DNA from: a virus
Strand: one strand, 5' to 3'
Length of the DNA stretch: 64,000 bases
Virus record (IMG/VR): IMGVR_UViG_3300044619_002381
Coordinates: 39,309 to 103,308 of that record
This document shows, in pieces, positions 1-64,000 of the stretch (position 1 is its first letter; every line of letters starts with the position of its first letter). Under the pieces are notes generated by a model, which made no database searches, was not told the DNA's origin, and saw nothing but the letters and a program-made list of their open reading frames with translations. Made by a program: the position numbers and the translations under genes.

Positions 1-131
1 GAGCCCATAGGGATCTTGGAGTTTCCATTTAACAATTAGCAAAGTTGACAAGGTGTAGAGTTTCCTGCCTGCACATCAGATTGGGAGTTGCCACTTGGAT
101 CCCATTTTTACGAGGGCAATCATGGCAATCT

Positions 132-1364
132 TCAACACAGGGCCGTAGGTTCTGGCCCACCCTGGCAAACCCCACACCCAAGTTTCCACAGGGAATTCAT
201 GGAAGCAAGTTCAAATGTACCTTCTAGTAACCAACCTTTCCCTTGAGGGGATTGACCCACGAAGTAAAATCTTCCCTTAGGCGCTTGAATGAATATATCT
301 GGTTTTACCCCAATTAATGAACCTCCCGCCAGGGTTTGGGTTTTTGCCTCTGGGTTTAGGGGGTCTGAGTAGAAAATTTGAAAAGCCCCCTTAACAACTG
401 CAAATTCACCGGTATTCATTCCCTGGAAGAAAATGGCTTCTTTGACAGAATCGGATGCAATGCCGCTATTGCCATCGGTTGCCCCTTCCAGTGTATTCCT
501 CCATAGTTCAACAGCATATCTAGCTAGCTTTTTCCCGGAATCTACATAGAAAACTTCCCTCAGTGGCTGCCTAGTTTGAGCGTCCCAAACGGTAACCACT
601 AGGCGACCATCTTCGGTATAGCTATTGTTACTTAGCAAGTAAATAGGTTGCCCCAAGGGGTCTTCTATGTATACTTCGGAAGGATCGCAAATAAAGACCC
701 AGTCTCCACTTTGAGTTACTTCATTACTCCATCTGATGCCAGACTGGTTGGAAAACTCGTATTCTGACGGATTAGCGCCAGGGTACCATGGGACATAAAT
801 ACTACCGGAAGCCTCGTCTACTACTCCGCCTAGGGGCAATGTGGTAGCTACATTAAGTCCTGGGAACAACTGCCTGCAATCTCCCCTTTGGACGCAAGGG
901 TCTAATGCGACGTATGGGTAGACTTCCTGTACTGTTACTGTATATAGTTGGGTGTATGCGTATTGAGATTGCTCGGTTATCCCCCTAAATTGGGTCGATG
1001 CGCAGTGGAACGGCTCAATAACTTGCACGAAAGAACCCGACGGCACCCCACCTGAAATTGTGATTTCTGAACCCATTAACAACTGAGTAGCAAAATCATG
1101 GCCAGAACTGGTTAGGTAATTTTGGCAAAGGAAATTCAATTCAAATTGCATCCTCTTATCGTAAATAAGGGGAATTTTATTTGTCACATTAGACGATGCC
1201 CCTACAAATCTAACCACAATGTTGTTAGTCTGATTTACCACACCCTCGTTATCCATGGCATCTGCCAGCCGTAGGACATTGACATTAAGTGGAATTAAAG
1301 GAGATGCTATTAGGGAGTCGCATAAGTACTGCTCTATGCGGGTTATAGTAGAAAGTTCAGCCAT
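132..1364 (-). CDS. Virion-associated protein, unknown (410 aa)
   Basis: I do not recognise this protein with confidence. It lies at the downstream end of the tail and baseplate gene run and follows the DUF1320-like gene by 8 nt, so it is probably a structural or tail-completion protein. The N-terminal 130 residues, beginning MAELSTITRIEQYL, recall Mu gp37-type tail proteins but I could not confirm this. The rest is beta-rich without visible membrane segments, and the C-terminus is cysteine-rich (CGVC motif). In Mu-like phages a gp37-like gene normally follows gp36, which agrees with the order here. The 131 bases beyond its stop hold only 15-codon reading frames and an ATG at 26-28 that runs off the window edge. 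Confidence 0.75.
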   Translation of the reverse strand: MAELSTITRIEQYLCDSLIASPLIPLNVNVLRLADAMDNEGVVNQTNNIVVRFVGASSNVTNKIPLIYDKRMQFELNFLCQNYLTSSGHDFATQLLMGSEITISGGVPSGSFVQVIEPFHCASTQFRGITEQSQYAYTQLYTVTVQEVYPYVALDPCVQRGDCRQLFPGLNVATTLPLGGVVDEASGSIYVPWYPGANPSEYEFSNQSGIRWSNEVTQSGDWVFICDPSEVYIEDPLGQPIYLLSNNSYTEDGRLVVTVWDAQTRQPLREVFYVDSGKKLARYAVELWRNTLEGATDGNSGIASDSVKEAIFFQGMNTGEFAVVKGAFQIFYSDPLNPEAKTQTLAGGSLIGVKPDIFIQAPKGRFYFVGQSPQGKGWLLEGTFELASMNSLWKLGCGVCQGGPEPTALC

Positions 1365-1372
1365 TGTTTACC

Positions 1373-2452
1373 TCATGGGAATATTGTATTTGACCCGCCG
1401 ATGTCGTAGCCACCCGCATCATTGGGTTGTATGACTTGTGGGGTGCCCCCCAGGTCTTCATAATTACTATCTGTTATCCAGTTGGAGTTGGTATTATTTT
1501 GTCCTGTGGCGCCATAACCCAATCGGTAATCTGGGGATTGATCCCCGGCTGGGTCTGTATTCCAACCGCCGAAACCCTTTCCGGATACACCATTATACCT
1601 TTGTGGAATACGCCATGTTCGCATTATACCGCGTTTAGTATCAATAGCAGAGTCCCCGTGTCCTGCCCGAATAGCAGTCATTTGCCGTTCGGCATCTAGT
1701 TGCTTAAGAGCCTCTACATAATCACTTTTGATATCATCTCTTTTACGGACTGTATCAAGGTAGTATCTAGCAATAATTAATGCAGTCCTTCTGCGACTAC
1801 TGGTAATTAGTACTTTGCCAGCCTTTCCAGACTGCTCAATATAAGAGTCAATTAGAGAATTAGCATCCTCAATGGCCATCCTGAGCTTAACTATGTTAAC
1901 GCTAGTCGCAGAAGCATCATCGATATTTGTCAGTTGAACGGCTTCTTTAAGGCCGAAGGCTGTGATGAAATCATCCGGGGATGCGCTACGTGGGTCTGAA
2001 CGGTTGGGCGTTAAAACTCCTGAGCGATCCTGATAGGGGAAGCCATAGCCGCCGATGGTTTGCCCTAGGTTAGACCCTTTTTGGGTGCCATCGGTCTTTT
2101 CGTCAGGGGCTAACGTATTTTTAACAGCAAACCTATAAAAGGCCCTGACGGCATTCCTCTTTTTGATTACATCATTTGAACCCGGTGGTATGGGCCCCCT
2201 GAGGCATACATTTAGGTCTAGTGGTGGTTCATACGAAACAAAGACTTCATCCCAAGGGGACAATGCAGAATCTAACCCCAGTGAGATCATCGTATCTGAG
2301 GAGTACACTATGGTGTTCACCCCATATTGACCGAAGCATACTGTGAAGCTGGAGACGGGGACAGGTATGGTAATGTCTAATGGCCCATCAAAGAATAGGA
2401 CAACATTATTTGGGGTCGTTAAAGTGGATTCCTTTAATTTGGGTATTGCCAT
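1373..2452 (-). CDS. Mu gp36-like (DUF1320-type) virion protein
   Basis: A 359-residue protein whose middle part (roughly 190-255) resembles the Mu gp36/DUF1320 helical domain: an IEDANSLIDSYI-like helix, a basic SRRRTALIIARYYLD stretch and a DYVEALKQL helix. In Mu-type phages this protein sits at the head-tail junction region. The N-terminal third and the Gly/Asn-rich C-terminal tail (about 285-359) are extra to the usual short family. It is separated by 2 nt from the upstream gene at 2455 and by 8 nt from the downstream one, consistent with co-translation. The call is by pattern recognition only. Confidence 0.7.
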   Translation of the reverse strand: MAIPKLKESTLTTPNNVVLFFDGPLDITIPVPVSSFTVCFGQYGVNTIVYSSDTMISLGLDSALSPWDEVFVSYEPPLDLNVCLRGPIPPGSNDVIKKRNAVRAFYRFAVKNTLAPDEKTDGTQKGSNLGQTIGGYGFPYQDRSGVLTPNRSDPRSASPDDFITAFGLKEAVQLTNIDDASATSVNIVKLRMAIEDANSLIDSYIEQSGKAGKVLITSSRRRTALIIARYYLDTVRKRDDIKSDYVEALKQLDAERQMTAIRAGHGDSAIDTKRGIMRTWRIPQRYNGVSGKGFGGWNTDPAGDQSPDYRLGYGATGQNNTNSNWITDSNYEDLGGTPQVIQPNDAGGYDIGGSNTIFP

Positions 2453-2454
2453 GA

Positions 2455-2868
2455 TTATCTCAGAATTAAGTAATCGTCAGGTTCATTGGTTACGGGGAAG
2501 AAATTCTCTGATACCCAAAATGGATAGGCATCTCTATTGACTCTGACTAGGAAGCCTTTCCCCTCCGGGTACAAGCAATTGACCAATACCTGGGCAGCAA
2601 GTCTCAGGGGCCATTCGTCTCTCCAGTTAATCTCCCAATGCTCTACTGTAATAAGATTACCCACAAGAGTGTAATCGATTCTGGACACAATATAGCCGCC
2701 CCCGAAATCAGGTGCAGGATAGTCAAAAGTTTGCTGCAATGATTCATAGGGTTCTCCGTCGTATTTACCGAGGATGTATCTTCCTTGTTCTGGGCCATTT
2801 TCATAGTATAGAAAATCTTGAAAGGCAAATAGGTCTTGGCGATAAATTGAAGGTCGGCGGATAGCCAT
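2455..2868 (-). CDS. Hypothetical virion protein (137 aa)
   Basis: Unrecognised 137-residue protein beginning MAIRRPSIYRQDLFAFQDFL. It is rich in aromatic residues (Tyr, Phe, Trp) and predicted mostly beta, with no signal peptide or membrane segment. It sits between the DUF1320-like protein and a small Cys-repeat protein with gaps of only 2 nt on each side, so it is very likely part of the same tail/baseplate operon. Reading-frame integrity and the tight packing are the main support. Confidence 0.7.
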   Translation of the reverse strand: MAIRRPSIYRQDLFAFQDFLYYENGPEQGRYILGKYDGEPYESLQQTFDYPAPDFGGGYIVSRIDYTLVGNLITVEHWEINWRDEWPLRLAAQVLVNCLYPEGKGFLVRVNRDAYPFWVSENFFPVTNEPDDYLILR

Positions 2869-2870
2869 TG

Positions 2871-3290
2871 TTAAATCGCAGCGAGTACTGTGAATGTGCC
2901 ATTCTGGGTTACAATTCTAGTTGGTCTAAACTCTTTACCAGCGACAATCAGGCGGTCGGTATTTGTAATATCATTTACCCTGAGGGTTTGTTCGCAATTT
3001 ACGGGTTGCTCGCAGTTTACGGGTTGTTCGCAATTTACTGCCTTAAGAAAGTTAGTTGGGACCCCGACGCTAAACAAGTCTTTACTAAGCAAGCTGTCAC
3101 CTACAGAAAATGATACATCGGCAAATATGCTTCGAGACGCATAAATTGAATCATAAACCGACAAATTATTAACTACACCAAGGGACTGATAAAAAACTGG
3201 AGCTAACGGGTTTGTGGCACTTTGACCGAACCCTTGATAGATTGGGAACCCTGGGTCATAATCAGCGTTGTAGTTACTTTCGAATGCCAT
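2871..3290 (-). CDS. Small virion protein with tandem NCEQPV repeat
   Basis: A 139-residue protein whose start overlaps the stop of the spike gene by one base. The N-terminal 85 residues look like a beta-rich virion domain. Residues about 85-100 hold two full and one partial copy of the hexapeptide NCEQPV, encoded by an 18-bp tandem DNA repeat. The regular cysteines could bind metal or cross-link, but that is speculation. Its place next to the spike suggests a baseplate tip or spike accessory role. Confidence 0.68.
   Translation of the reverse strand: MAFESNYNADYDPGFPIYQGFGQSATNPLAPVFYQSLGVVNNLSVYDSIYASRSIFADVSFSVGDSLLSKDLFSVGVPTNFLKAVNCEQPVNCEQPVNCEQTLRVNDITNTDRLIVAGKEFRPTRIVTQNGTFTVLAAI
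2991..3038 (-). repeat. 18-bp tandem repeat, about 2.7 copies, in frame
   Basis: Two near-identical 18-bp units (2991-3008 and 3009-3026) and a partial third (3027-3038) inside the gene at 2871-3290. Copies differ at one or two positions only. The unit length keeps the frame and encodes NCEQPV. Confidence 0.9.
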
Positions 3291-4483
3291 TATTTGAAGG
3301 GGTTTAGTGCGGAAGTCAAAGATGAGTAAACAGTGTTTATAGTGCCTTGGGGATTTTGTAACGTTTTTAGTATGAAATTAGTTTGAGGGGAATACGATTG
3401 TAGGGCCGCCAATGCAGTTGACTGAATAAATGTTGTGGGATCTGATATGATGTTCCTTGCAGCCTCAGCGATAGAGAGGGCTTTTTGTGCTGTTTTTAAA
3501 GCGGTCTCCGCAAAGTTTATGCCAGGTATTGCTGGTAGAGTCGCTGGAATTTGTGGAGTCCATGCGGTAGTAAAAGAGCCTTTAATTTGGCCTTCTATGT
3601 ACCCGGCATCCTTCCTCACAAAATCCATCGCAGCACCCATGTCTAGGAGCTTAGGGTCTTCGAAAGGGAATGGTTGTTTATCGCTCATCGGTGGAGGATT
3701 CCAATTAGCATCGACCCCAAATGGGTTACCAGTGGGCGCAGTCCCGAAAGCTGAGTATCTTTTGCACTGGCCATTGGATGTTGGAAAAGTACAGTCGCCT
3801 ACCGTCCCGGCTTGAATGGGGTTTTGCCTATTTCCAGAAGAGTCTGGTGGTTGAATGGAATCATTAGCCCCTGCGTGTCCATGTTGCAAGTCACAATGCC
3901 TTACCCAGATATACTCACCGTTTCTTTTCAGACAGACGCATACCCAGTCAGAACTCATGGGGCCATCCTCTTCTATGACAGAGCAACCACGGTTCTCCTT
4001 GCAAGGTGGTGGCAGGCTCCCTGAGGGGTAAGCCGGGAGGCGGGTCATGGAAGAGTTATTAGGAATTGTCAACCCCCCTGCCGCTTGTTCTGTTAGGTTT
4101 TGTGGGTCGTAAAGGGTATCACTCAAGATGGCATAGTGATATTGGCCATTACTTAGTATGACATTTACTCTGGACCCTACCAAGTCAGGGGGCTGCTTAC
4201 CGACAAATGCAGGAGAAGCGTCAATCCAATGGGAATATGAATTTCCTTTACCGTCCCTTGGACCCGAAAATAAACCGGCCCCTTCAATTTCAGGGATATC
4301 CTCCGGGTTCATAGCATCAAATAGTACCCTCACCCTACCGAGATTCTCAGGGTCATCGACATCGACTATTTTTCCCCTAACCATCCCCCTAGGTAAACCA
4401 GCATACTTAGCATTGGATTCTGCAAATAGCATCAACCTGGCTAAATTGTGAGTTAGCGGTATGCAACTGAGACTTTGTGCCAT
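3290..4483 (-). CDS. Baseplate spike protein, gpV/gp5 OB-fold type
   Basis: A 397-residue protein with an N-terminal OB-fold like that of T4 gp5 and P2/Mu gpV spikes: a GMVRGKIVDVDDPENLGRVRV segment at about residues 33-53, typical of the family, followed by a variable cysteine-containing middle region. The C-terminal 120 residues are helical and Ala/Thr-rich rather than a repetitive beta-helix, so the piercing tip may be a separate polypeptide. It would sit at the centre of the baseplate and puncture the host envelope. It overlaps both neighbours by 1 nt. Confidence 0.82.
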   Translation of the reverse strand: MAQSLSCIPLTHNLARLMLFAESNAKYAGLPRGMVRGKIVDVDDPENLGRVRVLFDAMNPEDIPEIEGAGLFSGPRDGKGNSYSHWIDASPAFVGKQPPDLVGSRVNVILSNGQYHYAILSDTLYDPQNLTEQAAGGLTIPNNSSMTRLPAYPSGSLPPPCKENRGCSVIEEDGPMSSDWVCVCLKRNGEYIWVRHCDLQHGHAGANDSIQPPDSSGNRQNPIQAGTVGDCTFPTSNGQCKRYSAFGTAPTGNPFGVDANWNPPPMSDKQPFPFEDPKLLDMGAAMDFVRKDAGYIEGQIKGSFTTAWTPQIPATLPAIPGINFAETALKTAQKALSIAEAARNIISDPTTFIQSTALAALQSYSPQTNFILKTLQNPQGTINTVYSSLTSALNPFK

Positions 4484-4830
4484 TACTTATGCGCTGAGAA
4501 TCTAGGGGTATTTCTAAGTTGGGTGCGCTTTGGTTGGGGTTTGACTATCTTTTGTTCCCCTTGAGCTACTTGTGCCACTTGTGTGTCATCAACCGTAAAT
4601 TGAATTAATTCATTTTTGTCTAACTCTGCAGTTTCCTCAGGCACTTTTGGTTTAGAGAGGGCTTTAAGAACTGGGCTTAGTTGCTTGGGGGTTATTTCCA
4701 AAATTGGTTCAGGGCTTTCGGGGGTCTCGGGGTTCCCAAGGGTCCCAAGGCTCCCAAGGCTCTCAGCGCCCTCGGCGCTATCAGGAGTCAAATCCTGAGT
4801 CTCATCCAAGTTTTTTCTTTTGGTGGTCAT
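4483..4830 (-). CDS. Low-complexity hypothetical protein (115 aa)
   Basis: A short protein dominated by Glu, Pro, Ser and Lys, with a repetitive SLGSLGTLGNPETPESPEP segment near residue 25 and a basic C-terminus. It looks intrinsically disordered. Its stop overlaps the start of the spike gene, so it is co-translated with baseplate proteins; a chaperone or assembly role is possible but not shown by the sequence. Confidence 0.6.
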   Translation of the reverse strand: MTTKRKNLDETQDLTPDSAEGAESLGSLGTLGNPETPESPEPILEITPKQLSPVLKALSKPKVPEETAELDKNELIQFTVDDTQVAQVAQGEQKIVKPQPKRTQLRNTPRFSAHK

Positions 4831-4883
4831 AATAATTTGTTTGTATGGTGGATTTTTACCCTGACTTTATTGTTACAGATCAA

Positions 4884-7778
4884 TTATGGGCAATCCGGGC
4901 ACGGGGTCAAATAGAGGGAGGTTCTTTGCGTACATTTTTTCCAAGATGTAGGATTAAATGGGTCGAAGAAAGTTTCATCAGCGGCCGACAAATCAGCAGC
5001 AAAATACGCATAGCCGACCTTATAGTGGTTGGCGTCTACTCTGTAAGATTCTTCGTTTATGACACAAGTAGTTGGAATTTTATAGATACTGGAATCCCAG
5101 AGTGGTGCGTCTACTCTTTCGATAATTGAATCTTCCAAGTCATTAGCCAAGTGGCCAGATAGTCTTCCGCATTCGTCAGCTCTGTAGTAATCCCCTTCCC
5201 AATCCCCATAGACTTTATCTGATGTGGCTTCAGTGGTCGCTCTACGGTCGTGGAGGGGAGCGTATTCCACTATTTTGGACCCTGAGAAATCATCAAAATC
5301 AATGTCCGCACCCGGCAATATGGCGGCATTTAGGTAGTCCTCTTCCAGACCTAGGCCGTACCTTACATTGGAATATAAGTAAGATTCAGAATACAGATAA
5401 GTAGGACTCGATGGTTCTAAACCGTATAGAAACACATCGTCGTAAATTCTTGGTTGCTCCTGCTGAGGGGGACACTCCATGTCTTCTGGAGATAAAGGGG
5501 ACCCCCATAAGCCAAAATCTTGGCAAATCAGGTTTACTTTTTGCCACTCTGGTCCGTTCCTTTGGTAGGCTGGTGGTAACCTTAGGAAATAATTCTCCCA
5601 GTTATCATCGCCTACTCCTGAATTTAAATCCGCCACGAGGGCATTGTCATGCATGTCCAACTCTGGTACGGAATTGGCCACATACATGGGCTTCGTCTTC
5701 CAAATTCTCAAAGAAGTAGAAGCGTCCATTACGTTGGGGGACATGTAGATTTGTAACCCACTGAATACCAAGTTGGAGATGTCGTGTCTAAATGTGTAAG
5801 TCAGCGAATCCGTTATTATTACTGTCGGGAGTTTAACTTTTCCCTCGAAAGTCATTGTATTGTAGGAAAAATTAAAAGTTCCATTCAGGCTGTCAACTGT
5901 AAAAACTATTTGAAAGTCCTCAGTTTGATACGGAATAGATGGCTCTAGTGGTACACCGTTACAAAATACCTTAACAGCATCAAAATTGACAGCTGATGAT
6001 GGGACAGCAGGGGTGAAACTATTGATGTCTACCCAGTCTCCTTGTAGTTCCCATTGGGTGCCCACCAACTCCCACCGATTATAATAGAAGATAGATGCCC
6101 CCCTTGTCTGTGGGTCGGGGTTACTGTAATCCCAAGATAATTCCCCATCTTGTAGCTCATCGCCAAAGAGACGGGTATCTCCGATGTACCTTAATTTGGA
6201 CGGGGGTGAAATATACCAAGGACTCCTCGGCTGATTATCCCACCTTGATAAGATCAGGGGGTAAGGGCCCCCCAGGTTTGCCAATAGGTTGGCAATCACA
6301 TAGCTACTAGTGGATGGGCTAAGGGATGCCGAATTCTCTAGTTTGATAATTACCCTTGCAGGTAAAATGGGGGCGTCTATGGAAAAGTTTGCCTCATCAG
6401 GGTATACTACGGACTGCAGCTGCCAGTGCCCCTCATCAGATGGTTTGAACAGGTCGATTTGGCAAGTACCGGATATGACCCCAGACAGACCTATAACTCC
6501 ATCAGCTTCTGATAGCCCGGTGGCGTCTAAGATCCTAACGACTGCCCCGACTGTAATTGGGTCCGTATAGCTAGAGAAACTATTATAATCAGGGAATAAG
6601 AAATCAGGGATTAAGGGGAAATTACCATCTTCAGGATACTCTATCTCCACCCATGGGCCACAGTTGAAGCCGCCCCCGTCGTAAACCGAAAATGATCCTG
6701 TCTGGCTATTCCACCAGATTTGATTTTGTTTTGGGGACGGGGCAGTAGGGCTTACTGCTGCCTTCTGGTAGTAAATGAAATTTAAAATGTCATTAAATGG
6801 TATCTTTCTCTCCACTGGCGCCAAATACAGGGAGTTTCTTTCATCGAAACCATGTAAGCTAAGGCTATCAAATACGAAATTAAATGGTAAAAATCCGCCC
6901 TTATTTCCCCAGACCCCTGTAAAATTATCTAAGACGGATTTGCAATTCCAGTCACTATTGAATGACCAAGGCAGTACCAGGAAAGTAGAGCTGTACTCAT
7001 CATACTTTAACAGGGCATTAATTCCAAGACCTTCTAATTTTAGATTTAGGGGGATGTCTAGGAACCATGACTTTGTTTCAAAACTATAGGTTGGATTTAT
7101 GGTAACTTCTTCAGAAATGATGAGCTGTACGGGTTTATCAAAGTATAGTCTGGACCCCGCATAAAATATGTTGAATACATACGGTAAAGAGTATTGGTTA
7201 TCAAAATCTGGGTGGAGAACTATGGAACCAGTCTCATTTACTAGGTTAACCAAAAATGAAGCATCAGCAGAGATGCCTGGAGTTGGCCTATAGAATGGGG
7301 CTGGTCGAGTACTTTCTATATCAATTTTAATTTGGCTACCGATAGAGTAATCAAGTATGAATTGATCATTAAACTCGCTAATAAACAACGATAAGGATTG
7401 GCTATTTTTTTGGACACCCTTTATTTCGTACGAGTAATCACCCAATGTCAAAATTTGACCGATTTGTATTCTGTTATCAGATTCAACGACAATGGAGCCT
7501 TCCCAGTTCCTAATTTCTTTGACGGCAGGAAATACAGAGCTATTGTAAACACCAAAAGTACCACCCAAGAGTTGTCGTTTTTGGTCTATGTTTGAAGCAA
7601 GACTAAACCAGTATTCATCACCGCTCCAACCTAATAGCTGAGCTAACCAATCTAATTGGTTACTAACTCTGGTTCCAACTTGTTGGACAGATGAAGCTTG
7701 ACTTTCTGATAGGAATGGGTTGGAATACCCATAGAGTTCGTAGTCACCTATGTTAAAATTTGGGGAAATTTTGGTCAT
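4884..7778 (-). CDS. Large tail or baseplate structural protein (964 aa)
   Basis: A 964-residue beta-rich protein without a recognisable catalytic motif. Aromatic and Asp/Asn-rich loops recur throughout, and the C-terminus ends with a CPDC motif. It lies 1 nt downstream of another structural gene and two genes below the J-like baseplate protein. In phages with this layout the position is often taken by tail-fibre or baseplate-periphery proteins, so a receptor-contact or fibre role is the best inference. No homologue was recognised by eye. Confidence 0.72.
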   Translation of the reverse strand: MTKISPNFNIGDYELYGYSNPFLSESQASSVQQVGTRVSNQLDWLAQLLGWSGDEYWFSLASNIDQKRQLLGGTFGVYNSSVFPAVKEIRNWEGSIVVESDNRIQIGQILTLGDYSYEIKGVQKNSQSLSLFISEFNDQFILDYSIGSQIKIDIESTRPAPFYRPTPGISADASFLVNLVNETGSIVLHPDFDNQYSLPYVFNIFYAGSRLYFDKPVQLIISEEVTINPTYSFETKSWFLDIPLNLKLEGLGINALLKYDEYSSTFLVLPWSFNSDWNCKSVLDNFTGVWGNKGGFLPFNFVFDSLSLHGFDERNSLYLAPVERKIPFNDILNFIYYQKAAVSPTAPSPKQNQIWWNSQTGSFSVYDGGGFNCGPWVEIEYPEDGNFPLIPDFLFPDYNSFSSYTDPITVGAVVRILDATGLSEADGVIGLSGVISGTCQIDLFKPSDEGHWQLQSVVYPDEANFSIDAPILPARVIIKLENSASLSPSTSSYVIANLLANLGGPYPLILSRWDNQPRSPWYISPPSKLRYIGDTRLFGDELQDGELSWDYSNPDPQTRGASIFYYNRWELVGTQWELQGDWVDINSFTPAVPSSAVNFDAVKVFCNGVPLEPSIPYQTEDFQIVFTVDSLNGTFNFSYNTMTFEGKVKLPTVIITDSLTYTFRHDISNLVFSGLQIYMSPNVMDASTSLRIWKTKPMYVANSVPELDMHDNALVADLNSGVGDDNWENYFLRLPPAYQRNGPEWQKVNLICQDFGLWGSPLSPEDMECPPQQEQPRIYDDVFLYGLEPSSPTYLYSESYLYSNVRYGLGLEEDYLNAAILPGADIDFDDFSGSKIVEYAPLHDRRATTEATSDKVYGDWEGDYYRADECGRLSGHLANDLEDSIIERVDAPLWDSSIYKIPTTCVINEESYRVDANHYKVGYAYFAADLSAADETFFDPFNPTSWKKCTQRTSLYLTPCPDCP

Positions 7779-7779
7779 T

Positions 7780-9075
7780 TTATTCTACAATGATTAAATC
7801 ATCAGATAGTGCTAAGTATTCTTGATTCATGCAAGTATTGGGGGTCATCCACAGGGTCGAATAATTATCCACTTGCTCGTATAGGTTAATCAAGTTGTCA
7901 TCCCATGGTCTTGTAAGCCATTCTGCAATGGGTTGGTAATCTGCATTTACAGACTCTCTGATGTCAAAAATTTTCTTTACTTCATAACTCGGGGAAATAT
8001 CAACTTGAGCAAGTTTACAATAGGTGACCGGAACCTCTTTTCCAGCACCATTGATTACTGTAGATGGCAGACTGCCTAGTGGGTGAGCAACAAGGGATAC
8101 TTCTGATTTACCCGTTGATGGTCTCCTCAGGAGGGAGATAGTCCCTGAAACAGAAACAGATTGTATGGAAATTTTGGGGTCTGACCACTCGATTTTCCAA
8201 CCAGTATTAAAAGTAGGTATTGCAATTTTAAACGTAAAGAATTGACCTATACTATCCCTACTAACTTCCACTGTTTCCACAAAAATCCAATCCGGATCAG
8301 GGCAGTATGGATTATCAGGGTGCGGTTGCCCAGGGTTATCAGGATCTTCGTTAAGACAATTAGTTATAGATAGGGTGGCGTTGCCCGTAATTACAGTGTT
8401 AGGTGGACAACGGAAAGTTATCTCAGAAAAAGAAGCCGCCCTGGGGAATTGCCAGTATAGGTATGGAGCCCCGGAATAATTTGGGAATAGCCCATCGTAA
8501 TTTCTCCACTCTAAGGTCGTATCATCGCAAAAAGCATATTTAGGTACGAACCTCCACCCTACCTCAGAATCTGTGCCACTGACGACATTCATTTCGTGAC
8601 CTGATAAGGAGTAATTCTCTACAGAATACAAAGCATAGAAGGGGGAATCGTCATAGGTCAATCTATAAGCTATCAAATATTGGGAATCAGCCATCCCCAC
8701 CAATTCTAAATTTATAATGACTGGACCTATGGAAAGATTACCGTGTTCCCAAACTACGGTTCCAGGCTTGATGACTAAAAATTTATCGTCCCCTGATGGA
8801 ACAACTTCTAGGGAATTAGGGCCAAACGGACTTTCCCCAGGCGGTAGATACACATAGGCAGACTTTCTATCTAGTCCAAAGTCAATATAGTATCGTTCCG
8901 ATGCAGCAGGTAACCTACCATAAATAGGTCTACCATCTGGTACCCATTCAGTGGGTGTCTCAAACAGGTTATTAGCCTCTTGAAACTGAACGGATAATAT
9001 AGTACCAAATGTAGGATTAGAAGATGTTTGAATTTCTCCCCTGCCCCCATTTAAAGGCGTGATAATCTGGCTCAT
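7780..9075 (-). CDS. Tail/baseplate structural protein (431 aa)
   Basis: A 431-residue beta-rich protein that starts 4 nt inside the end of the J-like gene (ATGA overlap) and ends 1 nt before the 964-residue gene. There is no membrane segment and no clear motif. A Pro/Asp-rich linker (NEDPDNPGQPHPDNP) at about residue 245 separates two beta domains. Translational coupling with the J-like protein argues for a baseplate-periphery component, the position where Mu and P2 encode gpI-like proteins. Confidence 0.7.
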   Translation of the reverse strand: MSQIITPLNGGRGEIQTSSNPTFGTILSVQFQEANNLFETPTEWVPDGRPIYGRLPAASERYYIDFGLDRKSAYVYLPPGESPFGPNSLEVVPSGDDKFLVIKPGTVVWEHGNLSIGPVIINLELVGMADSQYLIAYRLTYDDSPFYALYSVENYSLSGHEMNVVSGTDSEVGWRFVPKYAFCDDTTLEWRNYDGLFPNYSGAPYLYWQFPRAASFSEITFRCPPNTVITGNATLSITNCLNEDPDNPGQPHPDNPYCPDPDWIFVETVEVSRDSIGQFFTFKIAIPTFNTGWKIEWSDPKISIQSVSVSGTISLLRRPSTGKSEVSLVAHPLGSLPSTVINGAGKEVPVTYCKLAQVDISPSYEVKKIFDIRESVNADYQPIAEWLTRPWDDNLINLYEQVDNYSTLWMTPNTCMNQEYLALSDDLIIVE

Positions 9076-12000
9076 AGACTTAAGGTTCCTTCTTTATAGT
9101 CAGGCGGTTGATAGGGGAAAGTAGTCCCAGTATACCAAGAAAGTTGGGGAACATCTGTATTGGAACTAGGGTTCTCCCATACATAAGTGATTTCCTGGTT
9201 GGAGTTGGTAAATCTTCCTGTATTACGAGGCACTAATGTTATTTGAGCTACGCCTAATTTAATCGAGGAGGTCTCCAGTCCAAATTGAGAGATAATTTCC
9301 TCTTCACACCGGTAAAAAGAGACGTACCTCAGTAGGTTATCGGCAAATTCTTCAAATCTGGCCGTATTGGTGACTGTCATGTTTGTCCAGTTGGTCACCG
9401 TTGTTTGGGGGGTGAATGCTCTCATTACCCTATAGATATTCCTGCCATCTTCTGCTACAAGGGTGTCCTCTGCGTATTTGACATACTCCGGATTAAAATA
9501 TGGGACGTATGCCCGGGGGTCAAATTCGTTTGTTCCAGCTTCTGAGGAGTCTATGAAAATACCATTTTTGTAGTAAATTGAAAAGTCAAATAAGGGGCTT
9601 ACGCTAGATGTGGCTGTATAGGATTTTACCGAATTACCATTTCTAAAGTAGGTTCTGTCCCCCCTATAGAAAGTAAACATCCTGATAAATGTATTTATTT
9701 CCGTCAGCCGGGGGTAAAGAGAGGTTATTTGGATTTGGAAGCCACTGCCGGTGCCGCCCAAGTAACTATTATCTATAGTCAGGACATCGCCAATTGAGTA
9801 CCCCCTTCCAAAATCTGATAACTCGTAGGAAATAATTGTATTCCCTGAGACTACCAAGTTAATAGACCCGTTGACCCCGACCCCATTGATTGGGTTGCCA
9901 TACACCAAAGGTAAGTTAGTATAGGCACCGTTTCGGTAACCTGATCCCCCGTTCACCAAGTTGGTCGTCTTTATTCTGCCAGATACGCTATTATCTACTA
10001 GATCGTCTAATTGTGACCTTAGCTCGAATGAGGGTGCAAGGTTGATCACTGAGCCATCATTGATTAAGTCCTGAATAGATGTGCTGCTTGGTGTGAAGTA
10101 CTTGGCGGCAATGCAATAAGTGGGGATTCCACCTGAAACTTCCCTGTATTCTAAATACTGCCCACATTTGAATCTAGGTTTGTATTTGTAAATGGGTAGC
10201 CCGCCATTACCGTCTAGTACGGACACTTCTCTTATAATGCCTTGCTTGATTAATTCGCTAAAGTAATCTACGGTTAGTGCCCCATTGGGTTCGTAAGTAA
10301 AAGGTGCAATTACATAGGCGTACTTATTGACAGCCCCTTTCGTTACGTCAACATAGTCATAATGGGGGTCAGAAACAGCATCCGGACCGCTCCCAACCTG
10401 TGGTGTGTAAACCCAAGTTCCTGCTAAGTAGGACTGACCTTCAACTAGTTGATTGTAATTATTTGGCAAGCTAGAATTTAAAGCTGGTCCTATTTTATTT
10501 TCAGTCTGGCCCCCGGTAATGTCATTCGTAGAAGGGAATAAGATAAAATTCTGAGCTACCAGCCAAGCCAATCTTCCGACAGTAGTGGTAGGTAGGAACT
10601 CACCGTCTGAGTAGTCATATTCGACGATTTCTGGGTCTATTGTTGTCCCCAGTGAATATTGGTAAGTGTTATTTACGACCCATGCAGAATAAGTCTTTGC
10701 CGAAGAAATTTTTCCAGCTACAAAGGCACTGGGGATATCTGCTGAAGATCCAATTACTATGTTTTCAAGGACTACGAATAACTGATTGCCTAAAGACACG
10801 ATGTCCCCTAAACTATACCTGCCAGCAGTAAGTAACTTTATTTGCTTTAAAGCTAGATTACCGTACACAGTTTGGTCGAATTTGTTCGTTGAATAGGGGC
10901 TATATGCTACTTCTACTGGGTAGTATGATGGGTTAGGGTTATTAACTACAATGAGGTCATCACTATTTAAAATAGTATTTACGGGTTCAAAATCATATAC
11001 ATTAGTATAAATAGCAGCGTCTTTACTCAGAAGGACGGGGGTATTGTAAGCTGCAGAGTAGTTAATTTGAGGGTCTTTGAACCTGCTGATAGAATCAAAA
11101 GTATTGTAAAAAGCTGCATCAACATCACTTACGGTCGGGTTCGTATCAGTTGGGAAAACATTTCCAGGGGTCAATACTGTGGAGAGCCTATCCCTAAAAT
11201 TCAAAGTTACAGGCTGATAATTAGAGCCATAAATGCCATTAGCATCAACTTCAAGAGTGATGTTATATTGAGTTTGACTCAGAGTGATAGGGTACAGGTG
11301 GGCTTGATTTTCAATGGGGATCGAGAAATTAATTACATTTTGACCCCTTCTTATTTGGTCATCTGTTAATTCTATACCATTGGGTCCAAGCACAAAGAAA
11401 GAAACTTGTCCATTGGGCTTCGTAAAGTCAGACAAATAATTATAACCAAATCTGCTACTTCTATTGGGTTGAACAGAAGTCAGAGTCCCTAAACCAAACA
11501 TATCTATGAAGAAATTCTCCCAGTCTGCTTGGCTAACGGGATTCCTGCGTCGGATTAGGGAGAAAAACCTTTCTTGGACTTGAGCATATGTTTCTACATC
11601 ACTGCCCCCTACCGCAGGTTCTGGGTTGGTTACTACGGTGCTAGCTTCCCCGAGATCTGGGGGGCCGGTAATTGAATTAGCCGGGACATTATAGATGTTA
11701 CCTACAAATTTGGAATAAACAGGGATTTCAACTTCGGTCTTACCGGCGGGTATTGTGACACTATATGAGCTTACATATTCAAATCCTTGGCCGCCCGATA
11801 ATTGGGGGTTGGATGTAAATACAGACCCGGATGGTACAGATAAGTCTGAATTTCTTGGTGCTATTGACAACCTAACCAAAGCTGTAGCAGGAGTACCCAG
11901 TCTCCTTAGGGCGCCTAAAAATGGGCCTATCCATTCGATGAGGATCTTATTTGGTAGTTGATTCGCCCAAAATAAAAATTCACCTTGAGAAAAAGCCTGC

Positions 12001-12152
12001 CCCTCTAAAAGAACCGCAAGGGGATTCCCTGCACTGAAGTCATTGAGGGTTTTGTTAGACGCCTCGTATACTTTTTGCGCTGCATCTTGAACTAATTGTG
12101 CCTCGTTCCTTGGGTCTATTGAAACCGAGGGGAGGGGAGCATATCTTGGCAT
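9072..12152 (-). CDS. Baseplate J-like protein, very long (1026 aa)
   Basis: Residues about 90-330 show the baseplate J/gp47 pattern: a VFTSNPQL segment, then VTIPAGKTEVEIPV and a VGNIYNVPANSIT turn, followed by the helical RRNPVSQADWENFF part. The family forms the baseplate wedge that triggers sheath contraction. At 1026 residues it is two to three times the usual length. The extra C-terminal region contains, at about 735-800, a Gly/Tyr-rich GSGYRNGAYTN module that also occurs in the sheath protein of this phage. Confidence 0.85.
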   Translation of the reverse strand: MPRYAPLPSVSIDPRNEAQLVQDAAQKVYEASNKTLNDFSAGNPLAVLLEGQAFSQGEFLFWANQLPNKILIEWIGPFLGALRRLGTPATALVRLSIAPRNSDLSVPSGSVFTSNPQLSGGQGFEYVSSYSVTIPAGKTEVEIPVYSKFVGNIYNVPANSITGPPDLGEASTVVTNPEPAVGGSDVETYAQVQERFFSLIRRRNPVSQADWENFFIDMFGLGTLTSVQPNRSSRFGYNYLSDFTKPNGQVSFFVLGPNGIELTDDQIRRGQNVINFSIPIENQAHLYPITLSQTQYNITLEVDANGIYGSNYQPVTLNFRDRLSTVLTPGNVFPTDTNPTVSDVDAAFYNTFDSISRFKDPQINYSAAYNTPVLLSKDAAIYTNVYDFEPVNTILNSDDLIVVNNPNPSYYPVEVAYSPYSTNKFDQTVYGNLALKQIKLLTAGRYSLGDIVSLGNQLFVVLENIVIGSSADIPSAFVAGKISSAKTYSAWVVNNTYQYSLGTTIDPEIVEYDYSDGEFLPTTTVGRLAWLVAQNFILFPSTNDITGGQTENKIGPALNSSLPNNYNQLVEGQSYLAGTWVYTPQVGSGPDAVSDPHYDYVDVTKGAVNKYAYVIAPFTYEPNGALTVDYFSELIKQGIIREVSVLDGNGGLPIYKYKPRFKCGQYLEYREVSGGIPTYCIAAKYFTPSSTSIQDLINDGSVINLAPSFELRSQLDDLVDNSVSGRIKTTNLVNGGSGYRNGAYTNLPLVYGNPINGVGVNGSINLVVSGNTIISYELSDFGRGYSIGDVLTIDNSYLGGTGSGFQIQITSLYPRLTEINTFIRMFTFYRGDRTYFRNGNSVKSYTATSSVSPLFDFSIYYKNGIFIDSSEAGTNEFDPRAYVPYFNPEYVKYAEDTLVAEDGRNIYRVMRAFTPQTTVTNWTNMTVTNTARFEEFADNLLRYVSFYRCEEEIISQFGLETSSIKLGVAQITLVPRNTGRFTNSNQEITYVWENPSSNTDVPQLSWYTGTTFPYQPPDYKEGTLSL

Positions 12153-12164
12153 TTAATCCTCTAA

Positions 12165-12656
12165 TCAGTATTCGCCGTTGTCAATGACTAAATTGTTTAG
12201 CAAATCGGCTAAGATTTTCTTGGTGATTAAGTCAGCATCATCCAATGACCCGAACTTTTGAGCTACTGACGGGGTAGGTGTCCCATTGGCGTAATTATAT
12301 TTATTGTTTGTCGTATAACTTCTAGGAGCATTTTCTTTGATGTTTTCAGGGTTGACATTATTATTATTTTCATCTAACAAAGTAGGGAAACCAAACCACC
12401 ATTTACCCAAGGTAACTTTATTGCCGGTGATAGGGGCTCCAGAAATGAATTCATTTAAGCTAGATAGCGTAGGCTGGTTGGTACCTAAAGTCATGTACCG
12501 ACTATCCAATCCATTCGGACCAGCCGTAACCAGGGAGTTCAATCCGAGGGGGTCATAGTGCCAATCTAAATCTTGGCCATCGAAAAATATTTGTTTTGCT
12601 CCGTTCAACCATGCACTGGTTACAATGACAGCGGAACTGTAAGTTGTCTTTGCCAT
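12165..12656 (-). CDS. Hypothetical virion protein (163 aa)
   Basis: A 163-residue protein, Asn/Gly-rich, with a central NENNNNVNPEN stretch and a helical C-terminus. It lies between the tail-tube-like gene with its terminator and the J-like baseplate gene. It is the first gene after that terminator, so it must be read either through it or from a nearby promoter that I could not identify. No family recognised. Confidence 0.65.
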   Translation of the reverse strand: MAKTTYSSAVIVTSAWLNGAKQIFFDGQDLDWHYDPLGLNSLVTAGPNGLDSRYMTLGTNQPTLSSLNEFISGAPITGNKVTLGKWWFGFPTLLDENNNNVNPENIKENAPRSYTTNNKYNYANGTPTPSVAQKFGSLDDADLITKKILADLLNNLVIDNGEY

Positions 12657-12698
12657 TATCCGTTGGTAATCCTGTTATGTATGTTTTACCCTGCCTAC

Positions 12699-12721
12699 AA
12701 AAAAGCCCCCTTTCGGGGGCA
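12699..12721 (-). terminator. Rho-independent terminator after tail-tube-like gene
   Basis: On the minus strand a perfect 6-bp GC stem (GCCCCC/GGGGGC) with a GAAA tetraloop is followed by six U. It lies 18 nt after the stop of the gene at 12739-13182, so it probably ends or attenuates the transcript carrying the spliced capsid message and the tube gene. Confidence 0.88.
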
Positions 12722-12738
12722 ATTATTGAACCACAAAA

Positions 12739-13182
12739 TCAAGTTCTGTCCCAAATATTGACGGTCAGTTCCACTTCAATTTCCTGGACGTTTCCGCTGT
12801 CGCGATCAACGTTGGCAGTAGTGATTGATAGGAATTTACAACCGTAGCAGGTGTACGCGCCACCGGCTGGAGCAGATCCTGTACCAGTACAGTCCCTGGG
12901 GGTTACTGTAACGGTAACATCTTGACAATTGTAGTTTAACCAGAAGTTCTCTAATTGCTTGAAGATCGTAGGATCATACGGAGCAGTAAGAGTAACATTA
13001 TCTGCAGTTCGTGGGCCAACGACATGGTACTTTCGGTTTCCAGTGCCATTGGCGTATTCGCTCTTTTCGGAAGAATCTTTGATACCACTGAATTTTGTGA
13101 AGACAGCGATTAAAGACACCCCGTTGGGAGCTACGAACGATACCTCGTATTGCGACTTTGTTAAAGGTCTGAGAATTGCCAT
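12739..13182 (-). CDS. Tail-tube-like protein (147 aa)
   Basis: A 147-residue protein with the look of a contractile-tail tube subunit: an FTKFSGIKDSSEKSEYANG segment (about 28-46) and a PRTADNVTLTAPYDP segment (about 57-71), the conserved loops of gp19/FII-type tube proteins, then a beta-sandwich. A short insertion with CTGTG and CYGC cysteines is unusual. It lies 28 nt below the capsid stop and ends at a strong terminator, so it is probably made from the same late transcript as the capsid. The sheath gene is separated from it by 11 kb, which is unusual. Confidence 0.72.
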   Translation of the reverse strand: MAILRPLTKSQYEVSFVAPNGVSLIAVFTKFSGIKDSSEKSEYANGTGNRKYHVVGPRTADNVTLTAPYDPTIFKQLENFWLNYNCQDVTVTVTPRDCTGTGSAPAGGAYTCYGCKFLSITTANVDRDSGNVQEIEVELTVNIWDRT

Positions 13183-13210
13183 GGGATCACCTCTTTATTT
13201 CCTATCCTTA

Positions 13211-16200
13211 TCAGGACAAGATGTTGGTGATCATAGCGCCAGAACCGATAAGACCAGATGCACCGAGGCCAACCAAGTTAACCACACGTTCGATGGTGAT
13301 TTCAGCACGCACGACACGGCGTTCGCGAATGTAGTACTCCAATTTGTTATCGTAAAGGCTCTTTATCCTCTACATCTTTGTATTTCTACAAAGTTCAGAC
13401 TATATCTTTGCCTTACATCCTTATGTAAGACATTAGGCGCTCGTGGAGTTTTCATCTGTTCTAGATTACTAACTCTAGTCGTTGAACGTTCGTTTTCTCC
13501 CGAAAACGCTTCGCTGCTGATTGCCATGGTTTGAAGTTCAAACGTTAGGGTCCCAGCAATTCACCTAATTTCTTTTTATGTCAGACCCCAGTAGTTAAGG
13601 ACGGACAGCGGGTGTTCCTGTGAGTTGATCATTTTTGTTAGCGTAAAGGTTATTTATCCTTCACTTCTTTACATTTCTGCAAAGATCAGACTATATCTTC
13701 TTCCTGAAATTTCTTATCAATCCGGTAACATGACTATCAGGTAGATTTAAGTGTCGTGCGAACTTGCGAATTGCTGGTTTACCCAGCTCTACCCAAAGTT
13801 CAAACAATTCATCAAACCTAGACCATAACTCTTTTCTCGATCTGGGGTTATTTATTCCCCTTACCTTTAGAGACAAGGTTTTCGAGATTTTCAGTTTATG
13901 CTCTTCAGTCATTTTTCTACCAGTCCAGGGATGATTTGACTTATCCTTGAAATGATTTTTATGCCAGTCACTGTTTTTTCTTTTAGCTTCTTCTGAGCTT
14001 CCTAATTTGGGGGAAATTAAACTAATCTCCCTTGAACCTAGCCCCCATTGTTTTGAACTTTTCCAAATTGCCCACCATAATTTTTTATTATGGGGTTGGG
14101 ATAAACTTAAAAGTAAATGGGCTATGTAGTGTTCTCTCCGGGTCAGCATTACTAGGTTTGATACTTCATCATTCCCTCCACAACAAATAGGAATAATGTG
14201 ATGTTTTTCAAGCCCATTTTTGCTTCCCCTTCGTTTGGGGATTGGCCGAAGTAAAAGTAAACGTGATGTGATAAGATTCCAATACCACTTTTCCCATTTA
14301 TTAAGAAAGTGACATTCTATCAGGAGTGGGGCACTCGTGGATGGGTTATTATTTTCGGTATTCACCATCTAGTCGTTGAACCTTTTGACTACAACTCTAT
14401 TATAGCATAGAGTCCGAAATAGTCAACTTGGCTGCTGATTACCATAGCTTTCAAACTTTCGTTTGAAGCCGTAGGCTTCCCAGCAATTCACCCCATTGAT
14501 CTGCGGATCAGGCAGATAATTTGACGTTACCGTCAAACCACGCATTCAACTCGTTTAAAAGAAACGATGTTATTAACATACGTGTAACTGAAGGCCGGAG
14601 TCGCAGCATTAGCACCACCCGCAGGCATGATCGAATCAGAAGGGCCGTTGGGGCTGTAGAACAGGAGGATGCCATTGGCGGGGAAGACAGGCTGCAAGGA
14701 GCCGTCGTTGGCCAAATAACGCCCTTCAGCTACGCGCAGGCCACGCTCAAGACCGAAGTAGCGAGCGATGACATCTGTGTCGATGCTATTGGCGGAGGTG
14801 TACTTGATACGATCAAGGATCGCTTCGTTGGTCAGCAAGAGGTCGAAAACCGAAGTTCCAAGAACAGCGGAGTTCGGACGAATGCCGATCTGGTTGGCAA
14901 CAGCACGCTTCAGGGTCAGGATGTCCTCAATGGGATTAGAGGTTGCACCAGACCATGCGGCAGGGCCAGTGGCTGTGCCATAAGCGGTGTTGAAGGCGGT
15001 CCAGGTTGTAAAACCAAGACCAGTTTGTGAGCCAGGAGTCCCATTGTAGGGCTCGTATGGATTGTAGCTGCCAGTCACTGAAACAGCTTGAGCAACGGTG
15101 TACTCGTAGCTGTTCATTCATTATGTTATCGCGAGGGCTCTTTATCCCTTGCTTCTGCATGTTTCTATGCAGTTCAGACTATATCATCGTTTTGTAAACA
15201 AAACGTCAGGCGCTCGTGTCAGCTTCATTACTGTTCTAGTAGTATGCTGTTAGTCGTTGAACGTTCCGTCAATCCCTTGACGGCTTCGCTGCTGATTACC
15301 ATAGCATCAAACTTTCGTTTGAAACCGTAGGTTTCCCAGCAATTCACCCAATTTTCTAAATGAGATTAATCTCATAGGGCCAATGTGTTTAGCCTAGACA
15401 TCGCGTTGCGAGTCTCGATGGCGCGTAGCATTTGTTAACTCAGCGGCTCTTTATCCACTGATTCATTACCTTGTCGTTGGTAATGTTCAGACTATATTAT
15501 TGCCCCACTATGTACACGATTACTGTACTTTGTAAGACATTGGGCGCTCGTGTCAGCTTCATTACTGTTCTAGTAGTATGCTGTTAGTCGTTGAACGTTC
15601 CGTCAATCCCTTGACGGCTTCGCTGCTGATTGCCCACGCGGGGGTTCCAGCAATTCACCCAATTTATAGTGGACCTACGCTGCGATCGAAATCGTTCGTA
15701 AAAAATAATCCACTTGTGCAGGACCTTCTCCTGCGTTTTCGATTCAATAATGTTATCGCAAAGATTTTATTCTATGCTTCTTTACATTTCTGTAAAGTTC
15801 AGACTATATCTTCACCCCTGTTTTTCTTTCTTAGCTTAGCCATATGCTCACGGGCAATCTGCCTATGGGTTTCAGACTTTTCTTTATCCGCCCAGTACTT
15901 TTTGGCGGACTCACTTCTCTTTTCCTTTTCCTCTTCAGTTTGAACCCTTCCTCTATTAGCTTCGTGAGCTTTTTTAAGTGTTTTTTCGGGCAGGGATTTA
16001 CCCATCTTGGTTTTACTAAGTCTTTCTCGCATTTGCTTGGACTTAGGTCTTCCTTTCTCGGCTGCCCCCGGGGCAATACCGAATGAGGTCTTTTGTAGGG
16101 AAGTAGCTAAAATAGATGTACGTGGTCGGTAGGTAATGGCGCCTTCTCCGCATTTAACTCCCAACATCCTTCTAACTGCATACCAGTGTTTTACTGAGTT

Positions 16201-17979
16201 AGCACCTTTCGCAAGGAGGACATGGGCTATGAAGTGTTCTCGGATTGTTAGTTTTACTCTGTTTCCTTTGGAGTTATCCCCACCGTCACACTTAGGTATG
16301 ATGTGATGGACGTGGTATCCCCTTTCCTTGGAGATTCCTCTATACTTCCTGGAGGAGCAGAGTTCGTGGTACCATTTTAACCATTTGTTAGGGTGCTGGG
16401 CGCTCGTGGATGGGTTATTATTTTCGGTATTCACCATCTAGTCGTTGAACCTTTTGACTACAACTCTATTATAGCATAGAGTCCGAAATAGTCAACTTGG
16501 CTGCTGATTGCCTTGTGTTTCAGAGAAGTCACTCCTGAAACCGTCAGGGTTCCCAGCAATTCACCCAGTTTTTCTATCAGTTTTTCAACTGACGGAGGCT
16601 ATCGATCTAACCTCTTCAGGCAATTCCCAAGCCACTACTTCTTGTTCAAGAGCGTAGGGCTCAGAGTCGTAACGGCTCTGTACATACGGAATGTTAGTCC
16701 CGTAAGCACGGCGGAAGTCGTTAATAGCAAATTGTTCCTTCAATTATGTTATCGCAGGGGCTCTTTATCCCCCACTTCTCTTTGTTTCCAAAGAGTTCAG
16801 ACTATATCATCGTTTTGTAAACAAAACGTCAGGCGCTCGTGGAGTTTTCATCTGTTCTAGATTACTAACTCTAGTCGTTGAACGTTCCGTCAATCCCTTG
16901 ACGGCTTCGCTGCTGATTACCATAGCATCAAACTTTCGTTTGAAGCCGTAGGCTTCCCAGCAATTCACCCAATTTTTCATAACCCCTCACGGAGTTAAGC
17001 GGCATATGGAATACCGAAGCGCAGGATACGTCCTGCACGAGTTGGCGTGTCTACCACCGGTGCTATGAATAATATACAAAACTTAACGTTTTGCTCTGCA
17101 TGTTTCCATGCAGTTTAGACTATATCATCATCTTTGCCTAAGCAAAGAGTCGGGCGCTCGTGGAAAGATTATTCTTGGGTCAGTCACTTTCTAGTCGTTG
17201 AACCTTCTTACTTCACTCTTATTATAGCAACAAGAGACCCGAAGTAAACTTGGCTGCTGATTGCCTCTTTTGCGTAGCAAAAGTAAGGTGTCCCAGCAGT
17301 TCACCCGATTATTCGACAGGGGTCACCCCCTGAAGGAACCTCATTGATTCGCAATGTTGGTAGACGGTAGCATGAAACCTTGCGCGAGGGTGGTGAGACA
17401 TTTGTTAACGTAGAGGCTCTTTATTCCCTACCTCTCTTTGTTTCCAAAGAGTTCAGACTATATCATCGTTTTGTAAACAAAACGCCCGGCGCTCGTGGAG
17501 TTTTCATCTGTTCTAGATTACTAACTCTAGTCGTTGAACCTTCCTTTTCTCCCGAAAAGGCTTGGCTGCTGATTACCATAGCTTTCAAACTTTCGTTTGA
17601 AGCCGTAGGCTTCCCAGCAATTCACCGGATTTTCTTTGTTAAAAACAAAGCCACTCCTTTAAATGGGCAATATGTTATCGCAAAGGCTCTTTATCCCTTG
17701 CTTCTACATGTTTCCATGTAGGCCAGACTATATCATCATCCTATAACTCCCATGCTGAGGAGTCAAGGAGCTGGGCGCTCGTGGAGTTTTCATCTGTTCT
17801 AGATTACTAACTCTAGTCGTTGAACGTTCCGTCAATCCCTTGACGGCTTCGCTGCTGATTGCCTCTTTTGCATAGCAAAAGTAAGGTGTCCCAGCAATTC
17901 ACCCAGTTTTCTGCCATCATTAAAATGACAGGGACCCTAATTAATCCACACCTGCGTAGGTCTGTTGTAGATTCATCAT
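13211..17979 (-). CDS. Major capsid protein, ten exons joined by nine group I introns
   Basis: Reconstructed exons in order of transcription: 17958-17979, 17661-17667, 17347-17398, 17013-17081, 16610-16740, 15708-15744, 15391-15428, 14544-15118, 13598-13629 and 13211-13339. Joined they give a continuous frame of about 363 residues, normal for a major capsid protein, with family-like stretches that cross junctions: LTTLAQGF, GRILRFG|KEQFAIND, ELPEEV|IENAGEG, AQVD|LRAIETRNAM, RVEY|QLTGTPAVRP|EYYIRERR. Each 5' site was set by a P1 helix with a terminal U-G pair and each 3' site by a final G. The junction 17347/17081 is the least certain; FC-ILFIAPVV or a variant 5 nt shorter is possible. The gene follows the head decoration gene. 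Start chosen at tandem ATGs at 17974-17979, with AAAAGGA about 12 nt upstream. Confidence 0.85.
13340..13597 (-). ncRNA. Group I intron 9 of capsid gene (258 nt)
   Basis: P1 pairs exon GUCCU with GGGGU and the intron opens with UAAC, as many phage introns do. S element at 13396-13406, 3' end CGAUAACAAAUUG. It is the shortest of the nine. Splicing joins VRP to EYYIRERR, the last exon. No clear P2 hairpin is seen. Confidence 0.84.
13630..14543 (-). ncRNA. Group I intron 8 of capsid gene, with HNH ORF (914 nt)
   Basis: P1 pairs exon GUUGAAU with GUUUGAC (seven pairs, three wobble, terminal U-G). Two hairpins follow: UUUGACG/CGUCAAA, which overlaps P1 and would be an alternative fold, and AUCUGC/GCAGAU as P2. 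The S element (13687-13697) contains the TAG stop of the HNH ORF at 13691-14368. Splicing gives GAA U|AU CAA, encoding EYQ within a capsid-like segment. Confidence 0.87.
13691..14368 (-). CDS. Intron-encoded HNH endonuclease (225 aa)
   Basis: An HNH homing-type endonuclease: the KHHIIPICCGGND...NLVMLTRREHYIAH block at about residues 55-83 carries the paired histidines, the Asn and the final His of the HNH fold. A NUMOD3-like DNA-binding segment (HPWTGRKMTEEHKLKIS) lies near residue 145, with a helix-turn-helix-like C-terminus. Such enzymes cut intronless alleles and drive intron homing. The start codon lies directly after the intron R element and the TAG stop is inside the S element, so the gene occupies the P7-P3'-P8 region. 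Its first 13 residues are identical to the other intron ORF. Confidence 0.87.
   Translation of the reverse strand: MVNTENNNPSTSAPLLIECHFLNKWEKWYWNLITSRLLLLRPIPKRRGSKNGLEKHHIIPICCGGNDEVSNLVMLTRREHYIAHLLLSLSQPHNKKLWWAIWKSSKQWGLGSREISLISPKLGSSEEAKRKNSDWHKNHFKDKSNHPWTGRKMTEEHKLKISKTLSLKVRGINNPRSRKELWSRFDELFELWVELGKPAIRKFARHLNLPDSHVTGLIRNFRKKI
15119..15390 (-). ncRNA. Group I intron 7 of capsid gene (272 nt)
   Basis: P1 pairs exon GGCU with GGCC (terminal U-G); P2 is a perfect AUGAGAU/AUCUCAU hairpin. S element at 15175-15185 and 3' end CGAUAACAUAAUG. Splicing joins AGG CU|A AUG to continue the capsid frame into the largest exon. Confidence 0.87.
15429..15707 (-). ncRNA. Group I intron 6 of capsid gene (279 nt)
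   Basis: P1 is unusually long: exon AGUGGAUU pairs with GGUCCACU across a loop of about 33 nt, with two consecutive U-G pairs; the reading frame requires cleavage after GUGGAU. The separate P2 hairpin of the other copies is not visible here. S element at 15488-15498. A stretch of about 85 nt around the R element (15546-15634) is identical or nearly so to intron 7. Confidence 0.84.
15745..16609 (-). ncRNA. Group I intron 5 of capsid gene, with HNH ORF (865 nt)
   Basis: P1 pairs exon GAGGU with GCCUC (five pairs, terminal U-G); P2 is a UCAGUU/AACUGA hairpin. An HNH endonuclease gene (15799-16437) fills the region between the R and S elements, so P7.1/P7.2, P3' and P8 all lie inside the coding sequence. 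The splice junction GAG GU|A AUC restores the capsid frame. About 70 nt upstream of the ORF match intron 8 nearly exactly. Confidence 0.88.
15799..16437 (-). CDS. Intron-encoded HNH endonuclease (212 aa)
   Basis: HNH endonuclease with HVHHIIPKCDGGDN...NRVKLTIREHFIAHVLLAK at about residues 41-75, the standard catalytic block. The C-terminal half is highly basic with Lys/Glu-rich helices and probably binds DNA. It shares the N-terminus MVNTENNNPSTSA and the upstream 70 nt with the intron 8 ORF, but the rest has diverged, suggesting an old duplication or a shared start cassette provided by the intron core. The stop TGA overlaps the intron S element. It probably mobilises intron 5. Confidence 0.87.
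   Translation of the reverse strand: MVNTENNNPSTSAQHPNKWLKWYHELCSSRKYRGISKERGYHVHHIIPKCDGGDNSKGNRVKLTIREHFIAHVLLAKGANSVKHWYAVRRMLGVKCGEGAITYRPRTSILATSLQKTSFGIAPGAAEKGRPKSKQMRERLSKTKMGKSLPEKTLKKAHEANRGRVQTEEEKEKRSESAKKYWADKEKSETHRQIAREHMAKLRKKNRGEDIV
16741..17012 (-). ncRNA. Group I intron 4 of capsid gene (272 nt)
   Basis: P1 pairs exon CGGU with GCCG (terminal U-G) and P2 is AACUCC/GGGGUU with a GUGA loop. S element at 16798-16808. The joined exons read GRILRFG|KEQF, which supports both splice sites strongly. The core is almost identical to introns 2 and 7. Confidence 0.88.
17082..17346 (-). ncRNA. Group I intron 3 of capsid gene (265 nt)
   Basis: Proposed P1 is GAAU/GUUC with terminal U-G; P2 is a perfect CAGGGG/CCCCUG hairpin. 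The S element at 17116-17126 follows the family. It is the most divergent copy: it lacks the conserved stem-loop between P9 and the 3' splice site found in the other eight, ends ACGUUAAG, and carries its own AAGUAA-rich P6 region. The exact 3' splice site is uncertain by 5 nt. Confidence 0.78.
17399..17660 (-). ncRNA. Group I intron 2 of capsid gene (262 nt)
   Basis: P1 pairs exon CCAUUU with GAGUGG (six pairs, terminal U-G), leaving a 7-nt exon upstream. P2 is a perfect CUUUGUU/AACAAAG hairpin. The S element lies at 17454-17464. The 3' end is GUUAACAAAUG. The R element flank is GUUCAACGACUAGA, and the core from P4 to P7 is nearly identical to introns 4 and 7. Confidence 0.85.
17668..17957 (-). 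ncRNA. Group I intron 1 of capsid gene (290 nt)
   Basis: First intron in transcription order. Conserved core elements are visible on the minus strand: Q-like AAUUGCUGGG (17890-17899), R element GUUCAACGACUAGA (17812-17825) and S element GAUAUAGUCUG (17724-17734), which pair as P7. P1 pairs exon GACCU with intron GGGUC, ending in the required U-G pair, and a P2 hairpin lies at 17912-17930. The intron ends CGAUAACAUAUUG. All nine introns share this architecture, best described as subgroup IA. Confidence 0.88.
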
Positions 17980-18100
17980 AATAGATGATTTCCTTTTCTA
18001 GGTTGACTTCAAAGATTGCGTTGGCAATCTAACCCAAAAGTCCGAAAACTTCGGGGTCACTGTAGTTATACCCACACTTTGCTAATGGAAGCCTAACCAT
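17980..18100 (-). promoter_or_regulatory. Capsid 5' leader with hairpins after a terminator
   Basis: This 121-nt leader follows a terminator and precedes the capsid start. It contains two minus-strand hairpins, GATTGC/GCAATC (18014-18029) and CCGAA/TTCGG (18042-18054). A TATAAC sequence near 18068 could be a -10 element but no good -35 is present. A 23-codon ATG frame (18029-18100) starts in the U-tract without a ribosome site and is probably not translated. Confidence 0.4.
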
Positions 18101-18127
18101 AAAAAAGGAGCCCCTTTCGGAGCCCCG
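18101..18127 (-). terminator. Rho-independent terminator after decoration gene
   Basis: On the minus strand GGGGCUCC-GAAA-GGGGCUCC forms an 8-bp stem with two G-U pairs, followed by six U. It lies about 22 nt beyond the decoration protein stop, so the intron-rich capsid gene is either read through or has its own promoter. Confidence 0.82.
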
Positions 18128-18148
18128 TAGTAAAAATTCAATCAGCAA

Positions 18149-18622
18149 TCAGTTGAAGGTTGCAATAACCAAGGTACGACGACCGATCGTAACAATCTCA
18201 CGAATAAGTGGAGTGGTACCATCTAGGGTAACGTTCACACCGCTGTTGGCGACTGGGAGTGCTTTACCGTCAGTGCCAACAGAAAGGCGGCTACCAATGG
18301 TAAAAGCAGCGACAGCCGAAGCGCTTACTTCGACGATCAAAGAGCCGCTACTGGCGACACTAACTTGACGGGCAGTTTGAGGTTGGGATAGTGCAGTCGG
18401 GATATAAGACTGGCTAACACCTACGATAGCCCCGGTAAAGGATGTTAAATTACCAGGGGAGCAGACTAGATTAGCTCCGGCATAGGTTGCTTGAGCGACG
18501 ACCGAAAATTCAGGGATTTCGACTACGCCAATACTACCAGCTTGGTTGTCGGTAGCGGCTTGCCAGGTGGAAGCATATCTGATGTACTGTTTTGCGTAAA
18601 CGGGTGCAATGTTTAGACTCAT
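18149..18622 (-). CDS. Head decoration protein, DUF2190-like (157 aa)
   Basis: A 157-residue Ala/Ser/Val-rich protein that resembles DUF2190-type capsid decoration proteins, with alternating short beta strands and an IGSRLSVGTDGKALPV segment (about 107-122) typical of that fold. These trimers clamp the capsid surface. It lies between the minor head gene and the capsid gene, the usual place, and is followed by a strong terminator. Upstream 108 nt contain a CCCCAC/GTGGGG hairpin and an AAGAAAAAG stretch that may serve as ribosome site. Confidence 0.68.
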   Translation of the reverse strand: MSLNIAPVYAKQYIRYASTWQAATDNQAGSIGVVEIPEFSVVAQATYAGANLVCSPGNLTSFTGAIVGVSQSYIPTALSQPQTARQVSVASSGSLIVEVSASAVAAFTIGSRLSVGTDGKALPVANSGVNVTLDGTTPLIREIVTIGRRTLVIATFN

Positions 18623-18702
18623 GATCTTTTTCTTAATATGTGTTGACTTTTGGTTTACTCTAGGACTTGTTTTTCACCTAGCTGATGTGATAATTGGTTT
18701 TA

Positions 18703-18720
18703 CCCCCACTTACGTGGGGT
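18703..18720 (-). other. Intergenic hairpin between minor head and decoration genes
   Basis: A perfect CCCCAC-GTAA-GTGGGG stem-loop. On the minus strand it is followed by GTAAAACC, not a U-run, so it is unlikely to be a classic terminator; it may protect or process the message. Confidence 0.5.
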
Positions 18721-18730
18721 TGCTGATGGG

Positions 18731-19492
18731 TTACCGGTAATCGACCAGACATCTGCATCTGTCATAGCATCTGCATCTCTGCCCAGGAAGTGGTAGGGAG
18801 CCAATGGGTTGCCAACCTAACTTCTCATATTCTTTGCATTCTTTGCAAGTTTTTTTGTCCTTTTTGGCAACTCGCATCATTTCTTTATGGCCTTGTTCTT
18901 CCTTCACTAGGTAATCACCCAGTTGAAAAAATGCGTAAGCTGGGGTAACAAGGTAGCGAGAAACCCTAGAAAAAACCCCTTGCCAGGTTTGCCCCACACC
19001 GGAATTAATCGAATTCTGTATGGCATCCTGAACCCCGGGGTCCTCAGAGTCGTAGTCGGGATCCTCTAAAATATCCCAATCATAGTCGCCAGATGGTCCT
19101 TTGGAGGCAAAATCCATTTCGTCACCGACTATAGAGATTGCATTATTGTCAAATCGAGCCTTTGTCACATTGAGGAATTTAAGTAATGGTGGCACCAATT
19201 GTCCGACAACTGTTGGCCATGCTTTTTCCAATTTTGCTTTAGGCTTCGATGATGCTGACCCAAGGTAGACTCCTGCTAAAGATGCCTCTAAGGTTTTGTC
19301 AACCATGGCACGAGAAAACTCGTCCCACTTTATGTCTTTGTCCTTAAGAGACTTAACTAAAAGCTTAGAATCCTTAAGCATCATACTCTCTAGATTCTCA
19401 ATGGTTTTAGCCTTTCTAGCTAGGGATTCGGCATTAGAGAAAAAATCTCCCCTCCTTTTAGTGGCAGAGCCAATTAAGGAAAGGAGATCCAT
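18731..19492 (-). CDS. Minor head protein, Mu gpF-like (253 aa)
   Basis: A 253-residue helical protein with a C-terminal cysteine block (CKECKEYEKLGW ... PGQRCRCYDRCRC) that matches the end of Mu gpF/SPP1 gp7-type minor head morphogenesis proteins, where similar C/H residues sit in a PLHPNCRC-like motif. These proteins assist DNA packaging or ejection at the portal vertex. It lies directly after the protease/scaffold gene (5 nt gap), the Mu order. It is shorter than the usual family and lacks a clear N-terminal half. Confidence 0.68.
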   Translation of the reverse strand: MDLLSLIGSATKRRGDFFSNAESLARKAKTIENLESMMLKDSKLLVKSLKDKDIKWDEFSRAMVDKTLEASLAGVYLGSASSKPKAKLEKAWPTVVGQLVPPLLKFLNVTKARFDNNAISIVGDEMDFASKGPSGDYDWDILEDPDYDSEDPGVQDAIQNSINSGVGQTWQGVFSRVSRYLVTPAYAFFQLGDYLVKEEQGHKEMMRVAKKDKKTCKECKEYEKLGWQPIGSLPLPGQRCRCYDRCRCLVDYR

Positions 19493-19497
19493 TTAGC

Positions 19498-22071
19498 TCA
19501 GTTAGAAGTCCAAAGGCAAGTTTTGATGGCTTCCAAATAGTCGGAGGCTTCACCGCGTTTTACCATTTCAAGGGCTCTTTCATGGGGATCCATGTTTTCT
19601 AAGGTTGCTTCAAATGCTTTGTCTTCCGGTCCAACAATTTCCCCAAAATGCACCATGCTTGGCAGGCGATTTAAAATTCCAAAGAGTTTAGACGTTGGTG
19701 TTTCACCTTCGGAGAATTCCAAGGTCCCAAATTCTAAACCTTCGCAGAAACTTTGCAGTTCATCTTGCTGAATGATGGCATTGGTCAGTTTGCCGTCGCT
19801 ATAAAGATTCTCAACGTAGTGGGAAATCCTTTGTTTATGGGCATGAACTTTCTGCTCTTCGAATTCCTTTTTGAGCCTATCATTTTCTTTCCTAAGTGCC
19901 TCAACCTCTTTCTCAATCTCCCTGTAGATTTGGGCTGGGAATCCGGTAGGACGGGCTTGACCTGCAGAACCCATTCCGCTATACTTAACTTCTTCTTCCC
20001 CGTCAGAACAAGCTCCCATGGAACCCTTGGGCTCCTTATAAGTCGAACCCTTGCCTGTTACAGTCATTGGGTCTTCCTCCTCTGCTGCCCTTTTACGGCG
20101 GGACATTTCACCTTCAGCATGGTTGACGGATGCCTTCTCACCGGACTTCTGACGGACAACCCGGACCTTATCACTTTGGGTAGCATCCTTTACGTCAACT
20201 GCCATGTCGAGATCATCGGGATCTTCCTCAGAGCGAGTTGGGAAATCAGTCGGGCCACCCTCGCGGCCACGGGGGGCTTTACCACTGGAAGTCTTGGCGG
20301 ATTTCGGTTCTCGGACGACTCCCTCTTCATCAGGCTCACCACCTTCGGCATGGTCGGCAATTGGGCCACCTTTGAGTGGGGCTCTTTTGTCGCTAGATGA
20401 TTGGTGAATGACGCGGGAAGTTTTGTTACCTTTAACTGATTTGACATCTACTGCCATATCGAGATTGTCGGGGTCTTCCTCAGAAAGGTTAGAAACTGGG
20501 GTAGGCCCTTCGCTGCGGCCATGGGGATCCTTCCCATCGGAAGTTCCAGGGCGTTGCTTCTCCGGGTACTTGGTGCTGGCATCGTCGTACTGATCGTTGT
20601 TTCTATCTTTGGCCATAGTATCTTGACCAGCCCAACGACCTTCCTGACTATTGTCACCATCTTCCTCTCTGGCAGTTTTTAGGCGGTCTTCGTCTTGTTC
20701 GCTATTTTTTGCAGTCTTGAGACGGTCCTCGTCTTGTTCACCATCGCTGGTTACACCATCGCGGTCTTCCTCTGGGGCTTTACCGGCCTTTTGACGGGCT
20801 CCGTAGCTATCATCTTTAGATCGGGCAGTAACCGAACGGCCAGTAACTTTATCTCCGGTTTCACCTTTGTGAGTGCCAAAGGATACTTTCCCATTAGATG
20901 CGGTTTTGTGACTAACTTCGTCGTACTCTAGTTCATTGTACTCTGAATCCTCGTCATCCATTTCCTCTTCGTCCATGTCCGCTTCGTCAACAGGTTGACT
21001 GGGGGCTTTCTTTTTCTTGGACTTGGAAACTTCCTTATGCTGAGAATCGATACCTTCCTCAAATACTTGCTCAACAACCTGAACCTCCTGGCCACCAGCC
21101 CCTTTAGAGACACGGCGCTTAATGCCTTCCTCGAATTCGGTGTCTTGGCGCTCTGGTTCATCCTCGGAGGAGTCCATCATTTCGGACTCATTGCCACCTT
21201 CGGTAACTTCCTTGAATTCCCCGTCTTCTTCGGCATCATTAAGATCGGCTTTGGGGGAAGCCTCTGGTTTGGACATTTTTGGCTTGTTTTCTGGTGCTTT
21301 GGTTTCTAGATTGGCTACTTCTTGAGTAGACTCAGCGCCTTCGCGCCCCAAGTTCTTTTTCATTTCAGAGAATTGCTGATTAGGGTTATCGGGGTTGGCG
21401 TTTTGATCCGCCGAATTTGTGGTTTCAGGTTGTTGGCCTTGGCCGACATCTGGTTCTGTTTGTTGGTCCTGGTTTTGTTCTAGTTGCTGTAGGGACTGAT
21501 TGACTTCACTTTTGACTTCATCTAGTCTTTCTTTTAGCATTTCTAGGGGACTTTTTTCTATAAGCAGCGTCGGTCCTAAGTCCTTATCAAAAATTTGGTC
21601 AGGGGACAGGGCCACCGCAAAGTCGAAAACTCCCTCTTCTTCGCTGAAAGAGAATGGCTCCAAGCCTTTCACAGCTGGGGGTGCAGCTCCGAGCAATGCC
21701 AAATGCCTTGCACTCCACTTGCCTTTGTGTGGGTTAATGGGGGAATCGGGGGAATAGAAGGAAATGGAAACTTTCCTATAATGACCACCTCTAACTAAGT
21801 CCTTAGCTACATCTGTAAATTCTACATCTGCATATAAGTCATCACCCTTTTGAGAGAATCCTTTAATCCACCCGTAAGCAGGTACGCTGTCGTTATCTCC
21901 AGAGTGGCCAATTACAAGGGGGGCTGAATGGACTTTGGGGTCATATGAGTTTGCAACTTCCTTAAGGTCGTCAGCAGAGAAGTTCCTCTGCACACCCTGT
22001 GCGCTAGTTTGGGGGCCAGCTTTAAATACGTGGACTTTTTTTGAGAACACTTTTTTATCGGATTTACTCAT
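19498..22071 (-). CDS. Head maturation protease fused to acidic scaffold, Mu I-like
   Basis: The first 150 residues resemble the Mu gpI/phage I-like protease family: VHVFKAGPQTSAQG, a FSADDLKEVANSYDP segment and GHSGDNDSVPAYGWIKGF followed by DLYADVEFT. From about 165 to 740 the chain is extremely acidic and Gln/Ser/Gly-rich, with repeated DEDRLKTA and EEDPDxLDMAVDVK units, as expected for a disordered internal scaffold. A coiled coil (about 745-775) and a short C-terminal domain follow. In Mu the protease and scaffold share this reading frame; at 857 residues this one is about twice as long. It overlaps none of its neighbours but is 2 nt from the portal gene. Confidence 0.78.
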   Translation of the reverse strand: MSKSDKKVFSKKVHVFKAGPQTSAQGVQRNFSADDLKEVANSYDPKVHSAPLVIGHSGDNDSVPAYGWIKGFSQKGDDLYADVEFTDVAKDLVRGGHYRKVSISFYSPDSPINPHKGKWSARHLALLGAAPPAVKGLEPFSFSEEEGVFDFAVALSPDQIFDKDLGPTLLIEKSPLEMLKERLDEVKSEVNQSLQQLEQNQDQQTEPDVGQGQQPETTNSADQNANPDNPNQQFSEMKKNLGREGAESTQEVANLETKAPENKPKMSKPEASPKADLNDAEEDGEFKEVTEGGNESEMMDSSEDEPERQDTEFEEGIKRRVSKGAGGQEVQVVEQVFEEGIDSQHKEVSKSKKKKAPSQPVDEADMDEEEMDDEDSEYNELEYDEVSHKTASNGKVSFGTHKGETGDKVTGRSVTARSKDDSYGARQKAGKAPEEDRDGVTSDGEQDEDRLKTAKNSEQDEDRLKTAREEDGDNSQEGRWAGQDTMAKDRNNDQYDDASTKYPEKQRPGTSDGKDPHGRSEGPTPVSNLSEEDPDNLDMAVDVKSVKGNKTSRVIHQSSSDKRAPLKGGPIADHAEGGEPDEEGVVREPKSAKTSSGKAPRGREGGPTDFPTRSEEDPDDLDMAVDVKDATQSDKVRVVRQKSGEKASVNHAEGEMSRRKRAAEEEDPMTVTGKGSTYKEPKGSMGACSDGEEEVKYSGMGSAGQARPTGFPAQIYREIEKEVEALRKENDRLKKEFEEQKVHAHKQRISHYVENLYSDGKLTNAIIQQDELQSFCEGLEFGTLEFSEGETPTSKLFGILNRLPSMVHFGEIVGPEDKAFEATLENMDPHERALEMVKRGEASDYLEAIKTCLWTSN

Positions 22072-22073
22072 GC

Positions 22074-23801
22074 TTATTTTTTACCCTTGACCTTGTTTTC
22101 CATCTCTGATATTATAGAGTCTATTTCCTTACCGGAAATTCCACTTGTGGATTCGGTCTCATTTGCCTCTTCCTCAGGGAGTTCCCCCGGTTCGGATTCC
22201 CCTGGTTCTTCAGCCAATGCAGAGTCTAACTCGGATAGTAAGGAGTCTAACTCTTTGTTGGCTTTGCTATTTTTCTTTTTTGGTTGCTTTTCTACAGGGG
22301 GTTGCTTTGTTGGAGTTTCTTCATTCGGAGTCGTCTCATCCGGGGTTTCTTCACCCTGAATTCCCCCATCCGGGGCCTCTTCATCTGGGGTCACATCACC
22401 CATGGTCACCTCATCCCGGGCCACATCATCCGGGGCCATCTCAGTGGTAGATCCAGGGGGCCCTTCAGCATCGCCACCCGAACCATCTTCTGGACCGAAA
22501 ATCGACTCATATAGGTTCTTATCCTTTTCAGGGTCAAACGTAGTTTCTCCTTCGCTACCTTGTTGGCCTTCAGCAGATTTGGCCTCATCTTCTAGATCAA
22601 CTCTAAAGTGCCTCTCAATCCATTCTCTACGGGGTTTGAAACCATTTTGAATCAATAGGGAAACATCAGCGGGTGTCAGTTGGGACTCCTCAATTCTGAA
22701 CTCCCTAGTTAAGGTCGGAGATGCAACATCAGCACCGAAATTTAAATCTACAATCCACCTTACCAAAGTTTGAGTTAGTTGATGACAGATCATTTCTGAT
22801 ATCTCAGATGCCCTCACCACTCGAACTACGTTAGCAACCATCGACGAAGCCCTGGAACCAGACTCAGCCTGCCCAGCTTCATTTTCACCGCAAATCAGAA
22901 GGCTAATGACTTTATCCAGGTAGTCAATCAAGCCTTTAAACACATCGGGGCTACCTTCAGGGTTAATAAAATCCAATACGAACCCTTCAGGTAAAACCAT
23001 CGCGGTCTCTTGGGATAAATTTGAGATCATCCCATAAATATTATCGATTTCGGCTGTTGATGCACTTAGGGGGGCAGTTGCTACGGTAGTCGGGGTTGCA
23101 TATCTGTCACCATAAAGGACATAAGACTCTAATGCCCTCTTCCTAAACTTCACCAGGGGGTATAAAATACGACCAATCGAAGAACCATAGGGATCCCCAT
23201 TATGCTGAGTCCAGTACCTATTGATGATGAATTTACGCGCAGGTAGCTCGATACCTTCAAACATCCTGTTGAATGTCAAGCAACGCATTGTAAAACCTGT
23301 TTGAGAATCCTCAGCTTCTTGGAAGACAAATCGGCGCTGGTCTCTAACTCGAACATCAAATGGGATGACACCCCGCTTGGTTTTCTTCCACATTACTTCC
23401 GCAACACTGAAACCAACAATTAAGGCTTCGGCTAAGCCTTTGAAAATATCGTCTATTGGCAACTCCTCTAAAACTTCTGCTACAAAGTCCCTGACGGCTA
23501 AATCCCCAGGTTTATCGCTGTATTCCTGAACATACCATGGCCTAGACGTAACTTCCTGGAGCAACTTAGAGTAAGAACCCTGGACTTGTTCATCCAATAG
23601 CAACCTTTGGTAAGTTGATAATGCGCGATTACCTCCCTTTTGGATTAGTAGGTCGTCATTAGGGCGAACAATGCTGGAACCAGTCCCCGTAAAAGGAGAG
23701 CTAGAACCAAACATGTAAATGGAACTAAGCGCATACGGGTTACTGATGTACGAGCTTATTTCACCGGTTGGGACAGGCGATGTCTTAAATCTTTTGGCCA
23801 T
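22074..23801 (-). CDS. Portal protein, Mu gp29/DUF935-like (575 aa)
   Basis: Portal-type protein with a DUF935-like core in residues about 40-430: TYQRLLLDEQVQGSYSKLLQ, a VGFSVAEVMWK segment and a NRYWTQHNGDPYGSSIGR block. The dodecameric portal is the DNA gate of the head. The C-terminal 140 residues are a disordered acidic region with repeated EETPDETTPNEETP-like units, longer than usual. The next genes downstream are the I-like protease and F-like protein, which reproduces the Mu head module. Confidence 0.85.
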   Translation of the reverse strand: MAKRFKTSPVPTGEISSYISNPYALSSIYMFGSSSPFTGTGSSIVRPNDDLLIQKGGNRALSTYQRLLLDEQVQGSYSKLLQEVTSRPWYVQEYSDKPGDLAVRDFVAEVLEELPIDDIFKGLAEALIVGFSVAEVMWKKTKRGVIPFDVRVRDQRRFVFQEAEDSQTGFTMRCLTFNRMFEGIELPARKFIINRYWTQHNGDPYGSSIGRILYPLVKFRKRALESYVLYGDRYATPTTVATAPLSASTAEIDNIYGMISNLSQETAMVLPEGFVLDFINPEGSPDVFKGLIDYLDKVISLLICGENEAGQAESGSRASSMVANVVRVVRASEISEMICHQLTQTLVRWIVDLNFGADVASPTLTREFRIEESQLTPADVSLLIQNGFKPRREWIERHFRVDLEDEAKSAEGQQGSEGETTFDPEKDKNLYESIFGPEDGSGGDAEGPPGSTTEMAPDDVARDEVTMGDVTPDEEAPDGGIQGEETPDETTPNEETPTKQPPVEKQPKKKNSKANKELDSLLSELDSALAEEPGESEPGELPEEEANETESTSGISGKEIDSIISEMENKVKGKK

Positions 23802-23877
23802 TGCCTTCCCCCTTGTTGATATGATGTTTGACCAAGCTACTAAATGTTACGCTGTAGAGGTTTTACCCCGTGGAAAC

Positions 23878-24255
23878 TCAGTTTCCAAGGGAGAATTGAA
23901 CAGGGGGCTGAGGTATGTTATTGACGGCGTAAGTAATGGCCACTAAATAAACACCGTCGTCCCCCCTGGTTACCCAATCCCCATTAACAGAGAGGGAAGT
24001 TAAACCTGAAACCTGTGATGTTATCGAAGTTTGAAATTCTGAATTAATTTGCCCAGGGTCCATTACATCGAGAGTATGGTCACCAACCCCGTAATCAGCT
24101 CTCATCACCCTTTCGAAAAATCTCGTCTCCACTACACTTCTGATCTCTTGAGATTTCAATTCAAAATCAGTACTTGTAGCTAAATTGCCATTTTCAATTC
24201 TTAAAGGGTAAGCTATGCCCCTTACAGTGGGGTATGTCGGTTGCGGCACACTCAT
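23878..24255 (-). CDS. Baseplate wedge protein, gp25-like (125 aa)
   Basis: A 125-residue protein with the gp25/lysozyme-like baseplate pattern: GIAYPLRIENGNLATSTD, then IRSVVETRFFERVMRADYGV and a C-terminal beta hairpin. gp25-like proteins link the sheath to the baseplate wedge. Its length is typical of the family. It overlaps the upstream gene by 4 nt (ATGA). Its location on the head side of the sheath, away from the J-like baseplate gene, is unusual. Confidence 0.82.
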   Translation of the reverse strand: MSVPQPTYPTVRGIAYPLRIENGNLATSTDFELKSQEIRSVVETRFFERVMRADYGVGDHTLDVMDPGQINSEFQTSITSQVSGLTSLSVNGDWVTRGDDGVYLVAITYAVNNIPQPPVQFSLGN

Positions 24256-24536
24256 CTATAACACCTTAGAATTTGAAGCTCTAATTGTCTTACCCTCCTT
24301 TTTACCTCCTCTGTAGATAAGTCACTTCCCATGACTTTCTTCATTTCTAACCTAATTTGACCATTCGGTAAAGACCCGTACAGTGATGGATCTGTCAGTT
24401 GTTCTGAAACTCTTTGATTGTCGCTATCTAGCATATAGAGGCAGAATGCTTCTAATGAAACACCCTGCCCCTTAGCTTCTTGTTCTAGCTTAGAAAAAAG
24501 AGAGTCAGGAATCTGTAGCTTTAATTCCTTGTTCAT
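24252..24536 (-). CDS. Small ribbon-helix-helix-like protein (94 aa)
   Basis: A 94-residue protein beginning with LKLQIPDSLFSKLEQEA, which looks like the strand-helix start of an Arc/MetJ-type ribbon-helix-helix domain, followed by two charged helices. Coupled by ATGA overlap to the gp25-like gene and 15 nt below the sheath stop. It could be a small DNA-binding regulator or a virion assembly factor; the position favours an assembly factor but the sequence favours the former. Confidence 0.62.
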   Translation of the reverse strand: MNKELKLQIPDSLFSKLEQEAKGQGVSLEAFCLYMLDSDNQRVSEQLTDPSLYGSLPNGQIRLEMKKVMGSDLSTEEVKRRVRQLELQILRCYR

Positions 24537-24551
24537 TAACCCTCTTGTAGA

Positions 24552-27500
24552 TTAACCTAAGCCCCTTGATTGAAGTTCATTGCTCATTTGACCAATGGAA
24601 ACTCTAATCAATCCAACATCGATTCTTTCCATTGTTGGGACAGGGACATCATAGACTTGGACATTGACGATTCCGTTTTCCAAATCTTCGACCCTGTTGA
24701 TCCTTTCGTCGCAGATGACTTGGAAAGCATCAGAAGGCTTAGCACCATAAAGAGCACCTTCGTTGTAAAGTTGACCCATGACGCTGTTGCCTATAGTGAC
24801 AATCTGGTTGAAGATAACTCCAAAGCCATCAATTACCGAGAAGATCTGATTATCAAATACCCTACGGAGCGAACCATAAACAACGTTTTGGATGACGCGG
24901 GTGTTGACAAATTGGAACTTACGTTGTTCGGGGATAGCAGGGTTGATCCTAGTTCTTCCGCCCCAGATAAAGATCGCAGAAGAAGCATAGCCAGGTAGGG
25001 TCCTAGCAACGTTGCAGCCTCTGGGATTCAACAAGTTCTGTTGAGCAGAGTTGACAGAAAGTTGAACGCTAACGGCATCGACAAGTTGATATTTAGTGCC
25101 AGCTGGAGGGAATTGGAACCCTTCTGAACGATAACGTCTTAGCGCAACACCAGCCACATACGGGGAGAGAGGAATGTACTGACCCGCTGAATTAAGGATG
25201 TGTGGGCCATAGTAGGCAATAAATCCAAAAGCGTTAAAGTAGCGTTGGCTATCCTCTAGCAAGCGTGCTACATTATCGACACCAGCCTCTACGAATACGG
25301 CCTCTGGAACTCCCGAGTTCCCTACCCCACGTAAAGCATCATCGATAATCTCAGTGGATGTAATGGCATCAAAGTTCCACAAATTGGTTAATGGTGTTTG
25401 CTCTTCGGTTAATACAAGTTCGACTTGTGAGCCATAGCAAACATGACCAACGGAGGTTAAATCACCGCCAAGGGAATCGGCAGGGATAACCGCCCACTCA
25501 TAATTAGAGCCGTTGAAGACCACAGCAATACGATCACCAACAACTACTGGGGTTGTCCCATCAGGAGCCAAACCAGCGGCAGTAATCACGTCGAAGTAAA
25601 CACCTGAGAGGTTAGTAATTCTACCTTGGATGTCCCCTTTACCAGACCCATTCAGCAGACCAACGGCGAGAGTGTAGGGTTTGGCACCTAATAGGATACC
25701 TGGGCCTGCGGTTATGGTGCCAACAGTAACTGTGAACAAGGTTCCGGAACCGATTACAGCAGTAGAGGCAGAAAGCAAACTTCCGGCTGTGTGCCCAAAA
25801 CCAGTGGCCTTCAGAGTCACAACGGTAACAATCCCACCAGCGACAGTGATATCAGCCGTAGCCCCACTACCACTGCCACCTGTGAGGGGGACATTTGTGT
25901 AGATGCCATTGGTGTACCCTGTACCCCCGGTAATGGCGCCAAGAGTAGCGATAGGCCCCCTGGTAGCTGTTCCGGTTGGATTGTAGGAGCCACCATTAAT
26001 AGCATCGATAGCTGGAACTAAGTATGCCTGCGATGTGAAATTTTGAGTTGTAGTCGGGGCGCAAATATAGTTTTGAGTTGTAGTCTGAATATCACCCGGG
26101 TCAACCAAGTCCAAAGAAGGTAGCCAACCGGCAGAGGTGGTTTCACCGTACGGGAAAATTAACTCTTTGCCAAGAACCTTAGAACTTCTGTTCAGGTAGA
26201 TGGATACGGTGGGGTTGTCTATATTTGGTACCGGTGCTACAGATGCTCTAGCGGCCTGGCTTGCGACAATACCGCTGTTTAGACCATATTTCCTGGCTCT
26301 AATGAGTGGAATAGTGGTTAATTCAGCCAGGTTAACCGACGTCAGATTGCCACCCAATACACCCGAGTATAAAATAGTCGGTGCTGTGGAAATCGATGCA
26401 GATGGATAAATAACATAAGAACCAGACAGGTACCCCGTATAGCTGGTAGCTAGTAGGATAGTGTCATTATCCAGAACTTTGACGTAGTAGGGATTAATGG
26501 AGTTAGAGGTCGTTGCCTTTAGTAAGGTTGCAGCCCCCGCCAAAACAGTCTGAGTAAAGAAGACCTTTTGGCCATTGACTAATCCGTGTCCTTTCAGTTC
26601 AAAAGCCGCATATCCCACAGAACCACCAGGGAATGTGTAGGAACTAATACTGGCAGAAGGGTTTAAAAGGGTTCTTGAAATAAAATTCAGCCTGTAATCC
26701 CTAGTGGAAGCCTGTAAGGTCGCAGGTAGGTGCAGGGTGTTGACGTATGTAGTCTCACCTGTGGTGTTCTGAAGGAGGTTAGAGGGTTGTCCGCTGATTT
26801 CAACGGGCCAATTCCAACTAGAAACCCCATAGGTAACAATAGCTGTAGATCCAGTGGGAGTGCCAACCACATAAGCACCGTTCGCTGCAGCAACACCGGA
26901 CCCAATAAGAGCAGTTCCACCAGCAGCTAGGACTGCAGTCAGTACAGAAGTAGCCTCTGAAGCTGTGGCAGTAATGTAGACGTATTGTGTGTTACCATCT
27001 GATGGGTAGGTGCCATACAGATTTGTATTATATGGTGGTGCTACGATGTAAACAGTCGCCGAAGTTTCACCTACACCGAACAACCCAGCAAAATCTGCAC
27101 CGGCATTACTGATGGTAACTTCTTGAATGTCATATTTGACGGGCCAAACTGCGCCATCAATGTAGAATACGCCATCATCAGATTGACCGACTACAGATTC
27201 TACTGTAAAGACGGCAGGGTCTAGAAGACCAACCTTTTCACCAGCGGTTACTGATTCTGTAGATTGTTCTACGGCTACTTGAGGGTCATAGCCCGAAATC
27301 AAAGATTGATATGGCAAACGTCTGTAAGTAACGTCATTGCCGGTCCATTCATAGATGGTATTATCAACCAAATACTTCAAACCCATTACCAAATCTTCGG
27401 CCGGCTGGTGTGGGATATAGTTTTTATACTTATTGATATCTGTAACTAAGAACGAGCCACTATCTGCCAAAGCCAGCCACTTAAAGTTACCATCTTCGCA

Positions 27501-28454
27501 ATGGGCCGCAGCAGCAGCTCCCACGGCAGTTCTACCTGCAGCATCAAACTGCGCATATGCAGTGGGCGATAGCAGATACCCCTGGTCTTGTTGTCCGTCA
27601 AATGCAGTTCTGATGCACTGAACATAGTCTTGAGGGACCCTTTCCAGGCTAGTCTGGGCACAATCAATAGTTCCGACCACATAGCAATCGGTCATTAAGA
27701 TTTTAGCAGCGCCTACAATGAATTGTTCAGGTACTACTTGGATAGTCCCGTCAAAAGTTGTAGCTGCCAGGACTGCAAATCCGCTTTCTGAATTTGTCTC
27801 AGGGCAAAGGGTATTTACTAGGCCCGACTCCCTAACATAGACGGAGCTGCTAATGCTAGGATTAGACTCAATTGCAGCAGCAAATGCGTTGACGATCGCA
27901 GATGAAATCTTACGGTTATTTACTTCGTCCCCAACGATATAACCAACGGGGATAGTAACAGGGACACCGAGCCACTCGCCATCGGCAGTATAACCAGTGG
28001 AGCCATCTCCAGCCACTAACTTTTGGCCATTAAGGATCATTTGGATATACACCTGGTCACCAGCTTCGAGCTGGGAGGGTAATCCAGTGGAATTGATTTT
28101 GGTGCCAGAAGGTAGAAACTCAATTTCAGCAATCTGGGTTGGTGTTCCTACTCTGACAACACGAACGTCCCCAACTTGTTGGGCATTTAGGAAAAGTTCA
28201 TTTACACAATTATAGCTAAGAAGGGGGATTTTTTCGGTGGGTACTCCGCCTACTAGGGCCCTATAGTCATTTAAAGAAGTGATGACGACCGGGGTGTTAA
28301 ACGGAAAGCGACTTACTGGGACAGAGTCCTCAGCCTCCACCAACATATAGGCAGTGTTAAATGTTGCGATTGGCGCGGCTGTAATATTGCCAGCGACTTC
28401 GTTTATGAATGTACCAGGGGCCCCAGGGGTGGTGCCAAAAGAGAAAGTTGCCAT
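24552..28454 (-). CDS. Tail sheath protein with very large insertion (1300 aa)
   Basis: The N-terminus (FGTTPGAPGTFINEVAGN) and C-terminal 220 residues (a GFGVIFNQIVTIGNSVMGQL-like region and RIDVGLIRVSIGQM end) are those of a contractile-tail sheath. Sheath proteins usually have 350-700 residues; this one has 1300. The extra central part, roughly 430-950, is Gly/Thr/Ala-rich and includes a GGTGYTNGIYTNVPL module at about 835-900, also present in the J-like protein. Such insertions usually decorate the outside of the tail and may bind the host. It is preceded by a 93-nt spacer and followed by a coupled small gene. Confidence 0.86.
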   Translation of the reverse strand: MATFSFGTTPGAPGTFINEVAGNITAAPIATFNTAYMLVEAEDSVPVSRFPFNTPVVITSLNDYRALVGGVPTEKIPLLSYNCVNELFLNAQQVGDVRVVRVGTPTQIAEIEFLPSGTKINSTGLPSQLEAGDQVYIQMILNGQKLVAGDGSTGYTADGEWLGVPVTIPVGYIVGDEVNNRKISSAIVNAFAAAIESNPSISSSVYVRESGLVNTLCPETNSESGFAVLAATTFDGTIQVVPEQFIVGAAKILMTDCYVVGTIDCAQTSLERVPQDYVQCIRTAFDGQQDQGYLLSPTAYAQFDAAGRTAVGAAAAAHCEDGNFKWLALADSGSFLVTDINKYKNYIPHQPAEDLVMGLKYLVDNTIYEWTGNDVTYRRLPYQSLISGYDPQVAVEQSTESVTAGEKVGLLDPAVFTVESVVGQSDDGVFYIDGAVWPVKYDIQEVTISNAGADFAGLFGVGETSATVYIVAPPYNTNLYGTYPSDGNTQYVYITATASEATSVLTAVLAAGGTALIGSGVAAANGAYVVGTPTGSTAIVTYGVSSWNWPVEISGQPSNLLQNTTGETTYVNTLHLPATLQASTRDYRLNFISRTLLNPSASISSYTFPGGSVGYAAFELKGHGLVNGQKVFFTQTVLAGAATLLKATTSNSINPYYVKVLDNDTILLATSYTGYLSGSYVIYPSASISTAPTILYSGVLGGNLTSVNLAELTTIPLIRARKYGLNSGIVASQAARASVAPVPNIDNPTVSIYLNRSSKVLGKELIFPYGETTSAGWLPSLDLVDPGDIQTTTQNYICAPTTTQNFTSQAYLVPAIDAINGGSYNPTGTATRGPIATLGAITGGTGYTNGIYTNVPLTGGSGSGATADITVAGGIVTVVTLKATGFGHTAGSLLSASTAVIGSGTLFTVTVGTITAGPGILLGAKPYTLAVGLLNGSGKGDIQGRITNLSGVYFDVITAAGLAPDGTTPVVVGDRIAVVFNGSNYEWAVIPADSLGGDLTSVGHVCYGSQVELVLTEEQTPLTNLWNFDAITSTEIIDDALRGVGNSGVPEAVFVEAGVDNVARLLEDSQRYFNAFGFIAYYGPHILNSAGQYIPLSPYVAGVALRRYRSEGFQFPPAGTKYQLVDAVSVQLSVNSAQQNLLNPRGCNVARTLPGYASSAIFIWGGRTRINPAIPEQRKFQFVNTRVIQNVVYGSLRRVFDNQIFSVIDGFGVIFNQIVTIGNSVMGQLYNEGALYGAKPSDAFQVICDERINRVEDLENGIVNVQVYDVPVPTMERIDVGLIRVSIGQMSNELQSRGLG

Positions 28455-28628
28455 TTTATATTTAGTATTCCCCCTTTACCTAATCCTCGTACCGGCGGGG
28501 ATAACTCCGGTGGTGGTGCCCGTAGGCCAAGGATTGTTTATGGACAATTAATATTTACCCACCATTGAATCGGCATTCTTTCCGGCCTGAATAGTGATGC
28601 CCCTAGCCAAAGATTGGAGGTTTTTATC

Positions 28629-28994
28629 CTATTGGTTACCAGTATCGGAATGGATACTAGCGGCTGACCAACCGTTGTTTCTTTCTACATCACTTAAAGA
28701 CAATCTGGTGTATCTCGATAAGGACTCAGCGTAAGACTCTTGAGAAGAGAAAGGGAAGAAGTCTCCAACAGAGTTTGTAACGGGGGACAGTACGGGGGAT
28801 TGTTGGGTTAACCCCACAGACGTAACTGACCCAGTAACACTACCCGGGTTAAGAATTGTCCCTAAAGGGGGATTTTTTACTACAGACCATGTAGGATTAT
28901 TATCTAGAACTTCCCTATATGAGAGGGAGTTTGAGTATAGAGCAAAACCCAGTCTTCTCCAGGTTGAACCAGATTGAAAAACTAGGTTTGCCAT
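28629..28994 (-). CDS. LysM/tail protein X-like protein with in-frame TAG and 26-codon extension
   Basis: A 121-residue protein with a YREVLDNNPTWSVVKNPPLGT segment (about 27-47) reminiscent of LysM-like tail protein X domains, then a Ser/Thr-rich part. It ends in TAG, but the same frame continues for 26 sense codons (28548-28628) with protein-like composition (NLQSLARGITIQAGKNADSM) to a TAA. Either the TAG is read through, or it is a recent nonsense mutation that removed the tail. It lies between a disordered protein and the sheath gene. Confidence 0.65.
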   Translation of the reverse strand: MANLVFQSGSTWRRLGFALYSNSLSYREVLDNNPTWSVVKNPPLGTILNPGSVTGSVTSVGLTQQSPVLSPVTNSVGDFFPFSSQESYAESLSRYTRLSLSDVERNNGWSAASIHSDTGNQ

Positions 28995-28997
28995 CTA

Positions 28998-29447
28998 TCA
29001 GGTTCCTCTTTTTGCTTTTGCCATCAGGCGAGCACCAACTTCAGTACCACGAGTTAGGGGGAAGCCATTATCCCTAGAAACTTCCTTAACTTCGTTATTA
29101 AGTTGACTCGAAGGTACAAATGGGTCTACTTCCGGGGAGTTTAACCTGTTGGAAAGTTTCTCTTGGATGGACGCCTCGATAGACTCCTTAGTGGGTTTAT
29201 CCTTAATGGCAGTGCTCTCGGCTGTTTTAAGGTCGATTACAGCGGGTTCGTGTGATTCGTGTGATTCGGGCTCTAAACCAGGGGGTTCTGTGGGGCCTGG
29301 CACCATGGCTACGGGATGCTCAGGGGTTTCTGGATTGGGTGCAATTTCAGCAGCTGGATTTTCGTCCCAGGCTTCATTTACGTTAGGGGTAGTTGGGTCA
29401 TCACCAACAAATTTACCGAGGGGGTCTTTAGCGCGTTGTCTTGTCAT
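28998..29447 (-). CDS. Disordered hypothetical protein (149 aa)
   Basis: A 149-residue protein, Pro/Glu-rich for its first 90 residues (NPETPEHPVAMVPGPTEPP, SHESHEP) with a basic C-terminus (MAKAKRGT). It resembles the low-complexity protein at 4483-4830 in composition and in its ETPE motifs. It lies between the Mu G-like and tail X-like genes. No fold recognised; probably an assembly accessory or a disordered tail component. Confidence 0.6.
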   Translation of the reverse strand: MTRQRAKDPLGKFVGDDPTTPNVNEAWDENPAAEIAPNPETPEHPVAMVPGPTEPPGLEPESHESHEPAVIDLKTAESTAIKDKPTKESIEASIQEKLSNRLNSPEVDPFVPSSQLNNEVKEVSRDNGFPLTRGTEVGARLMAKAKRGT

Positions 29448-29449
29448 GG

Positions 29450-29860
29450 TTATTTAAGAATGTGTTTCCAGGCAATGTCAGATAATTTATCAAGGGAGCT
29501 ATCTGGTACTCCCATCCATGGGCGAGCGGGCATTTTTTTAGTTCCAAATTGGTTGAACACCCCCCATGGAGTCGTATCGACTAAGAATCTATTACCCCAA
29601 GGTCTAACCACGGCTGTGTTAAACATCTCACCGGTCTCCCTTAGGATAAATCTAGACCCATACCCCTCGGCATCTTTTTCTTTTATGGTCTCCGGATCTA
29701 GTTTAACCCAGGGTTTACCTTCGTAGTCAGTTTCAGCATACCAATGGGGCTTATTTTCCTCCAGAAGAGCAGGAGCCCATTCCACTTTGGCAGGACCCCA
29801 CCACCCTAATTTAAAGGGTTGCATAGAGCCCGGTTCCTTTAGGGTGACTTTAATTTTCAT
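29450..29860 (-). CDS. Mu gpG-like virion morphogenesis protein (136 aa)
   Basis: The C-terminal half has the pattern of Mu G/phage virion morphogenesis (tail completion) proteins: a short beta hairpin with GNRFLVDTTPWGVFNQFGTKKMPARPWMG at about 88-116, where the family has an aromatic-HQFG-x-PARPFLG motif. Such proteins finish the tail end that joins the head. Its start overlaps the end of the chaperone frame by 4 nt. The length is near the family's usual 140-150 residues. Confidence 0.72.
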   Translation of the reverse strand: MKIKVTLKEPGSMQPFKLGWWGPAKVEWAPALLEENKPHWYAETDYEGKPWVKLDPETIKEKDAEGYGSRFILRETGEMFNTAVVRPWGNRFLVDTTPWGVFNQFGTKKMPARPWMGVPDSSLDKLSDIAWKHILK

Positions 29861-30578
29861 TTCTTTTTCATTAGGCTCTCTTGTTCTTCGGCGTATTTTT
29901 TATTGACTTCAATCATGGCTCTAATTTTGCTCATAGGTTGAGTTTCCAACCAATCGATAGATGAATCCCACCGTTGTTTGCATAAGTGAAACGCGACTTC
30001 AAGCCAATTTTCCACCGACAGGATATTTTCTTGGAAGATAGTTGTCACTGCCCAGTCAATTAATACTTTGAAAATTTTAGACGGGGTTTCATCGATGGCG
30101 TCGGTATTTAAGATCACCCTTAGAAGAAGCGGTAGGAAGCTCTTCTCACCATTCCTGAGGATTTGTGCCTTATAGAAGTCTTTGGGGGTTATCTCCCTAA
30201 GGTGAAATGGCCCCCACCCGTCTATAGTTACAAGATATGAAAAGTCGTCTTGATCCTCAATTATGATTTTGGGTCAACTACAACTTCCCCCATTGCCTTG
30301 CCGACTAACTCACTGATTTTTTTAATGTCCGAGAGACGAAGATCAGCAATTTCGTCAAAGGAAATTTTATCCTCACCGATTGTTAATCGTTCGGCCAATA
30401 GAAAGCTTTGCTTGGCTTGTTTGAATTCACCAAGTTCTTCTTCTAGGTAAATTAAATCCCTGCCGGTCATTTCCCTAATTGTGAGGGTTCGGCCGTCAGA
30501 CAAAGTTTCACTATAAGTCTCAAGCCCAGTGACTGGTGTAGTCTTTACTGTGGTGGTTTCGTTGGATACGGTTCGCAT
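29857..30578 (-). CDS. Tail assembly chaperone, -1 frameshift fusion (GT-like, about 240 aa)
   Basis: A second frame runs from a TGA just before the slippery site to 29857 without its own ATG near the 5' end. A -1 shift at 30267-30273 fuses 104 residues of the short form to 136 residues beginning IIIEDQDDFSYLV. The extension is helical with a C-terminal Lys-rich tail (EEQESLMKKK), as expected for a T domain that recruits the major tail protein to the tape measure. A GTG at 30117 could start an internal product but would discard 50 coding residues. Frame continuity and position make the fusion the better model. Confidence 0.82.
30261..30578 (-). CDS. Tail assembly chaperone, short form (G-like, 105 aa)
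   Basis: A 105-residue protein with a beta-rich start (TYSETLSDGRTLTIREMTGRD) and helical end, as in gpG/gp41-type tail assembly chaperones. The final codons, GAC CCA AAA TCA TAA, contain the slippery heptamer C CCA AAA. Terminating here gives the abundant short form. Its start overlaps the upstream gene by 34 nt. In contractile-tailed phages this pair precedes the tape measure gene; here the sheath genes follow instead. Confidence 0.8.
   Translation of the reverse strand: MRTVSNETTTVKTTPVTGLETYSETLSDGRTLTIREMTGRDLIYLEEELGEFKQAKQSFLLAERLTIGEDKISFDEIADLRLSDIKKISELVGKAMGEVVVDPKS
30267..30273 (-). promoter_or_regulatory. -1 ribosomal frameshift site CCCAAAA
   Basis: On the minus strand C CCA AAA fits X XXY YYZ. 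It lies two codons before the zero-frame TAA, and the -1 frame becomes open two codons upstream, exactly where tail chaperone shift sites are found. Confidence 0.85.
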
Positions 30579-30811
30579 TTGGTTTTTATTGAGGGATACT
30601 CAGTGAGTTTTACCCTACTTGCCACCAGATGCCTTTCCAATTCTGCATCACCTTTCCCAGCAGGAAGTTTGAGATATAGATGGTTAGCTGTCTGCCAGCT
30701 TTTTTCAGCCCCATCTAAATCCCCCATATCGACCCTATCGCTAACATCATCAATCCAACTACGGATAACTTCTTTGCGAAACTGTGGGTCTAAGGGTAGC
30801 GGAAATGGCAT
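30545..30811 (-). CDS. Hypothetical protein upstream of tail chaperone (88 aa)
   Basis: An 88-residue, mostly helical protein (FRKEVIRSWIDDVSDRVDMG, HLYLKLPAGKGDAELERHL) with a Pro-rich tail. It overlaps the chaperone gene by 34 nt, so the two are translationally linked. It may be another small tail assembly factor. No family recognised. Confidence 0.6.
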   Translation of the reverse strand: MPFPLPLDPQFRKEVIRSWIDDVSDRVDMGDLDGAEKSWQTANHLYLKLPAGKGDAELERHLVASRVKLTEYPSIKTKCEPYPTKPPQ

Positions 30812-30863
30812 GTTGCTGTTTGGGTTGGAACGTAGTAACTCCTATGGGCTTAGTGCCCAATAG

Positions 30864-31061
30864 TCAAAGGGCTTTAAGCATTTGGACAACTTGATCTTCA
30901 GAGTAGTAAAGAGCATTATATGCGCAATCGACTGAAGAAGGGATGAATTTATCTTTTTTATCGAAGGGTTGCGGCATATAGAAAGTACCGAGGGACCCGG
31001 GATGCGCAATAACGATGGCAGAAACAGCGCGATTCTTTTTCAGTTTTGGTTGTGTTGTCAT
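30864..31061 (-). CDS. Small hypothetical protein (65 aa)
   Basis: A 65-residue basic protein (MTTQPKLKKNRAVSAIV) with a Phe/Tyr-rich centre. It lies between the DNA polymerase gene and the tail genes, 41 nt from the polymerase stop. No family recognised; the coding call rests on packing and composition. Confidence 0.5.
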   Translation of the reverse strand: MTTQPKLKKNRAVSAIVIAHPGSLGTFYMPQPFDKKDKFIPSSVDCAYNALYYSEDQVVQMLKAL

Positions 31062-31102
31062 GGTGTTTTTGTGATTAGTTTTAGTTAAAGGTAAGTTAAA
31101 AG

Positions 31103-34048
31103 CTAAATGAGTCCTTTCTGGATTGAGTCATACCGGAAAGTTAGCTTACTGACAGCACCCAATTCAAATAGTTGAGTCATTGAGTATTCAACCCCAGGTG
31201 GTTCATCACCCCCAGACTGATTGGATGGAGTTACCGTATTCTCTTTTGGGGACTTCCGGAGCCTATCATCAATGGCAACCGAGGAGAAAAACGCACGGCT
31301 CAATGGTAATTCGGGTATTTCCATCGCGTAGTGGAATAAACACCAAGTGAAAAGGTGGGCAATCTGGAATAACACGGCAAACTGCTCTGCGTATTTTTCC
31401 GGTGTCATAAAATGCAGTTCATCATGGATGCTAATTATGAATCGGTAGGGGATCTTAAACTCTTCGGCCAGCCATGCCACGGCAGTTAAGGTGATAGACA
31501 GGATTTCGGACCCTGAAGCTTGAATTGCCCAGTTGGTCCTCCCCGTCTTAAAATCATTGCCGACTGCAGATGGCATCATGGCCGTTGAGATTTTTGTCCC
31601 CAAACACGGCAACCGGGGGGTCCCTGGCCCCATGGAAATTCTTTCCATCATATTGAAAGCACCTGAGTCTGATCCACCTTCGTATTTGCCGAACCTTAAG
31701 ACCCCCTTCTTAGACGCAATAGCTTTAAGGGCAAAAGTTTTGACCGCATCTTCGTCTTTATCGGGGAAGGTCATTCGGATTGGGTTACTAAGGGCTCTGA
31801 CGCTCCCGCCATACAAGGTAGCAAATCCTACAATCTTGGCCAGGTCTCTAGCTATTTTAAGCATAGTGTCTTTTTCCTTATCAATTGGAGACACCCAGTA
31901 GCCATCACGGGAGCGGCAATCATCGCTGTCTTCAGGTTTTTGCTCATATTTATAGCAAATCCCCAGGGTCTTATCCCAAATTAGACCATCATACAATTCC
32001 GGGAAGATCGCTCGGGCCAATGCAGTGTGAGGATCAGTACCATTCTCTTTAGAACCAGAAAGCACGTTATACCCCATGGGCGAACACCCAATGAAACCGC
32101 CTTCCCATTTATCACTATAGATAGACGCAATCTGCATCTCTTGGCCGTCATAGTCCGCACTAATGATTTTCCACCCCTCCGGGGCCTGTACACGGGTCTT
32201 AAGCTCGGTTCCGATGCGCCAGCTCTTGGTAGAGCACATGGTGGCCATAAGGCTCTCTACGACCCTACGGGTGACGGTTCCGTGGCAGACGATCTCTGGC
32301 AGGGTAACGAGGTTAGGTTTTCCCAGGGGGTTGGTGGCCCCCATGACAATACGGCTTTTAACTCGGCTGCGAACTGATGTCCAAAAACTAATGGCATTAG
32401 CAATTTCCAGTGCCCTTTTTGCCTCGGGTAAGTCACTACTTAGTCTTCCAACTTCCATGTGAGTAACGAACTCTTTAGAGAATAGGCCGCCTACGTTTTC
32501 GCCGGGTTTCTTAGGGTGTGGGATTCTATCCAGGGTGCCGTCTCCCGTAGTAAAACACCAACCTTGTCCATCTTCCCATATGATGGGGGTGCCTTCCCAT
32601 TTTAGTTTCAATAGGAAATGCGATAGTTTGCTTTTAACACCAATCTCCTTATCAGGGTCCTTCTTATAGGGCCTCATCCAAGTGGGGACCCATGCGTAGA
32701 CACCCTTGATAGACTTCACTTCCCAATCTAATTGGCGAATCCACGGGTCTTTTGACACCCATTTACTTGCCTCTTTGACCCCAATTTCCTTTGTTTCGTG
32801 GCTATCTACTATTTCCTTCCATGAATTGAAAGTATCCCATAGCAAAGTTTTACAAAGACCGGTCATTTCCTGGTTATGGCTGTTATAGACTTCTTCAGCC
32901 CCTTGCACCCATTCAAACCAGTTGTCCACTAGCGGCACCACAGACCCATTCAGGTGGTAATGCCCGCAAAGCCCCACCATTGATGGTGTACTATCAAGGT
33001 ATTTTGGCCATAGTGCCTGGAATAACTCTGAAGTATAATAAGCGTCCTTAATGGCGTAATCAACTGTCTCGGCTAGTACCTTATTGATTTCGGAAAGCGT
33101 ATCAGCGGTGACAAAAATGTTCCTAATTTCCTTGTCGGAATCTGATAGTGGCTTTACATCGCCATCGTCAAAGAAAAATTCTTTTGCCCGTTGAACATGG
33201 AAGTTGTATGTTTTAACTAGGGAGTTTGTGCTCCCCCTGTCAAGCCATTCCGGAGAATACTTAAGTTTCCGCTTCTCATCATCATCAAGCAAATCAAAGT
33301 CCTTTTCAGCCAGCGCATAAAGCCACCTCTGACCTGATGCTAAGCCTGATACGCCAACGTGCGCTGACAGGGTGTCAAAGTAGAAATTTTCCGGTTTGGT
33401 AAAATCTAGCGAATAACCCTCTTGGGCCCTCACACGGTCATAGGATATATTGTGGCCAATGACAAGCCTGTCAGTCCCAATTGGAATAAGTTTAAATTGA
33501 TCCCAATCATTTTGGGGAATATCAAGGTCAATCAGCTCGGCGGCTAACCAAATATAGGCGGCCCTATCACTTAGAGCAGTTCCAATAATGGGAAAGGCCC
33601 CACCTTTAACGAAAGTTTCCGTGTCGAATGTAAATACTTCTTCCTCGGGGTAGGGTACTTTTCTAGTTTGCCATTGCTTGTTGGGGCCATCCCCGATAAG
33701 CTCATACCGTGTCCACCCCGGTTGAAATACTAAATCGTTGATTGACGGGATCTTTGGTAGGGCACATTTGGCAAATTTATTGCCTAGTTCCTTATAGCGT
33801 CCAACTTGATTTTCTGCAATCTTTTCAAAGTGGTCGCGGATATTGTTAGCCTTTAGGTTAGGCAGGGGGACTGGCCCATCATAGATGCTTTCGGGATAAT
33901 CAACGGGGGCCTCAATCCCAAATTTCCTCAAAAGGGAAACGGCCTGGTCCTTTTGCTTGCTATTCATTTCGGGCCTATAGTCAGATCCAAAAATCTTTAG
34001 GTGCAAGTCATCGGACAAGACCGGGTAGCCAAGGGCAGTAGTTTTCAT
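31103..34048 (-). CDS. Family A DNA polymerase, mitochondrial Pol gamma-like (981 aa)
   Basis: A replicative polymerase with an N-terminal 3'-5' exonuclease (Exo I FDTE near 141, Exo II GHNISYD near 200, Exo III YAIKDAYYTSELF near 333) and family A polymerase motifs: A, SADYDGQEMQIA near 630; B, around KIVGFATLYGGS near 738; C, SIHDELHF near 874. Many segments match mitochondrial polymerase gamma rather than T7 or Pol I: SGLASGQRWLYALAEK, NWFEWVQGAEEVYNSHNQEM, WAIQASGSEILSITLTAVAWL, and the end FFSSVAIDDRLRK ... TPSNQ. It lacks the long gamma spacer insertions. It is 981 residues against about 1,240 in human POLG. The stop is TAG; 54 nt upstream lies another gene. Confidence 0.9.
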   Translation of the reverse strand: MKTTALGYPVLSDDLHLKIFGSDYRPEMNSKQKDQAVSLLRKFGIEAPVDYPESIYDGPVPLPNLKANNIRDHFEKIAENQVGRYKELGNKFAKCALPKIPSINDLVFQPGWTRYELIGDGPNKQWQTRKVPYPEEEVFTFDTETFVKGGAFPIIGTALSDRAAYIWLAAELIDLDIPQNDWDQFKLIPIGTDRLVIGHNISYDRVRAQEGYSLDFTKPENFYFDTLSAHVGVSGLASGQRWLYALAEKDFDLLDDDEKRKLKYSPEWLDRGSTNSLVKTYNFHVQRAKEFFFDDGDVKPLSDSDKEIRNIFVTADTLSEINKVLAETVDYAIKDAYYTSELFQALWPKYLDSTPSMVGLCGHYHLNGSVVPLVDNWFEWVQGAEEVYNSHNQEMTGLCKTLLWDTFNSWKEIVDSHETKEIGVKEASKWVSKDPWIRQLDWEVKSIKGVYAWVPTWMRPYKKDPDKEIGVKSKLSHFLLKLKWEGTPIIWEDGQGWCFTTGDGTLDRIPHPKKPGENVGGLFSKEFVTHMEVGRLSSDLPEAKRALEIANAISFWTSVRSRVKSRIVMGATNPLGKPNLVTLPEIVCHGTVTRRVVESLMATMCSTKSWRIGTELKTRVQAPEGWKIISADYDGQEMQIASIYSDKWEGGFIGCSPMGYNVLSGSKENGTDPHTALARAIFPELYDGLIWDKTLGICYKYEQKPEDSDDCRSRDGYWVSPIDKEKDTMLKIARDLAKIVGFATLYGGSVRALSNPIRMTFPDKDEDAVKTFALKAIASKKGVLRFGKYEGGSDSGAFNMMERISMGPGTPRLPCLGTKISTAMMPSAVGNDFKTGRTNWAIQASGSEILSITLTAVAWLAEEFKIPYRFIISIHDELHFMTPEKYAEQFAVLFQIAHLFTWCLFHYAMEIPELPLSRAFFSSVAIDDRLRKSPKENTVTPSNQSGGDEPPGVEYSMTQLFELGAVSKLTFRYDSIQKGLI

Positions 34049-34063
34049 CGGCGTTAGGTTGAT

Positions 34064-34100
34064 TGACTGTGGGCTATTTGACTGTGGGCTATTTGACTAT
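34064..34100. repeat. 15-bp tandem repeat upstream of polymerase
   Basis: TGACTGTGGGCTATT occurs twice head to tail (34064-34078, 34079-34093), followed by a partial copy. It occupies the short spacer before the polymerase start. A similar 10-bp duplication, CTAGTATGGG, occurs near 40759-40778. Confidence 0.85.
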
Positions 34101-34107
34101 TTAGCCA

Positions 34108-34431
34108 TTAGGACACGGAGTCCAAAGGTGGTGGTACGAGGCTGTCGGCAACTGGGGAAAGAATCGCACTAAAACCATTGCCAAATATACGTTTTGAAGG
34201 CTGCGCCCATCGTGGTTGGTTTCCTAGCCAACTATGGACGTAATAGCTGAAAGTTACGGGCCTGCCTAAAGTGTCACTGGGGCCATTGCCTGATGTGCCT
34301 AAGAAGTAAGCAGAGTAAATGTTGCTCCACCCCATGTAAGGCTTGGCTATGATGTTGCCGTATTCACTTACTGACTCCTCCCCAATAATGTCAGCTACGG
34401 CTTTTGCCATTACTACTGTAAGTGGTACCAT
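34108..34431 (-). CDS. Hypothetical protein (107 aa)
   Basis: A 107-residue protein with an amphipathic N-terminal helix (VVMAKAVADIIGEE) followed by an aromatic, Gly/Ser-rich region and a Pro-rich end. The M8 codon is an alternative start. It overlaps the coiled-coil gene by 19 nt and precedes the polymerase. No family recognised. Confidence 0.55.
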   Translation of the reverse strand: MVPLTVVMAKAVADIIGEESVSEYGNIIAKPYMGWSNIYSAYFLGTSGNGPSDTLGRPVTFSYYVHSWLGNQPRWAQPSKRIFGNGFSAILSPVADSLVPPPLDSVS

Positions 34432-35336
34432 TCTTCCTCTCTTTCGATTTCTTCAATTTTACCCCTTACCCAAGTTGATTCCGTATCCTCTGGGTCGGCA
34501 TCTAGTTGGAAATTAATTGATTGGTTTAGTTTTTGAAAGCTTACTTCAAAATCCTGAAGACCTGAACTTATGTAAACATCCTTTCTATTTCTCTTGTAGA
34601 TGTCAAATACGTCATCAATTTTTGAAAATTCATGGGGGCGGCATTCCGGGTGCTGCTGCCACTTTCTCATTTCGAAGAATGAAAATGGCTCATCGATTTC
34701 CCATGATTTATCTTTGCCTTCAAAAAGTCTAATAAGGGCGTCCCTCTTCCACCAATTGCTTACCCTATCGATATAATACTCCCATGCAGTTTCGTCAGTC
34801 AAGTAAGTATCACAATCTTTACGGATTGACTCAAGTTCTTTTTTACCGTCGTTTATGACATCCATGGTAGCTTCAGGGAGCACACCAAATAGGTACTCAG
34901 GGCGGCACTCATTGATGCGTTCATACACACTGGGGAACAAAACCGAGTAGCACATTAGCTTATAGTCGTCAGAATCCCCACAAATTAAATCTAAGATGGT
35001 CTCAAAGATTGATATTGACGTTGCGATTTGCTTTTCTAGGTCTGGCTCGTGCTCTTCTTCCCGGTCTGGCAGTCCTCTTTCACTTCTAAGTTCACGAATT
35101 TCACTCATCAACCCCTCAATATCAAGCTTTAGCTTTTTGTTTTCCCTACCCATTTCTCTTTCTAGCCGTGCCTTGTAGGCTTCCACTTCGTAGAATAGGT
35201 TTGTAACTTTTTCTTTTAGATAATCAAGAGATAATGCCGTCTTATTATCTAGTTGGGTGCGAGCATTAAAGTCTTTTTCAACACTGCGAATACTGGAGAG
35301 AACGCTGGTTTTTAATTTGAGGATCGAATCGTTCAC
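34413..35336 (-). CDS. Coiled-coil protein (307 aa)
   Basis: Residues about 40-105 form a long highly charged coiled coil (LEREMGRENKKLKLDIEGL). The C-terminal 200 residues are helical with several Trp and Tyr and may form a globular domain. It begins 2 nt below the upstream acidic gene, making it part of the replication-region transcript. It may be a DNA-replication or nucleoid accessory protein, but nothing in the sequence shows this directly. Stop is TAG followed at once by TAA. Confidence 0.7.
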   Translation of the reverse strand: MNDSILKLKTSVLSSIRSVEKDFNARTQLDNKTALSLDYLKEKVTNLFYEVEAYKARLEREMGRENKKLKLDIEGLMSEIRELRSERGLPDREEEHEPDLEKQIATSISIFETILDLICGDSDDYKLMCYSVLFPSVYERINECRPEYLFGVLPEATMDVINDGKKELESIRKDCDTYLTDETAWEYYIDRVSNWWKRDALIRLFEGKDKSWEIDEPFSFFEMRKWQQHPECRPHEFSKIDDVFDIYKRNRKDVYISSGLQDFEVSFQKLNQSINFQLDADPEDTESTWVRGKIEEIEREEEWYHLQ

Positions 35337-35337
35337 G

Positions 35338-35907
35338 TTAAATTGGTTTGATGGTTGCTTTTAGTTTGTTTTCTGGTTCTCCGGGTTCAGTTGTATCTGA
35401 TGGCCGGATTATAAAGCTGAATTTCTTTTCAGGGTCTGATAATAGGTGAAAATCACCCATAAAATGTTTGCCTTCAGAAGATAACAAAAATGAATTACCC
35501 GGTGTTGGCGGAGAACACAAGGCAATGTCACCTTCTAAATCGGGGTCAGCCTCTTCGATGGCTATTACTAATTCCCTGTAAATGGCAGAGGTCTTAGCCA
35601 GATCCTCATCAGTGGTTATTTCAGCCCTGACTTCATCCTGTACGGCCTCTAAGCGAGATTCTAGACCAGTGTCAAGCTGGATGGTGAAGATGGCTCCGTC
35701 ATTTTCCGACTCAAACATGACTTCCTCAGGTTCAAATTCGCAATCTTCGGGCTCTTGATCTGTGAAATCAAACTCCAGAAGCGAGTAGAAAGCTTCTTTA
35801 AGTGTGTCACCGTCTGGGCCACCCAGATAGTTGGCTATGGCATAGAAGATTTTGGGGTTTGCTAACAATCTGGAGACAGGGTATACAATTGACATAGTTC
35901 GGTCCAT
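35338..35907 (-). CDS. Acidic hypothetical protein (189 aa)
   Basis: A 189-residue acidic protein (many Glu/Asp, for example EPEDCEFEPEEVMFESEND). No family recognised. A promoter lies directly upstream with a predicted start site near 35909, so the first gene of this transcript. If transcription starts there, the first ATG (35907) would be nearly leaderless and the ATG at 35895 has only about 14 nt of leader without a ribosome site. Confidence 0.65.
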   Translation of the reverse strand: MDRTMSIVYPVSRLLANPKIFYAIANYLGGPDGDTLKEAFYSLLEFDFTDQEPEDCEFEPEEVMFESENDGAIFTIQLDTGLESRLEAVQDEVRAEITTDEDLAKTSAIYRELVIAIEEADPDLEGDIALCSPPTPGNSFLLSSEGKHFMGDFHLLSDPEKKFSFIIRPSDTTEPGEPENKLKATIKPI

Positions 35908-35915
35908 CTACTCTT

Positions 35916-35943
35916 AGTATAGCAGGGAGGCCCCGTAAGTAAA
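35916..35943 (-). promoter_or_regulatory. Sigma70-like promoter TTTACT-16-TATACT
   Basis: -35 TTTACT at 35938-35943 and -10 TATACT at 35916-35921, 16-nt spacer, just upstream of 35338-35907. The same -35 hexamer in a closely similar context precedes the tyrosyl-tRNA synthetase gene. Confidence 0.65.
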
Positions 35944-35966
35944 CCCCCCTTGTGTTTTACCCTGTT

Positions 35967-37025
35967 TCACTCTGGGTTTTCTCTAACTTGTTGGATTCTT
36001 TGCTGGGCGATGTCGAGGTACGATTCCTCCATTTCAATGCCAATAAAGTTGAATCCCTCCAGTAGGGAAGCCTTTCCAGTTGTTCCAGAGCCTAAGAATG
36101 GGTCAAGTACGGTACCACCGGGCGGCGTAATTAAGCGGCACAAGTAACGCATTAAATTTGTTGGTTTGACTGTGGGGTGATTGTTGGTTTCACCATTGAG
36201 ACCTTCGTTTCTGTCTTTTTTATTAGCTTTGGCGCAGTAGAAGAACCGGGCGGCGCTGCCCCCGTTGTCGTCGTGGCCACGCACTGTGGATTCACCACCG
36301 TACACGCCATAGGCGTTTGATTTGCCCTTGCCCGTGCCACGATGAGCAGCTTTAGCCGGACCCGTCTGTGGAAACAACCCCACCACCTCGTCGCTGCCAT
36401 CCGTGATCAGGTTAGCGGGCCATCTACCGGTGAGCCCATCGCCGGTCCTGGTTCCGCGTTCCATGCCATAGCTGCCATAAACCTTGTTCTCGCCGCCATA
36501 AGGGCGCCCAAGTCCGTCATTCGTCCCCACCCTGCACCCATCAATGTTGATAGCCCCGGTGCCGTGCTCCAGCACGTTTGCGGCCACGGTGCCCTCTGAG
36601 ATGGGCTTGCGGGCCATGGTGATCGGCTCTAGGGCGGGCTTTAAGGAGCCTCCCCAGCCATCACGCACAGTCTCACCGTTGCTGTCCTTGATGTAGCCCA
36701 CCTTGTTGAATCCACTTCCGTAGACCCACGCAATCATATCACGAATCTCAAACCCCGCATCCTCAATCCGCACCGCCATCCGGTGCTGCGTGCGCGTGCC
36801 AGCAAATGACAGTAAATGGCCACCAGGCTTCAGCACCCGCAGGCACTCTTTCCAAATATCAACACTTGGCACATCATAGTCCCATTTTTTACCCATAAAC
36901 GCCAGGCCATAGGGCGGATCAGTACAAATAGCATCGATACTATTGTCGGGCATTTCCTTTAATACATCAAGGCAATTGCCATGGTACAGTTGATAGCGGT
37001 CTTCGGAAACGTAAGGCTTAATCAT
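35967..37025 (-). CDS. DNA methyltransferase, DPPY type (352 aa)
   Basis: S-adenosylmethionine-dependent DNA amino-methyltransferase: catalytic DPPY at residues 36-39, a RVLKPGGHLL motif, and the AdoMet-binding DPFLGSGTTG at about 308-317, an order typical of beta-class N6-adenine or N4-cytosine enzymes. It may protect phage DNA from host restriction. The central part (about 120-270) is G+C-rich relative to the surroundings, with Gly/Asn-rich loops as in a target recognition domain. It overlaps the topoisomerase gene by 4 nt (ATGA). No partner restriction enzyme is visible. Confidence 0.86.
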   Translation of the reverse strand: MIKPYVSEDRYQLYHGNCLDVLKEMPDNSIDAICTDPPYGLAFMGKKWDYDVPSVDIWKECLRVLKPGGHLLSFAGTRTQHRMAVRIEDAGFEIRDMIAWVYGSGFNKVGYIKDSNGETVRDGWGGSLKPALEPITMARKPISEGTVAANVLEHGTGAINIDGCRVGTNDGLGRPYGGENKVYGSYGMERGTRTGDGLTGRWPANLITDGSDEVVGLFPQTGPAKAAHRGTGKGKSNAYGVYGGESTVRGHDDNGGSAARFFYCAKANKKDRNEGLNGETNNHPTVKPTNLMRYLCRLITPPGGTVLDPFLGSGTTGKASLLEGFNFIGIEMEESYLDIAQQRIQQVRENPE

Positions 37026-39082
37026 GGTAGTTTAATCTCATTTAGGTTTGCAATTTTAGCCCCTTTCGCACCGGGTTTCCCCAGCTTTACAGAAAGGTCA
37101 ATTTTTGTTGGTTTTTTCTTTGTTGATACCCACTCGACGGTAAATGGTTTCTCCCCAAAATACATAAAGACGGCCCCTTCCGGCAACCATTGCTTGCCCG
37201 TGCTTGTGGTTCTACACAGGGTTTCACCATCCATGGCCATAGCCCTTAGTTGACCATCAACCATAAATACAGCCAGGTATTTGCGTCCCGAGACGTATGC
37301 TTCCGGTTTTGCAAGCACCACAGGTGAATACCCTGTGGAAATTACACCCTTAAACGAAGCAGGCACCTTCTTTAGCATTCCGTCCTCGCACACTAGGATT
37401 AGCTTGTCGGTAGACCCCATGGCCAGGCAACCCTTGGGCCCTTTAGACTGTTCAATCACACCTTTCTTCATGTCGATTTTTAAGAAACGTGGTTTTGCTA
37501 TTGGGGTGGTGTCTGAGGGGGTAGTGGCCGGAGGGAGAGACCCTGCGTTGTCTACTTTGGACCGGACCCCTACGGCAACAGGAACATCAATCAAAGGGCT
37601 CCTGCGGGGGACCCCATATTGCTTGTTGATCCTAGCAAGTTCCTCCAACATGTATGACTTTCGGGCACTGACATTATTGGCTTTGTCCCCCACCAGGGAC
37701 TCTAGCCTATTGATGTCAGCCAATAGCTCATTTTTCTCACAAGACATCAAATCAAAGTCTAGGCACGTTAATTGCCGCAACCTCATTTCTAAAATGGCAT
37801 CAGCTTGTTGCTCGGTGAATTTAAGCGGTGCTGACATTAGGGACTGCTTGGCTTCAGATTTGCCATTTGCGGCACGAATGCGCTTAATGACTAGGTCCAT
37901 ACGGTCAATAGCCTTTAGGAGACCATCAACGATGTGTAATCTTTTGTTTTTTGCCTCCAGTTCATGTTCAAATTTAACATCAAGCCGATCCAATCTCCAT
38001 TGGACCCATCGTTGGATGATTTGTACCGGTGATAACTCAACGGGCTTAAACCCATCGATAACCAAGGTTTTAGCTGAGTATTTGCAATCAAGGTCTGTAT
38101 ATGTGTATAGCAACTGCTTTACCAAATTAATATCAGCACCAGGTTTGAGGACCACCACCAGCCTATCCCCACTAATATCACTTTCATCTGTGATTTCGGC
38201 GATCCCTTCAATACGTCCTTTTTCTAACTCACTCTTGATCTGCTCACCAAGTTTCTCTGGATTGGTGCCAGGTGGCAAACAAGTGAAAGTCAAGGTGGAT
38301 CGATCCCTGGCTTTTCCGCCCCTTTTCTGAATACCAGTCTCAACACAAGCCACGCAGCGTATTCCCCCGATTCCAGTACGGGTATAAGCATCTAGTTGCT
38401 CGTCTTGGACGATTTGGGTGCCAGTTGGGAAATCGGGAATTAGAGATAGGCTGGCTTTTTTTATATTATCAAGGTGGGCCTTTTCGGTAGGGGCATCCTT
38501 GCAAATTAACTTAATGGCTTCTACGATGGAGCGTAGACTGTGGGGAGCCAAACGGGTAGCAAAACCCACGGCAATTCCTGAGTCACCGTTTAGCAAAACG
38601 GTTGGCAAAGAAGTATTAAACCTGATGGCCTCCCGCTTACTGCCATCATAGTTTGATTTAGTTTCCCACACTTCCCGGTCTTGTAAAAGAAGTTCCACTG
38701 CGGAAATTCGTAGTCTATTTTCTAGGTACCTTTCTGCTGAGGGGGAGTCAACTGTGCTTCCAATATTTCCATGACAATCAATCCAAGGGACATTATTGTT
38801 CCAAGGAGTAGCCATGTTAATGAGGGCCCCGTATGCAGAGCCATGGGGATGGTAATAGGCACTAGTTAGGCCCGTAGTTCGGGCACACTTTACATACGGT
38901 TTATTCGGAAGCAATCCCTCTTCAATCATTGTCTGAAGGATGCGTCTTTGAACTGGCTTTAGCCCATCGCAAATGTCCGGTATCGATCTCCCGATAAGCA
39001 CGGCCATACTATAGCTCAAATAGTCTTCCTTGAGCTGATCGACGAGATTGACTTCTGTGATTTTTGGCCTAGTTTTAGTCAT
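37022..39082 (-). CDS. Type IIA topoisomerase subunit A (GyrA/ParC-like, 686 aa)
   Basis: N-terminal breakage-reunion domain with SYSMAVLIGRSIPD...DGLKPVQRRIL (about 24-49), YYHPHGSAYGAL at 76-87 and the catalytic tyrosine, Tyr119, in AERYLENRLR. A coiled coil and a shortened C-terminal region follow; at 686 residues it is smaller than host GyrA (800-plus). It would cut and rejoin DNA during replication, but needs an ATPase partner. No GyrB/ParE-like gene is found in the window, so either it lies elsewhere or the host subunit is used. It overlaps the HNH-like gene by 8 nt. Confidence 0.88.
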   Translation of the reverse strand: MTKTRPKITEVNLVDQLKEDYLSYSMAVLIGRSIPDICDGLKPVQRRILQTMIEEGLLPNKPYVKCARTTGLTSAYYHPHGSAYGALINMATPWNNNVPWIDCHGNIGSTVDSPSAERYLENRLRISAVELLLQDREVWETKSNYDGSKREAIRFNTSLPTVLLNGDSGIAVGFATRLAPHSLRSIVEAIKLICKDAPTEKAHLDNIKKASLSLIPDFPTGTQIVQDEQLDAYTRTGIGGIRCVACVETGIQKRGGKARDRSTLTFTCLPPGTNPEKLGEQIKSELEKGRIEGIAEITDESDISGDRLVVVLKPGADINLVKQLLYTYTDLDCKYSAKTLVIDGFKPVELSPVQIIQRWVQWRLDRLDVKFEHELEAKNKRLHIVDGLLKAIDRMDLVIKRIRAANGKSEAKQSLMSAPLKFTEQQADAILEMRLRQLTCLDFDLMSCEKNELLADINRLESLVGDKANNVSARKSYMLEELARINKQYGVPRRSPLIDVPVAVGVRSKVDNAGSLPPATTPSDTTPIAKPRFLKIDMKKGVIEQSKGPKGCLAMGSTDKLILVCEDGMLKKVPASFKGVISTGYSPVVLAKPEAYVSGRKYLAVFMVDGQLRAMAMDGETLCRTTSTGKQWLPEGAVFMYFGEKPFTVEWVSTKKKPTKIDLSVKLGKPGAKGAKIANLNEIKLP

Positions 39083-39878
39083 TAGTAATTTCTTCCCTTA
39101 GCGAGGGATCAATGCCCCTAGCAGTTTGATATCGAGTGAGGCCGCCAGGTGTTGATATTTTTCCCGTTACTAAGCAGCGTACGCGCCTAGAATTAGTTTT
39201 TTTAGCCATATCGGAAAAATGCAGGGGATTCTTGGCCAATGTCACACGCGCTGATCGCCTAGCATGATTGCTAAAAAACTCAGGGTCTTTGCTTAGTTTA
39301 GTTTGATTAGCTTTTTCATATGCTTGTTTCCTCTTTTCTGGAGTCATGGCCTTTTTCATCGCCAAATACCTACTTTCTTTTTCTTCAGGGGATAACTTGG
39401 CCATCGCCGCTCGACCCCCTGCTTGTTTCTGCTCCCGGGTTTGACTAAGTGCCCCCTTTCTAGAAAACTCTGCTTTTTCTTCAGGGGATAACTTGGCCAT
39501 CGCCGCTCGACCCCCTGCTTGTTTATGCTCCCGGGTTTCTTCTCTGGGGAGACCTTTCCATCTAATTATTCCGGGAATGGCTTTAACCCCCATCCACTTT
39601 CGCCAAAGAGATAAAATCTCCGCCTCAAGGTAAGATTTCTCCCAGCCCCAAATACAAGGGTGGTTACACTCCTCTGACTGCAAAACACCTTGAATAGCGT
39701 GGTGCTCTTTGAGCAGAAGAACGGTATTACTTCCCCCTAGGCATTTTGGGACAGGGTAATGACAAGACTCCCAATCCCCGTGGCAAGGATTACCAGGTTC
39801 CAGCCGGTTGTCAAAGTAATAGTCTTCGCACCACCTTACAAATTGCTCCTGAGTCGGCATCATTTTAGCATTAGTCAA
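39075..39878 (-). CDS. HNH-like endonuclease with repeated Lys/Ala-rich region (267 aa)
   Basis: Residues about 35-85 hold an HNH-type block with CHYPVPKCLGGSN and LLLKEHHAIQGVLQSEE plus Cys residues that could bind zinc. Residues about 110-200 repeat an AGGRAAMAKLSPEEK motif, encoded by a long direct DNA repeat, followed by NUMOD-like basic helices. It is freestanding: no intron signature surrounds it. It overlaps both neighbours (8 nt and 4 nt). Freestanding HNH enzymes in phages act as homing elements that target nearby genes; a topoisomerase gene beside it would be a typical target. Confidence 0.72.
   Translation of the reverse strand: MTNAKMMPTQEQFVRWCEDYYFDNRLEPGNPCHGDWESCHYPVPKCLGGSNTVLLLKEHHAIQGVLQSEECNHPCIWGWEKSYLEAEILSLWRKWMGVKAIPGIIRWKGLPREETREHKQAGGRAAMAKLSPEEKAEFSRKGALSQTREQKQAGGRAAMAKLSPEEKESRYLAMKKAMTPEKRKQAYEKANQTKLSKDPEFFSNHARRSARVTLAKNPLHFSDMAKKTNSRRVRCLVTGKISTPGGLTRYQTARGIDPSLREEITND
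39377..39538 (-). repeat. 66-bp direct repeat, 96-bp period, inside the HNH-like gene
   Basis: 39377-39442 and 39473-39538 match at all but about one position. The 96-bp period (32 codons) keeps the frame, so the protein carries a duplicated segment. Confidence 0.9.
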
Positions 39879-40435
39879 GGTAAAAAATCCAGATAGTCAA
39901 GGATCGTTTCCTTGGCTTCCGATGCTTTTACCCGAACAGGAGTAAAACTTTTGCCGTACTCAGTTGAAAACGAATTAAGATACTCCTCAAGGTGCCCATC
40001 CAAACGTAAAGCGTCTTCTTCAGATTCATATCTGCCTTGGGGGTCATACGGGAAATCCCTACTAAGAAGAAAATTCAAATGCACCACACCGTCATTAGTA
40101 GAGTGGTTTACAAACCCCTTGGCCGCCTCATCGACGTAACTGGATATCACACCGTGATAATAGGTGGCATAAAACCCGGCAAGCAATACCGGGGAGTCAG
40201 TGACAATGTACCTCACGGTGCCATACAGGAAAGACTCATAATGGGATTGTTTACCTAGTAGGTACAATTGGTCGTACTTCCCGATTTTCCTCTTTGTGTA
40301 AGCCCAGTGTTTGACATATTCGCGAACAAGTTCTGCGCTTTCGCCTTGTTTCTTGAGTTCGCTGTAAATGTCGGGCGCAGCAGTGGATTTACCCGTACCT
40401 GGGCCACCAAATAGATTAATTACGGTAGTTTGCAT
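39875..40435 (-). CDS. P-loop NTPase/kinase-like protein (186 aa)
   Basis: Walker A GGPGTGKST directly after a MQTTVINLF strand, and a later VTDSPVLL segment as in AAA_28/NadR-kinase-like ATPases found in many phages. It probably phosphorylates a nucleotide or small metabolite. I chose the ATG at 40435 because the motif then follows at the normal distance; an in-frame ATG at 40465 would add ten residues. It overlaps the HNH-like gene by 4 nt. Confidence 0.78.
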   Translation of the reverse strand: MQTTVINLFGGPGTGKSTAAPDIYSELKKQGESAELVREYVKHWAYTKRKIGKYDQLYLLGKQSHYESFLYGTVRYIVTDSPVLLAGFYATYYHGVISSYVDEAAKGFVNHSTNDGVVHLNFLLSRDFPYDPQGRYESEEDALRLDGHLEEYLNSFSTEYGKSFTPVRVKASEAKETILDYLDFLP

Positions 40436-40532
40436 GGCGAATGTGGTTTGTGAAGATGGTGTCAATCATGGATATTGTATCGTTTGGCGCCCCAAAGTCA
40501 ATGGCTGTAGGTATGGATGTGGCTAGGGGGGG

Positions 40533-40730
40533 TTATTGTCGGCATGCGCCTACTTCCCTCAGGCAATCAGGACATTGCCACCCGGTAATCTTACCATTTT
40601 CTAAAACTCCTATCAACCGCGAATGAAAAGCCCCTGGCTCGCATGTGTGAGGCAAAAGCATTTCGCTTGCTATGAGATTTGTGCAACAATGGGGGCATTG
40701 CTTGCAGTGTAGAATGGTGGGATATGGCAT
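40533..40730 (-). CDS. Small zinc-ribbon-like protein (65 aa)
   Basis: A 65-residue protein with CxxCxxCC near the N-terminus and a CPDC in the C-terminal part, spaced as in a zinc ribbon. Between them lies a short basic region. It lies between a P-loop gene and a metallophosphoesterase gene. Small zinc-ribbon proteins in phages are often regulators or protein-contact modules; the function here is unknown. Confidence 0.55.
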   Translation of the reverse strand: MPYPTILHCKQCPHCCTNLIASEMLLPHTCEPGAFHSRLIGVLENGKITGWQCPDCLREVGACRQ

Positions 40731-40801
40731 TAGGGTTATTAGTGTAGAATAGTGGGGGCTAGTATGGGCTAGTATGGGCTATTTAGACCAACCCCTCAGC
40801 A

Positions 40802-41437
40802 TCAAACATCGATGTCAACGTATTCTAATTCACCTAGGCTAATAATCTCGACGCCGTTGTAAATTTTACGCGAAGACAGATGCCAATGGCCATGCACCCA
40901 TAGGTCCGGCTTATGAATTTCAAGCATATTGTCGAAACACCTTCGGGTTACAGACGGGATATCATACTTATGTATTCCTTTTTCATGGCAAATACGGGTT
41001 ATGACCGAATCCGGGCACTCATGGGTGACGACGATTTTTGGTTTTATCAACTCATAAGCATCCATTATATTGGACAATTCACCATAGGACAATTCCTCAT
41101 CGTGCCACCAGTCGTAGTTTTCGGTCCGCCGATCTCTGTCAATGGAAAAAGCCCCGCCAACACAAAATATATCGTCGCGGCCAAAGGCAGACCCACCGTC
41201 TTTGATCCAGAAGGGGTGTCTCTTGCAAGCTCCGGGACTATCGTGGTTTCCACGAATGAAGAAGTGCTCCCCCTTGGCCATGTGGTCGTAGGGCGGGTTG
41301 CTATAGGGTTTGTTGGTACGAGGGTTGATGAATCCGACTCCAAAATCCCCAACTTGCAAGGAACGGTTGCACCCTTTAATGATGTCCTGAAATTTACTCC
41401 ATTTCGCGTGGACATCTCCAATGAATCTAATTTGCAT
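40802..41437 (-). CDS. Metallophosphoesterase (211 aa)
   Basis: Calcineurin-like phosphoesterase motifs in order: GDVH (7-10), a QVGDFG (28-33) segment, GNHD (63-66) and GHWH (183-186). These ligate two metal ions and hydrolyse phosphomonoesters or diesters. Phage relatives act on nucleotides, RNA ends or proteins; the substrate here is unknown. It overlaps the next gene's start by 11 nt and has clean family length. Confidence 0.85.
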   Translation of the reverse strand: MQIRFIGDVHAKWSKFQDIIKGCNRSLQVGDFGVGFINPRTNKPYSNPPYDHMAKGEHFFIRGNHDSPGACKRHPFWIKDGGSAFGRDDIFCVGGAFSIDRDRRTENYDWWHDEELSYGELSNIMDAYELIKPKIVVTHECPDSVITRICHEKGIHKYDIPSVTRRCFDNMLEIHKPDLWVHGHWHLSSRKIYNGVEIISLGELEYVDIDV

Positions 41438-41672
41438 TTTGTTTTTTGGCGATTTTGTTAAATTGCTTCACGATAGACTCAGCTTGTGCGGGGCTGTCTA
41501 CTTCACAGAGAACAATGTAGATACCCGCGAATAGGGACCTGGCTATCCCTGAGCCTTGGGTAGTATAGGTTGCTGTGCCGACTGTGAGTAAGCGGCAAAG
41601 AATAGGGCTAAGAATGGGGATTTGTGGTACTATCATAGTTTTTGTAGGTGGGTAGGGTTGCCCCCAAATCAA
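41427..41672 (-). CDS. Small hypothetical protein (81 aa)
   Basis: An 81-residue protein with a hydrophobic middle (IARSLFAGIYIVLCEV) and basic C-terminus. It is overlapped on both sides (11 and 4 nt), which favours real translation. The M13 codon is a possible alternative start. No family recognised. Confidence 0.5.
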   Translation of the reverse strand: MIWGQPYPPTKTMIVPQIPILSPILCRLLTVGTATYTTQGSGIARSLFAGIYIVLCEVDSPAQAESIVKQFNKIAKKQNAN

Positions 41673-41989
41673 ACGGACTCATAAGATACGACAGTTTTTT
41701 CTTTCATCTTGAAGAAGACATAAGAGTTACCACAATCTGACCAAGACATTTCTTCACTGAAAACATCACAAACTCCCCGGATGCCAAGTAGACCACCCTG
41801 CACCTGAATAACAGAAGTTGAAAGGGCATACCATCTGTGCCTATCGTAGTCCAGGTTATCCTCCAAAATGGTGAACCCATCACTGAAGTACTCTTCATAG
41901 AGATCATATGGTAAGTCATCTTCCCAACAACCCGCTTGGTTTAGGTTTAGCGATTGGAGTTTGTCAAGCATTTCGTCAAATTTGTTCAT
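41669..41989 (-). CDS. Hypothetical protein (106 aa)
   Basis: A 106-residue acidic protein (MNKFDEMLDKLQSL) with many aromatic residues. Translationally coupled to the downstream small gene through a 4-nt overlap. No family recognised. Confidence 0.6.
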   Translation of the reverse strand: MNKFDEMLDKLQSLNLNQAGCWEDDLPYDLYEEYFSDGFTILEDNLDYDRHRWYALSTSVIQVQGGLLGIRGVCDVFSEEMSWSDCGNSYVFFKMKEKTVVSYESV

Positions 41990-42059
41990 TTTAGGTTGGG
42001 TTTGGTTTGGATTGAGGTAATTCTCAAGGTTGTCTCCAGAAGCTTGTATTTATAATAGG

Positions 42060-43172
42060 TTACCCCAAGACGTTCAAATCGGGATACAAACTCAAAAGCT
42101 CCTCCTTCGAAAGAACATCATACTCATCTTCCGGTTGCCAGATAATCTCAAGGGCGACTAGGTCATCAGGTGTGATAGATCCTAGGGCTACCAGATTTGA
42201 CTTTAGGCCCTCATGTGAGTCAGATGGCCTTAGGTTAAGATCCCCGTTCGTAACTACCAGGACATTCACAAGGATGTATTCGTTGTCTTGGGTTTTTTCG
42301 TGAGCCTTTTCCTTACTCTTTGAGAGACGACCGTCAACGTTCGTCAAAGTTTCTTCCGACGCTCGGGAACGCTCTTCCATGGAGAACTGGTTAAAGAGAT
42401 CTTCCGCATTGTCAATGGACTCCCTGTTCTTATCACTCCAAGCGTAGATGACCTTATCAGGGTGCCGGAGAAGAGCAAGGGTTGTTTCTTGTAGGATCTT
42501 GGCAAGGCCGTATGAACTGTCGGTATCTCCTTGTTCGGCCATCCGAATTAGGTCAGATTGAATGTCTTTGGCTGACGCAAGTAGGGCCACTCGTTGACGC
42601 ACTACTGTGAGTTTCTTATACTTTTCCTTTTGGGTGCTTAACCACGGGCCTACAAAGTCTTCCCACCCTCCGCACAAAAGAATGCCTGCAATAATTACCA
42701 CACCCATTGAAGCAAGCAGAGTCAAAAGAACCACCGGATTGGCAGGTTGTTGACTGACTGTGGTCACCCGCGAAGGCAAGGAGTATGGGATAGCCGGTGC
42801 AACATTTGGAGTCAAGTCAGGCATGACGATGATGTTAGTGCTCGAATGACTTGGGGGGTTGTAAGAGGGTCTGGGGACAGGTGAAGGAGTGTATGTTCTC
42901 GGTGCAGAGTAACTATGGCTGGGACGGCTGATACTTGGGGAGCTGGGGCGACTATAGCTAGGGGAAGGGCTACGACGGCTGTAGCTCGGGGTGCTAGGAC
43001 GACTATAGCTCGGCCTACTATAGCTCGGGGAGCTTGAGCGGCTGCGAAAGCTACTACCGCCGATGCGACCAGCAGATGCAGCAAAAGCGGGGGACGCCGT
43101 CAATAGCATCGCAACCGTGAGCGTCAGAATTATTGTCTTGAGTGATTTGGTGTTCATGGGTTTCATTTTCAT
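42060..43172 (-). CDS. DUF1517-type membrane protein, cyanobacterial style (370 aa)
   Basis: Signal peptide at 1-31 ending SPAFA, followed by ASAGRIGGSSFRSRSSS, the hallmark of DUF1517 proteins of cyanobacteria and plastids. Residues 45-110 are a Ser/Pro/Tyr repeat region (SYSRPS-like), a membrane helix lies at about 148-168, and the remaining 200 residues form the cytosolic or stromal-side DUF1517 domain. Family function is poorly known, though members are membrane-bound. A phage copy probably derives from a host, and supports a cyanobacterial host. An alternative start is M6. Confidence 0.8.
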   Translation of the reverse strand: MKMKPMNTKSLKTIILTLTVAMLLTASPAFAASAGRIGGSSFRSRSSSPSYSRPSYSRPSTPSYSRRSPSPSYSRPSSPSISRPSHSYSAPRTYTPSPVPRPSYNPPSHSSTNIIVMPDLTPNVAPAIPYSLPSRVTTVSQQPANPVVLLTLLASMGVVIIAGILLCGGWEDFVGPWLSTQKEKYKKLTVVRQRVALLASAKDIQSDLIRMAEQGDTDSSYGLAKILQETTLALLRHPDKVIYAWSDKNRESIDNAEDLFNQFSMEERSRASEETLTNVDGRLSKSKEKAHEKTQDNEYILVNVLVVTNGDLNLRPSDSHEGLKSNLVALGSITPDDLVALEIIWQPEDEYDVLSKEELLSLYPDLNVLG

Positions 43173-43230
43173 GTACTAATGGTAACGGTTCTGCAACGCA
43201 GAAACAAGGGGAGAAGCCGAAGGCTTCCGT

Positions 43231-43242
43231 TCGGTTAACCGA
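43231..43242. promoter_or_regulatory. Candidate operator palindrome TCGGTTAACCGA
   Basis: A perfect 12-bp palindrome in the gap upstream of the DUF1517 gene. Related sequences occur at 52961-52971, 56310-56319 and 57578-57588, all at gene boundaries. Confidence 0.4.
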
Positions 43243-43266
43243 CCTTGGGTTTCATCAATCACGGCA

Positions 43267-43719
43267 TTAATCACTTCCACAATCAAAGCCGCCAAAGTCG
43301 TGACCACCGCAATCATGACCCCCGTAGTCATGGCTGCTTCCATAGTCATGGCACCCGGAGTTATAACTGCTGTGGCTACTATAACTAATGAAAGTATCAT
43401 CGTCTACGTCTCTTGAGTAACGTTCAGTTGTAGCCCTTCTTCTTGTTTGTGATTTATTTCCTATCTCGGATCTCGGGCCACCTGCTTGGTGTTTAGATAT
43501 GAAATTGACAGCGGCTTCTTCGCCGAACGAGGTACGAATGCGACTAAGGAGTATTGGATCTATAGGACCTTTGAAACCTTGATACAGGGCTGAGGGTTCA
43601 GGTTTCTCGGCAGTATCCTCTTTGCGTTTGACTTTGGGGGCTTTTTGAGTTAAGCTCATGCTTGCGGTTAATGCCGTAGTGATTAGGAGAATGGCTATGA
43701 CTGGTAAAAGAAAGGTCAT
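43267..43719 (-). CDS. Membrane-anchored protein with Gly-His-Asp-Cys tail (150 aa)
   Basis: An N-terminal hydrophobic segment (LLPVIAILLITTALTASM) could anchor the protein. The centre is basic, and the C-terminal 40 residues are a low-complexity tail with repeated SSHDYGGHDCGGHDFGG, which could bind metal ions. The tail resembles the end of some cyanobacterial and plant TPM/DUF1517 neighbours, but I cannot confirm that. It directly precedes the DUF1517 gene and may work with it. Confidence 0.6.
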   Translation of the reverse strand: MTFLLPVIAILLITTALTASMSLTQKAPKVKRKEDTAEKPEPSALYQGFKGPIDPILLSRIRTSFGEEAAVNFISKHQAGGPRSEIGNKSQTRRRATTERYSRDVDDDTFISYSSHSSYNSGCHDYGSSHDYGGHDCGGHDFGGFDCGSD

Positions 43720-43747
43720 TTGTGGGTTGGTTGTAGAGGGTGGTGTG

Positions 43748-43810
43748 GGCCGGGTATCGCCTGCGGCGCCCGTCCCTGGTCGGGGGCTTACGCCCCCTCC
43801 CGAAATTTTT
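43748..43810. repeat. G+C-rich dispersed repeat, copy A
   Basis: About 63 nt, nearly identical to 51088-51151, with core GCCTGCGGCGCCCGTCCCTG, a GGGGGC/GCCCCC hairpin and a CCCGAAATTTTT end. The copy lies between genes and stands out by its G+C content. Confidence 0.85.
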
Positions 43811-43830
43811 AGGGGGCTGTCATTAGATGG

Positions 43831-44139
43831 CTACCCAGCCAGCCAGCACTCTTTGGCGTTTTCGAGGATGACGGCACCAGTATTCACAGCATGGGGCCAT
43901 AAATCTATGGGCAAGTGATAGGTTATTTGTATTGGGACTCCTCTACTCCCCAAGTCCATCCCTGCAATAAACCAGTTTGGGTCACCAAAGGGGATCTCCC
44001 CGTCATGGTGTCTCAGGCTGATCCAACTTCTTTGGGGGTTGGAACGCATCAGTGCCAAAAACAAAGCGTGCCGGTGCTCGTAGAGTTCGGCAAAAGTATG
44101 GTAGCCATCTGATTGGAGTTGGGTGCTTTCGTGTGTCAT
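43831..44139 (-). CDS. Conserved phage protein, WFIAG/HhlP type (102 aa)
   Basis: A 102-residue protein with features I know from many phages: a GYHTFAELYEHRHALFLALM start, a SLRHHDGEIPFGDPNWFIAG centre and ITYHLPIDLW. Family members are common in tailed phages and have no established function. It lies 20 nt above the gene at 44160 on the transcript. Confidence 0.72.
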   Translation of the reverse strand: MTHESTQLQSDGYHTFAELYEHRHALFLALMRSNPQRSWISLRHHDGEIPFGDPNWFIAGMDLGSRGVPIQITYHLPIDLWPHAVNTGAVILENAKECWLAG

Positions 44140-44159
44140 GGTACTGCTGTAGTTTAAAT

Positions 44160-44483
44160 TTAAAGGAGGTTCCCCCTAAGGTATGCGATTGGTAGGGTAA
44201 CTAAGCGATTTTGTAACTTCCCAAGGACAGAACATTCCCTAGTTACAATTGCTTCTATTGCCATCCAGTTGTTGCATTCGATGGTCCACCCATTCATACC
44301 CTCAATCGGTACTGAAACCTTGAAAAACCATTCGGTCATGAACGGTGTGATGTCCTCGGGTTCAGCAGCATCCGCAGTGATTACGGCTACCTGGCGCCCA
44401 GTTTCGTTGTCATACACGACTATACGGGCTTTGTAGGGGGTGTTTAAAACAAGTTTTGCTGTTACCTTGCAGTTCTTAACCAT
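44160..44483 (-). CDS. Hypothetical protein (107 aa)
   Basis: A 107-residue beta-rich protein beginning MVKNCKVTAKLVLNTPYKAR, without recognised motifs. Overlaps the upstream gene by 8 nt. The layout in an accessory operon supports it being real. Confidence 0.6.
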   Translation of the reverse strand: MVKNCKVTAKLVLNTPYKARIVVYDNETGRQVAVITADAAEPEDITPFMTEWFFKVSVPIEGMNGWTIECNNWMAIEAIVTRECSVLGKLQNRLVTLPIAYLRGNLL

Positions 44484-45174
44484 TGGTTAACCCCTTGGCG
44501 TCGTCATACAAAGCAATGCCCCACCTCAGAGCCCAACAACACCATAGGAAATGATAGGTGTATTCCGTGCAGTCGTATTCATAAAAGTCCTGGAACAAGT
44601 TAGGGTGGGCACTATGAGTAAATTCATAGGCAGCCTGCTGAGCGACATATTCATTGTCGTCTGCATAATATAGAATTTCATCTTCGACTTGCTGCCAGAC
44701 ATTGGCAATTAGTTTCTCCTTTTCGGAGCTACTATAGTCACCATCTCTCAAGCTTTCGGCCCAACTATCGAAACGATCCTTGATGTTTTCTTTGAAGATT
44801 CTGGGACTAAATTTGGATATGCCACTTCGCTTATCAATGGCTTGGAGCTTTTCTGCCCAGTAGCTGTAGCTGATTTGGTATCTATCGTGGCCCCCACGAA
44901 AGAACTCAAACATATCTGTCAAGCGACTAAACACATACGTGCCCATATCACCATTATAGCACAGGGAACCTGGCCATGTGATGATGTCGAAATACTGGTT
45001 GTTAGTGTCAGGGCACTTAAAGCGTAGGTGACGGTGGGTACCTTCGTCTTTGATTATGGTTAGTTGGTGGTTAGCAACTTGCTTTTTGAATAGCTCAAGT
45101 TCCACCTTGTGGTCTTCAGGTAGTTGGGACATTTTGGGATAGAGGGATGGCATTGTTGGCTGAGGAGTTGCCAA
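44476..45174 (-). CDS. Conserved phage protein, ITWPGSLCYNGDMGTY type (232 aa)
   Basis: A 232-residue protein with a signature seen in many phage genomes: HLRFKCPDTNNQYFDIITWP followed by CYNGDMGTYVFSRLTDMFEFF (about 47-90), and a C-terminal aromatic TYHFLWCCWALRWGI segment. The function of this family is unknown. The overall length agrees with the family. Confidence 0.72.
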   Translation of the reverse strand: MATPQPTMPSLYPKMSQLPEDHKVELELFKKQVANHQLTIIKDEGTHRHLRFKCPDTNNQYFDIITWPGSLCYNGDMGTYVFSRLTDMFEFFRGGHDRYQISYSYWAEKLQAIDKRSGISKFSPRIFKENIKDRFDSWAESLRDGDYSSSEKEKLIANVWQQVEDEILYYADDNEYVAQQAAYEFTHSAHPNLFQDFYEYDCTEYTYHFLWCCWALRWGIALYDDAKGLTNG

Positions 45175-45215
45175 TGGTATAGCATGGTGTAGGAGGGTAT
45201 GGCAATTTACAGGTA

Positions 45216-45977
45216 CTAATCAGGAACCACCAGATCCCAACTCTCAGGATAAAACCGGGGCTCGCGCCAATCTTTGATTATGCCATCGGGGCCAATGTTC
45301 AGAATGATGTAATCCCCAAACCCCTCATCCCCATGGCAAAGATAAGGGTCGGGAACGTAATAGTCCCTATACTTGAATAATCTGCGGGATGCACTACGCA
45401 ACCAATACTCCCCTTCGTCACAAACTTTGTAATACACCCGTGCAGTCACCCCTTCAGGCCAACCCATGACTTTACCATCGCTGAGTCGGATCGTAGGGAC
45501 CCATAAGTCTCCATTACGGAAAGGTATCAAAATACCATCAATGTCCCTGTCGCCGTTAACATGAGCATCTTCCCAATATCTGACTTTGGCGGAAACTTCC
45601 AAGAATTTGGGCTTTTCTGGTACTGGTTGTTCCGGTACTGGCTGTTCCGGCACTAGCTGTTCTCTTTTTGTAATTCTTTCACCCAATATCCCCTTAGCCG
45701 CAACTAAAACGTGGGGCCAGGTCCTCTTGGGGTTGGTATCAATAGCAATGTCCCCATGGTAGGGCAACCGCATCGTTTCCATCTGTGGTTCACCTAGGGG
45801 GATCACCTCAATAGTGTAACCTTCGCCGTCGTTTGTAAATGAGTTGAATTTTGTTGCTTCTCCGGAATATAATGCTTCGGCCAAACAGTCGAGTAATGCA
45901 GCCAGAGACTGGCGGTCACCGACGATATAAGCAGAATCATGCCAAGCGTCTTGGCCGTAAATGTGTAGGGTGTCCAT
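45216..45977 (-). CDS. Conserved hypothetical protein with VPEQP repeat linker (253 aa)
   Basis: Two domains joined by a Pro/Glu linker (VPEQPVPEQPVPEKP, about 108-122). The second domain has a KVRYWEDAHVNGDRDIDG start, a WPEGVTARVYYKVCDEGEYWL centre and a FGDYIILNIGPDGIIKDW end. It resembles a family met in cyanophages and other phages, function unknown. A good promoter lies upstream, with a leader of about 64 nt. Confidence 0.7.
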   Translation of the reverse strand: MDTLHIYGQDAWHDSAYIVGDRQSLAALLDCLAEALYSGEATKFNSFTNDGEGYTIEVIPLGEPQMETMRLPYHGDIAIDTNPKRTWPHVLVAAKGILGERITKREQLVPEQPVPEQPVPEKPKFLEVSAKVRYWEDAHVNGDRDIDGILIPFRNGDLWVPTIRLSDGKVMGWPEGVTARVYYKVCDEGEYWLRSASRRLFKYRDYYVPDPYLCHGDEGFGDYIILNIGPDGIIKDWREPRFYPESWDLVVPD

Positions 45978-46047
45978 GCTTGTGGGGTGTTTATGGTGGG
46001 ATTAGCTAATTAGAATCGGAATTATTCCGGTTGCAGTTACCGAAAGT

Positions 46048-46076
46048 ATTATAGGGGAAGATCCAGCCAAAGTCAA
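46048..46076 (-). promoter_or_regulatory. Sigma70-like promoter TTGACT-17-TATAAT
   Basis: -35 TTGACT (46071-46076), 17-nt spacer, consensus -10 TATAAT (46048-46053). It reads into the gene at 45216-45977 and probably drives the accessory genes below. Confidence 0.8.
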
Positions 46077-46113
46077 TGGCTTGACTGGCTTTTATGTTGT
46101 GCAGTGTAATTAT

Positions 46114-46176
46114 AGGGTCAGGGTCAGGGTCAGGGTCAGGGTCAGGGTCAAGGCCGAAGTCAAGGTCAAGGTCAAG
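46114..46176. repeat. AGGGTC hexamer array
   Basis: Six perfect AGGGTC hexamers (46114-46149) followed by degenerate AAGGTC-type copies up to the stop codon of the gene at 46172. The array lies just upstream of the promoter above. Confidence 0.92.
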
Positions 46177-46573
46177 AAAGAAGTTTGTTTGAAATTTCCG
46201 TCCGGAGGTTCAAGATGGGGGTTTGCATTTTGTACTCGATGGCTTTTGATAGCGCCCCTAGTAGGCCATCCTTCAGTACAGCATCGATTGTAGTGGTTAC
46301 CTGCTCGGAATTATCCTGAAGCCAAGTGGTGATCGCTTTTTCCATCATGGGCTGTACTTGTTCGGTTACAAGTTCTTGGAATAGGGATGGTTTCTTTTTA
46401 TCTCTACCGTAGTAACTCGAAGAGGGAACAATTCGTTCTTCGAAAAATGACTTTTCAATGGTTCTTTCTAGGAGTTCTTTCAAGTCGTCTTCTGAGAGAA
46501 GTTCTCCCATTGATTCACGGATGCGTTCAAACATTCGCTGTTGAAAAGTGTCTGCTTTTGTAAGTTCTGTCAT
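46172..46573 (-). CDS. Conserved phage protein (133 aa)
   Basis: A 133-residue helical protein with FQQRMFERIRESMGELLSEDDLKELLERTIEKSFF near the start and a WLQDNSEQV helix, a pattern known from many phages of unknown function. The stop lies at the edge of the AGGGTC repeat, whose degenerate copies may have grown at its 3' end. Confidence 0.7.
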   Translation of the reverse strand: MTELTKADTFQQRMFERIRESMGELLSEDDLKELLERTIEKSFFEERIVPSSSYYGRDKKKPSLFQELVTEQVQPMMEKAITTWLQDNSEQVTTTIDAVLKDGLLGALSKAIEYKMQTPILNLRTEISNKLLS

Positions 46574-46600
46574 TGTGGGTTTGGGGTGAGAAGGGTGTAG

Positions 46601-46894
46601 TTAGAAATCGGGATCAAGTTCTGTTGCGATGTCCATGAGTTTACTTCTCGTGGTATGACGCTGGAGACTTTGTGCTATTTCTGTCAGATTAAATTCGCCG
46701 GTAGCGTCATCATAAAAATCATTCGGTCTGGAATGCTCCCATAGGAGTTCCTGTTCTGTTAATACTCGGATAATAAACGCAACATGCCCACGGCATTCTT
46801 CACACGGCTTCACGCACGGGCCTGCAGACGCAGGGTATCGACGTTGGCATAGTGCATTTACCAGGTCTTGGGCGGTAGGGGATAGGTCAGCCAT
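46601..46894 (-). CDS. LSP-family small protein (97 aa)
   Basis: A member of a local paralogous family that starts MADLSPxAQ, has a VxAF-like helix and ends with an (L/I)xxIATEL(E/D)-type helix. Here the middle contains three Cys (GPCVKPCEEC). It is the most downstream copy in the array of at least eight. Function unknown. Confidence 0.7.
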   Translation of the reverse strand: MADLSPTAQDLVNALCQRRYPASAGPCVKPCEECRGHVAFIIRVLTEQELLWEHSRPNDFYDDATGEFNLTEIAQSLQRHTTRSKLMDIATELDPDF

Positions 46895-46918
46895 TGTGGG
46901 TTAACGGGGGGGGGTAGA

Positions 46919-47062
46919 TTACTTAAGTCGGGGACTCTCTTTTTCGAGACCCGCCGAAACGAACCAGACAAGTGCCATGAAGCCAAGGATAGGAGAGTTT
47001 GCTATGAACGACCCAACCAAGCTGATCGTGCCACAAAGGGTGTAGAGTTGCTTGTCAGTCAT
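46919..47062 (-). CDS. Small membrane protein (47 aa)
   Basis: A 47-residue protein with one or two hydrophobic helices (TLCGTISLVGSFIANSPILGFMALVWFV). It overlaps the stop of the zinc-binding gene by 8 nt (ATGACTGA), so I start it at 47062 rather than at the longer upstream frame. Confidence 0.6.
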   Translation of the reverse strand: MTDKQLYTLCGTISLVGSFIANSPILGFMALVWFVSAGLEKESPRLK

Positions 47063-47273
47063 TTGATTCACCTGTTTCAACACGCAAATGGCGCACAGTG
47101 GGGTATCTCTCGGTAAGTTCTGCGGTCGCGCCACAGTGGGTGCAACTATGCGGATACTCCACAGGGTCAGCCGGACATGCGACTTTACCATGGGATTTCA
47201 TGGTCCCGATCCCGCACTTGTCGCATATGTATTCAACACCGACGACTTGGATTGGAAAGTTTCTTTCAGCCAT
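47055..47273 (-). CDS. Zinc-binding small protein (72 aa)
   Basis: Two CxxC pairs, CDKCG and CTHCG, separated by 30 residues with a PHS, as in phage zinc-finger proteins (VGVEYICDKCG ... YPHSCTHCG). It overlaps the upstream gene's stop by 8 nt through the ATGGCTGA junction. Confidence 0.72.
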   Translation of the reverse strand: MAERNFPIQVVGVEYICDKCGIGTMKSHGKVACPADPVEYPHSCTHCGATAELTERYPTVRHLRVETGESND

Positions 47274-47703
47274 TGGGGCCCTCTAGATCGGTGGCAATGG
47301 CTCTGGGTTTTCGTTGCACAAAGTGGTGAAGATCGCCACCGGGCCAGAACCTCTTTCTGTTGTTTAATGCCACCTCTTGTTCTTCATAAAAAGCATCTCT
47401 CCAGAAATCATTGCGAGGATCGTTGTGGAAGCCTTTGTATCCTCCGCGATTCTCCCGATAGTATAGAGTCATTTTTGAAGCATACCATTCGTCAAACTCC
47501 CAAACTTCTCGGGCAGACATAGTAAACTTGCACTCGGGGATGTCGTTTGTTTTGACTCCCCAAACTCCGGTATATGCCTCAGGATTATTGTGCCATACGT
47601 CTCTGGCGCTTAGCCATTCTCCCGAAATAGCGCACCAACTTTCAATGGGGTGAAGACCGCCCATGGCCACTCGATAGTGGATGCAGGATGAACAGGGTGA
47701 CAT
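47266..47703 (-). CDS. Hypothetical protein with CSSCIHYR start (145 aa)
   Basis: A 145-residue protein with a cysteine pair at the start (CSSCIHY), a WCAIS cysteine and ECKF, possibly a metal site. The C-terminus ends DLEGPNG, matching the end of the LSP family, and its stop overlaps the next start by 8 nt. The start at 47703 gives an overlapping TAATG with the upstream gene and fits better than the longer frame. Confidence 0.65.
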   Translation of the reverse strand: MSPCSSCIHYRVAMGGLHPIESWCAISGEWLSARDVWHNNPEAYTGVWGVKTNDIPECKFTMSAREVWEFDEWYASKMTLYYRENRGGYKGFHNDPRNDFWRDAFYEEQEVALNNRKRFWPGGDLHHFVQRKPRAIATDLEGPNG

Positions 47704-47963
47704 TAAATGGGGCCCTCCAACTCGGTGGCAATGGCAAGGATCTCGCGTCGAGTTTCGTACCTGGCCGACCACTTTGCGGCACCTACATCACGAGGTAAGC
47801 AGTCGTTTGCAACTGAAATATGTAGATCAATATCAGGCACCACCAAGTCTGCCAGGGCGCGGATAGCGGCGGCTATGGCTTCGCGTTGATGGTGTGGCTC
47901 TGGTTTTGCTTCTGCGTTGAACGCATTTAGTACTGCTTGCGCGGCAGGAGATAAGTCAGCCAT
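47703..47963 (-). CDS. LSP-family small protein (86 aa)
   Basis: Starts MADLSPAAQAVLNAFN, has an IAAAIRALADLVVP helix and ends with a REILAIATELEGPI helix: the clearest example of the family. Its start overlaps the stop of the gene above in the ATGGCTGA junction (47956-47963). Predicted as two helical parts joined by a variable middle. Confidence 0.78.
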   Translation of the reverse strand: MADLSPAAQAVLNAFNAEAKPEPHHQREAIAAAIRALADLVVPDIDLHISVANDCLPRDVGAAKWSARYETRREILAIATELEGPI

Positions 47964-48294
47964 TGAGTCCCTCCAGTTCGTCAGCGATGGCGAGAATGTT
48001 CTTTTCAGTAATTCCAATATACTTGAGTTCCTGTGTAAGAGCACGAAGGGCGGCAGCCATACCCGCTGTATGCGGCCTATTATCGCGGTAAGCAATTAGT
48101 ACCGCCTGCGCGGCAAGGGAGAGATTGCCCGTTGGTTTAGGGGTTGATTCGTTCATTTTCCTTAAAGGTTTAACAAATAGCTCGTGAGGCATAACATCAT
48201 CCATTGGCGTTTCAGGGGGTTCGGTAGTTTCTGGAAACAATAGCCCCCCAGTTCGGGTGGTCAACAGAATTTTGCGAGGTTCAGATTCAATCAT
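47956..48294 (-). CDS. LSP-family protein with N-terminal extension (112 aa)
   Basis: The C-terminal 58 residues carry the family pattern (NLSLAAQAVLIAYRDN ... MAAALRALTQEL ... NILAIADELEGLNG). The first 50 residues are a Pro/Glu-rich extension; M31 and M47 are possible starts. Overlaps its neighbour upstream by 4 nt and downstream by 8 nt. Confidence 0.68.
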   Translation of the reverse strand: MIESEPRKILLTTRTGGLLFPETTEPPETPMDDVMPHELFVKPLRKMNESTPKPTGNLSLAAQAVLIAYRDNRPHTAGMAAALRALTQELKYIGITEKNILAIADELEGLNG

Positions 48295-48548
48295 TGGGGG
48301 TCGTGCATACTACTTTCAATTAGATCGGCAATTTTATCTTTGGTAAGATGTGGAGGGCTCAAACGGATCATTTCAATCGCAAGGGACATCCCTTCGTCCA
48401 TGGCATATTCGATTTGTTGTTTGATTAACGCCTTCACAAGTTGCGTTTGCTCCGGGGTGAACCCAGGTACGGATGTCCAGTCTATGTTGGGGGGTTAGTT
48501 GCCTCAAGCAATTGGAATAATTTTAAGGCTCTTTCTGTGTCAGTCATT
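48291..48548 (-). pseudogene. Gene split by a -1 shift at a C6 run
   Basis: A first frame starts at 48548 (MTDTERALKLFQLLEATN) and stops at a TAG after a run of six C (48489-48494). The -1 frame then continues, DWTSVPGFTPEQTQLVKALI to SSMHDPQ, to the stop at 48291. The two halves make a normal 85-residue helical protein if the ribosome slips or one C is added. It is either a homopolymer mutation or error, or a shift on the slippery C CCC CCA. Confidence 0.5.
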
Positions 48549-48599
48549 GTTTCTAGGGTTGTACATAATGAATGAGTTTAACCATTAGGCGGTTGTTGC

Positions 48600-49007
48600 T
48601 CAAGATTCGTCCAAAATGTCAAGTTCGTAAATGCCAACAACTATCATTTTCTCTCCGTGGTGGTTTGAGGCTAAGTCGGAGATTTTGTGGATTGTTCTCC
48701 TAGTTAACTTCTTCACTTGGGCATAATGTGTAGCGGTTTGCACTTTGTTTGACCCTTGAAGAGTGAACATAAAATCCCTCCAAGGTTCCGTAGGAATAGG
48801 TACATTTGCTAGTAACTCATCGTCCTCTGCTGCCATTTCTTCGGTGTAAACCACGGGATCTCCATCGGGGGTTTCCATGACATGTATCAATTCCAAAAGT
48901 TGCTCTTTTGTGAAGCTCCCGTCTAATGCGAGTGAGTTTGGCCCGTCCGGAGCAAACCAGTTATTTGAATGATCCGGGCGATTAGCAATTTCATTAAATT
49001 TTGTCAT
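48600..49007 (-). CDS. Hypothetical protein (135 aa)
   Basis: A 135-residue acidic protein, MTKFNEIANRPDHSNNWFAP at the start and a basic helix (KKLTRRTIHKISDLASNH) near the end. No family recognised. It stands alone with 50-60 nt gaps on both sides. Confidence 0.6.
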   Translation of the reverse strand: MTKFNEIANRPDHSNNWFAPDGPNSLALDGSFTKEQLLELIHVMETPDGDPVVYTEEMAAEDDELLANVPIPTEPWRDFMFTLQGSNKVQTATHYAQVKKLTRRTIHKISDLASNHHGEKMIVVGIYELDILDES

Positions 49008-49067
49008 TTTGCGTAGGGTTCGAACTGAGCGTTTGAGATTTTTTCGAGAGGGAGAGTCACCGTGCTG

Positions 49068-49562
49068 TCAACCCTGTGAATAAAGTTCTAGTTGTTGTCT
49101 TAGAAATTCTAAACCCCCGTTGATCTTATTGTAGGTATCTTCTATATCTAGAAAAATAAAGTATTCTACCTTATGTAGTTTTTCTGAAATGGAATCAACC
49201 TCGTCATTCAGGATTCTATAGCTGTCGGTCACTTTTTGAATGATTTCCTTAGGGGCTTTGGCCAGGAAATTAGTGTCCTCTAACCTACTCTTATCCTTGT
49301 TTCTTTTTATAATGGTTTTATTTAAGTTAACCTTGGCAGATTTAAATTCAGAATTGAATGATGATTCTTCTACGATTAAAGGGTCATCAAAACCATCACC
49401 CTCAGAGGGAGTTCTTATGAGACAATGATGTACACCGTTCTTTAAAAGAAAATGAGCATGTAATAGTTTTGGACTTAGGTCCGATAATACATTCCTCTCC
49501 AAGCTAACTCCAAACCCATCCTCAAAGGATTGGCTACAGATGTTAACGATGTATGGCTTCAT
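49068..49562 (-). CDS. Hypothetical protein (164 aa)
   Basis: A 164-residue mostly helical protein, with MKPYIVNICSQSFEDG at the chosen start and an amphipathic C-terminal half. I chose 49562 over a longer frame because it overlaps the upstream stop neatly. No family recognised. Confidence 0.6.
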   Translation of the reverse strand: MKPYIVNICSQSFEDGFGVSLERNVLSDLSPKLLHAHFLLKNGVHHCLIRTPSEGDGFDDPLIVEESSFNSEFKSAKVNLNKTIIKRNKDKSRLEDTNFLAKAPKEIIQKVTDSYRILNDEVDSISEKLHKVEYFIFLDIEDTYNKINGGLEFLRQQLELYSQG

Positions 49563-49770
49563 TGGGTGGGTTAAATAGCGAGGCAATCACATTGATGCAA
49601 TCTGGGCAGGGGACAAGGCGACCTTCGTCCCTGACAGTATAAGCAGCGTGGTCGATGTCCACGAAAGGAAGGTCAAAGTTACTCAAGGGGAGGCCGCACC
49701 ATGACTGCTTTGAGAGAGCCTCGTGAGTGTGTCGTATGCAGCGGATGTATGAGGGTCGTGAAGTTTTCAC
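49543..49770 (-). CDS. Small Cys-containing protein (75 aa)
   Basis: A 75-residue protein with CGLPLSNFD and PCPDCINV motifs, like many small phage proteins with a possible zinc site. It overlaps the gene above by 4 nt and the one below by 20 nt. Function unknown. Confidence 0.6.
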   Translation of the reverse strand: MKTSRPSYIRCIRHTHEALSKQSWCGLPLSNFDLPFVDIDHAAYTVRDEGRLVPCPDCINVIASLFNPPNEAIHR

Positions 49771-50159
49771 TCTTCTTCCCCGTAGAAGTAAAGTTGGGGT
49801 TTCATGGCTTCTTCATACCGAGAATAGCCAATGAATTGGCCCGAATAGGCATCAACCCATGGTAAGATCCACTCAAAGAAGGCTTCGACTTCCTGACTAT
49901 AGTTCTTAATGTCACCCTTTCCTAGAAGAGACCATTGCTTTGGAATTTCGTCGTATTCTAAGAATTTACAGTGCGTTCTCGGAGTGTAGTAGCTGCAATC
50001 AGAAAAGAGTCTGTGCCAACGGTCTGGGAACTCTATCAGTGCCTCGTCCGCCTCACTCTCTTCCAGTTTCCCGCACATTGCCTTGAGCACATGAATCACC
50101 TCGTCAGGGGTTTCCTGTTTGAGGTCCACATTCACATAGATTTCTGTGTACATTCCCAT
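49767..50159 (-). CDS. Conserved phage protein MGMYTEIYV type (130 aa)
   Basis: Begins MGMYTEIYVNVDLKQETPDEVIHVLK, followed by a YYTPRTHCKFLEYDE centre and a Trp-containing C-terminal helix (FFEWILPWVDAY). Relatives of this N-terminal signature are frequent in phages; function unknown. Length agrees with the family. Confidence 0.7.
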   Translation of the reverse strand: MGMYTEIYVNVDLKQETPDEVIHVLKAMCGKLEESEADEALIEFPDRWHRLFSDCSYYTPRTHCKFLEYDEIPKQWSLLGKGDIKNYSQEVEAFFEWILPWVDAYSGQFIGYSRYEEAMKPQLYFYGEEE

Positions 50160-50163
50160 TTGT

Positions 50164-50355
50164 TTACTCTTCGTTGTTTATTTCGTTGTTGGCTAACTGC
50201 TTGGATTGCACCCGGCCGTAGCGTTTGCGGGCCCAGTGGGGGCAGGTACGTCCCCAATCTGACTTAGTAGACCAGTCTAACTTTTCGCACAGTCCCGCTG
50301 AATTTTGATTTTTAGACTTTACGAAGCTAACGCAGGATCCGCAACTTTTGCTCAT
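50164..50355 (-). CDS. Small Cys-rich protein (63 aa)
   Basis: A 63-residue protein with CGSC, LCEKL and TCPHW in the N-terminal 40 residues, a likely metal site, and a basic C-terminus. Only 4 nt separate it from the next gene. Function unknown. Confidence 0.6.
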   Translation of the reverse strand: MSKSCGSCVSFVKSKNQNSAGLCEKLDWSTKSDWGRTCPHWARKRYGRVQSKQLANNEINNEE

Positions 50356-50441
50356 TGCCTTAGGGGTTTAGATGGGTGGGGTGTTGGGTCCGGTGGCACC
50401 GGCAATGCCCGTATACACCATGAGAAAAAGAAATGTTTCAA

Positions 50442-50837
50442 TCATTGCTTGTAAAGTTCAGACATAATCAATGGGCGGATAGTATTGTATTGGTCATTCT
50501 GGATCAGGAAGCGTAACATCTCCTCTTCCAAACCCTTAGTTACATCCTCAGCAATAGACGCTGCAAGTTTCTTTACGGCTTCAACTGCCGAAGCTCCATT
50601 ATTTGCTTGAATCCCAGATGTTGAAAAAGTAACATCACGAGTAGTTTCTTTTCCGTTTAATTTCCACCTCGCCCGCAGTGTGCAATTATTGATAATAACT
50701 GAGGTGTTGTGCCAATGGTCTACAGCCACAGACAGGGAATTTTCCGGTGCGACTAAGTCTTTTGTGTATAGAGACAGGTAGTAATCAGAAAGCTCTTGCC
50801 ATTCGGTAAGTTGTTGTAGCGGGGATTTGTCAGTCAT
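50442..50837 (-). CDS. Hypothetical protein (131 aa)
   Basis: A 131-residue protein: helical start, then a beta part (SVIINNCTLRARWKLNGK) and a helical C-terminus. It follows another gene by 3 nt. No family recognised. Confidence 0.6.
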   Translation of the reverse strand: MTDKSPLQQLTEWQELSDYYLSLYTKDLVAPENSLSVAVDHWHNTSVIINNCTLRARWKLNGKETTRDVTFSTSGIQANNGASAVEAVKKLAASIAEDVTKGLEEEMLRFLIQNDQYNTIRPLIMSELYKQ

Positions 50838-50840
50838 TGT

Positions 50841-51056
50841 TTAATGGGTGTGGAATAATGGGTGTGGAATTTTGTCGTATGGTAACCAGTGAGTGAGGCT
50901 GTATTGGTGTCGTGCCCCTATTTTTAGATTCGCGCTGTCGTACCGCATTAACTCCCAAAACCCATCATCGCAAAACACCCAGATTTCCATGAAGGGGGAC
51001 ATGCAATCGTTTTCAGGGTCGGGTAGCCGTGTAGTGAAGGGGATAGGGGTAGTCAT
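50841..51056 (-). CDS. DUF551-like small protein (71 aa)
   Basis: A 71-residue protein ending in a THWLPYDKIP motif as in DUF551-type phage proteins, with an LPDPEN start. Family members are common in phages and prophages; function unknown. Its start overlaps the end of the next upstream gene by 44 nt, a consequence of the repeat that extends that gene. Confidence 0.62.
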   Translation of the reverse strand: MTTPIPFTTRLPDPENDCMSPFMEIWVFCDDGFWELMRYDSANLKIGARHQYSLTHWLPYDKIPHPLFHTH

Positions 51057-51501
51057 TGCGGTTGAAAGTCTTGGCGGGTTGGGGGTTGGGTCCGGGCATA
51101 GCCTGCGGCGCCCGTCCCTGGTCGGGGGCTACGCCCCCTCCCGAAATTTTTGGGTTTAGCTCAGAGGCAATTTGCCTTAACTTCTCAACGATTGTCATTT
51201 CGCCTAAAGCCTCTAAATTCTCAAATGTCTCATTGAAGTACAGATTCTCGCCATTGGGGCCAATCCACGGGGTTCTAGATGGGTGAGGGCACAGGTGGTT
51301 TGCAGCGGCCAGGAAAGCCACAGCCAGAATCTCCCGGTTAGCATAGCACGAACTGCACCCTTTCCAATCTCCATCCGACGGGTGGCAAGGCGGGTCGTTG
51401 ACGTTGTCCCACTCCCAGAGGCACTGGGCTTTGGTTACTGCGTTGCAGATTGATTCGGCAATTTGGTTCATTTCAGTTATACAACTTTCAGAAAGTGTCA
51501 T
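51013..51501 (-). CDS. Distant LSP-like protein with repeat-encoded tail (162 aa)
   Basis: An N-terminal helical part with four Cys (CHPSDGDWKGCSSCY), a REILAVAFLAAANHLCP segment and a VEKLRQIASELNPK end, which resembles the LSP family's last helix. After this the reading frame passes through G+C-rich repeat copy B, adding a Gly/Pro/Ala-rich tail of about 45 residues that overlaps the next gene. The original stop may have been lost by the insertion. Confidence 0.62.
   Translation of the reverse strand: MTLSESCITEMNQIAESICNAVTKAQCLWEWDNVNDPPCHPSDGDWKGCSSCYANREILAVAFLAAANHLCPHPSRTPWIGPNGENLYFNETFENLEALGEMTIVEKLRQIASELNPKISGGGVAPDQGRAPQAMPGPNPQPAKTFNRNDYPYPLHYTATRP
51088..51151. repeat. G+C-rich dispersed repeat, copy B
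   Basis: Second copy, 64 nt, matching 43748-43810 with about four differences. It lies inside the 3' part of the gene at 51013-51501. Confidence 0.85.
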
Positions 51502-51510
51502 TTATACAAC

Positions 51511-51756
51511 TTAAGATTCAAATAGGGTAATTTGATCAGGGTCAGCAAGCATGGCCTTTGGTGCTTTTACTTTTTCCGAAATTAGTTGCCGGTTAATCTC
51601 ATCACACCATGTTTTATAAGGGTAATACTCCCTCAACCCAAACGGATAAGCCTCCCGGAGTTTGCTGCGGAGGATTTTCATGTCGGTAGTTCCAACTTCG
51701 GAGATAACACGGGAGATTATCGGAGCGGCTCGCTCTCGCCAGGTTAGGTATTTCAT
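51511..51756 (-). CDS. Conserved small protein WRERAAPIISRVI type (81 aa)
   Basis: An 81-residue basic protein, YLTWRERAAPIISRVISEVG and REAYPFGLREYYPYKTWCDEI, with a helical pattern familiar from phage and bacterial hypothetical proteins. The 4-nt overlap with the synthetase gene stop suggests co-translation. Function unknown. Confidence 0.65.
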   Translation of the reverse strand: MKYLTWRERAAPIISRVISEVGTTDMKILRSKLREAYPFGLREYYPYKTWCDEINRQLISEKVKAPKAMLADPDQITLFES

Positions 51757-52922
51757 TGTAGGGTGAATTTATAAATTTCTTTTTTGGAGAGCCTAATGAT
51801 TTGATTGTTTAGGGTTTCCACTGAGGGGACGATCGTGGTGTCATCCGATACCTTAATTCCGGACAAAACGACAGACCCGGCTCTGATTTTACGTCTGGCA
51901 TCGCTAGTGCTTTTTACCAAGTTGAGTGTTTTAAGCAGGTTGGCTAGTGGTATGGGGAATGTAATGTCATTGAGAAGGGCGGTTGGCACGTTGCTGTCCG
52001 TAGGATCTGCCAGGCCAGAAAAGACGATGGACTCAGCACTCTGTTTGGCATCTAAGGCTTTGTCCATGCCGTGAAAGGTCGCTGTAACTTCGATTGCCAT
52101 TTGCCGTTGCTTTTCACGGGGGTTGGTAGGGAAATCCCCCGGCTCGCAATCAGTAAGTAAAGTGATGAACTCATTGACGGCACTATCGGGAATTTTCTCC
52201 AGTTTGGAAAACATGTGGAGAGGGTGCTCGTTAATCCCGATGGTATTCCCAAGGCTTTTTGACATCTTTTGGTGGCCGTCGGTACCCACAAGAATGGGCA
52301 TTAGTAGCCCGATTTGTTGCACTTCCGAGCCAAGTCCTCTTTGGATGGTTCGTCCGACACTGATGTTGAATTTCTGGTCAATGCCACCTAGTTCTACATC
52401 GGATTGGACAACAAAGCTATCGAAACCTTGCAACAACGGGTACATGAATTCGTGTAGGCTAATTGGTGTTTCGTTTTTTAGACGGTTGGAAAAATCTTGC
52501 TTAGCCAGTAGCTGCTGCACAGTAATTAGAGACTGGAGCTTGATGATGTCGTTGAGTTGTAGCGATGCTAAGTGGGTGGAATTAAATATGATTTCGCATT
52601 TTTCTATGTCAAGGAATTTTCCCATAGTATCCAGAAAGGACTGCCCATTGGCGCTCACTACATCAGGGTCAAGTTGCGGGCGAGTTGTGTTTTTACCGGT
52701 TGGATCTCCGATCCTGGCAGTGAAATCACCAATAATTACAACCGGAGTATGGCCATCTTGCTGGAAGGCACGGAGCTTTCTCAGAAGCACAGAATGCCCC
52801 AGGTGCAAAAAATCTGAAGTCGGATCGAATCCAAGCTTGATGCGTTTTGGTTGTGATAGGAATTGGTTTAGGTTGGTGGCAGGTAGTACATCAACGATGC
52901 TGCTTTGTATGGGTCTTATCAT
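51753..52922 (-). CDS. tyrS: Tyrosyl-tRNA synthetase (389 aa)
   Basis: Class I tyrosyl-tRNA synthetase with HLGH (40-43) and KMSKS (about 218-222), an LGFDPTSDFLHLGH start block, an ARIGDPTGKN loop, a GGIDQKFNISVGR-like Tyr-binding region, and a C-terminal S4 RNA-binding domain (about 315-385). It would charge tRNA-Tyr. It is complete and near bacterial length. A -10 TATAAT ends 7 nt upstream of the ATG, so the message may be leaderless. Phage aminoacyl-tRNA synthetases are rare outside giant phages. No tRNA-Tyr was noticed in the window. Confidence 0.9.
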   Translation of the reverse strand: MIRPIQSSIVDVLPATNLNQFLSQPKRIKLGFDPTSDFLHLGHSVLLRKLRAFQQDGHTPVVIIGDFTARIGDPTGKNTTRPQLDPDVVSANGQSFLDTMGKFLDIEKCEIIFNSTHLASLQLNDIIKLQSLITVQQLLAKQDFSNRLKNETPISLHEFMYPLLQGFDSFVVQSDVELGGIDQKFNISVGRTIQRGLGSEVQQIGLLMPILVGTDGHQKMSKSLGNTIGINEHPLHMFSKLEKIPDSAVNEFITLLTDCEPGDFPTNPREKQRQMAIEVTATFHGMDKALDAKQSAESIVFSGLADPTDSNVPTALLNDITFPIPLANLLKTLNLVKSTSDARRKIRAGSVVLSGIKVSDDTTIVPSVETLNNQIIRLSKKEIYKFTLQ

Positions 52923-52928
52923 GTTCCT

Positions 52929-52957
52929 ATTATAGGTTTACTTAGGGGGCAAGTAAA
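52929..52957 (-). promoter_or_regulatory. Sigma70-like promoter TTTACT-17-TATAAT for tyrS
   Basis: -35 TTTACT (52952-52957), 17-nt spacer, -10 TATAAT (52929-52934). The predicted start site coincides with the ATG at 52922. A CGGATAACCGA motif (52961-52971) abuts the -35. Confidence 0.78.
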
Positions 52958-52960
52958 GGG

Positions 52961-52971
52961 CGGATAACCGA
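52961..52971. promoter_or_regulatory. Candidate operator CGGATAACCGA beside tyrS promoter
   Basis: Near-palindromic 11-mer, three bases upstream of the -35. Shared with three other gene boundaries (see the palindrome at 43231). Confidence 0.4.
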
Positions 52972-53001
52972 ACGTGCCTTGACCCCGTGTTGTAAACAGT
53001 T

Positions 53002-53529
53002 TTATATGCCCCGGAACCCTAGTCTGTAATCACGGTATTCGTCGTCATAATAAAAACTACCAAAGTTATCAAGGTCTTGCAAGGTCTGAGATGGCCGCAT
53101 TAGAACAGAGTTAAAGTAAGATCTGATTCTTAAAAGAGCATCATCTGTTAGGGAATGTTGTTTATGCAGAAGTTCACACAGGATCCTGTAATCCTTATCT
53201 TTCGCCAATGTTTCTGAAACTGCTGGGATATTTGTGCAACTATTAGCCACAGCGTACCTCACCCTGGGTTCAGGGTCTTCGGCTAATTCTAGTATAATGT
53301 TCTCAGGGATGCCCATATACCACCATGCTACCTGCTCTCTTACTGAGTATTCTGCATCCCTAGCTAGCCTCGTTAGCATCTCTTCGTCAACACGAGGGTT
53401 TTTAGCTGCAGAAGCTCTGACTAAGCTACATTGGTCTTTTGACAGTTCCCGTAAAACTTCTATATCTGGTGTATTTCTAGCCAGGTTCGTTTTGTGGGAA
53501 GTATCCGGGCGGAGTTGGTGGTTTGTCAC
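53002..53529 (-). CDS. HEAT/LRV-like repeat protein (175 aa)
   Basis: A 175-residue protein with about three helical repeats of about 25 residues, such as LSKDQCSLVRASAAKNPRV and LAEDPEPRVRYAVANS, which resemble leucine-rich-variant or HEAT repeats seen in bacterial and phage proteins. Such repeats bind proteins. It heads a set of four related-looking genes (53002-55312). Function unknown. Confidence 0.68.
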   Translation of the reverse strand: MTNHQLRPDTSHKTNLARNTPDIEVLRELSKDQCSLVRASAAKNPRVDEEMLTRLARDAEYSVREQVAWWYMGIPENIILELAEDPEPRVRYAVANSCTNIPAVSETLAKDKDYRILCELLHKQHSLTDDALLRIRSYFNSVLMRPSQTLQDLDNFGSFYYDDEYRDYRLGFRGI

Positions 53530-53550
53530 GATTGGGGTTCTCTTATAGTT

Positions 53551-54027
53551 TTATGGTATTCTGGGATTACCTTTCGGGAAACCCATCCTAGAGAAAATTG
53601 CAGCTTTAGCCACAAGGTATTTGTATTCCCTAGAATTAAAACTAGGGTTGTGACCAAAGCGACCAAGATTCTTAAAAACCTCTTCTGCTCTTATCGGGGT
53701 CTCGTTGGTTTTTACAGAATTGAATAGAGCCTCATTAGAACAACCACTCAGCATACGAACTACCTCCCTAATTTCCATAACCGGGTTTCGCGACATTTCA
53801 AGATAATCATCGGGAGTCCGACAGAGATTTTCATCTAGATACCACTCTATGACATCAAACCCTGTACCGGTGATTACCTCAAAGTAAATTCCGTATTGAG
53901 GGTTCTCCCCGTATTCTTTAAGACTTTGAATTTTCTGTTCAAGGAGGTTTCTAGAAGAAATTCCTTCGGTTGACCAGCATGTGGAACAAAAGGACTTGCA
54001 GTGAGCGGGTCGTTTAATGGGTGTCAT
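53551..54027 (-). CDS. HEAT-like hypothetical protein (158 aa)
   Basis: A 158-residue protein with N-terminal Cys residues (CKSFCSTCW) and a RNPVMEIREVVRMLSGCSNE segment similar to the repeats in the neighbouring genes. Probably part of the same family. No defined role. Confidence 0.6.
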   Translation of the reverse strand: MTPIKRPAHCKSFCSTCWSTEGISSRNLLEQKIQSLKEYGENPQYGIYFEVITGTGFDVIEWYLDENLCRTPDDYLEMSRNPVMEIREVVRMLSGCSNEALFNSVKTNETPIRAEEVFKNLGRFGHNPSFNSREYKYLVAKAAIFSRMGFPKGNPRIP

Positions 54028-54122
54028 TGGTTTTGCGGTGTTTTTTTTTTTTCAACGTGATATGGCATTTTGATGTTCGTTGTTTGATGGGTTACTAATA
54101 ATTTCAAGTTATGCCATATTTG

Positions 54123-54520
54123 CTATGGGGGTGAGCTTAAATACGCTTTTGTCACTAGACTAATTAGGTCAAGATTAGCGATATTGCTGCTCCAGCGGTT
54201 ATAAAGTTTGTCATAGGCATATTTTAATTTATACGGATTTGATGTGGGAATTAATGTCAACACGGCAATTTTCTTGGGGCATTTCTCCAAGATGCACGCT
54301 ACTATACTTACTAATGGCAAGGGGTGGCTTGCTATGTTGCGGTAGTCGTCGTCCGTAAGGTCATAGTCGTCGTCAAAGTATGTCTGAACCTTAAAGAAGT
54401 ATGAATCACAGGGTGCGAACTCACCCACTTTAATGGAAATTCCCCATCGGGGGTGTACCATTCCGGTACGGATTTTTTAATGTAACCTTCTTCAAATTCC
54501 TCAAATACCATGGTAATCAT
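54123..54520 (-). pseudogene. Repeat protein gene split by a -1 shift
   Basis: The upstream frame starts at 54520 (ATGA overlap with the next gene) and reads EEGYIKKSVPEWYTPDGEF; near AAAGTGGG (about 54440) the continuation VGEFAPCDSYFFKVQTYF lies in the -1 frame down to 54123. The joined protein would be about 130 residues with HEAT-like ends (SHPLPLVSIVACILEK). Either a frameshift mutation or an A TTA AAG slip. Confidence 0.5.
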
Positions 54521-54747
54521 ACTTTGCCCTCCCCTAACAAGTCATTTATAAACTCAGAGATTTCGCTACCGAAAAAGATAGCAGTAGCAATGATGTCGAT
54601 ACCGACAATGCCAGCAAAGACCTTGGCTGTGCTCAGATCGTACCCCCAATTATTGGCAACATCATGTGCAACAATGGAAATAGCATAGAAGATCGAAAAT
54701 TCAATGGCTTGGCAAACTAGGAAAATTAGGAGGAGACGGTAGTTCAT
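54517..54747 (-). CDS. Two-helix membrane protein (76 aa)
   Basis: A 76-residue protein with two hydrophobic helices, LLLIFLVCQAIEFSIFYAIS and VFAGIVGIDIIATAIFFG. It overlaps the gene below by 4 nt. Function unknown. Confidence 0.65.
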   Translation of the reverse strand: MNYRLLLIFLVCQAIEFSIFYAISIVAHDVANNWGYDLSTAKVFAGIVGIDIIATAIFFGSEISEFINDLLGEGKV

Positions 54748-54769
54748 TGGGGGTTCGGGATGGGAGCGT

Positions 54770-55312
54770 TTAAATGGTTGCGTAGTCCATTATAGTAAAT
54801 CGGCTGGCTTTTCTGATAAGGTTTAAAGTATCGGCACTAATATTGGTGGCTTCGGGACTAGCTTCGGCACTGGCTCTGACTTTAGTGTGGGAATTCGCTG
54901 CATCCCTTATATCGTGGTGTGGGTCTCTCAAAAGCTCGAAAAGGAGACTCTCCGGGAGATAATTCAGATGGGGCAGCAGCATTATGCGAACGAAACAAGA
55001 CGAGTGATTTAATATAGTTTCGTAGTTTAAGTTATTGATAGAATTTTTGTTAGCTGTAACTATAATAGAGCGATGTCTGTTACCATGTCGCTGGGTAAAG
55101 TTCCTTACCCGGATAGAAAAACCATTAGGTATGTCATTGAGAAAACTAACATGGTCCTGGTGAAGCTCAGAGATGTTATGTCTATGCCCACTGTAGATGT
55201 ATATCCAAGAGTTTTGGGTTTGCAAAAAGTATTCCTTACCAATAGTCCAGGTTTCTTCCCAAATAGGTGGGTACATTACGGATACAGGCTCACACATAAC
55301 AAGCAATGTCAT
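54770..55312 (-). CDS. HEAT-like hypothetical protein (180 aa)
   Basis: A 180-residue protein; its C-terminal third carries SCFVRIMLLPHLNYL and DPHHDIRDAANSHTKVRA repeats like those at 53002-54461. It overlaps the PcfJ-like gene by 23 nt. Function unknown. Confidence 0.62.
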   Translation of the reverse strand: MTLLVMCEPVSVMYPPIWEETWTIGKEYFLQTQNSWIYIYSGHRHNISELHQDHVSFLNDIPNGFSIRVRNFTQRHGNRHRSIIVTANKNSINNLNYETILNHSSCFVRIMLLPHLNYLPESLLFELLRDPHHDIRDAANSHTKVRASAEASPEATNISADTLNLIRKASRFTIMDYATI

Positions 55313-56225
55313 TTTGCCTTTCTGCCGAGGCGGCTGCAGCTTCTTTGATTAGGGATGTACACATCGAAACTTGCTCAGGGGTCAAACTAGAATGGCATGG
55401 TCCTTCAATCTCCTCTATGGTGAAATTCTCCGGGTCGCCCCTTAGTTGTACGGTATATTTCGGCCTTTCTTCCTCCTCAATTAGGATAATTCTAGATTCC
55501 CCATTGAGAATTCGGTCCTCTCGGGAAAGTACGCAATTTTTAACTTCTCTCCCCCATTTGCCCAACTCGACCGTATCCGCAGGTTGAAACACCTTGTAGT
55601 TGTCTTTTCGGTATGGGGTTGAAATTAAGTCGTTACAGTACTTGGTATTCCCAGTGGATCTCTCAATGTAAAGGGCTGAAATATGGTCGTGGAAATCCCT
55701 TAATCTCCATCTACGGGGTCTAGGGACCGGTTCTGAACTTTTCCTTAGTATTTTATCAAGTTGTTCTAAGGTATCTCTTAATTCGGATTCTATTGTAACC
55801 AGGGCCTGTTTGCCGTGAACCCTGCTCAACATATTTAAAAATGAACGCAAACTAAGGTTATTGCCGAGCCAGTTTAGGCATTCGGTCGTTGCTAGATTTA
55901 CACCGTTATTACTATAGAGTCCCCCCAAAGAGATAGACTCAATGAGTTTTTGGTATGTCTGGAAATGGTCGTTAGGGGAATCGGGCCAAATACGGGACAA
56001 GACACTCACGTTTCTCACGTAGTTGGTAAATAAGAATACATGAAGGTGGGCCCCCCACTCTTCCCCCTGGTCCAGGGCTTGCAAGCGGGTTGAGGCCAGG
56101 GTTTTGAAGTATGGGGTCTGCAAGAAGTCGGAAATATGATTTAGATCGCAGTCTGCTAGTTGTAACGCTTTGCTCAGTCTTTCCGGGAATTGCAGTTTGA
56201 GGAAATCCTTCAGTTCGTATGCCAT
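55290..56225 (-). CDS. PcfJ-like protein (311 aa)
   Basis: The C-terminal half has the PcfJ domain pattern: LGKWGREVKNCVLSRED with the conserved basic-x-x-NCV segment, SRIILIEEEERPKYTVQL strands and a NFTIEEIEGP end. PcfJ-like proteins occur on plasmids and phages and their biochemical role is not settled. The N-terminal half is helical and unassigned. Function here unknown. Confidence 0.68.
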   Translation of the reverse strand: MAYELKDFLKLQFPERLSKALQLADCDLNHISDFLQTPYFKTLASTRLQALDQGEEWGAHLHVFLFTNYVRNVSVLSRIWPDSPNDHFQTYQKLIESISLGGLYSNNGVNLATTECLNWLGNNLSLRSFLNMLSRVHGKQALVTIESELRDTLEQLDKILRKSSEPVPRPRRWRLRDFHDHISALYIERSTGNTKYCNDLISTPYRKDNYKVFQPADTVELGKWGREVKNCVLSREDRILNGESRIILIEEEERPKYTVQLRGDPENFTIEEIEGPCHSSLTPEQVSMCTSLIKEAAAASAERQNDIACYV

Positions 56226-56309
56226 TTAGGTGAAATTGGTTTCAGGTTGGTTGGTTGAGGGGTGAATGCCGGCTCCCATCATAGTAGCTTAGGGGTTTTA
56301 GACACGGTG

Positions 56310-56319
56310 CGGTTAACCG
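56310..56319. promoter_or_regulatory. Candidate operator palindrome CGGTTAACCG
   Basis: A perfect 10-bp palindrome in the gap upstream of the PcfJ-like gene, about 85 nt before its start; a TACTAT sequence follows but no clear -35. Confidence 0.35.
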
Positions 56320-56336
56320 AAGGGTACCCTTATAGG

Positions 56337-56738
56337 CTAAGCATCGGCAGGCAACCGGTTCAGGGCATCCCGGATTGTTTCAATGTCCTGGCACTGTTCG
56401 CGGATGTCATTTGCACCAGATGCTATTGCGTTCAGGGCGGTCAAGGCTTGTTGGCGTGTTGGTGACGGTTGCCCACCACTTCTCAAGCTGTCTAAGGTTG
56501 TTCGTGTTTCACCTTTAAGCTCTCGAATTCTGACCACACTAGCTTCGATCCTGAGATCGGCATCTCTGAGTTTCTTTTCTAGCTCGGGCAACTCTGAGGC
56601 GTCTGGATCCAAAATAGTTGTTGGGTGCAAGGAGCGTAGTTTTTTGATGATTTGTAATTGTCGGCAATATAATCCGTACACCATAACCATGGTAACCAGT
56701 AAGCCAATCGTTAGAAAGATATCGTAGGTTGTAGTCAT
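56337..56738 (-). CDS. Membrane-anchored coiled-coil protein (133 aa)
   Basis: An N-terminal membrane helix (IFLTIGLLVTMVMVYGLYC), then a coiled-coil region and a C-terminal tail, PSPTRQQALTALNAIAS to IRDALNRLPADA, which is shared with the ends of the proteins at 56735 and 60723. Overlaps the next gene by 4 nt. Function unknown. Confidence 0.65.
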   Translation of the reverse strand: MTTTYDIFLTIGLLVTMVMVYGLYCRQLQIIKKLRSLHPTTILDPDASELPELEKKLRDADLRIEASVVRIRELKGETRTTLDSLRSGGQPSPTRQQALTALNAIASGANDIREQCQDIETIRDALNRLPADA

Positions 56739-57181
56739 TGCGAGTCCGGTGAGTTTAAGTTGGCAGTTAAAGCCTTGCGAATCGTATCTGTGATTTCTGG
56801 CAAGTACTTGCCGTCTTTTTCGATTGTGCCTAGGAATTGTAGAGCCAACTCGTCTAGAGTTGGGGACTTTGGGCGCCGAATAGCACGAAGAACATTCCCA
56901 GATACATACGCTCCATTTATTTCCATAACGTTACAACAGTCATTCAGTTCACCATCGGCAGCACTTTGCTCTAGGTACTGGATATACTCTCGGAGATATT
57001 CTACAATCTTTTCTGGAGTTGGAGTAATTCCTTTCCACTGCCAAAGAGAAGGGCCGTCACCTCCAATTTCGTCAATGAAATTTGTGAGTGCTTCTGCCCA
57101 CTGGTTTGATATTTTCTCGTTGGTGTGCCAAAGAACTTCAATTATTTCGGGTTCAATGGTGAATTCAAGTTTGGTGGTCAT
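56735..57181 (-). CDS. CC-RRPKSPT family protein (148 aa)
   Basis: A 148-residue protein with a NDCCNVMEIN segment, a LRAIRRPKSPTLDELALQFL junction and an ITDTIRKALTAN end. The same elements in the same order appear in the gene at 60723-61094, which makes them paralogues. The N-terminal half is helical and Trp-rich. Function unknown. Confidence 0.7.
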   Translation of the reverse strand: MTTKLEFTIEPEIIEVLWHTNEKISNQWAEALTNFIDEIGGDGPSLWQWKGITPTPEKIVEYLREYIQYLEQSAADGELNDCCNVMEINGAYVSGNVLRAIRRPKSPTLDELALQFLGTIEKDGKYLPEITDTIRKALTANLNSPDSQ

Positions 57182-57190
57182 TGGTTGTTG

Positions 57191-57430
57191 TTATTGGGGG
57201 GGGGGGGTTTCAAGTTCGGTTGCGATTGCAAGGATCGATTCTCGGATTGGATTTCTCTTCTCGTACCAGCAACCTTGGATTTCTTCGTCCTCAAAAGGAA
57301 CTACTTCGTCAGCAACGACCCTGAGAAACGCAGCGAGGGCATTGCCGTAATCATCAAAGACGCCAACCTTCTCAGCTACATCATTAAAGGCGTCCCATGC
57401 GGCTTGGGTTGTTGGTGAGAGGTTTGGCAT
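57191..57430 (-). CDS. LSP-family small protein (79 aa)
   Basis: Starts MPNLSPTTQAAWDAFND, has an ALAAFLRVVADEVVP helix and ends with a RESILAIATELETP helix, the family pattern. Function unknown. It lies above a 9-nt gap to the CC-RRPKSPT gene. Confidence 0.74.
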   Translation of the reverse strand: MPNLSPTTQAAWDAFNDVAEKVGVFDDYGNALAAFLRVVADEVVPFEDEEIQGCWYEKRNPIRESILAIATELETPPPQ

Positions 57431-57577
57431 TGGGTGTTACCGTAATAAATGTTTCTAGTTCGGGGCAATGTCAAATGTTAGCTTCGTGGGTTTGGTCATG
57501 GTTGGGTGGTGGTTAAGTAACTAAGCTTAGCGTTTTAGCACCGCGAAAACAAGTGTGGAAACCGGCGGTTCCAGGAC

Positions 57578-57588
57578 GGCTAACCGAC
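57578..57588. promoter_or_regulatory. Candidate operator CGGCTAACCGA
   Basis: Fourth copy of the intergenic motif family; it overlaps the stop codon of the gene at 57580. Confidence 0.3.
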
Positions 57589-57765
57589 CCTTATCAAGCT
57601 ACGGATAGCGTCTGCATTTTCCAGGAACCACTCCACTGCTTCCCAGTTATTTGCATACCAGTCATCTAGGGACTCTAAGTAACCGCCCCCAAAAGTCTCC
57701 TCATCATATGGGCGGCGAGGTGATACATGGGGCATGCGGCTAAGATTCGGTTTTTGCGATTCCAT
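57580..57765 (-). CDS. Small hypothetical protein (61 aa)
   Basis: A 61-residue protein with a Trp-rich C-terminus (LDDWYANNWEAVEWFLENAD). Overlaps the LSP gene above by 26 nt and its TAG stop lies within a candidate operator (57578-57588). Moderate support only. Confidence 0.5.
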   Translation of the reverse strand: MESQKPNLSRMPHVSPRRPYDEETFGGGYLESLDDWYANNWEAVEWFLENADAIRSLIRVG

Positions 57766-57982
57766 CTAATTCGGTGGCAATATCGCAAAGTTGATCTTTG
57801 CAGGAAAGTAGCATTCCGCCTTGAGAGCTTATTTCCGGGTCTAGAACAAGTTGATCAGCGGCGGCGCGAAGAACGGCAGATGCGATATCCCGGAAGGTGG
57901 CTTTGTCATCATTAGCCCAGTTCCAGCCAGCTTCTCGAAGGGCTTCCAGAACCGCCCGGGATGCAGGGGATAAGTCAGCCAT
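57740..57982 (-). CDS. LSP-family small protein (80 aa)
   Basis: MADLSPASRAVLEALREAG start, IASAVLRAAADQLVLDP centre and QLCDIATELDGIA end. Its ATG lies in the ATGGCTGA junction (57975-57982) shared with the stop of the next gene upstream. Confidence 0.75.
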   Translation of the reverse strand: MADLSPASRAVLEALREAGWNWANDDKATFRDIASAVLRAAADQLVLDPEISSQGGMLLSCKDQLCDIATELDGIAKTES

Positions 57983-58325
57983 TGTCACCATCCAGCTCGG
58001 CGGCGATCTGAGCGATTCGGCCCATTGCCCCATTCCAACCTCTCTCATATTCGTCAGGGGCTGAGCCTTCCCAGTCTTCTGTGCCTAGTTTGAGTTGGTC
58101 GGTAACGGAATGCAGGCTAGCTGCAATTTGACGGCGGCGTGTTGTTTCAGTATCGCCGAGTGATATGGGCAAATTCCACGCAGCATCGAATATGGTTTGG
58201 GCTGAGGAACTTAAGGGTTTGACATTCTCAGGGTCGGCCATGTGTAAGAAATATGCGGTGAGGTCGTTTTCTGCTCGTAATTGCAGAGCGGCACGTAAGA
58301 GAGGTGGAATCCGTAAATCAGCCAT
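57975..58325 (-). CDS. LSP-family protein (116 aa)
   Basis: MADLRIPPLLRAALQ start, an internal second family-like start (PLSSSAQTIFDAAWN), then QIAASLHSVTDQLKLG and RIAQIAAELDGDNG. The duplicated start suggests fusion of two units. ATGGCTGA junctions occur at both ends (58318-58325 and 57975-57982). Confidence 0.74.
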   Translation of the reverse strand: MADLRIPPLLRAALQLRAENDLTAYFLHMADPENVKPLSSSAQTIFDAAWNLPISLGDTETTRRRQIAASLHSVTDQLKLGTEDWEGSAPDEYERGWNGAMGRIAQIAAELDGDNG

Positions 58326-58860
58326 TGGAACTATCCAATCCAAAGGCAATAGCGCGAACATCTTCTGGATGAATGTAGAGAGTCTCGCAATCAACGACCC
58401 ATGGATATTCCGTGAGGTCAGCAAGGGCGCGGAGGGTGGCAGCGAGACCTTTGCGGAAATCGTATGTTGGGGCTGAGTCTGAGCCACATGCCGCATCAAC
58501 AAAAGCATCCTGCAAGGCTTTGGCGGTGGGACTTAGGGATGGCTTTTTGGATGAAGACACCGATGCAAGAACAGGCTCCTTAACGTATAACACTGATGCT
58601 AACCGGCCTGAACGTGTGGGTCGCTGAGTTTCCTTGCCAGTTGAGGGGTCGGTCCGCTTCTCTAATTGACCCATTTGCACTAATTCCCGACACCGGGCAG
58701 AAGCAGTTTGGTGCAACATTGAAAGGTCTTGTTCGATCTCGTCGCAAGTGGCACCATTGGGTTTGGTTTGGATGTGGTTGAGAACCTTTAGCCTTAGGCT
58801 TCCTGCGATTTGGGCAACTGAGTTAGCGGCAGCTTTTTGGGTTTGGGTGGCGGTTGGCAT
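58318..58860 (-). CDS. Winged-helix plus LSP-domain fusion (180 aa)
   Basis: The first 90 residues form a winged-helix-like DNA-binding domain (LRLKVLNHIQTKPNGATCDEI, TASARCRELVQMGQLEK, then a RPTRSGRLASVLYV wing); the last 70 carry the LSP family (SLSPTAKALQDAFVDA, GLAATLRALADL, VRAIAFGLDSSNG). It is the only member with an obvious DNA-binding domain, so this family might act in regulation. A 45-nt duplication precedes it and offers another ATG at 58905. Confidence 0.76.
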   Translation of the reverse strand: MPTATQTQKAAANSVAQIAGSLRLKVLNHIQTKPNGATCDEIEQDLSMLHQTASARCRELVQMGQLEKRTDPSTGKETQRPTRSGRLASVLYVKEPVLASVSSSKKPSLSPTAKALQDAFVDAACGSDSAPTYDFRKGLAATLRALADLTEYPWVVDCETLYIHPEDVRAIAFGLDSSNG

Positions 58861-58982
58861 GGTGGGTTTTAGGTGAGGGTGGTGGGTTTGGGTGGTGGTT
58901 GGCATGGTGAGTGAGACCCCTCGTAGCTACTATGGCAGGCAAGCTAGGTGCGGCGGTGCTTTTACTATCAGCAGTTTGACCC

Positions 58983-59156
58983 TTAGGCATAGTGACCCAC
59001 TGCTCTAGCATAAAAGTCATTAAGTGCCTTAAGCACATCAGGCTCTAACACAACCACAGGTTCATTACGGTGGTCATTTACCATTAGAGAAACGGCATAT
59101 CCGTCAAACTGGGCATATACGCCATCGCCCAAATAGTCAATCCAGGGGTCTTTCAT
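58983..59156 (-). CDS. Small conserved phage protein (57 aa)
   Basis: A 57-residue protein with a pattern known from other phages: WIDYLGDGVYAQFDGYAVSL followed by a helix (PDVLKALNDFYARA). It was found by reading the minus strand beyond the obvious frames. It overlaps the next gene by 20 nt. Confidence 0.65.
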   Translation of the reverse strand: MKDPWIDYLGDGVYAQFDGYAVSLMVNDHRNEPVVVLEPDVLKALNDFYARAVGHYA

Positions 59157-59391
59157 TATCAGTAGTTGAATTTGTGATCATTACAGCCATCTCCATCCAA
59201 CCCCCCATAGTTGATGGGGCGGATAGCCTAATAATACGGGTAAACCAGTCCTTGTACCGGCCAGTGTAGGGGAATATGTCAAGAATAATGGATAAGCCAT
59301 CAGCATTACCGCTAAACCATGTGGGGTACTTATCCCCTGCCTTGAGTATATTTGGGCCATTGGAATTCCTCCAATTCAGAGGCAATGGCAC
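59137..59391 (-). CDS. Conserved phage protein (84 aa)
   Basis: An 84-residue protein with an IFPYTGRYKDWFTRIIRLSAPST and GGWMEMAVMI pattern that I have met in other phages; function unknown. Its start at 59391 is uncertain because it overlaps the LSP gene by 62 nt. Confidence 0.62.
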   Translation of the reverse strand: MPLPLNWRNSNGPNILKAGDKYPTWFSGNADGLSIILDIFPYTGRYKDWFTRIIRLSAPSTMGGWMEMAVMITNSTTDNERPLD

Positions 59392-59623
59392 GGATTTTCT
59401 GTCGTGTAAGTTGGGTTTGTTGGTCCATACCCCAAATCATAGCATCTCTCCCGCTATTAAGATTCTCTTGGGGTTTGAGAAACATGTGGGGGGTTACCTC
59501 ATCCGCAACGGCGCGGAGGGCTGAGGCCAGGCGCTCTGGGTCGCCTTCTAAGTAAATGCCATTTTCGGATGCGCTCCAGGCATTCAGAACCGCTAGCGAG
59601 GCAGGAGAAAGGAATTTAGTCAC
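59330..59623 (-). CDS. LSP-family small protein (97 aa)
   Basis: FLSPASLAVLNAWSASEN start, RLASALRAVADEVTPH centre and KIRAIASELEEF end, with a Gln-rich loop. The most upstream clear member of the family. Function unknown. Confidence 0.72.
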   Translation of the reverse strand: MTKFLSPASLAVLNAWSASENGIYLEGDPERLASALRAVADEVTPHMFLKPQENLNSGRDAMIWGMDQQTQLTRQKIRAIASELEEFQWPKYTQGRG

Positions 59624-59675
59624 AGGGGTCTCAAAAATGTCAGATTTGCAGAAGGGGCGTGATACTTTGGTTCAG

Positions 59676-59945
59676 TCATTGTAATGTCAACGCACGGTCG
59701 GCTTCATACGTGAGCAGGGCTCGAAGTTGTTTCCGGAAATCGTACTCATGCTCTACCAATCCGCCCCACCAAATGTGGTCTAATGGTTCTTCTTCTGGTA
59801 CAAGCCAGTCGCGAATAGCTCGGATTCGAGCAGCATTGTAGTCTTCGTCGTTTAAACACTCATTGGTGTTTCGTTCTATTGCCAGAAGTTTATTCTCTGC
59901 GTCATCTATAGCTTGCCACAGTCTAGGGCCGGATTTTGTACTCAT
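59676..59945 (-). CDS. Hypothetical protein, possibly LSP-related (89 aa)
   Basis: An 89-residue protein with a LWQAIDDAENKLLAIER helix, an RAIRDWLVPEEEP segment and DFRKQLRALLTYEAD end. It resembles the family's helical ends only loosely. Its start overlaps the upstream stop by 1 nt. Confidence 0.62.
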   Translation of the reverse strand: MSTKSGPRLWQAIDDAENKLLAIERNTNECLNDEDYNAARIRAIRDWLVPEEEPLDHIWWGGLVEHEYDFRKQLRALLTYEADRALTLQ

Positions 59946-60127
59946 TAGGTCTCTTCGTTTGGTTCAAGCGTTGAGTTCATTGATCTGCAGGCGCTTATCT
60001 TTAGGCCGTACAGGACGCCGCTTTTACTTACCTCATTAAAATAGTCACTCCAATGTGTATACGGCTCTGGGGGCAGACCCGAAAATACGCAATTGGTGAT
60101 GTGAGATAAAGGACTGTTGGTATTCAT
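59945..60127 (-). CDS. Small hypothetical protein (60 aa)
   Basis: A 60-residue protein (MNTNSPLSHITNCVF) with Tyr/Trp-rich centre. The shorter start at 60127 is chosen; one at 60151 is possible. Function unknown. Confidence 0.5.
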   Translation of the reverse strand: MNTNSPLSHITNCVFSGLPPEPYTHWSDYFNEVSKSGVLYGLKISACRSMNSTLEPNEET

Positions 60128-60280
60128 TGGTGGGTGATTGTCAGTGGTCATTGGTGGATGGTTTGGTGGTTTGATGGTTTCAGTGTCATCGTCTTGTTAT
60201 GGTATCTTAGCCAATTTACCATTTGGCCGAACGTTTTTTTTTCGAGAGTTTTGGTTTACTTTGGTCCATATTTTCAAAAG

Positions 60281-60406
60281 TCATCGTAATTGGCTCACTA
60301 AGAATATGGCTAATCCTATGTAGATAACTCCTGCTACAACCACAGTGCCAACGGCACCAGCGGCACCGTAAAGAAGCCAAAGTGGAATTGTGAATGTGAA
60401 TGTCAT
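60281..60406 (-). CDS. One-helix membrane micro-protein 1 (41 aa)
   Basis: MTFTFTIPLWLLYGAAGAVG begins a protein with one long hydrophobic helix. It is one of three tandem, clearly related micro-proteins sharing a TIPxWLL(Y/F) start. Confidence 0.62.
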   Translation of the reverse strand: MTFTFTIPLWLLYGAAGAVGTVVVAGVIYIGLAIFLVSQLR

Positions 60407-60475
60407 TGGGTGCTTATGGTAATAATCAAAGGTGCGAGAAAGGGTGTCGTGACAAGGTGTTGGCCATAATTAGTA

Positions 60476-60607
60476 TCACCATGGCCCATTGGGGCCGGTA
60501 ACAAGTCCTACGAAAATAAAAACCCCTAAACACATAAACGCTAATGCCACAAGTGCGGCAAAGCCTCCTACTGTGTATAGCAGCCAGATTGGAATTGTGA
60601 ATGTCAT
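60476..60607 (-). CDS. One-helix membrane micro-protein 2 (43 aa)
   Basis: MTFTIPIWLLYTVGGFAALV start and a long hydrophobic helix. Overlaps copy 3 by 4 nt (ATGA), so the two are translationally coupled. Confidence 0.64.
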   Translation of the reverse strand: MTFTIPIWLLYTVGGFAALVALAFMCLGVFIFVGLVTGPNGPW

Positions 60608-60726
60608 TGCAGTTTAATTGATCGAAGGTAGTGAAGCGCCAAGGCTCCGAAGCAAGCTAGGGCAAGCGTCACAATAATTGCACCGCCTCCTACAAATAAG
60701 AGCCAGATTGGGATGGTCACTGTCAT
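60604..60726 (-). CDS. One-helix membrane micro-protein 3 (40 aa)
   Basis: MTVTIPIWLLFVGGGAIIVT start, hydrophobic helix, basic tail (HYLRSIKLQ). Overlaps the CC-RRPK gene above by 4 nt. Small holin- or antiholin-like roles are possible but not shown. Confidence 0.64.
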   Translation of the reverse strand: MTVTIPIWLLFVGGGAIIVTLALACFGALALHYLRSIKLQ

Positions 60727-61094
60727 TGGCGAACCTCAGGTGTAGCCCCTAGTGCGCGACGAATGATGTCGCATTGGTCGGATGTGAGTTTCACCCCTGA
60801 CTTACCGCACGTCTCAAGTAAACGCAAGGCCTGTTCTTTTGGGGTCGGAGGTTGTGGGCGCCGAGCGCTGCGCAGTTTGTAGGTATCAACGTTGAGATCT
60901 AGGTCTTCAAGCCACTCACAGCAAGCTACCAATTCCATGTCGGCCGCCCATTTTATCAATGAGTCGATTTCTTCGAAGGAGAGCATCCAACCTTGCATAC
61001 CGTTTATACTCTGGTCGGGTGATGCCTCCTTGAGTTTACGGATTTGGCAGTTTATTTGGTCTCGGGTGAGTGTCGGCGGGTCAAGGTTGGTCAT
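60723..61094 (-). CDS. CC-RRPQPPT family protein (123 aa)
   Basis: A 123-residue paralogue of the protein at 56735: an ACCEWLED pair of Cys, SARRPQPPTPKEQALRLLET, then CDIIRRALGATPE. I start it at 61094 (MTNLDPPTLTRDQ); the longer frame is less likely. Function unknown. Confidence 0.68.
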   Translation of the reverse strand: MTNLDPPTLTRDQINCQIRKLKEASPDQSINGMQGWMLSFEEIDSLIKWAADMELVACCEWLEDLDLNVDTYKLRSARRPQPPTPKEQALRLLETCGKSGVKLTSDQCDIIRRALGATPEVRQ

Positions 61095-61135
61095 TGTGGT
61101 TAGATCGTTGGTTGGCGGAATGTTGTCTCGTGATT

Positions 61136-61375
61136 TCATACGATTGATTGCATTAAGCATTTTTCTAGGTGTTCTTTTCGAAGGTTGTCCCAACACCAAG
61201 CTCTATAGTCTTTTCGGGTTGGTTCTTCTACGTGAGTGTCGTACCAAAAGGCTAAGAACTCTGATTCCATATCGAGTCCCGCCTGGTGCAGGGAGCCTGG
61301 TCCCCTAGCGTCCATGATTTTCTGGAGAGATATGGGTAATCCGGTTTCTTCTACCGGGTGTTGGTTGTTGTTCAT
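61136..61375 (-). CDS. Small hypothetical protein (79 aa)
   Basis: A 79-residue protein, MNNNQHPVEETGLPISLQK at the chosen start, with AWCWDNLRKEHLEKCL near the end. The longer frame (start 61402) also overlaps the upstream gene. Function unknown. Confidence 0.55.
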   Translation of the reverse strand: MNNNQHPVEETGLPISLQKIMDARGPGSLHQAGLDMESEFLAFWYDTHVEEPTRKDYRAWCWDNLRKEHLEKCLMQSIV

Positions 61376-61398
61376 TGGCTTAGACAATGGGGTGACAT

Positions 61399-61557
61399 TC
61401 ATCGCATATCATCATAATAAAGAGTCATTCTACGGTCGCATAGCTTGCACTTGTGGCATTCGCAATGGAAGTCGGACCATGTTTCTAGCATGTTCGGGCT
61501 TGACCATGACTCTTGTTCGGTGTTGCATCTTGTGGTTTTATCGAAGACATTATTCAT
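61399..61557 (-). CDS. Cys-rich micro-protein (52 aa)
   Basis: A 52-residue protein with an HCECHKCKLCDRR segment, a likely zinc site, and a Trp-rich start. It is too short for the usual frame cutoffs. It overlaps the start of the gene below. Confidence 0.55.
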   Translation of the reverse strand: MNNVFDKTTRCNTEQESWSSPNMLETWSDFHCECHKCKLCDRRMTLYYDDMR

Positions 61558-61661
61558 CTTTATTGCGGGTTAATGTCCTTAGCAATTCAGGGTGTGAGGT
61601 CATTGCGGAATGCAATCCATAGGCGCTTAAAGACATTGTACTCACAGAAATCGTGAACCCT

Positions 61662-62204
61662 TCACCTGAGATCAAAAAGTTTGTCATTGGTTGACAGGTA
61701 CCTATCATTCAAAGAGGCATTCGTGCTTAAGGCATCGTTGAGTTTTTCCTCTAGTTTAGATTTTTCCTGCCTGGTTTGGGTGAGGCTTTCAAGGCACTTC
61801 TCTAACTTGCCAGTCTCTACCCTATTCTCATGCTCTAACTTTGAGATTTTTCCTGCAACTTTTTCTTCATTAAATACGTGCCATAGGATTCTTTCTAGTT
61901 CGGGTTCGACGGCGAACAGGTGGTGGTAGGTGTCTACGGTGTCGTAAGTTTCTAAGTCCTTATGGGTATCATACAATTTCCACGGTCCCGGGGGAGAAAT
62001 TCTAGGGATGCCCTGGGTTATCCTAAACGATTTACATACGTGGTGCAAAGGTAGGTAGGTCTCTTTTAAATACGATGGAATATACAAGGATGGTCCTCCT
62101 TCAACCCGGAGAGGAGACACTTCCTCAGTCATGTATCTCACACTTTCGTGATTGTATACCGGAATGACTTTAGATTGAAGGGTGTATAAGGTGGCGGTTT
62201 GCAT
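61662..62204 (-). CDS. Coiled-coil hypothetical protein (180 aa)
   Basis: A 180-residue protein with a beta-rich N-terminal half and a coiled coil at about 120-170 (KLEHENRVETGKLEKCLESL). The stop at 61662 is followed by 100 nt without a clear gene. Function unknown. Confidence 0.65.
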   Translation of the reverse strand: MQTATLYTLQSKVIPVYNHESVRYMTEEVSPLRVEGGPSLYIPSYLKETYLPLHHVCKSFRITQGIPRISPPGPWKLYDTHKDLETYDTVDTYHHLFAVEPELERILWHVFNEEKVAGKISKLEHENRVETGKLEKCLESLTQTRQEKSKLEEKLNDALSTNASLNDRYLSTNDKLFDLR

Positions 62205-62248
62205 TTTGTTGCTGGTAGATTATGCGATGGTATTCGATGGATAGGCAA

Positions 62249-62668
62249 TCAGACGGGGGGCCGATAGAACCCGACGCCAGCAACCTCTTCCCAAAGCTGC
62301 CGCATCGTTACTAGTATAGCAGCTTGGTGCTTAGAGTCAAGCAGTCCGAAATCGTGGCGGTATCGCATGGCCATGGACTCAAGGAGAGCCGGGTCGGGCT
62401 GTATGGGAAAGTTAATAGCTTTGTCGTTTACCATATCAACATTAATCGCATGATAGTCGTTAATTCCCGATTTAGACACGATCCAGTCCCCGTCCCAGCG
62501 CTCAAAGGTGATCCATCGTTTGGTGCCAGGACATTTGGTTACCCTTAGTCTGTCACCTCGCTTTAAGGTGGTTTTGGCCTGAGCTGTTGCCAGGTGGCAA
62601 ATTCGTTTCCTTTCGGAGTGGTCGGGTGTTTCAGTTTTAGGGTCTTGGGCAAGTTCTAAGTCAGTCAT
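62249..62668 (-). CDS. Hypothetical protein with SH3-like stretch (139 aa)
   Basis: A 139-residue protein whose centre (LKRGDRLRVTKCPGTKRWITFERWDGDWIVS) looks like an SH3-type barrel strand set, then a helical C-terminus. A pattern shared with other phage proteins; function unknown. Confidence 0.62.
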   Translation of the reverse strand: MTDLELAQDPKTETPDHSERKRICHLATAQAKTTLKRGDRLRVTKCPGTKRWITFERWDGDWIVSKSGINDYHAINVDMVNDKAINFPIQPDPALLESMAMRYRHDFGLLDSKHQAAILVTMRQLWEEVAGVGFYRPPV

Positions 62669-62685
62669 TGGGAGGTGGTATTTAT

Positions 62686-62892
62686 TTAGTTTGGGCGGCG
62701 ATTCCAGGCTTCAATCAGCGGCTCCGGGGTCTCTCCGGCAACTTCCATGCCAGCGGGGCATTCTTCGCAATCTATCCACCATGTTGGAGCGTAAGTATCT
62801 CCGTGATAGTCGGTGCAGTGCGGGCCTCTAAGGTTTATGCTTCCGCAATGGGGACATGGCTTGAGCGTGGTTGGGGACTCTGTGTCTTTCAT
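62686..62892 (-). CDS. Lar-like restriction alleviation protein (68 aa)
   Basis: LKPCPHCGSINL near residue 10, an IDCEECPAGMEV centre and a PEPLIEAWNRRPN end match the pattern of Lar-family proteins (CPFCG...C..C...A...WN+R). Lar counters EcoKI-like restriction by promoting its methylation in the Rac prophage. A function against host restriction is plausible but the family is diverse. Its start overlaps the DUF4065 gene by 4 nt. Confidence 0.72.
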   Translation of the reverse strand: MKDTESPTTLKPCPHCGSINLRGPHCTDYHGDTYAPTWWIDCEECPAGMEVAGETPEPLIEAWNRRPN

Positions 62893-63386
62893 GGTTTTTC
62901 GTTCGTGGTTGTTGAGGGATCCCGCATTCTACTTTTGAAATGATTCTCAATGTCGTTATCATCAGTGCTCACATGGGTTCTGTTGGGGTATTTTCTTATT
63001 GTTTTGCCCCATGGTCCATCGGCCACATTAACCATTCGTGTAAGTTGATAGGGACAATATTGGCCATACAGTTCCCAAATGCGCCTCAAGAGTGGGATTC
63101 TAGAGTCGTATTCTCGAAGAGTGGGGTAACCGTCGGGGAGTGAAAGGCAGGACGGAATTGGCTCACATCCAAACTCCCCAGCAAAGCCATAAATACTTTG
63201 AAATCCAGGTCCCCATGGCATCATCGTCACTACTTCGCTAATGAGGGGCTTACCAAATAGGGCCAGGTGCCACCCATAAGCGAAGTATACGAGTTTTTGC
63301 AACTTGGATAGCGTGATTTGCTGGTCATCTCGCCTAGCAGCATCTATGAACCAGTTGGCCACGGATAAGGTTTCTGGGTTATTCAT
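62889..63386 (-). CDS. DUF4065/Panacea-like protein (165 aa)
   Basis: The pattern VANWFIDAARRDDQQITLSKLQKLVYFAYGWHLALFGKPLI and the later WGPGFQSIYGFAGEFG follow the DUF4065 (Panacea/GepA) domain. Such proteins often serve as antitoxins or as adaptors for protein degradation. Here the gene stands alone beside a Lar-like gene, so an anti-defence or host-control role is likely. The full length is typical. Confidence 0.74.
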   Translation of the reverse strand: MNNPETLSVANWFIDAARRDDQQITLSKLQKLVYFAYGWHLALFGKPLISEVVTMMPWGPGFQSIYGFAGEFGCEPIPSCLSLPDGYPTLREYDSRIPLLRRIWELYGQYCPYQLTRMVNVADGPWGKTIRKYPNRTHVSTDDNDIENHFKSRMRDPSTTTNEKP

Positions 63387-63469
63387 TTATTTTCCGAATT
63401 ATTCCAGGGCAACATCAAAGCGATGCTTTGTCGCAGGGGTTCTAGCCAATCATCTTCAGGGTGTATCAT
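63383..63469 (-). CDS. Translationally coupled micro-protein (28 aa)
   Basis: A 28-residue frame, MIHPEDDWLEPLRQSIALML, that fills the gap between two genes with a 4-nt overlap at each end. This packing is the chief reason to believe it. Confidence 0.5.
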   Translation of the reverse strand: MIHPEDDWLEPLRQSIALMLPWNNSENK

Positions 63470-63765
63470 ATTAGGGATCTTAGCGGTATACCACAGGCCT
63501 TCAGCCAAAGGGTATCGCGGCCGATGCGATCGGCGATCACCTTAAGCTCAGAAATATCGCATGGTACCCCCATCCAGAATACTTCTGGATCCACACAGGC
63601 AGACCCGGCATGGAACCCCTGAGCCTTAATAAGAATGTGGCCATCATCATCCATACCGTATTCTTGCCCATTGGCATCCGTCACAGTATTTCCCGCCAGC
63701 AAAACTCGAAGTAGGATTTCTATGGGTTCTTTGAGACTTGTGGGTTCTTTACCAGTTACAGTCAT
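63466..63765 (-). CDS. Hypothetical protein (99 aa)
   Basis: A 99-residue protein, PIEILLRVLLAGNTVTDANG and EYGMDDDGHILIKAQGF at the start, beta-rich middle and helical end. Overlaps its neighbours by 4 nt each. No family recognised. Confidence 0.6.
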   Translation of the reverse strand: MTVTGKEPTSLKEPIEILLRVLLAGNTVTDANGQEYGMDDDGHILIKAQGFHAGSACVDPEVFWMGVPCDISELKVIADRIGRDTLWLKACGIPLRSLI

Positions 63766-63986
63766 ACTCCTAGCCCCACAACATCACGCAAGGTGCCGTC
63801 CGAATCGCGAAGAATCACATTGCCCCCTTGCCGACGGGTATCTATTGCTTTTTTGTAAAGGGCCATGGCGCGGCGGAAGATTTCACCACGGGAATGGCCT
63901 GTCTGTTCAACAAGGTCTTGCATGTCCTGGGCGAGGTCAAGTGGCATAATTACATCGAAGCGGCGTGGCGGTGGTTGTCGATTCAC
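63762..63986 (-). CDS. Ribbon-helix-helix DNA-binding protein (74 aa)
   Basis: A 74-residue protein with the Arc/CopG-like pattern: RFDVIMPLDLAQDMQDLVEQTGHSRGEIFRRAMALYKKAI, a strand followed by two helices. RHH proteins repress transcription or act as antitoxins; here it stands at the head of an accessory run of coupled genes and may regulate it. Confidence 0.72.
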   Translation of the reverse strand: MNRQPPPRRFDVIMPLDLAQDMQDLVEQTGHSRGEIFRRAMALYKKAIDTRRQGGNVILRDSDGTLRDVVGLGV

Positions 63987-64000
63987 TTCCTCACCCCATT

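Follow-up and report, generated by a model that had tools for sequence, protein, structure and literature searches.

Introduction

DNA polymerase gamma (POLG), the enzyme that copies the mitochondrial DNA of animals and fungi, does not descend from alpha-proteobacteria, and a virus source is one of the leading ideas for where it came from. In what follows I consider a gene that bears on this idea, found in the IMG/VR virus record IMGVR_UViG_3300044619_002381 (103,308 bp), of which the 64,000 nucleotides from 39309 to 103308, here called the window, were analyzed. A sequence-only reading had described its product as strikingly similar to POLG and as direct evidence for a POLG-like lineage in phage. 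Two questions arise from this locus: whether the protein truly belongs with POLG or simply carries the motifs of family A polymerases, and, if it does belong, what its relatives can tell us about the source of the mitochondrial enzyme.

A polymerase related to POLG over its full length

The gene is an intact open reading frame of 981 codons, starting with ATG and free of internal stops (Table 1). Its best Pfam match is the mitochondrial polymerase exonuclease PF18136 (2e-61; 208 bits, the cut-off being 26.7; amino acids 61-350), and among the PHROGs it falls into the DNA polymerase family phrog_22619 (1.7e-223). In the alignment all six exonuclease and polymerase motifs (Exo I-III and A-C) are present with their acidic residues. 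The segments that had been named as POLG-like beyond these motifs, namely the stretch after Exo III, the helix before motif C and the C-terminal FFSxVxID..RK..TPS end, all align with POLG; before motif C, QASGSEILSITLTAVAWLAEEF aligns with a 22-residue segment of mouse POLG, and the C-terminal FFSSVAIDDRLRK...TPSN aligns with mouse FFSAVDIDQCLRK...TPSN.

Table 1. The polymerase gene, its motifs and its conserved neighbors (window coordinates)
Feature	Position	Strand	Evidence
POLG-type family A DNA polymerase gene	31103..34048	(-)	Pfam PF18136 + PF00476; PDB matches yeast/human POLG
Exo I motif FDTETFV, aa 141-147	33608..33628	(-)	pairs with FDVEV/FDVET in mouse and yeast POLG; both catalytic acids (D, E) retained
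Exo II motif LVIGHNISYDRVR, aa 195-207	33428..33466	(-)	aligned with mouse POLG LVVGHNVSFDRAH
Exo III motif TVDYAIKDAYYTSEL, aa 328-342	33023..33067	(-)	aligned with mouse POLG LMQYCARDVWATFEV
Post-Exo III segment NWFEWVQGAEEVY, aa 376-388	32885..32923	(-)	aligned with mouse POLG NWERYLTEAQNTY
Polymerase motif A KIISADYDGQEMQIA, aa 627-641	32126..32170	(-)	aligned with mouse POLG VLVGADVDSQELWIA
Polymerase motif B ARDLAKIVGFATLYGGSVR, aa 733-751	31796..31852	(-)	Phe; Tyr in POLG
Helix before motif C NWAIQASGSEILSITLTAVAWLAEEFK, aa 839-865	31454..31534	(-)	aligned with POLG; model helix 834-863
Polymerase motif C FIISIHDELHFMT, aa 870-882	31403..31441	(-)	aligned with mouse POLG FCISIHDEVRYLV
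POLG-specific C-terminal segment RAFFSSVAIDDRLRK...TPSN, aa 918-943	31220..31297	(-)	aligned with mouse POLG
Homologue of S-CBWM1 gp76, upstream of polG, function unassigned	34413..35336	(-)	22.8% identity, E 2e-16, same place
Homologue of S-CBWM1 gp75, function unassigned	35338..35907	(-)	32% identity, E 7e-19
DNA gyrase/topoisomerase IV subunit A, homologue of S-CBWM1 gp73	37022..39082	(-)	51% identity; PF00521 5.7e-96

A more conservative explanation would make it a standard phage polymerase of the T7 or bacterial Pol I type, its likeness to POLG residing only in the family A motifs, since motifs A, B and C are common to all family A enzymes and the general family A model PF00476 is matched, if weakly (1.9e-10). 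The database comparisons and the tree leave this explanation a negligible probability. Against all PDB chains, the strong matches of the full protein are to POLG only and span E 1e-92 to 1e-98 (yeast 4.7e-98 with 332 bits, mouse 2.1e-96, human ~1e-94), and at E <= 1 there is no T7 or Pol I chain nor any other credible match; the polymerase half alone still finds POLG at 1e-57 to 1e-64 and Pol I at 0.1 or worse, and a profile built from 20 phage relatives gives 3.8e-205 for yeast POLG versus 3e-10 for the best Pol I. Direct blastp comparison (E values for T7 and PolA at a database size of 1e8) yields 367 bits for yeast and 349 bits for mouse POLG, only a chance-level 31.6 bits for E. coli PolA (E = 26) and no match at all for T7 polymerase, and 200 shuffles of the window protein reached at most 28 bits against POLG, so that on sequence scores the likeness lies far above chance. 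It had also been claimed that the T7 and Pol I enzymes lack the POLG-type end, and the lengths agree: 105 residues follow motif C in the window protein, versus 50 in T7 and 46 in E. coli PolA, a POLG-specific extension of about 50 amino acids.

Structure prediction and superposition on human POLG, together with a phylogeny that included T7 and Pol I, had been named as the checks, and both place the protein with POLG. An AlphaFold2 model made from an alignment of 20 sequences only (the window protein and 19 metagenomic relatives) has a mean pLDDT of 83.6 and a pTM of 0.83. When this predicted model was searched with Foldseek, the first 36 entries were all POLG, with human 8d33 at E 6.8e-54, TM 0.79/0.80 and rmsd 4.0, and yeast Mip1 at TM 0.75/0.72; the first non-POLG entry was the Pol I of phage G20c (TM 0.37 on the query) and Klenow entries scored 0.29-0.36, so the predicted fold is that of POLG. 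Among predicted viral proteins the same model retrieved G0KYA6 (TM 0.81, 29% identity, 959 aa) and then A0A4Y5TS79 (608 aa), which by length and identity are probably the A-HIS and Mic1 polymerases discussed below. In two trees with T7-like and Pol I polymerases as outgroups, phage and eukaryotic POLG form one clade apart from both (100/100). The window protein is related to POLG over its full length and belongs to that lineage; it falls outside the T7-like and Pol I clades. A strongly supported position inside one of those clades had been named as the outcome that would overturn the POLG reading, and the trees gave no such position.

Membership does not mean identity. Yeast Mip1 and mammalian POLG share 28.8-29.2% of residues with the window polymerase over the full length, with the same domain order, but the mitochondrial enzymes have about 1200 amino acids and mammals a longer spacer between exonuclease and polymerase, and motif A reads DYDGQEM in the phage protein versus DVDSQELW in mitochondrial POLG. 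Motif B, within LAKIVGFATLYG, has Phe (aa 742) at the position of human Tyr951, which is tied to dideoxynucleotide and drug sensitivity. Phe is shared by the Aokuangvirus-like sequences compared and by A-HIS1/2, and Tyr by mouse, yeast, Mic1 and S-TIM5, so the residue varies inside the POLG family and does not decide membership. In family A enzymes Phe at this position goes with discrimination against ddNTPs, and by analogy the window polymerase may discriminate against dideoxynucleotides too.

A cyanophage gene in its usual place

The polymerase is not an isolated curiosity. Among 50,697 phage records its relatives are those of the cyanophages S-CBWM1 (55% identity), S-TIM5 and kin (36%), the Acaryochloris phages A-HIS1/2 (31%) and the Microcystis phage Mic1 (30%), several of which carry the annotation DNA polymerase gamma. 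The closest, gp77 of the cultured Synechococcus phage S-CBWM1 (Aokuangvirus; MG450654), matches over its full length and also has Phe in motif B; the others belong to the same family with all motifs but form separate deep branches, and the window polymerase itself falls within an Aokuangvirus-like clade of S-CBWM1 and metagenomic kin (99/100). The order gyrA-gp75-gp76-polG-gp78 and onward into the tail genes, and further to the sheath, portal, capsid, baseplate and terminase genes, is nearly that of S-CBWM1. The blocks with terminase, portal, sheath, baseplate, gyrA and polG all match, so the two phages are related.

Chance acquisition by a single phage, or an assembly artefact from eukaryotic contamination, would have been a trivial way to explain a POLG gene on a metagenomic contig. 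Its probability is minute when phage structural genes flank polG in the order of a cultured phage and the gene recurs in many independent IMG/VR contigs at 51-100% identity; one scan alone gave 132 related virus stretches, and IMG/VR adds more than a hundred further family members. For bacterial chromosomal homologues, a scan with patterns that would miss Mic1-type genes gave one match in 84,980 species; plasmids scanned for homologues yielded none, and a scan with A-HIS-type patterns gave no match. The one bacterial match, a contig of 9.6 kb binned with Microbacteriaceae, was rejected, because it has the gp75-gp76-polG order of S-CBWM1 and is therefore a misbinned fragment of an Aokuangvirus-like phage.

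The host of the window phage is probably a cyanobacterium. The photosystem gene psbA was found in 6 of 15 related records, and not in the window record (a 103 kb fragment) or in its relative G001. Several other genes deserve mention in their own right. An N6/N4 DNA methyltransferase gene (35967-37025, minus strand; PF01555 1.2e-34) sits between the gyrA and gp75 homologues and has no match in S-CBWM1, and a DUF1517 protein (42060-43172, minus strand; PF07466 8.6e-56) belongs to a family known mostly from cyanobacteria and plants. In the part of the record before the window (record positions 7786-9522), a ThyX-like frame of 578 aa, versus 249 aa for the ThyX of S-CBWM1, aligns in its best piece over only 186 aa, which makes an intein or other insert likely, and two adjacent frames of 470 and 576 aa (35682-37094 and 37180-38910) both resemble the terminase large subunit of S-CBWM1, with identities of 29% and 54%. 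Finally, gp8 of S-CBWM1 (L099 3729-5165) carries the annotation of an SNF2 DNA repair protein. It matches no SNF2 model and has its match in PF12851, the Tet/JBP oxygenase domain (4.3e-18), so that a misannotation is likely, with a hint at modified bases.

Introns in the capsid gene

A separate observation concerns the major capsid protein gene (13214-17979, minus strand), a homologue of the 341 aa gp175 of S-CBWM1, which is split into about ten exons, some encoding only 10-20 residues. About nine group I introns lie at 13376-17967, eight above the Rfam RF00028 cut-off and one at 47 bits, and two of them hold frames (13691-14368 and 15799-16437) similar to an S-CBWM1 HNH nuclease; in G001, whose polymerase is 98% identical, the capsid gene has at least twelve (L194). 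Group I introns are, to my knowledge, rarely so dense in a single phage gene, and no comparable case appeared in the literature searched. This intron-rich pair of genomes also encodes a tyrosyl-tRNA synthetase (51753-52922, minus strand, in the window; PF00579 3.8e-64, phrog_9270 1.5e-74), a gene not found in eleven other related records, some of them fragments, and no tRNA genes were found within the window. In Neurospora the tyrosyl-tRNA synthetase CYT-18 is known to act in the splicing of group I introns (PMC3984707), and with this precedent a splicing role for the phage enzyme is a guess, though one that can be tested.

The putative replicase and its partners

I hold with high confidence that this protein truly belongs to the DNA polymerase gamma family and serves as the replicative polymerase of a large tailed cyanophage from the Aokuangvirus (S-CBWM1) group. 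On this proposal, a single chain would combine a DEDD 3'-5' exonuclease for proofreading at the N terminus and a family A polymerase domain of right-hand shape, joined by a short spacer. The polymerase domain would copy the phage genome with two metal ions, like POLG, while primer, helicase and 5' nuclease would be supplied by other phage or host proteins; a partner like animal POLG2 is not part of it. The enzyme is probably active, and it is probably the main replicase of the phage, with the proviso that the 103 kb record covers only part of a genome that may be near 280 kb, the size expected from the relative with the 98% identical polymerase, so another polymerase may be encoded elsewhere. 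Every record checked has one polG copy per genome, a 279 kb record included, and this single copy speaks against the doubled genome that had been suspected for that contig.

Relatives encode a primase (annotated as such, with a DUF5906 domain) and a 5'-3' exonuclease, and Mic1 also an SF1-type helicase, so their replication partners differ from the mitochondrial ones. A full mitochondrial-type replisome was considered for these phages and rejected, because partner searches in related records gave none: no DnaB/Twinkle-type helicase domain in nine records, where the control performed well, and no T7-type RNA polymerase in 12, a weak result as the control matched nowhere either.

Which phages are closest to mitochondria?

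Phage POLG genes were already published by Chan et al. (2011; doi 10.1093/molbev/msr041), as that work is cited in PMC7156551 and PMC3914683. The POLGs of A-HIS1/2, S-TIM5, S-CBWM1 and Mic1 appeared in print between 2011 and 2020, so the kind has been known since 2011. A phage origin of POLG had been proposed by that year; a 2014 paper, citing Chan et al., repeats the suggestion of a cyanophage enzyme as the possible source of POLG (PMC3914683), and the Mic1 paper reviews the phage POLGs and proposes common ancestry with the mitochondrial enzyme (PMC7156551). The window gene does, as the earlier reading held, directly attest a POLG lineage in phage, but the claim to novelty fails.

What the surveyed literature does not state is that the Mic1-type phages are the specific sister lineage. 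In the tree with outgroups, Mic1 joins yeast and mouse POLG (100/99). When new Mic1-type metagenomic contigs (about 62-74% identical to Mic1) were added to a tree without outgroup, the Mic1-type and eukaryotic sequences again grouped (100/99), and the grouping is supported by the exonuclease half (100/98) and the polymerase half (99/97) separately; with outgroups and stricter columns it drops to 81/76, probably an effect of the long outgroup branch, which is able to join the tree close by. Identity to yeast or mouse in the polymerase region is 46-52% for the Mic1-type proteins versus 37-40% for the window protein. By these sequence comparisons, the phage lineage nearest eukaryotic POLG is that of the Mic1-type Microcystis phages and not the lineage of the window. 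The Mic1 gene has peculiarities of its own: it is interrupted by an intron inside motif A (GADVDS/QELW; L017 10821-11234), a site where two metagenomic relatives have a larger insert with an open reading frame (6369-7265 in L184, and in L186) and a third has none (L182, 4546-7218), and its motif B, YSRRYS, lacks the usual YG.

Shared ancestry alone does not give the direction of transfer. Forcing all phage POLGs into one clade costs 7.9 log units (AU test, p 0.11) and, in a second tree, 2.6 log units (p 0.143); because phage monophyly is not rejected, I claim no direction. The eukaryotic sample consists of two opisthokonts, yeast and mouse, assembled from PDB alignments and lacking parts of the spacer and, for yeast, its end. 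Phages may have taken POLG from a eukaryote, in which case their genes would be uninformative on the source of the mitochondrial enzyme, and both the AU results, which keep an all-phage clade beside the eukaryotes, and the two-opisthokont sample leave room for this. I consider it unlikely, since the two eukaryotic sequences show much less diversity than the phage POLGs, and since the grouping of Mic1-type and eukaryotic sequences apart from other phages, in each half alone too, would then require either repeated transfer or a tree rooted on the branch to the eukaryotes. Descent of eukaryotic POLG from inside cyanophage POLG diversity, with the Mic1 type as closest known sister and the Aokuangvirus lineage as a more distant cousin, is the boldest reading, and I give it slightly under even odds.

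Discussion

The window gene is then a further freshwater cyanophage POLG and not the closest viral relative of the human enzyme. Phage POLGs offer biochemists small POLG relatives to work with, some of which naturally carry Phe and others Tyr at the dideoxynucleotide-sensitivity position. Furthermore, with a broad, freshwater-rich set of cyanophage POLGs in hand, and a Mic1-type branch that lies nearer to mitochondria, the origin of the mitochondrial polymerase becomes a question that denser trees can test.
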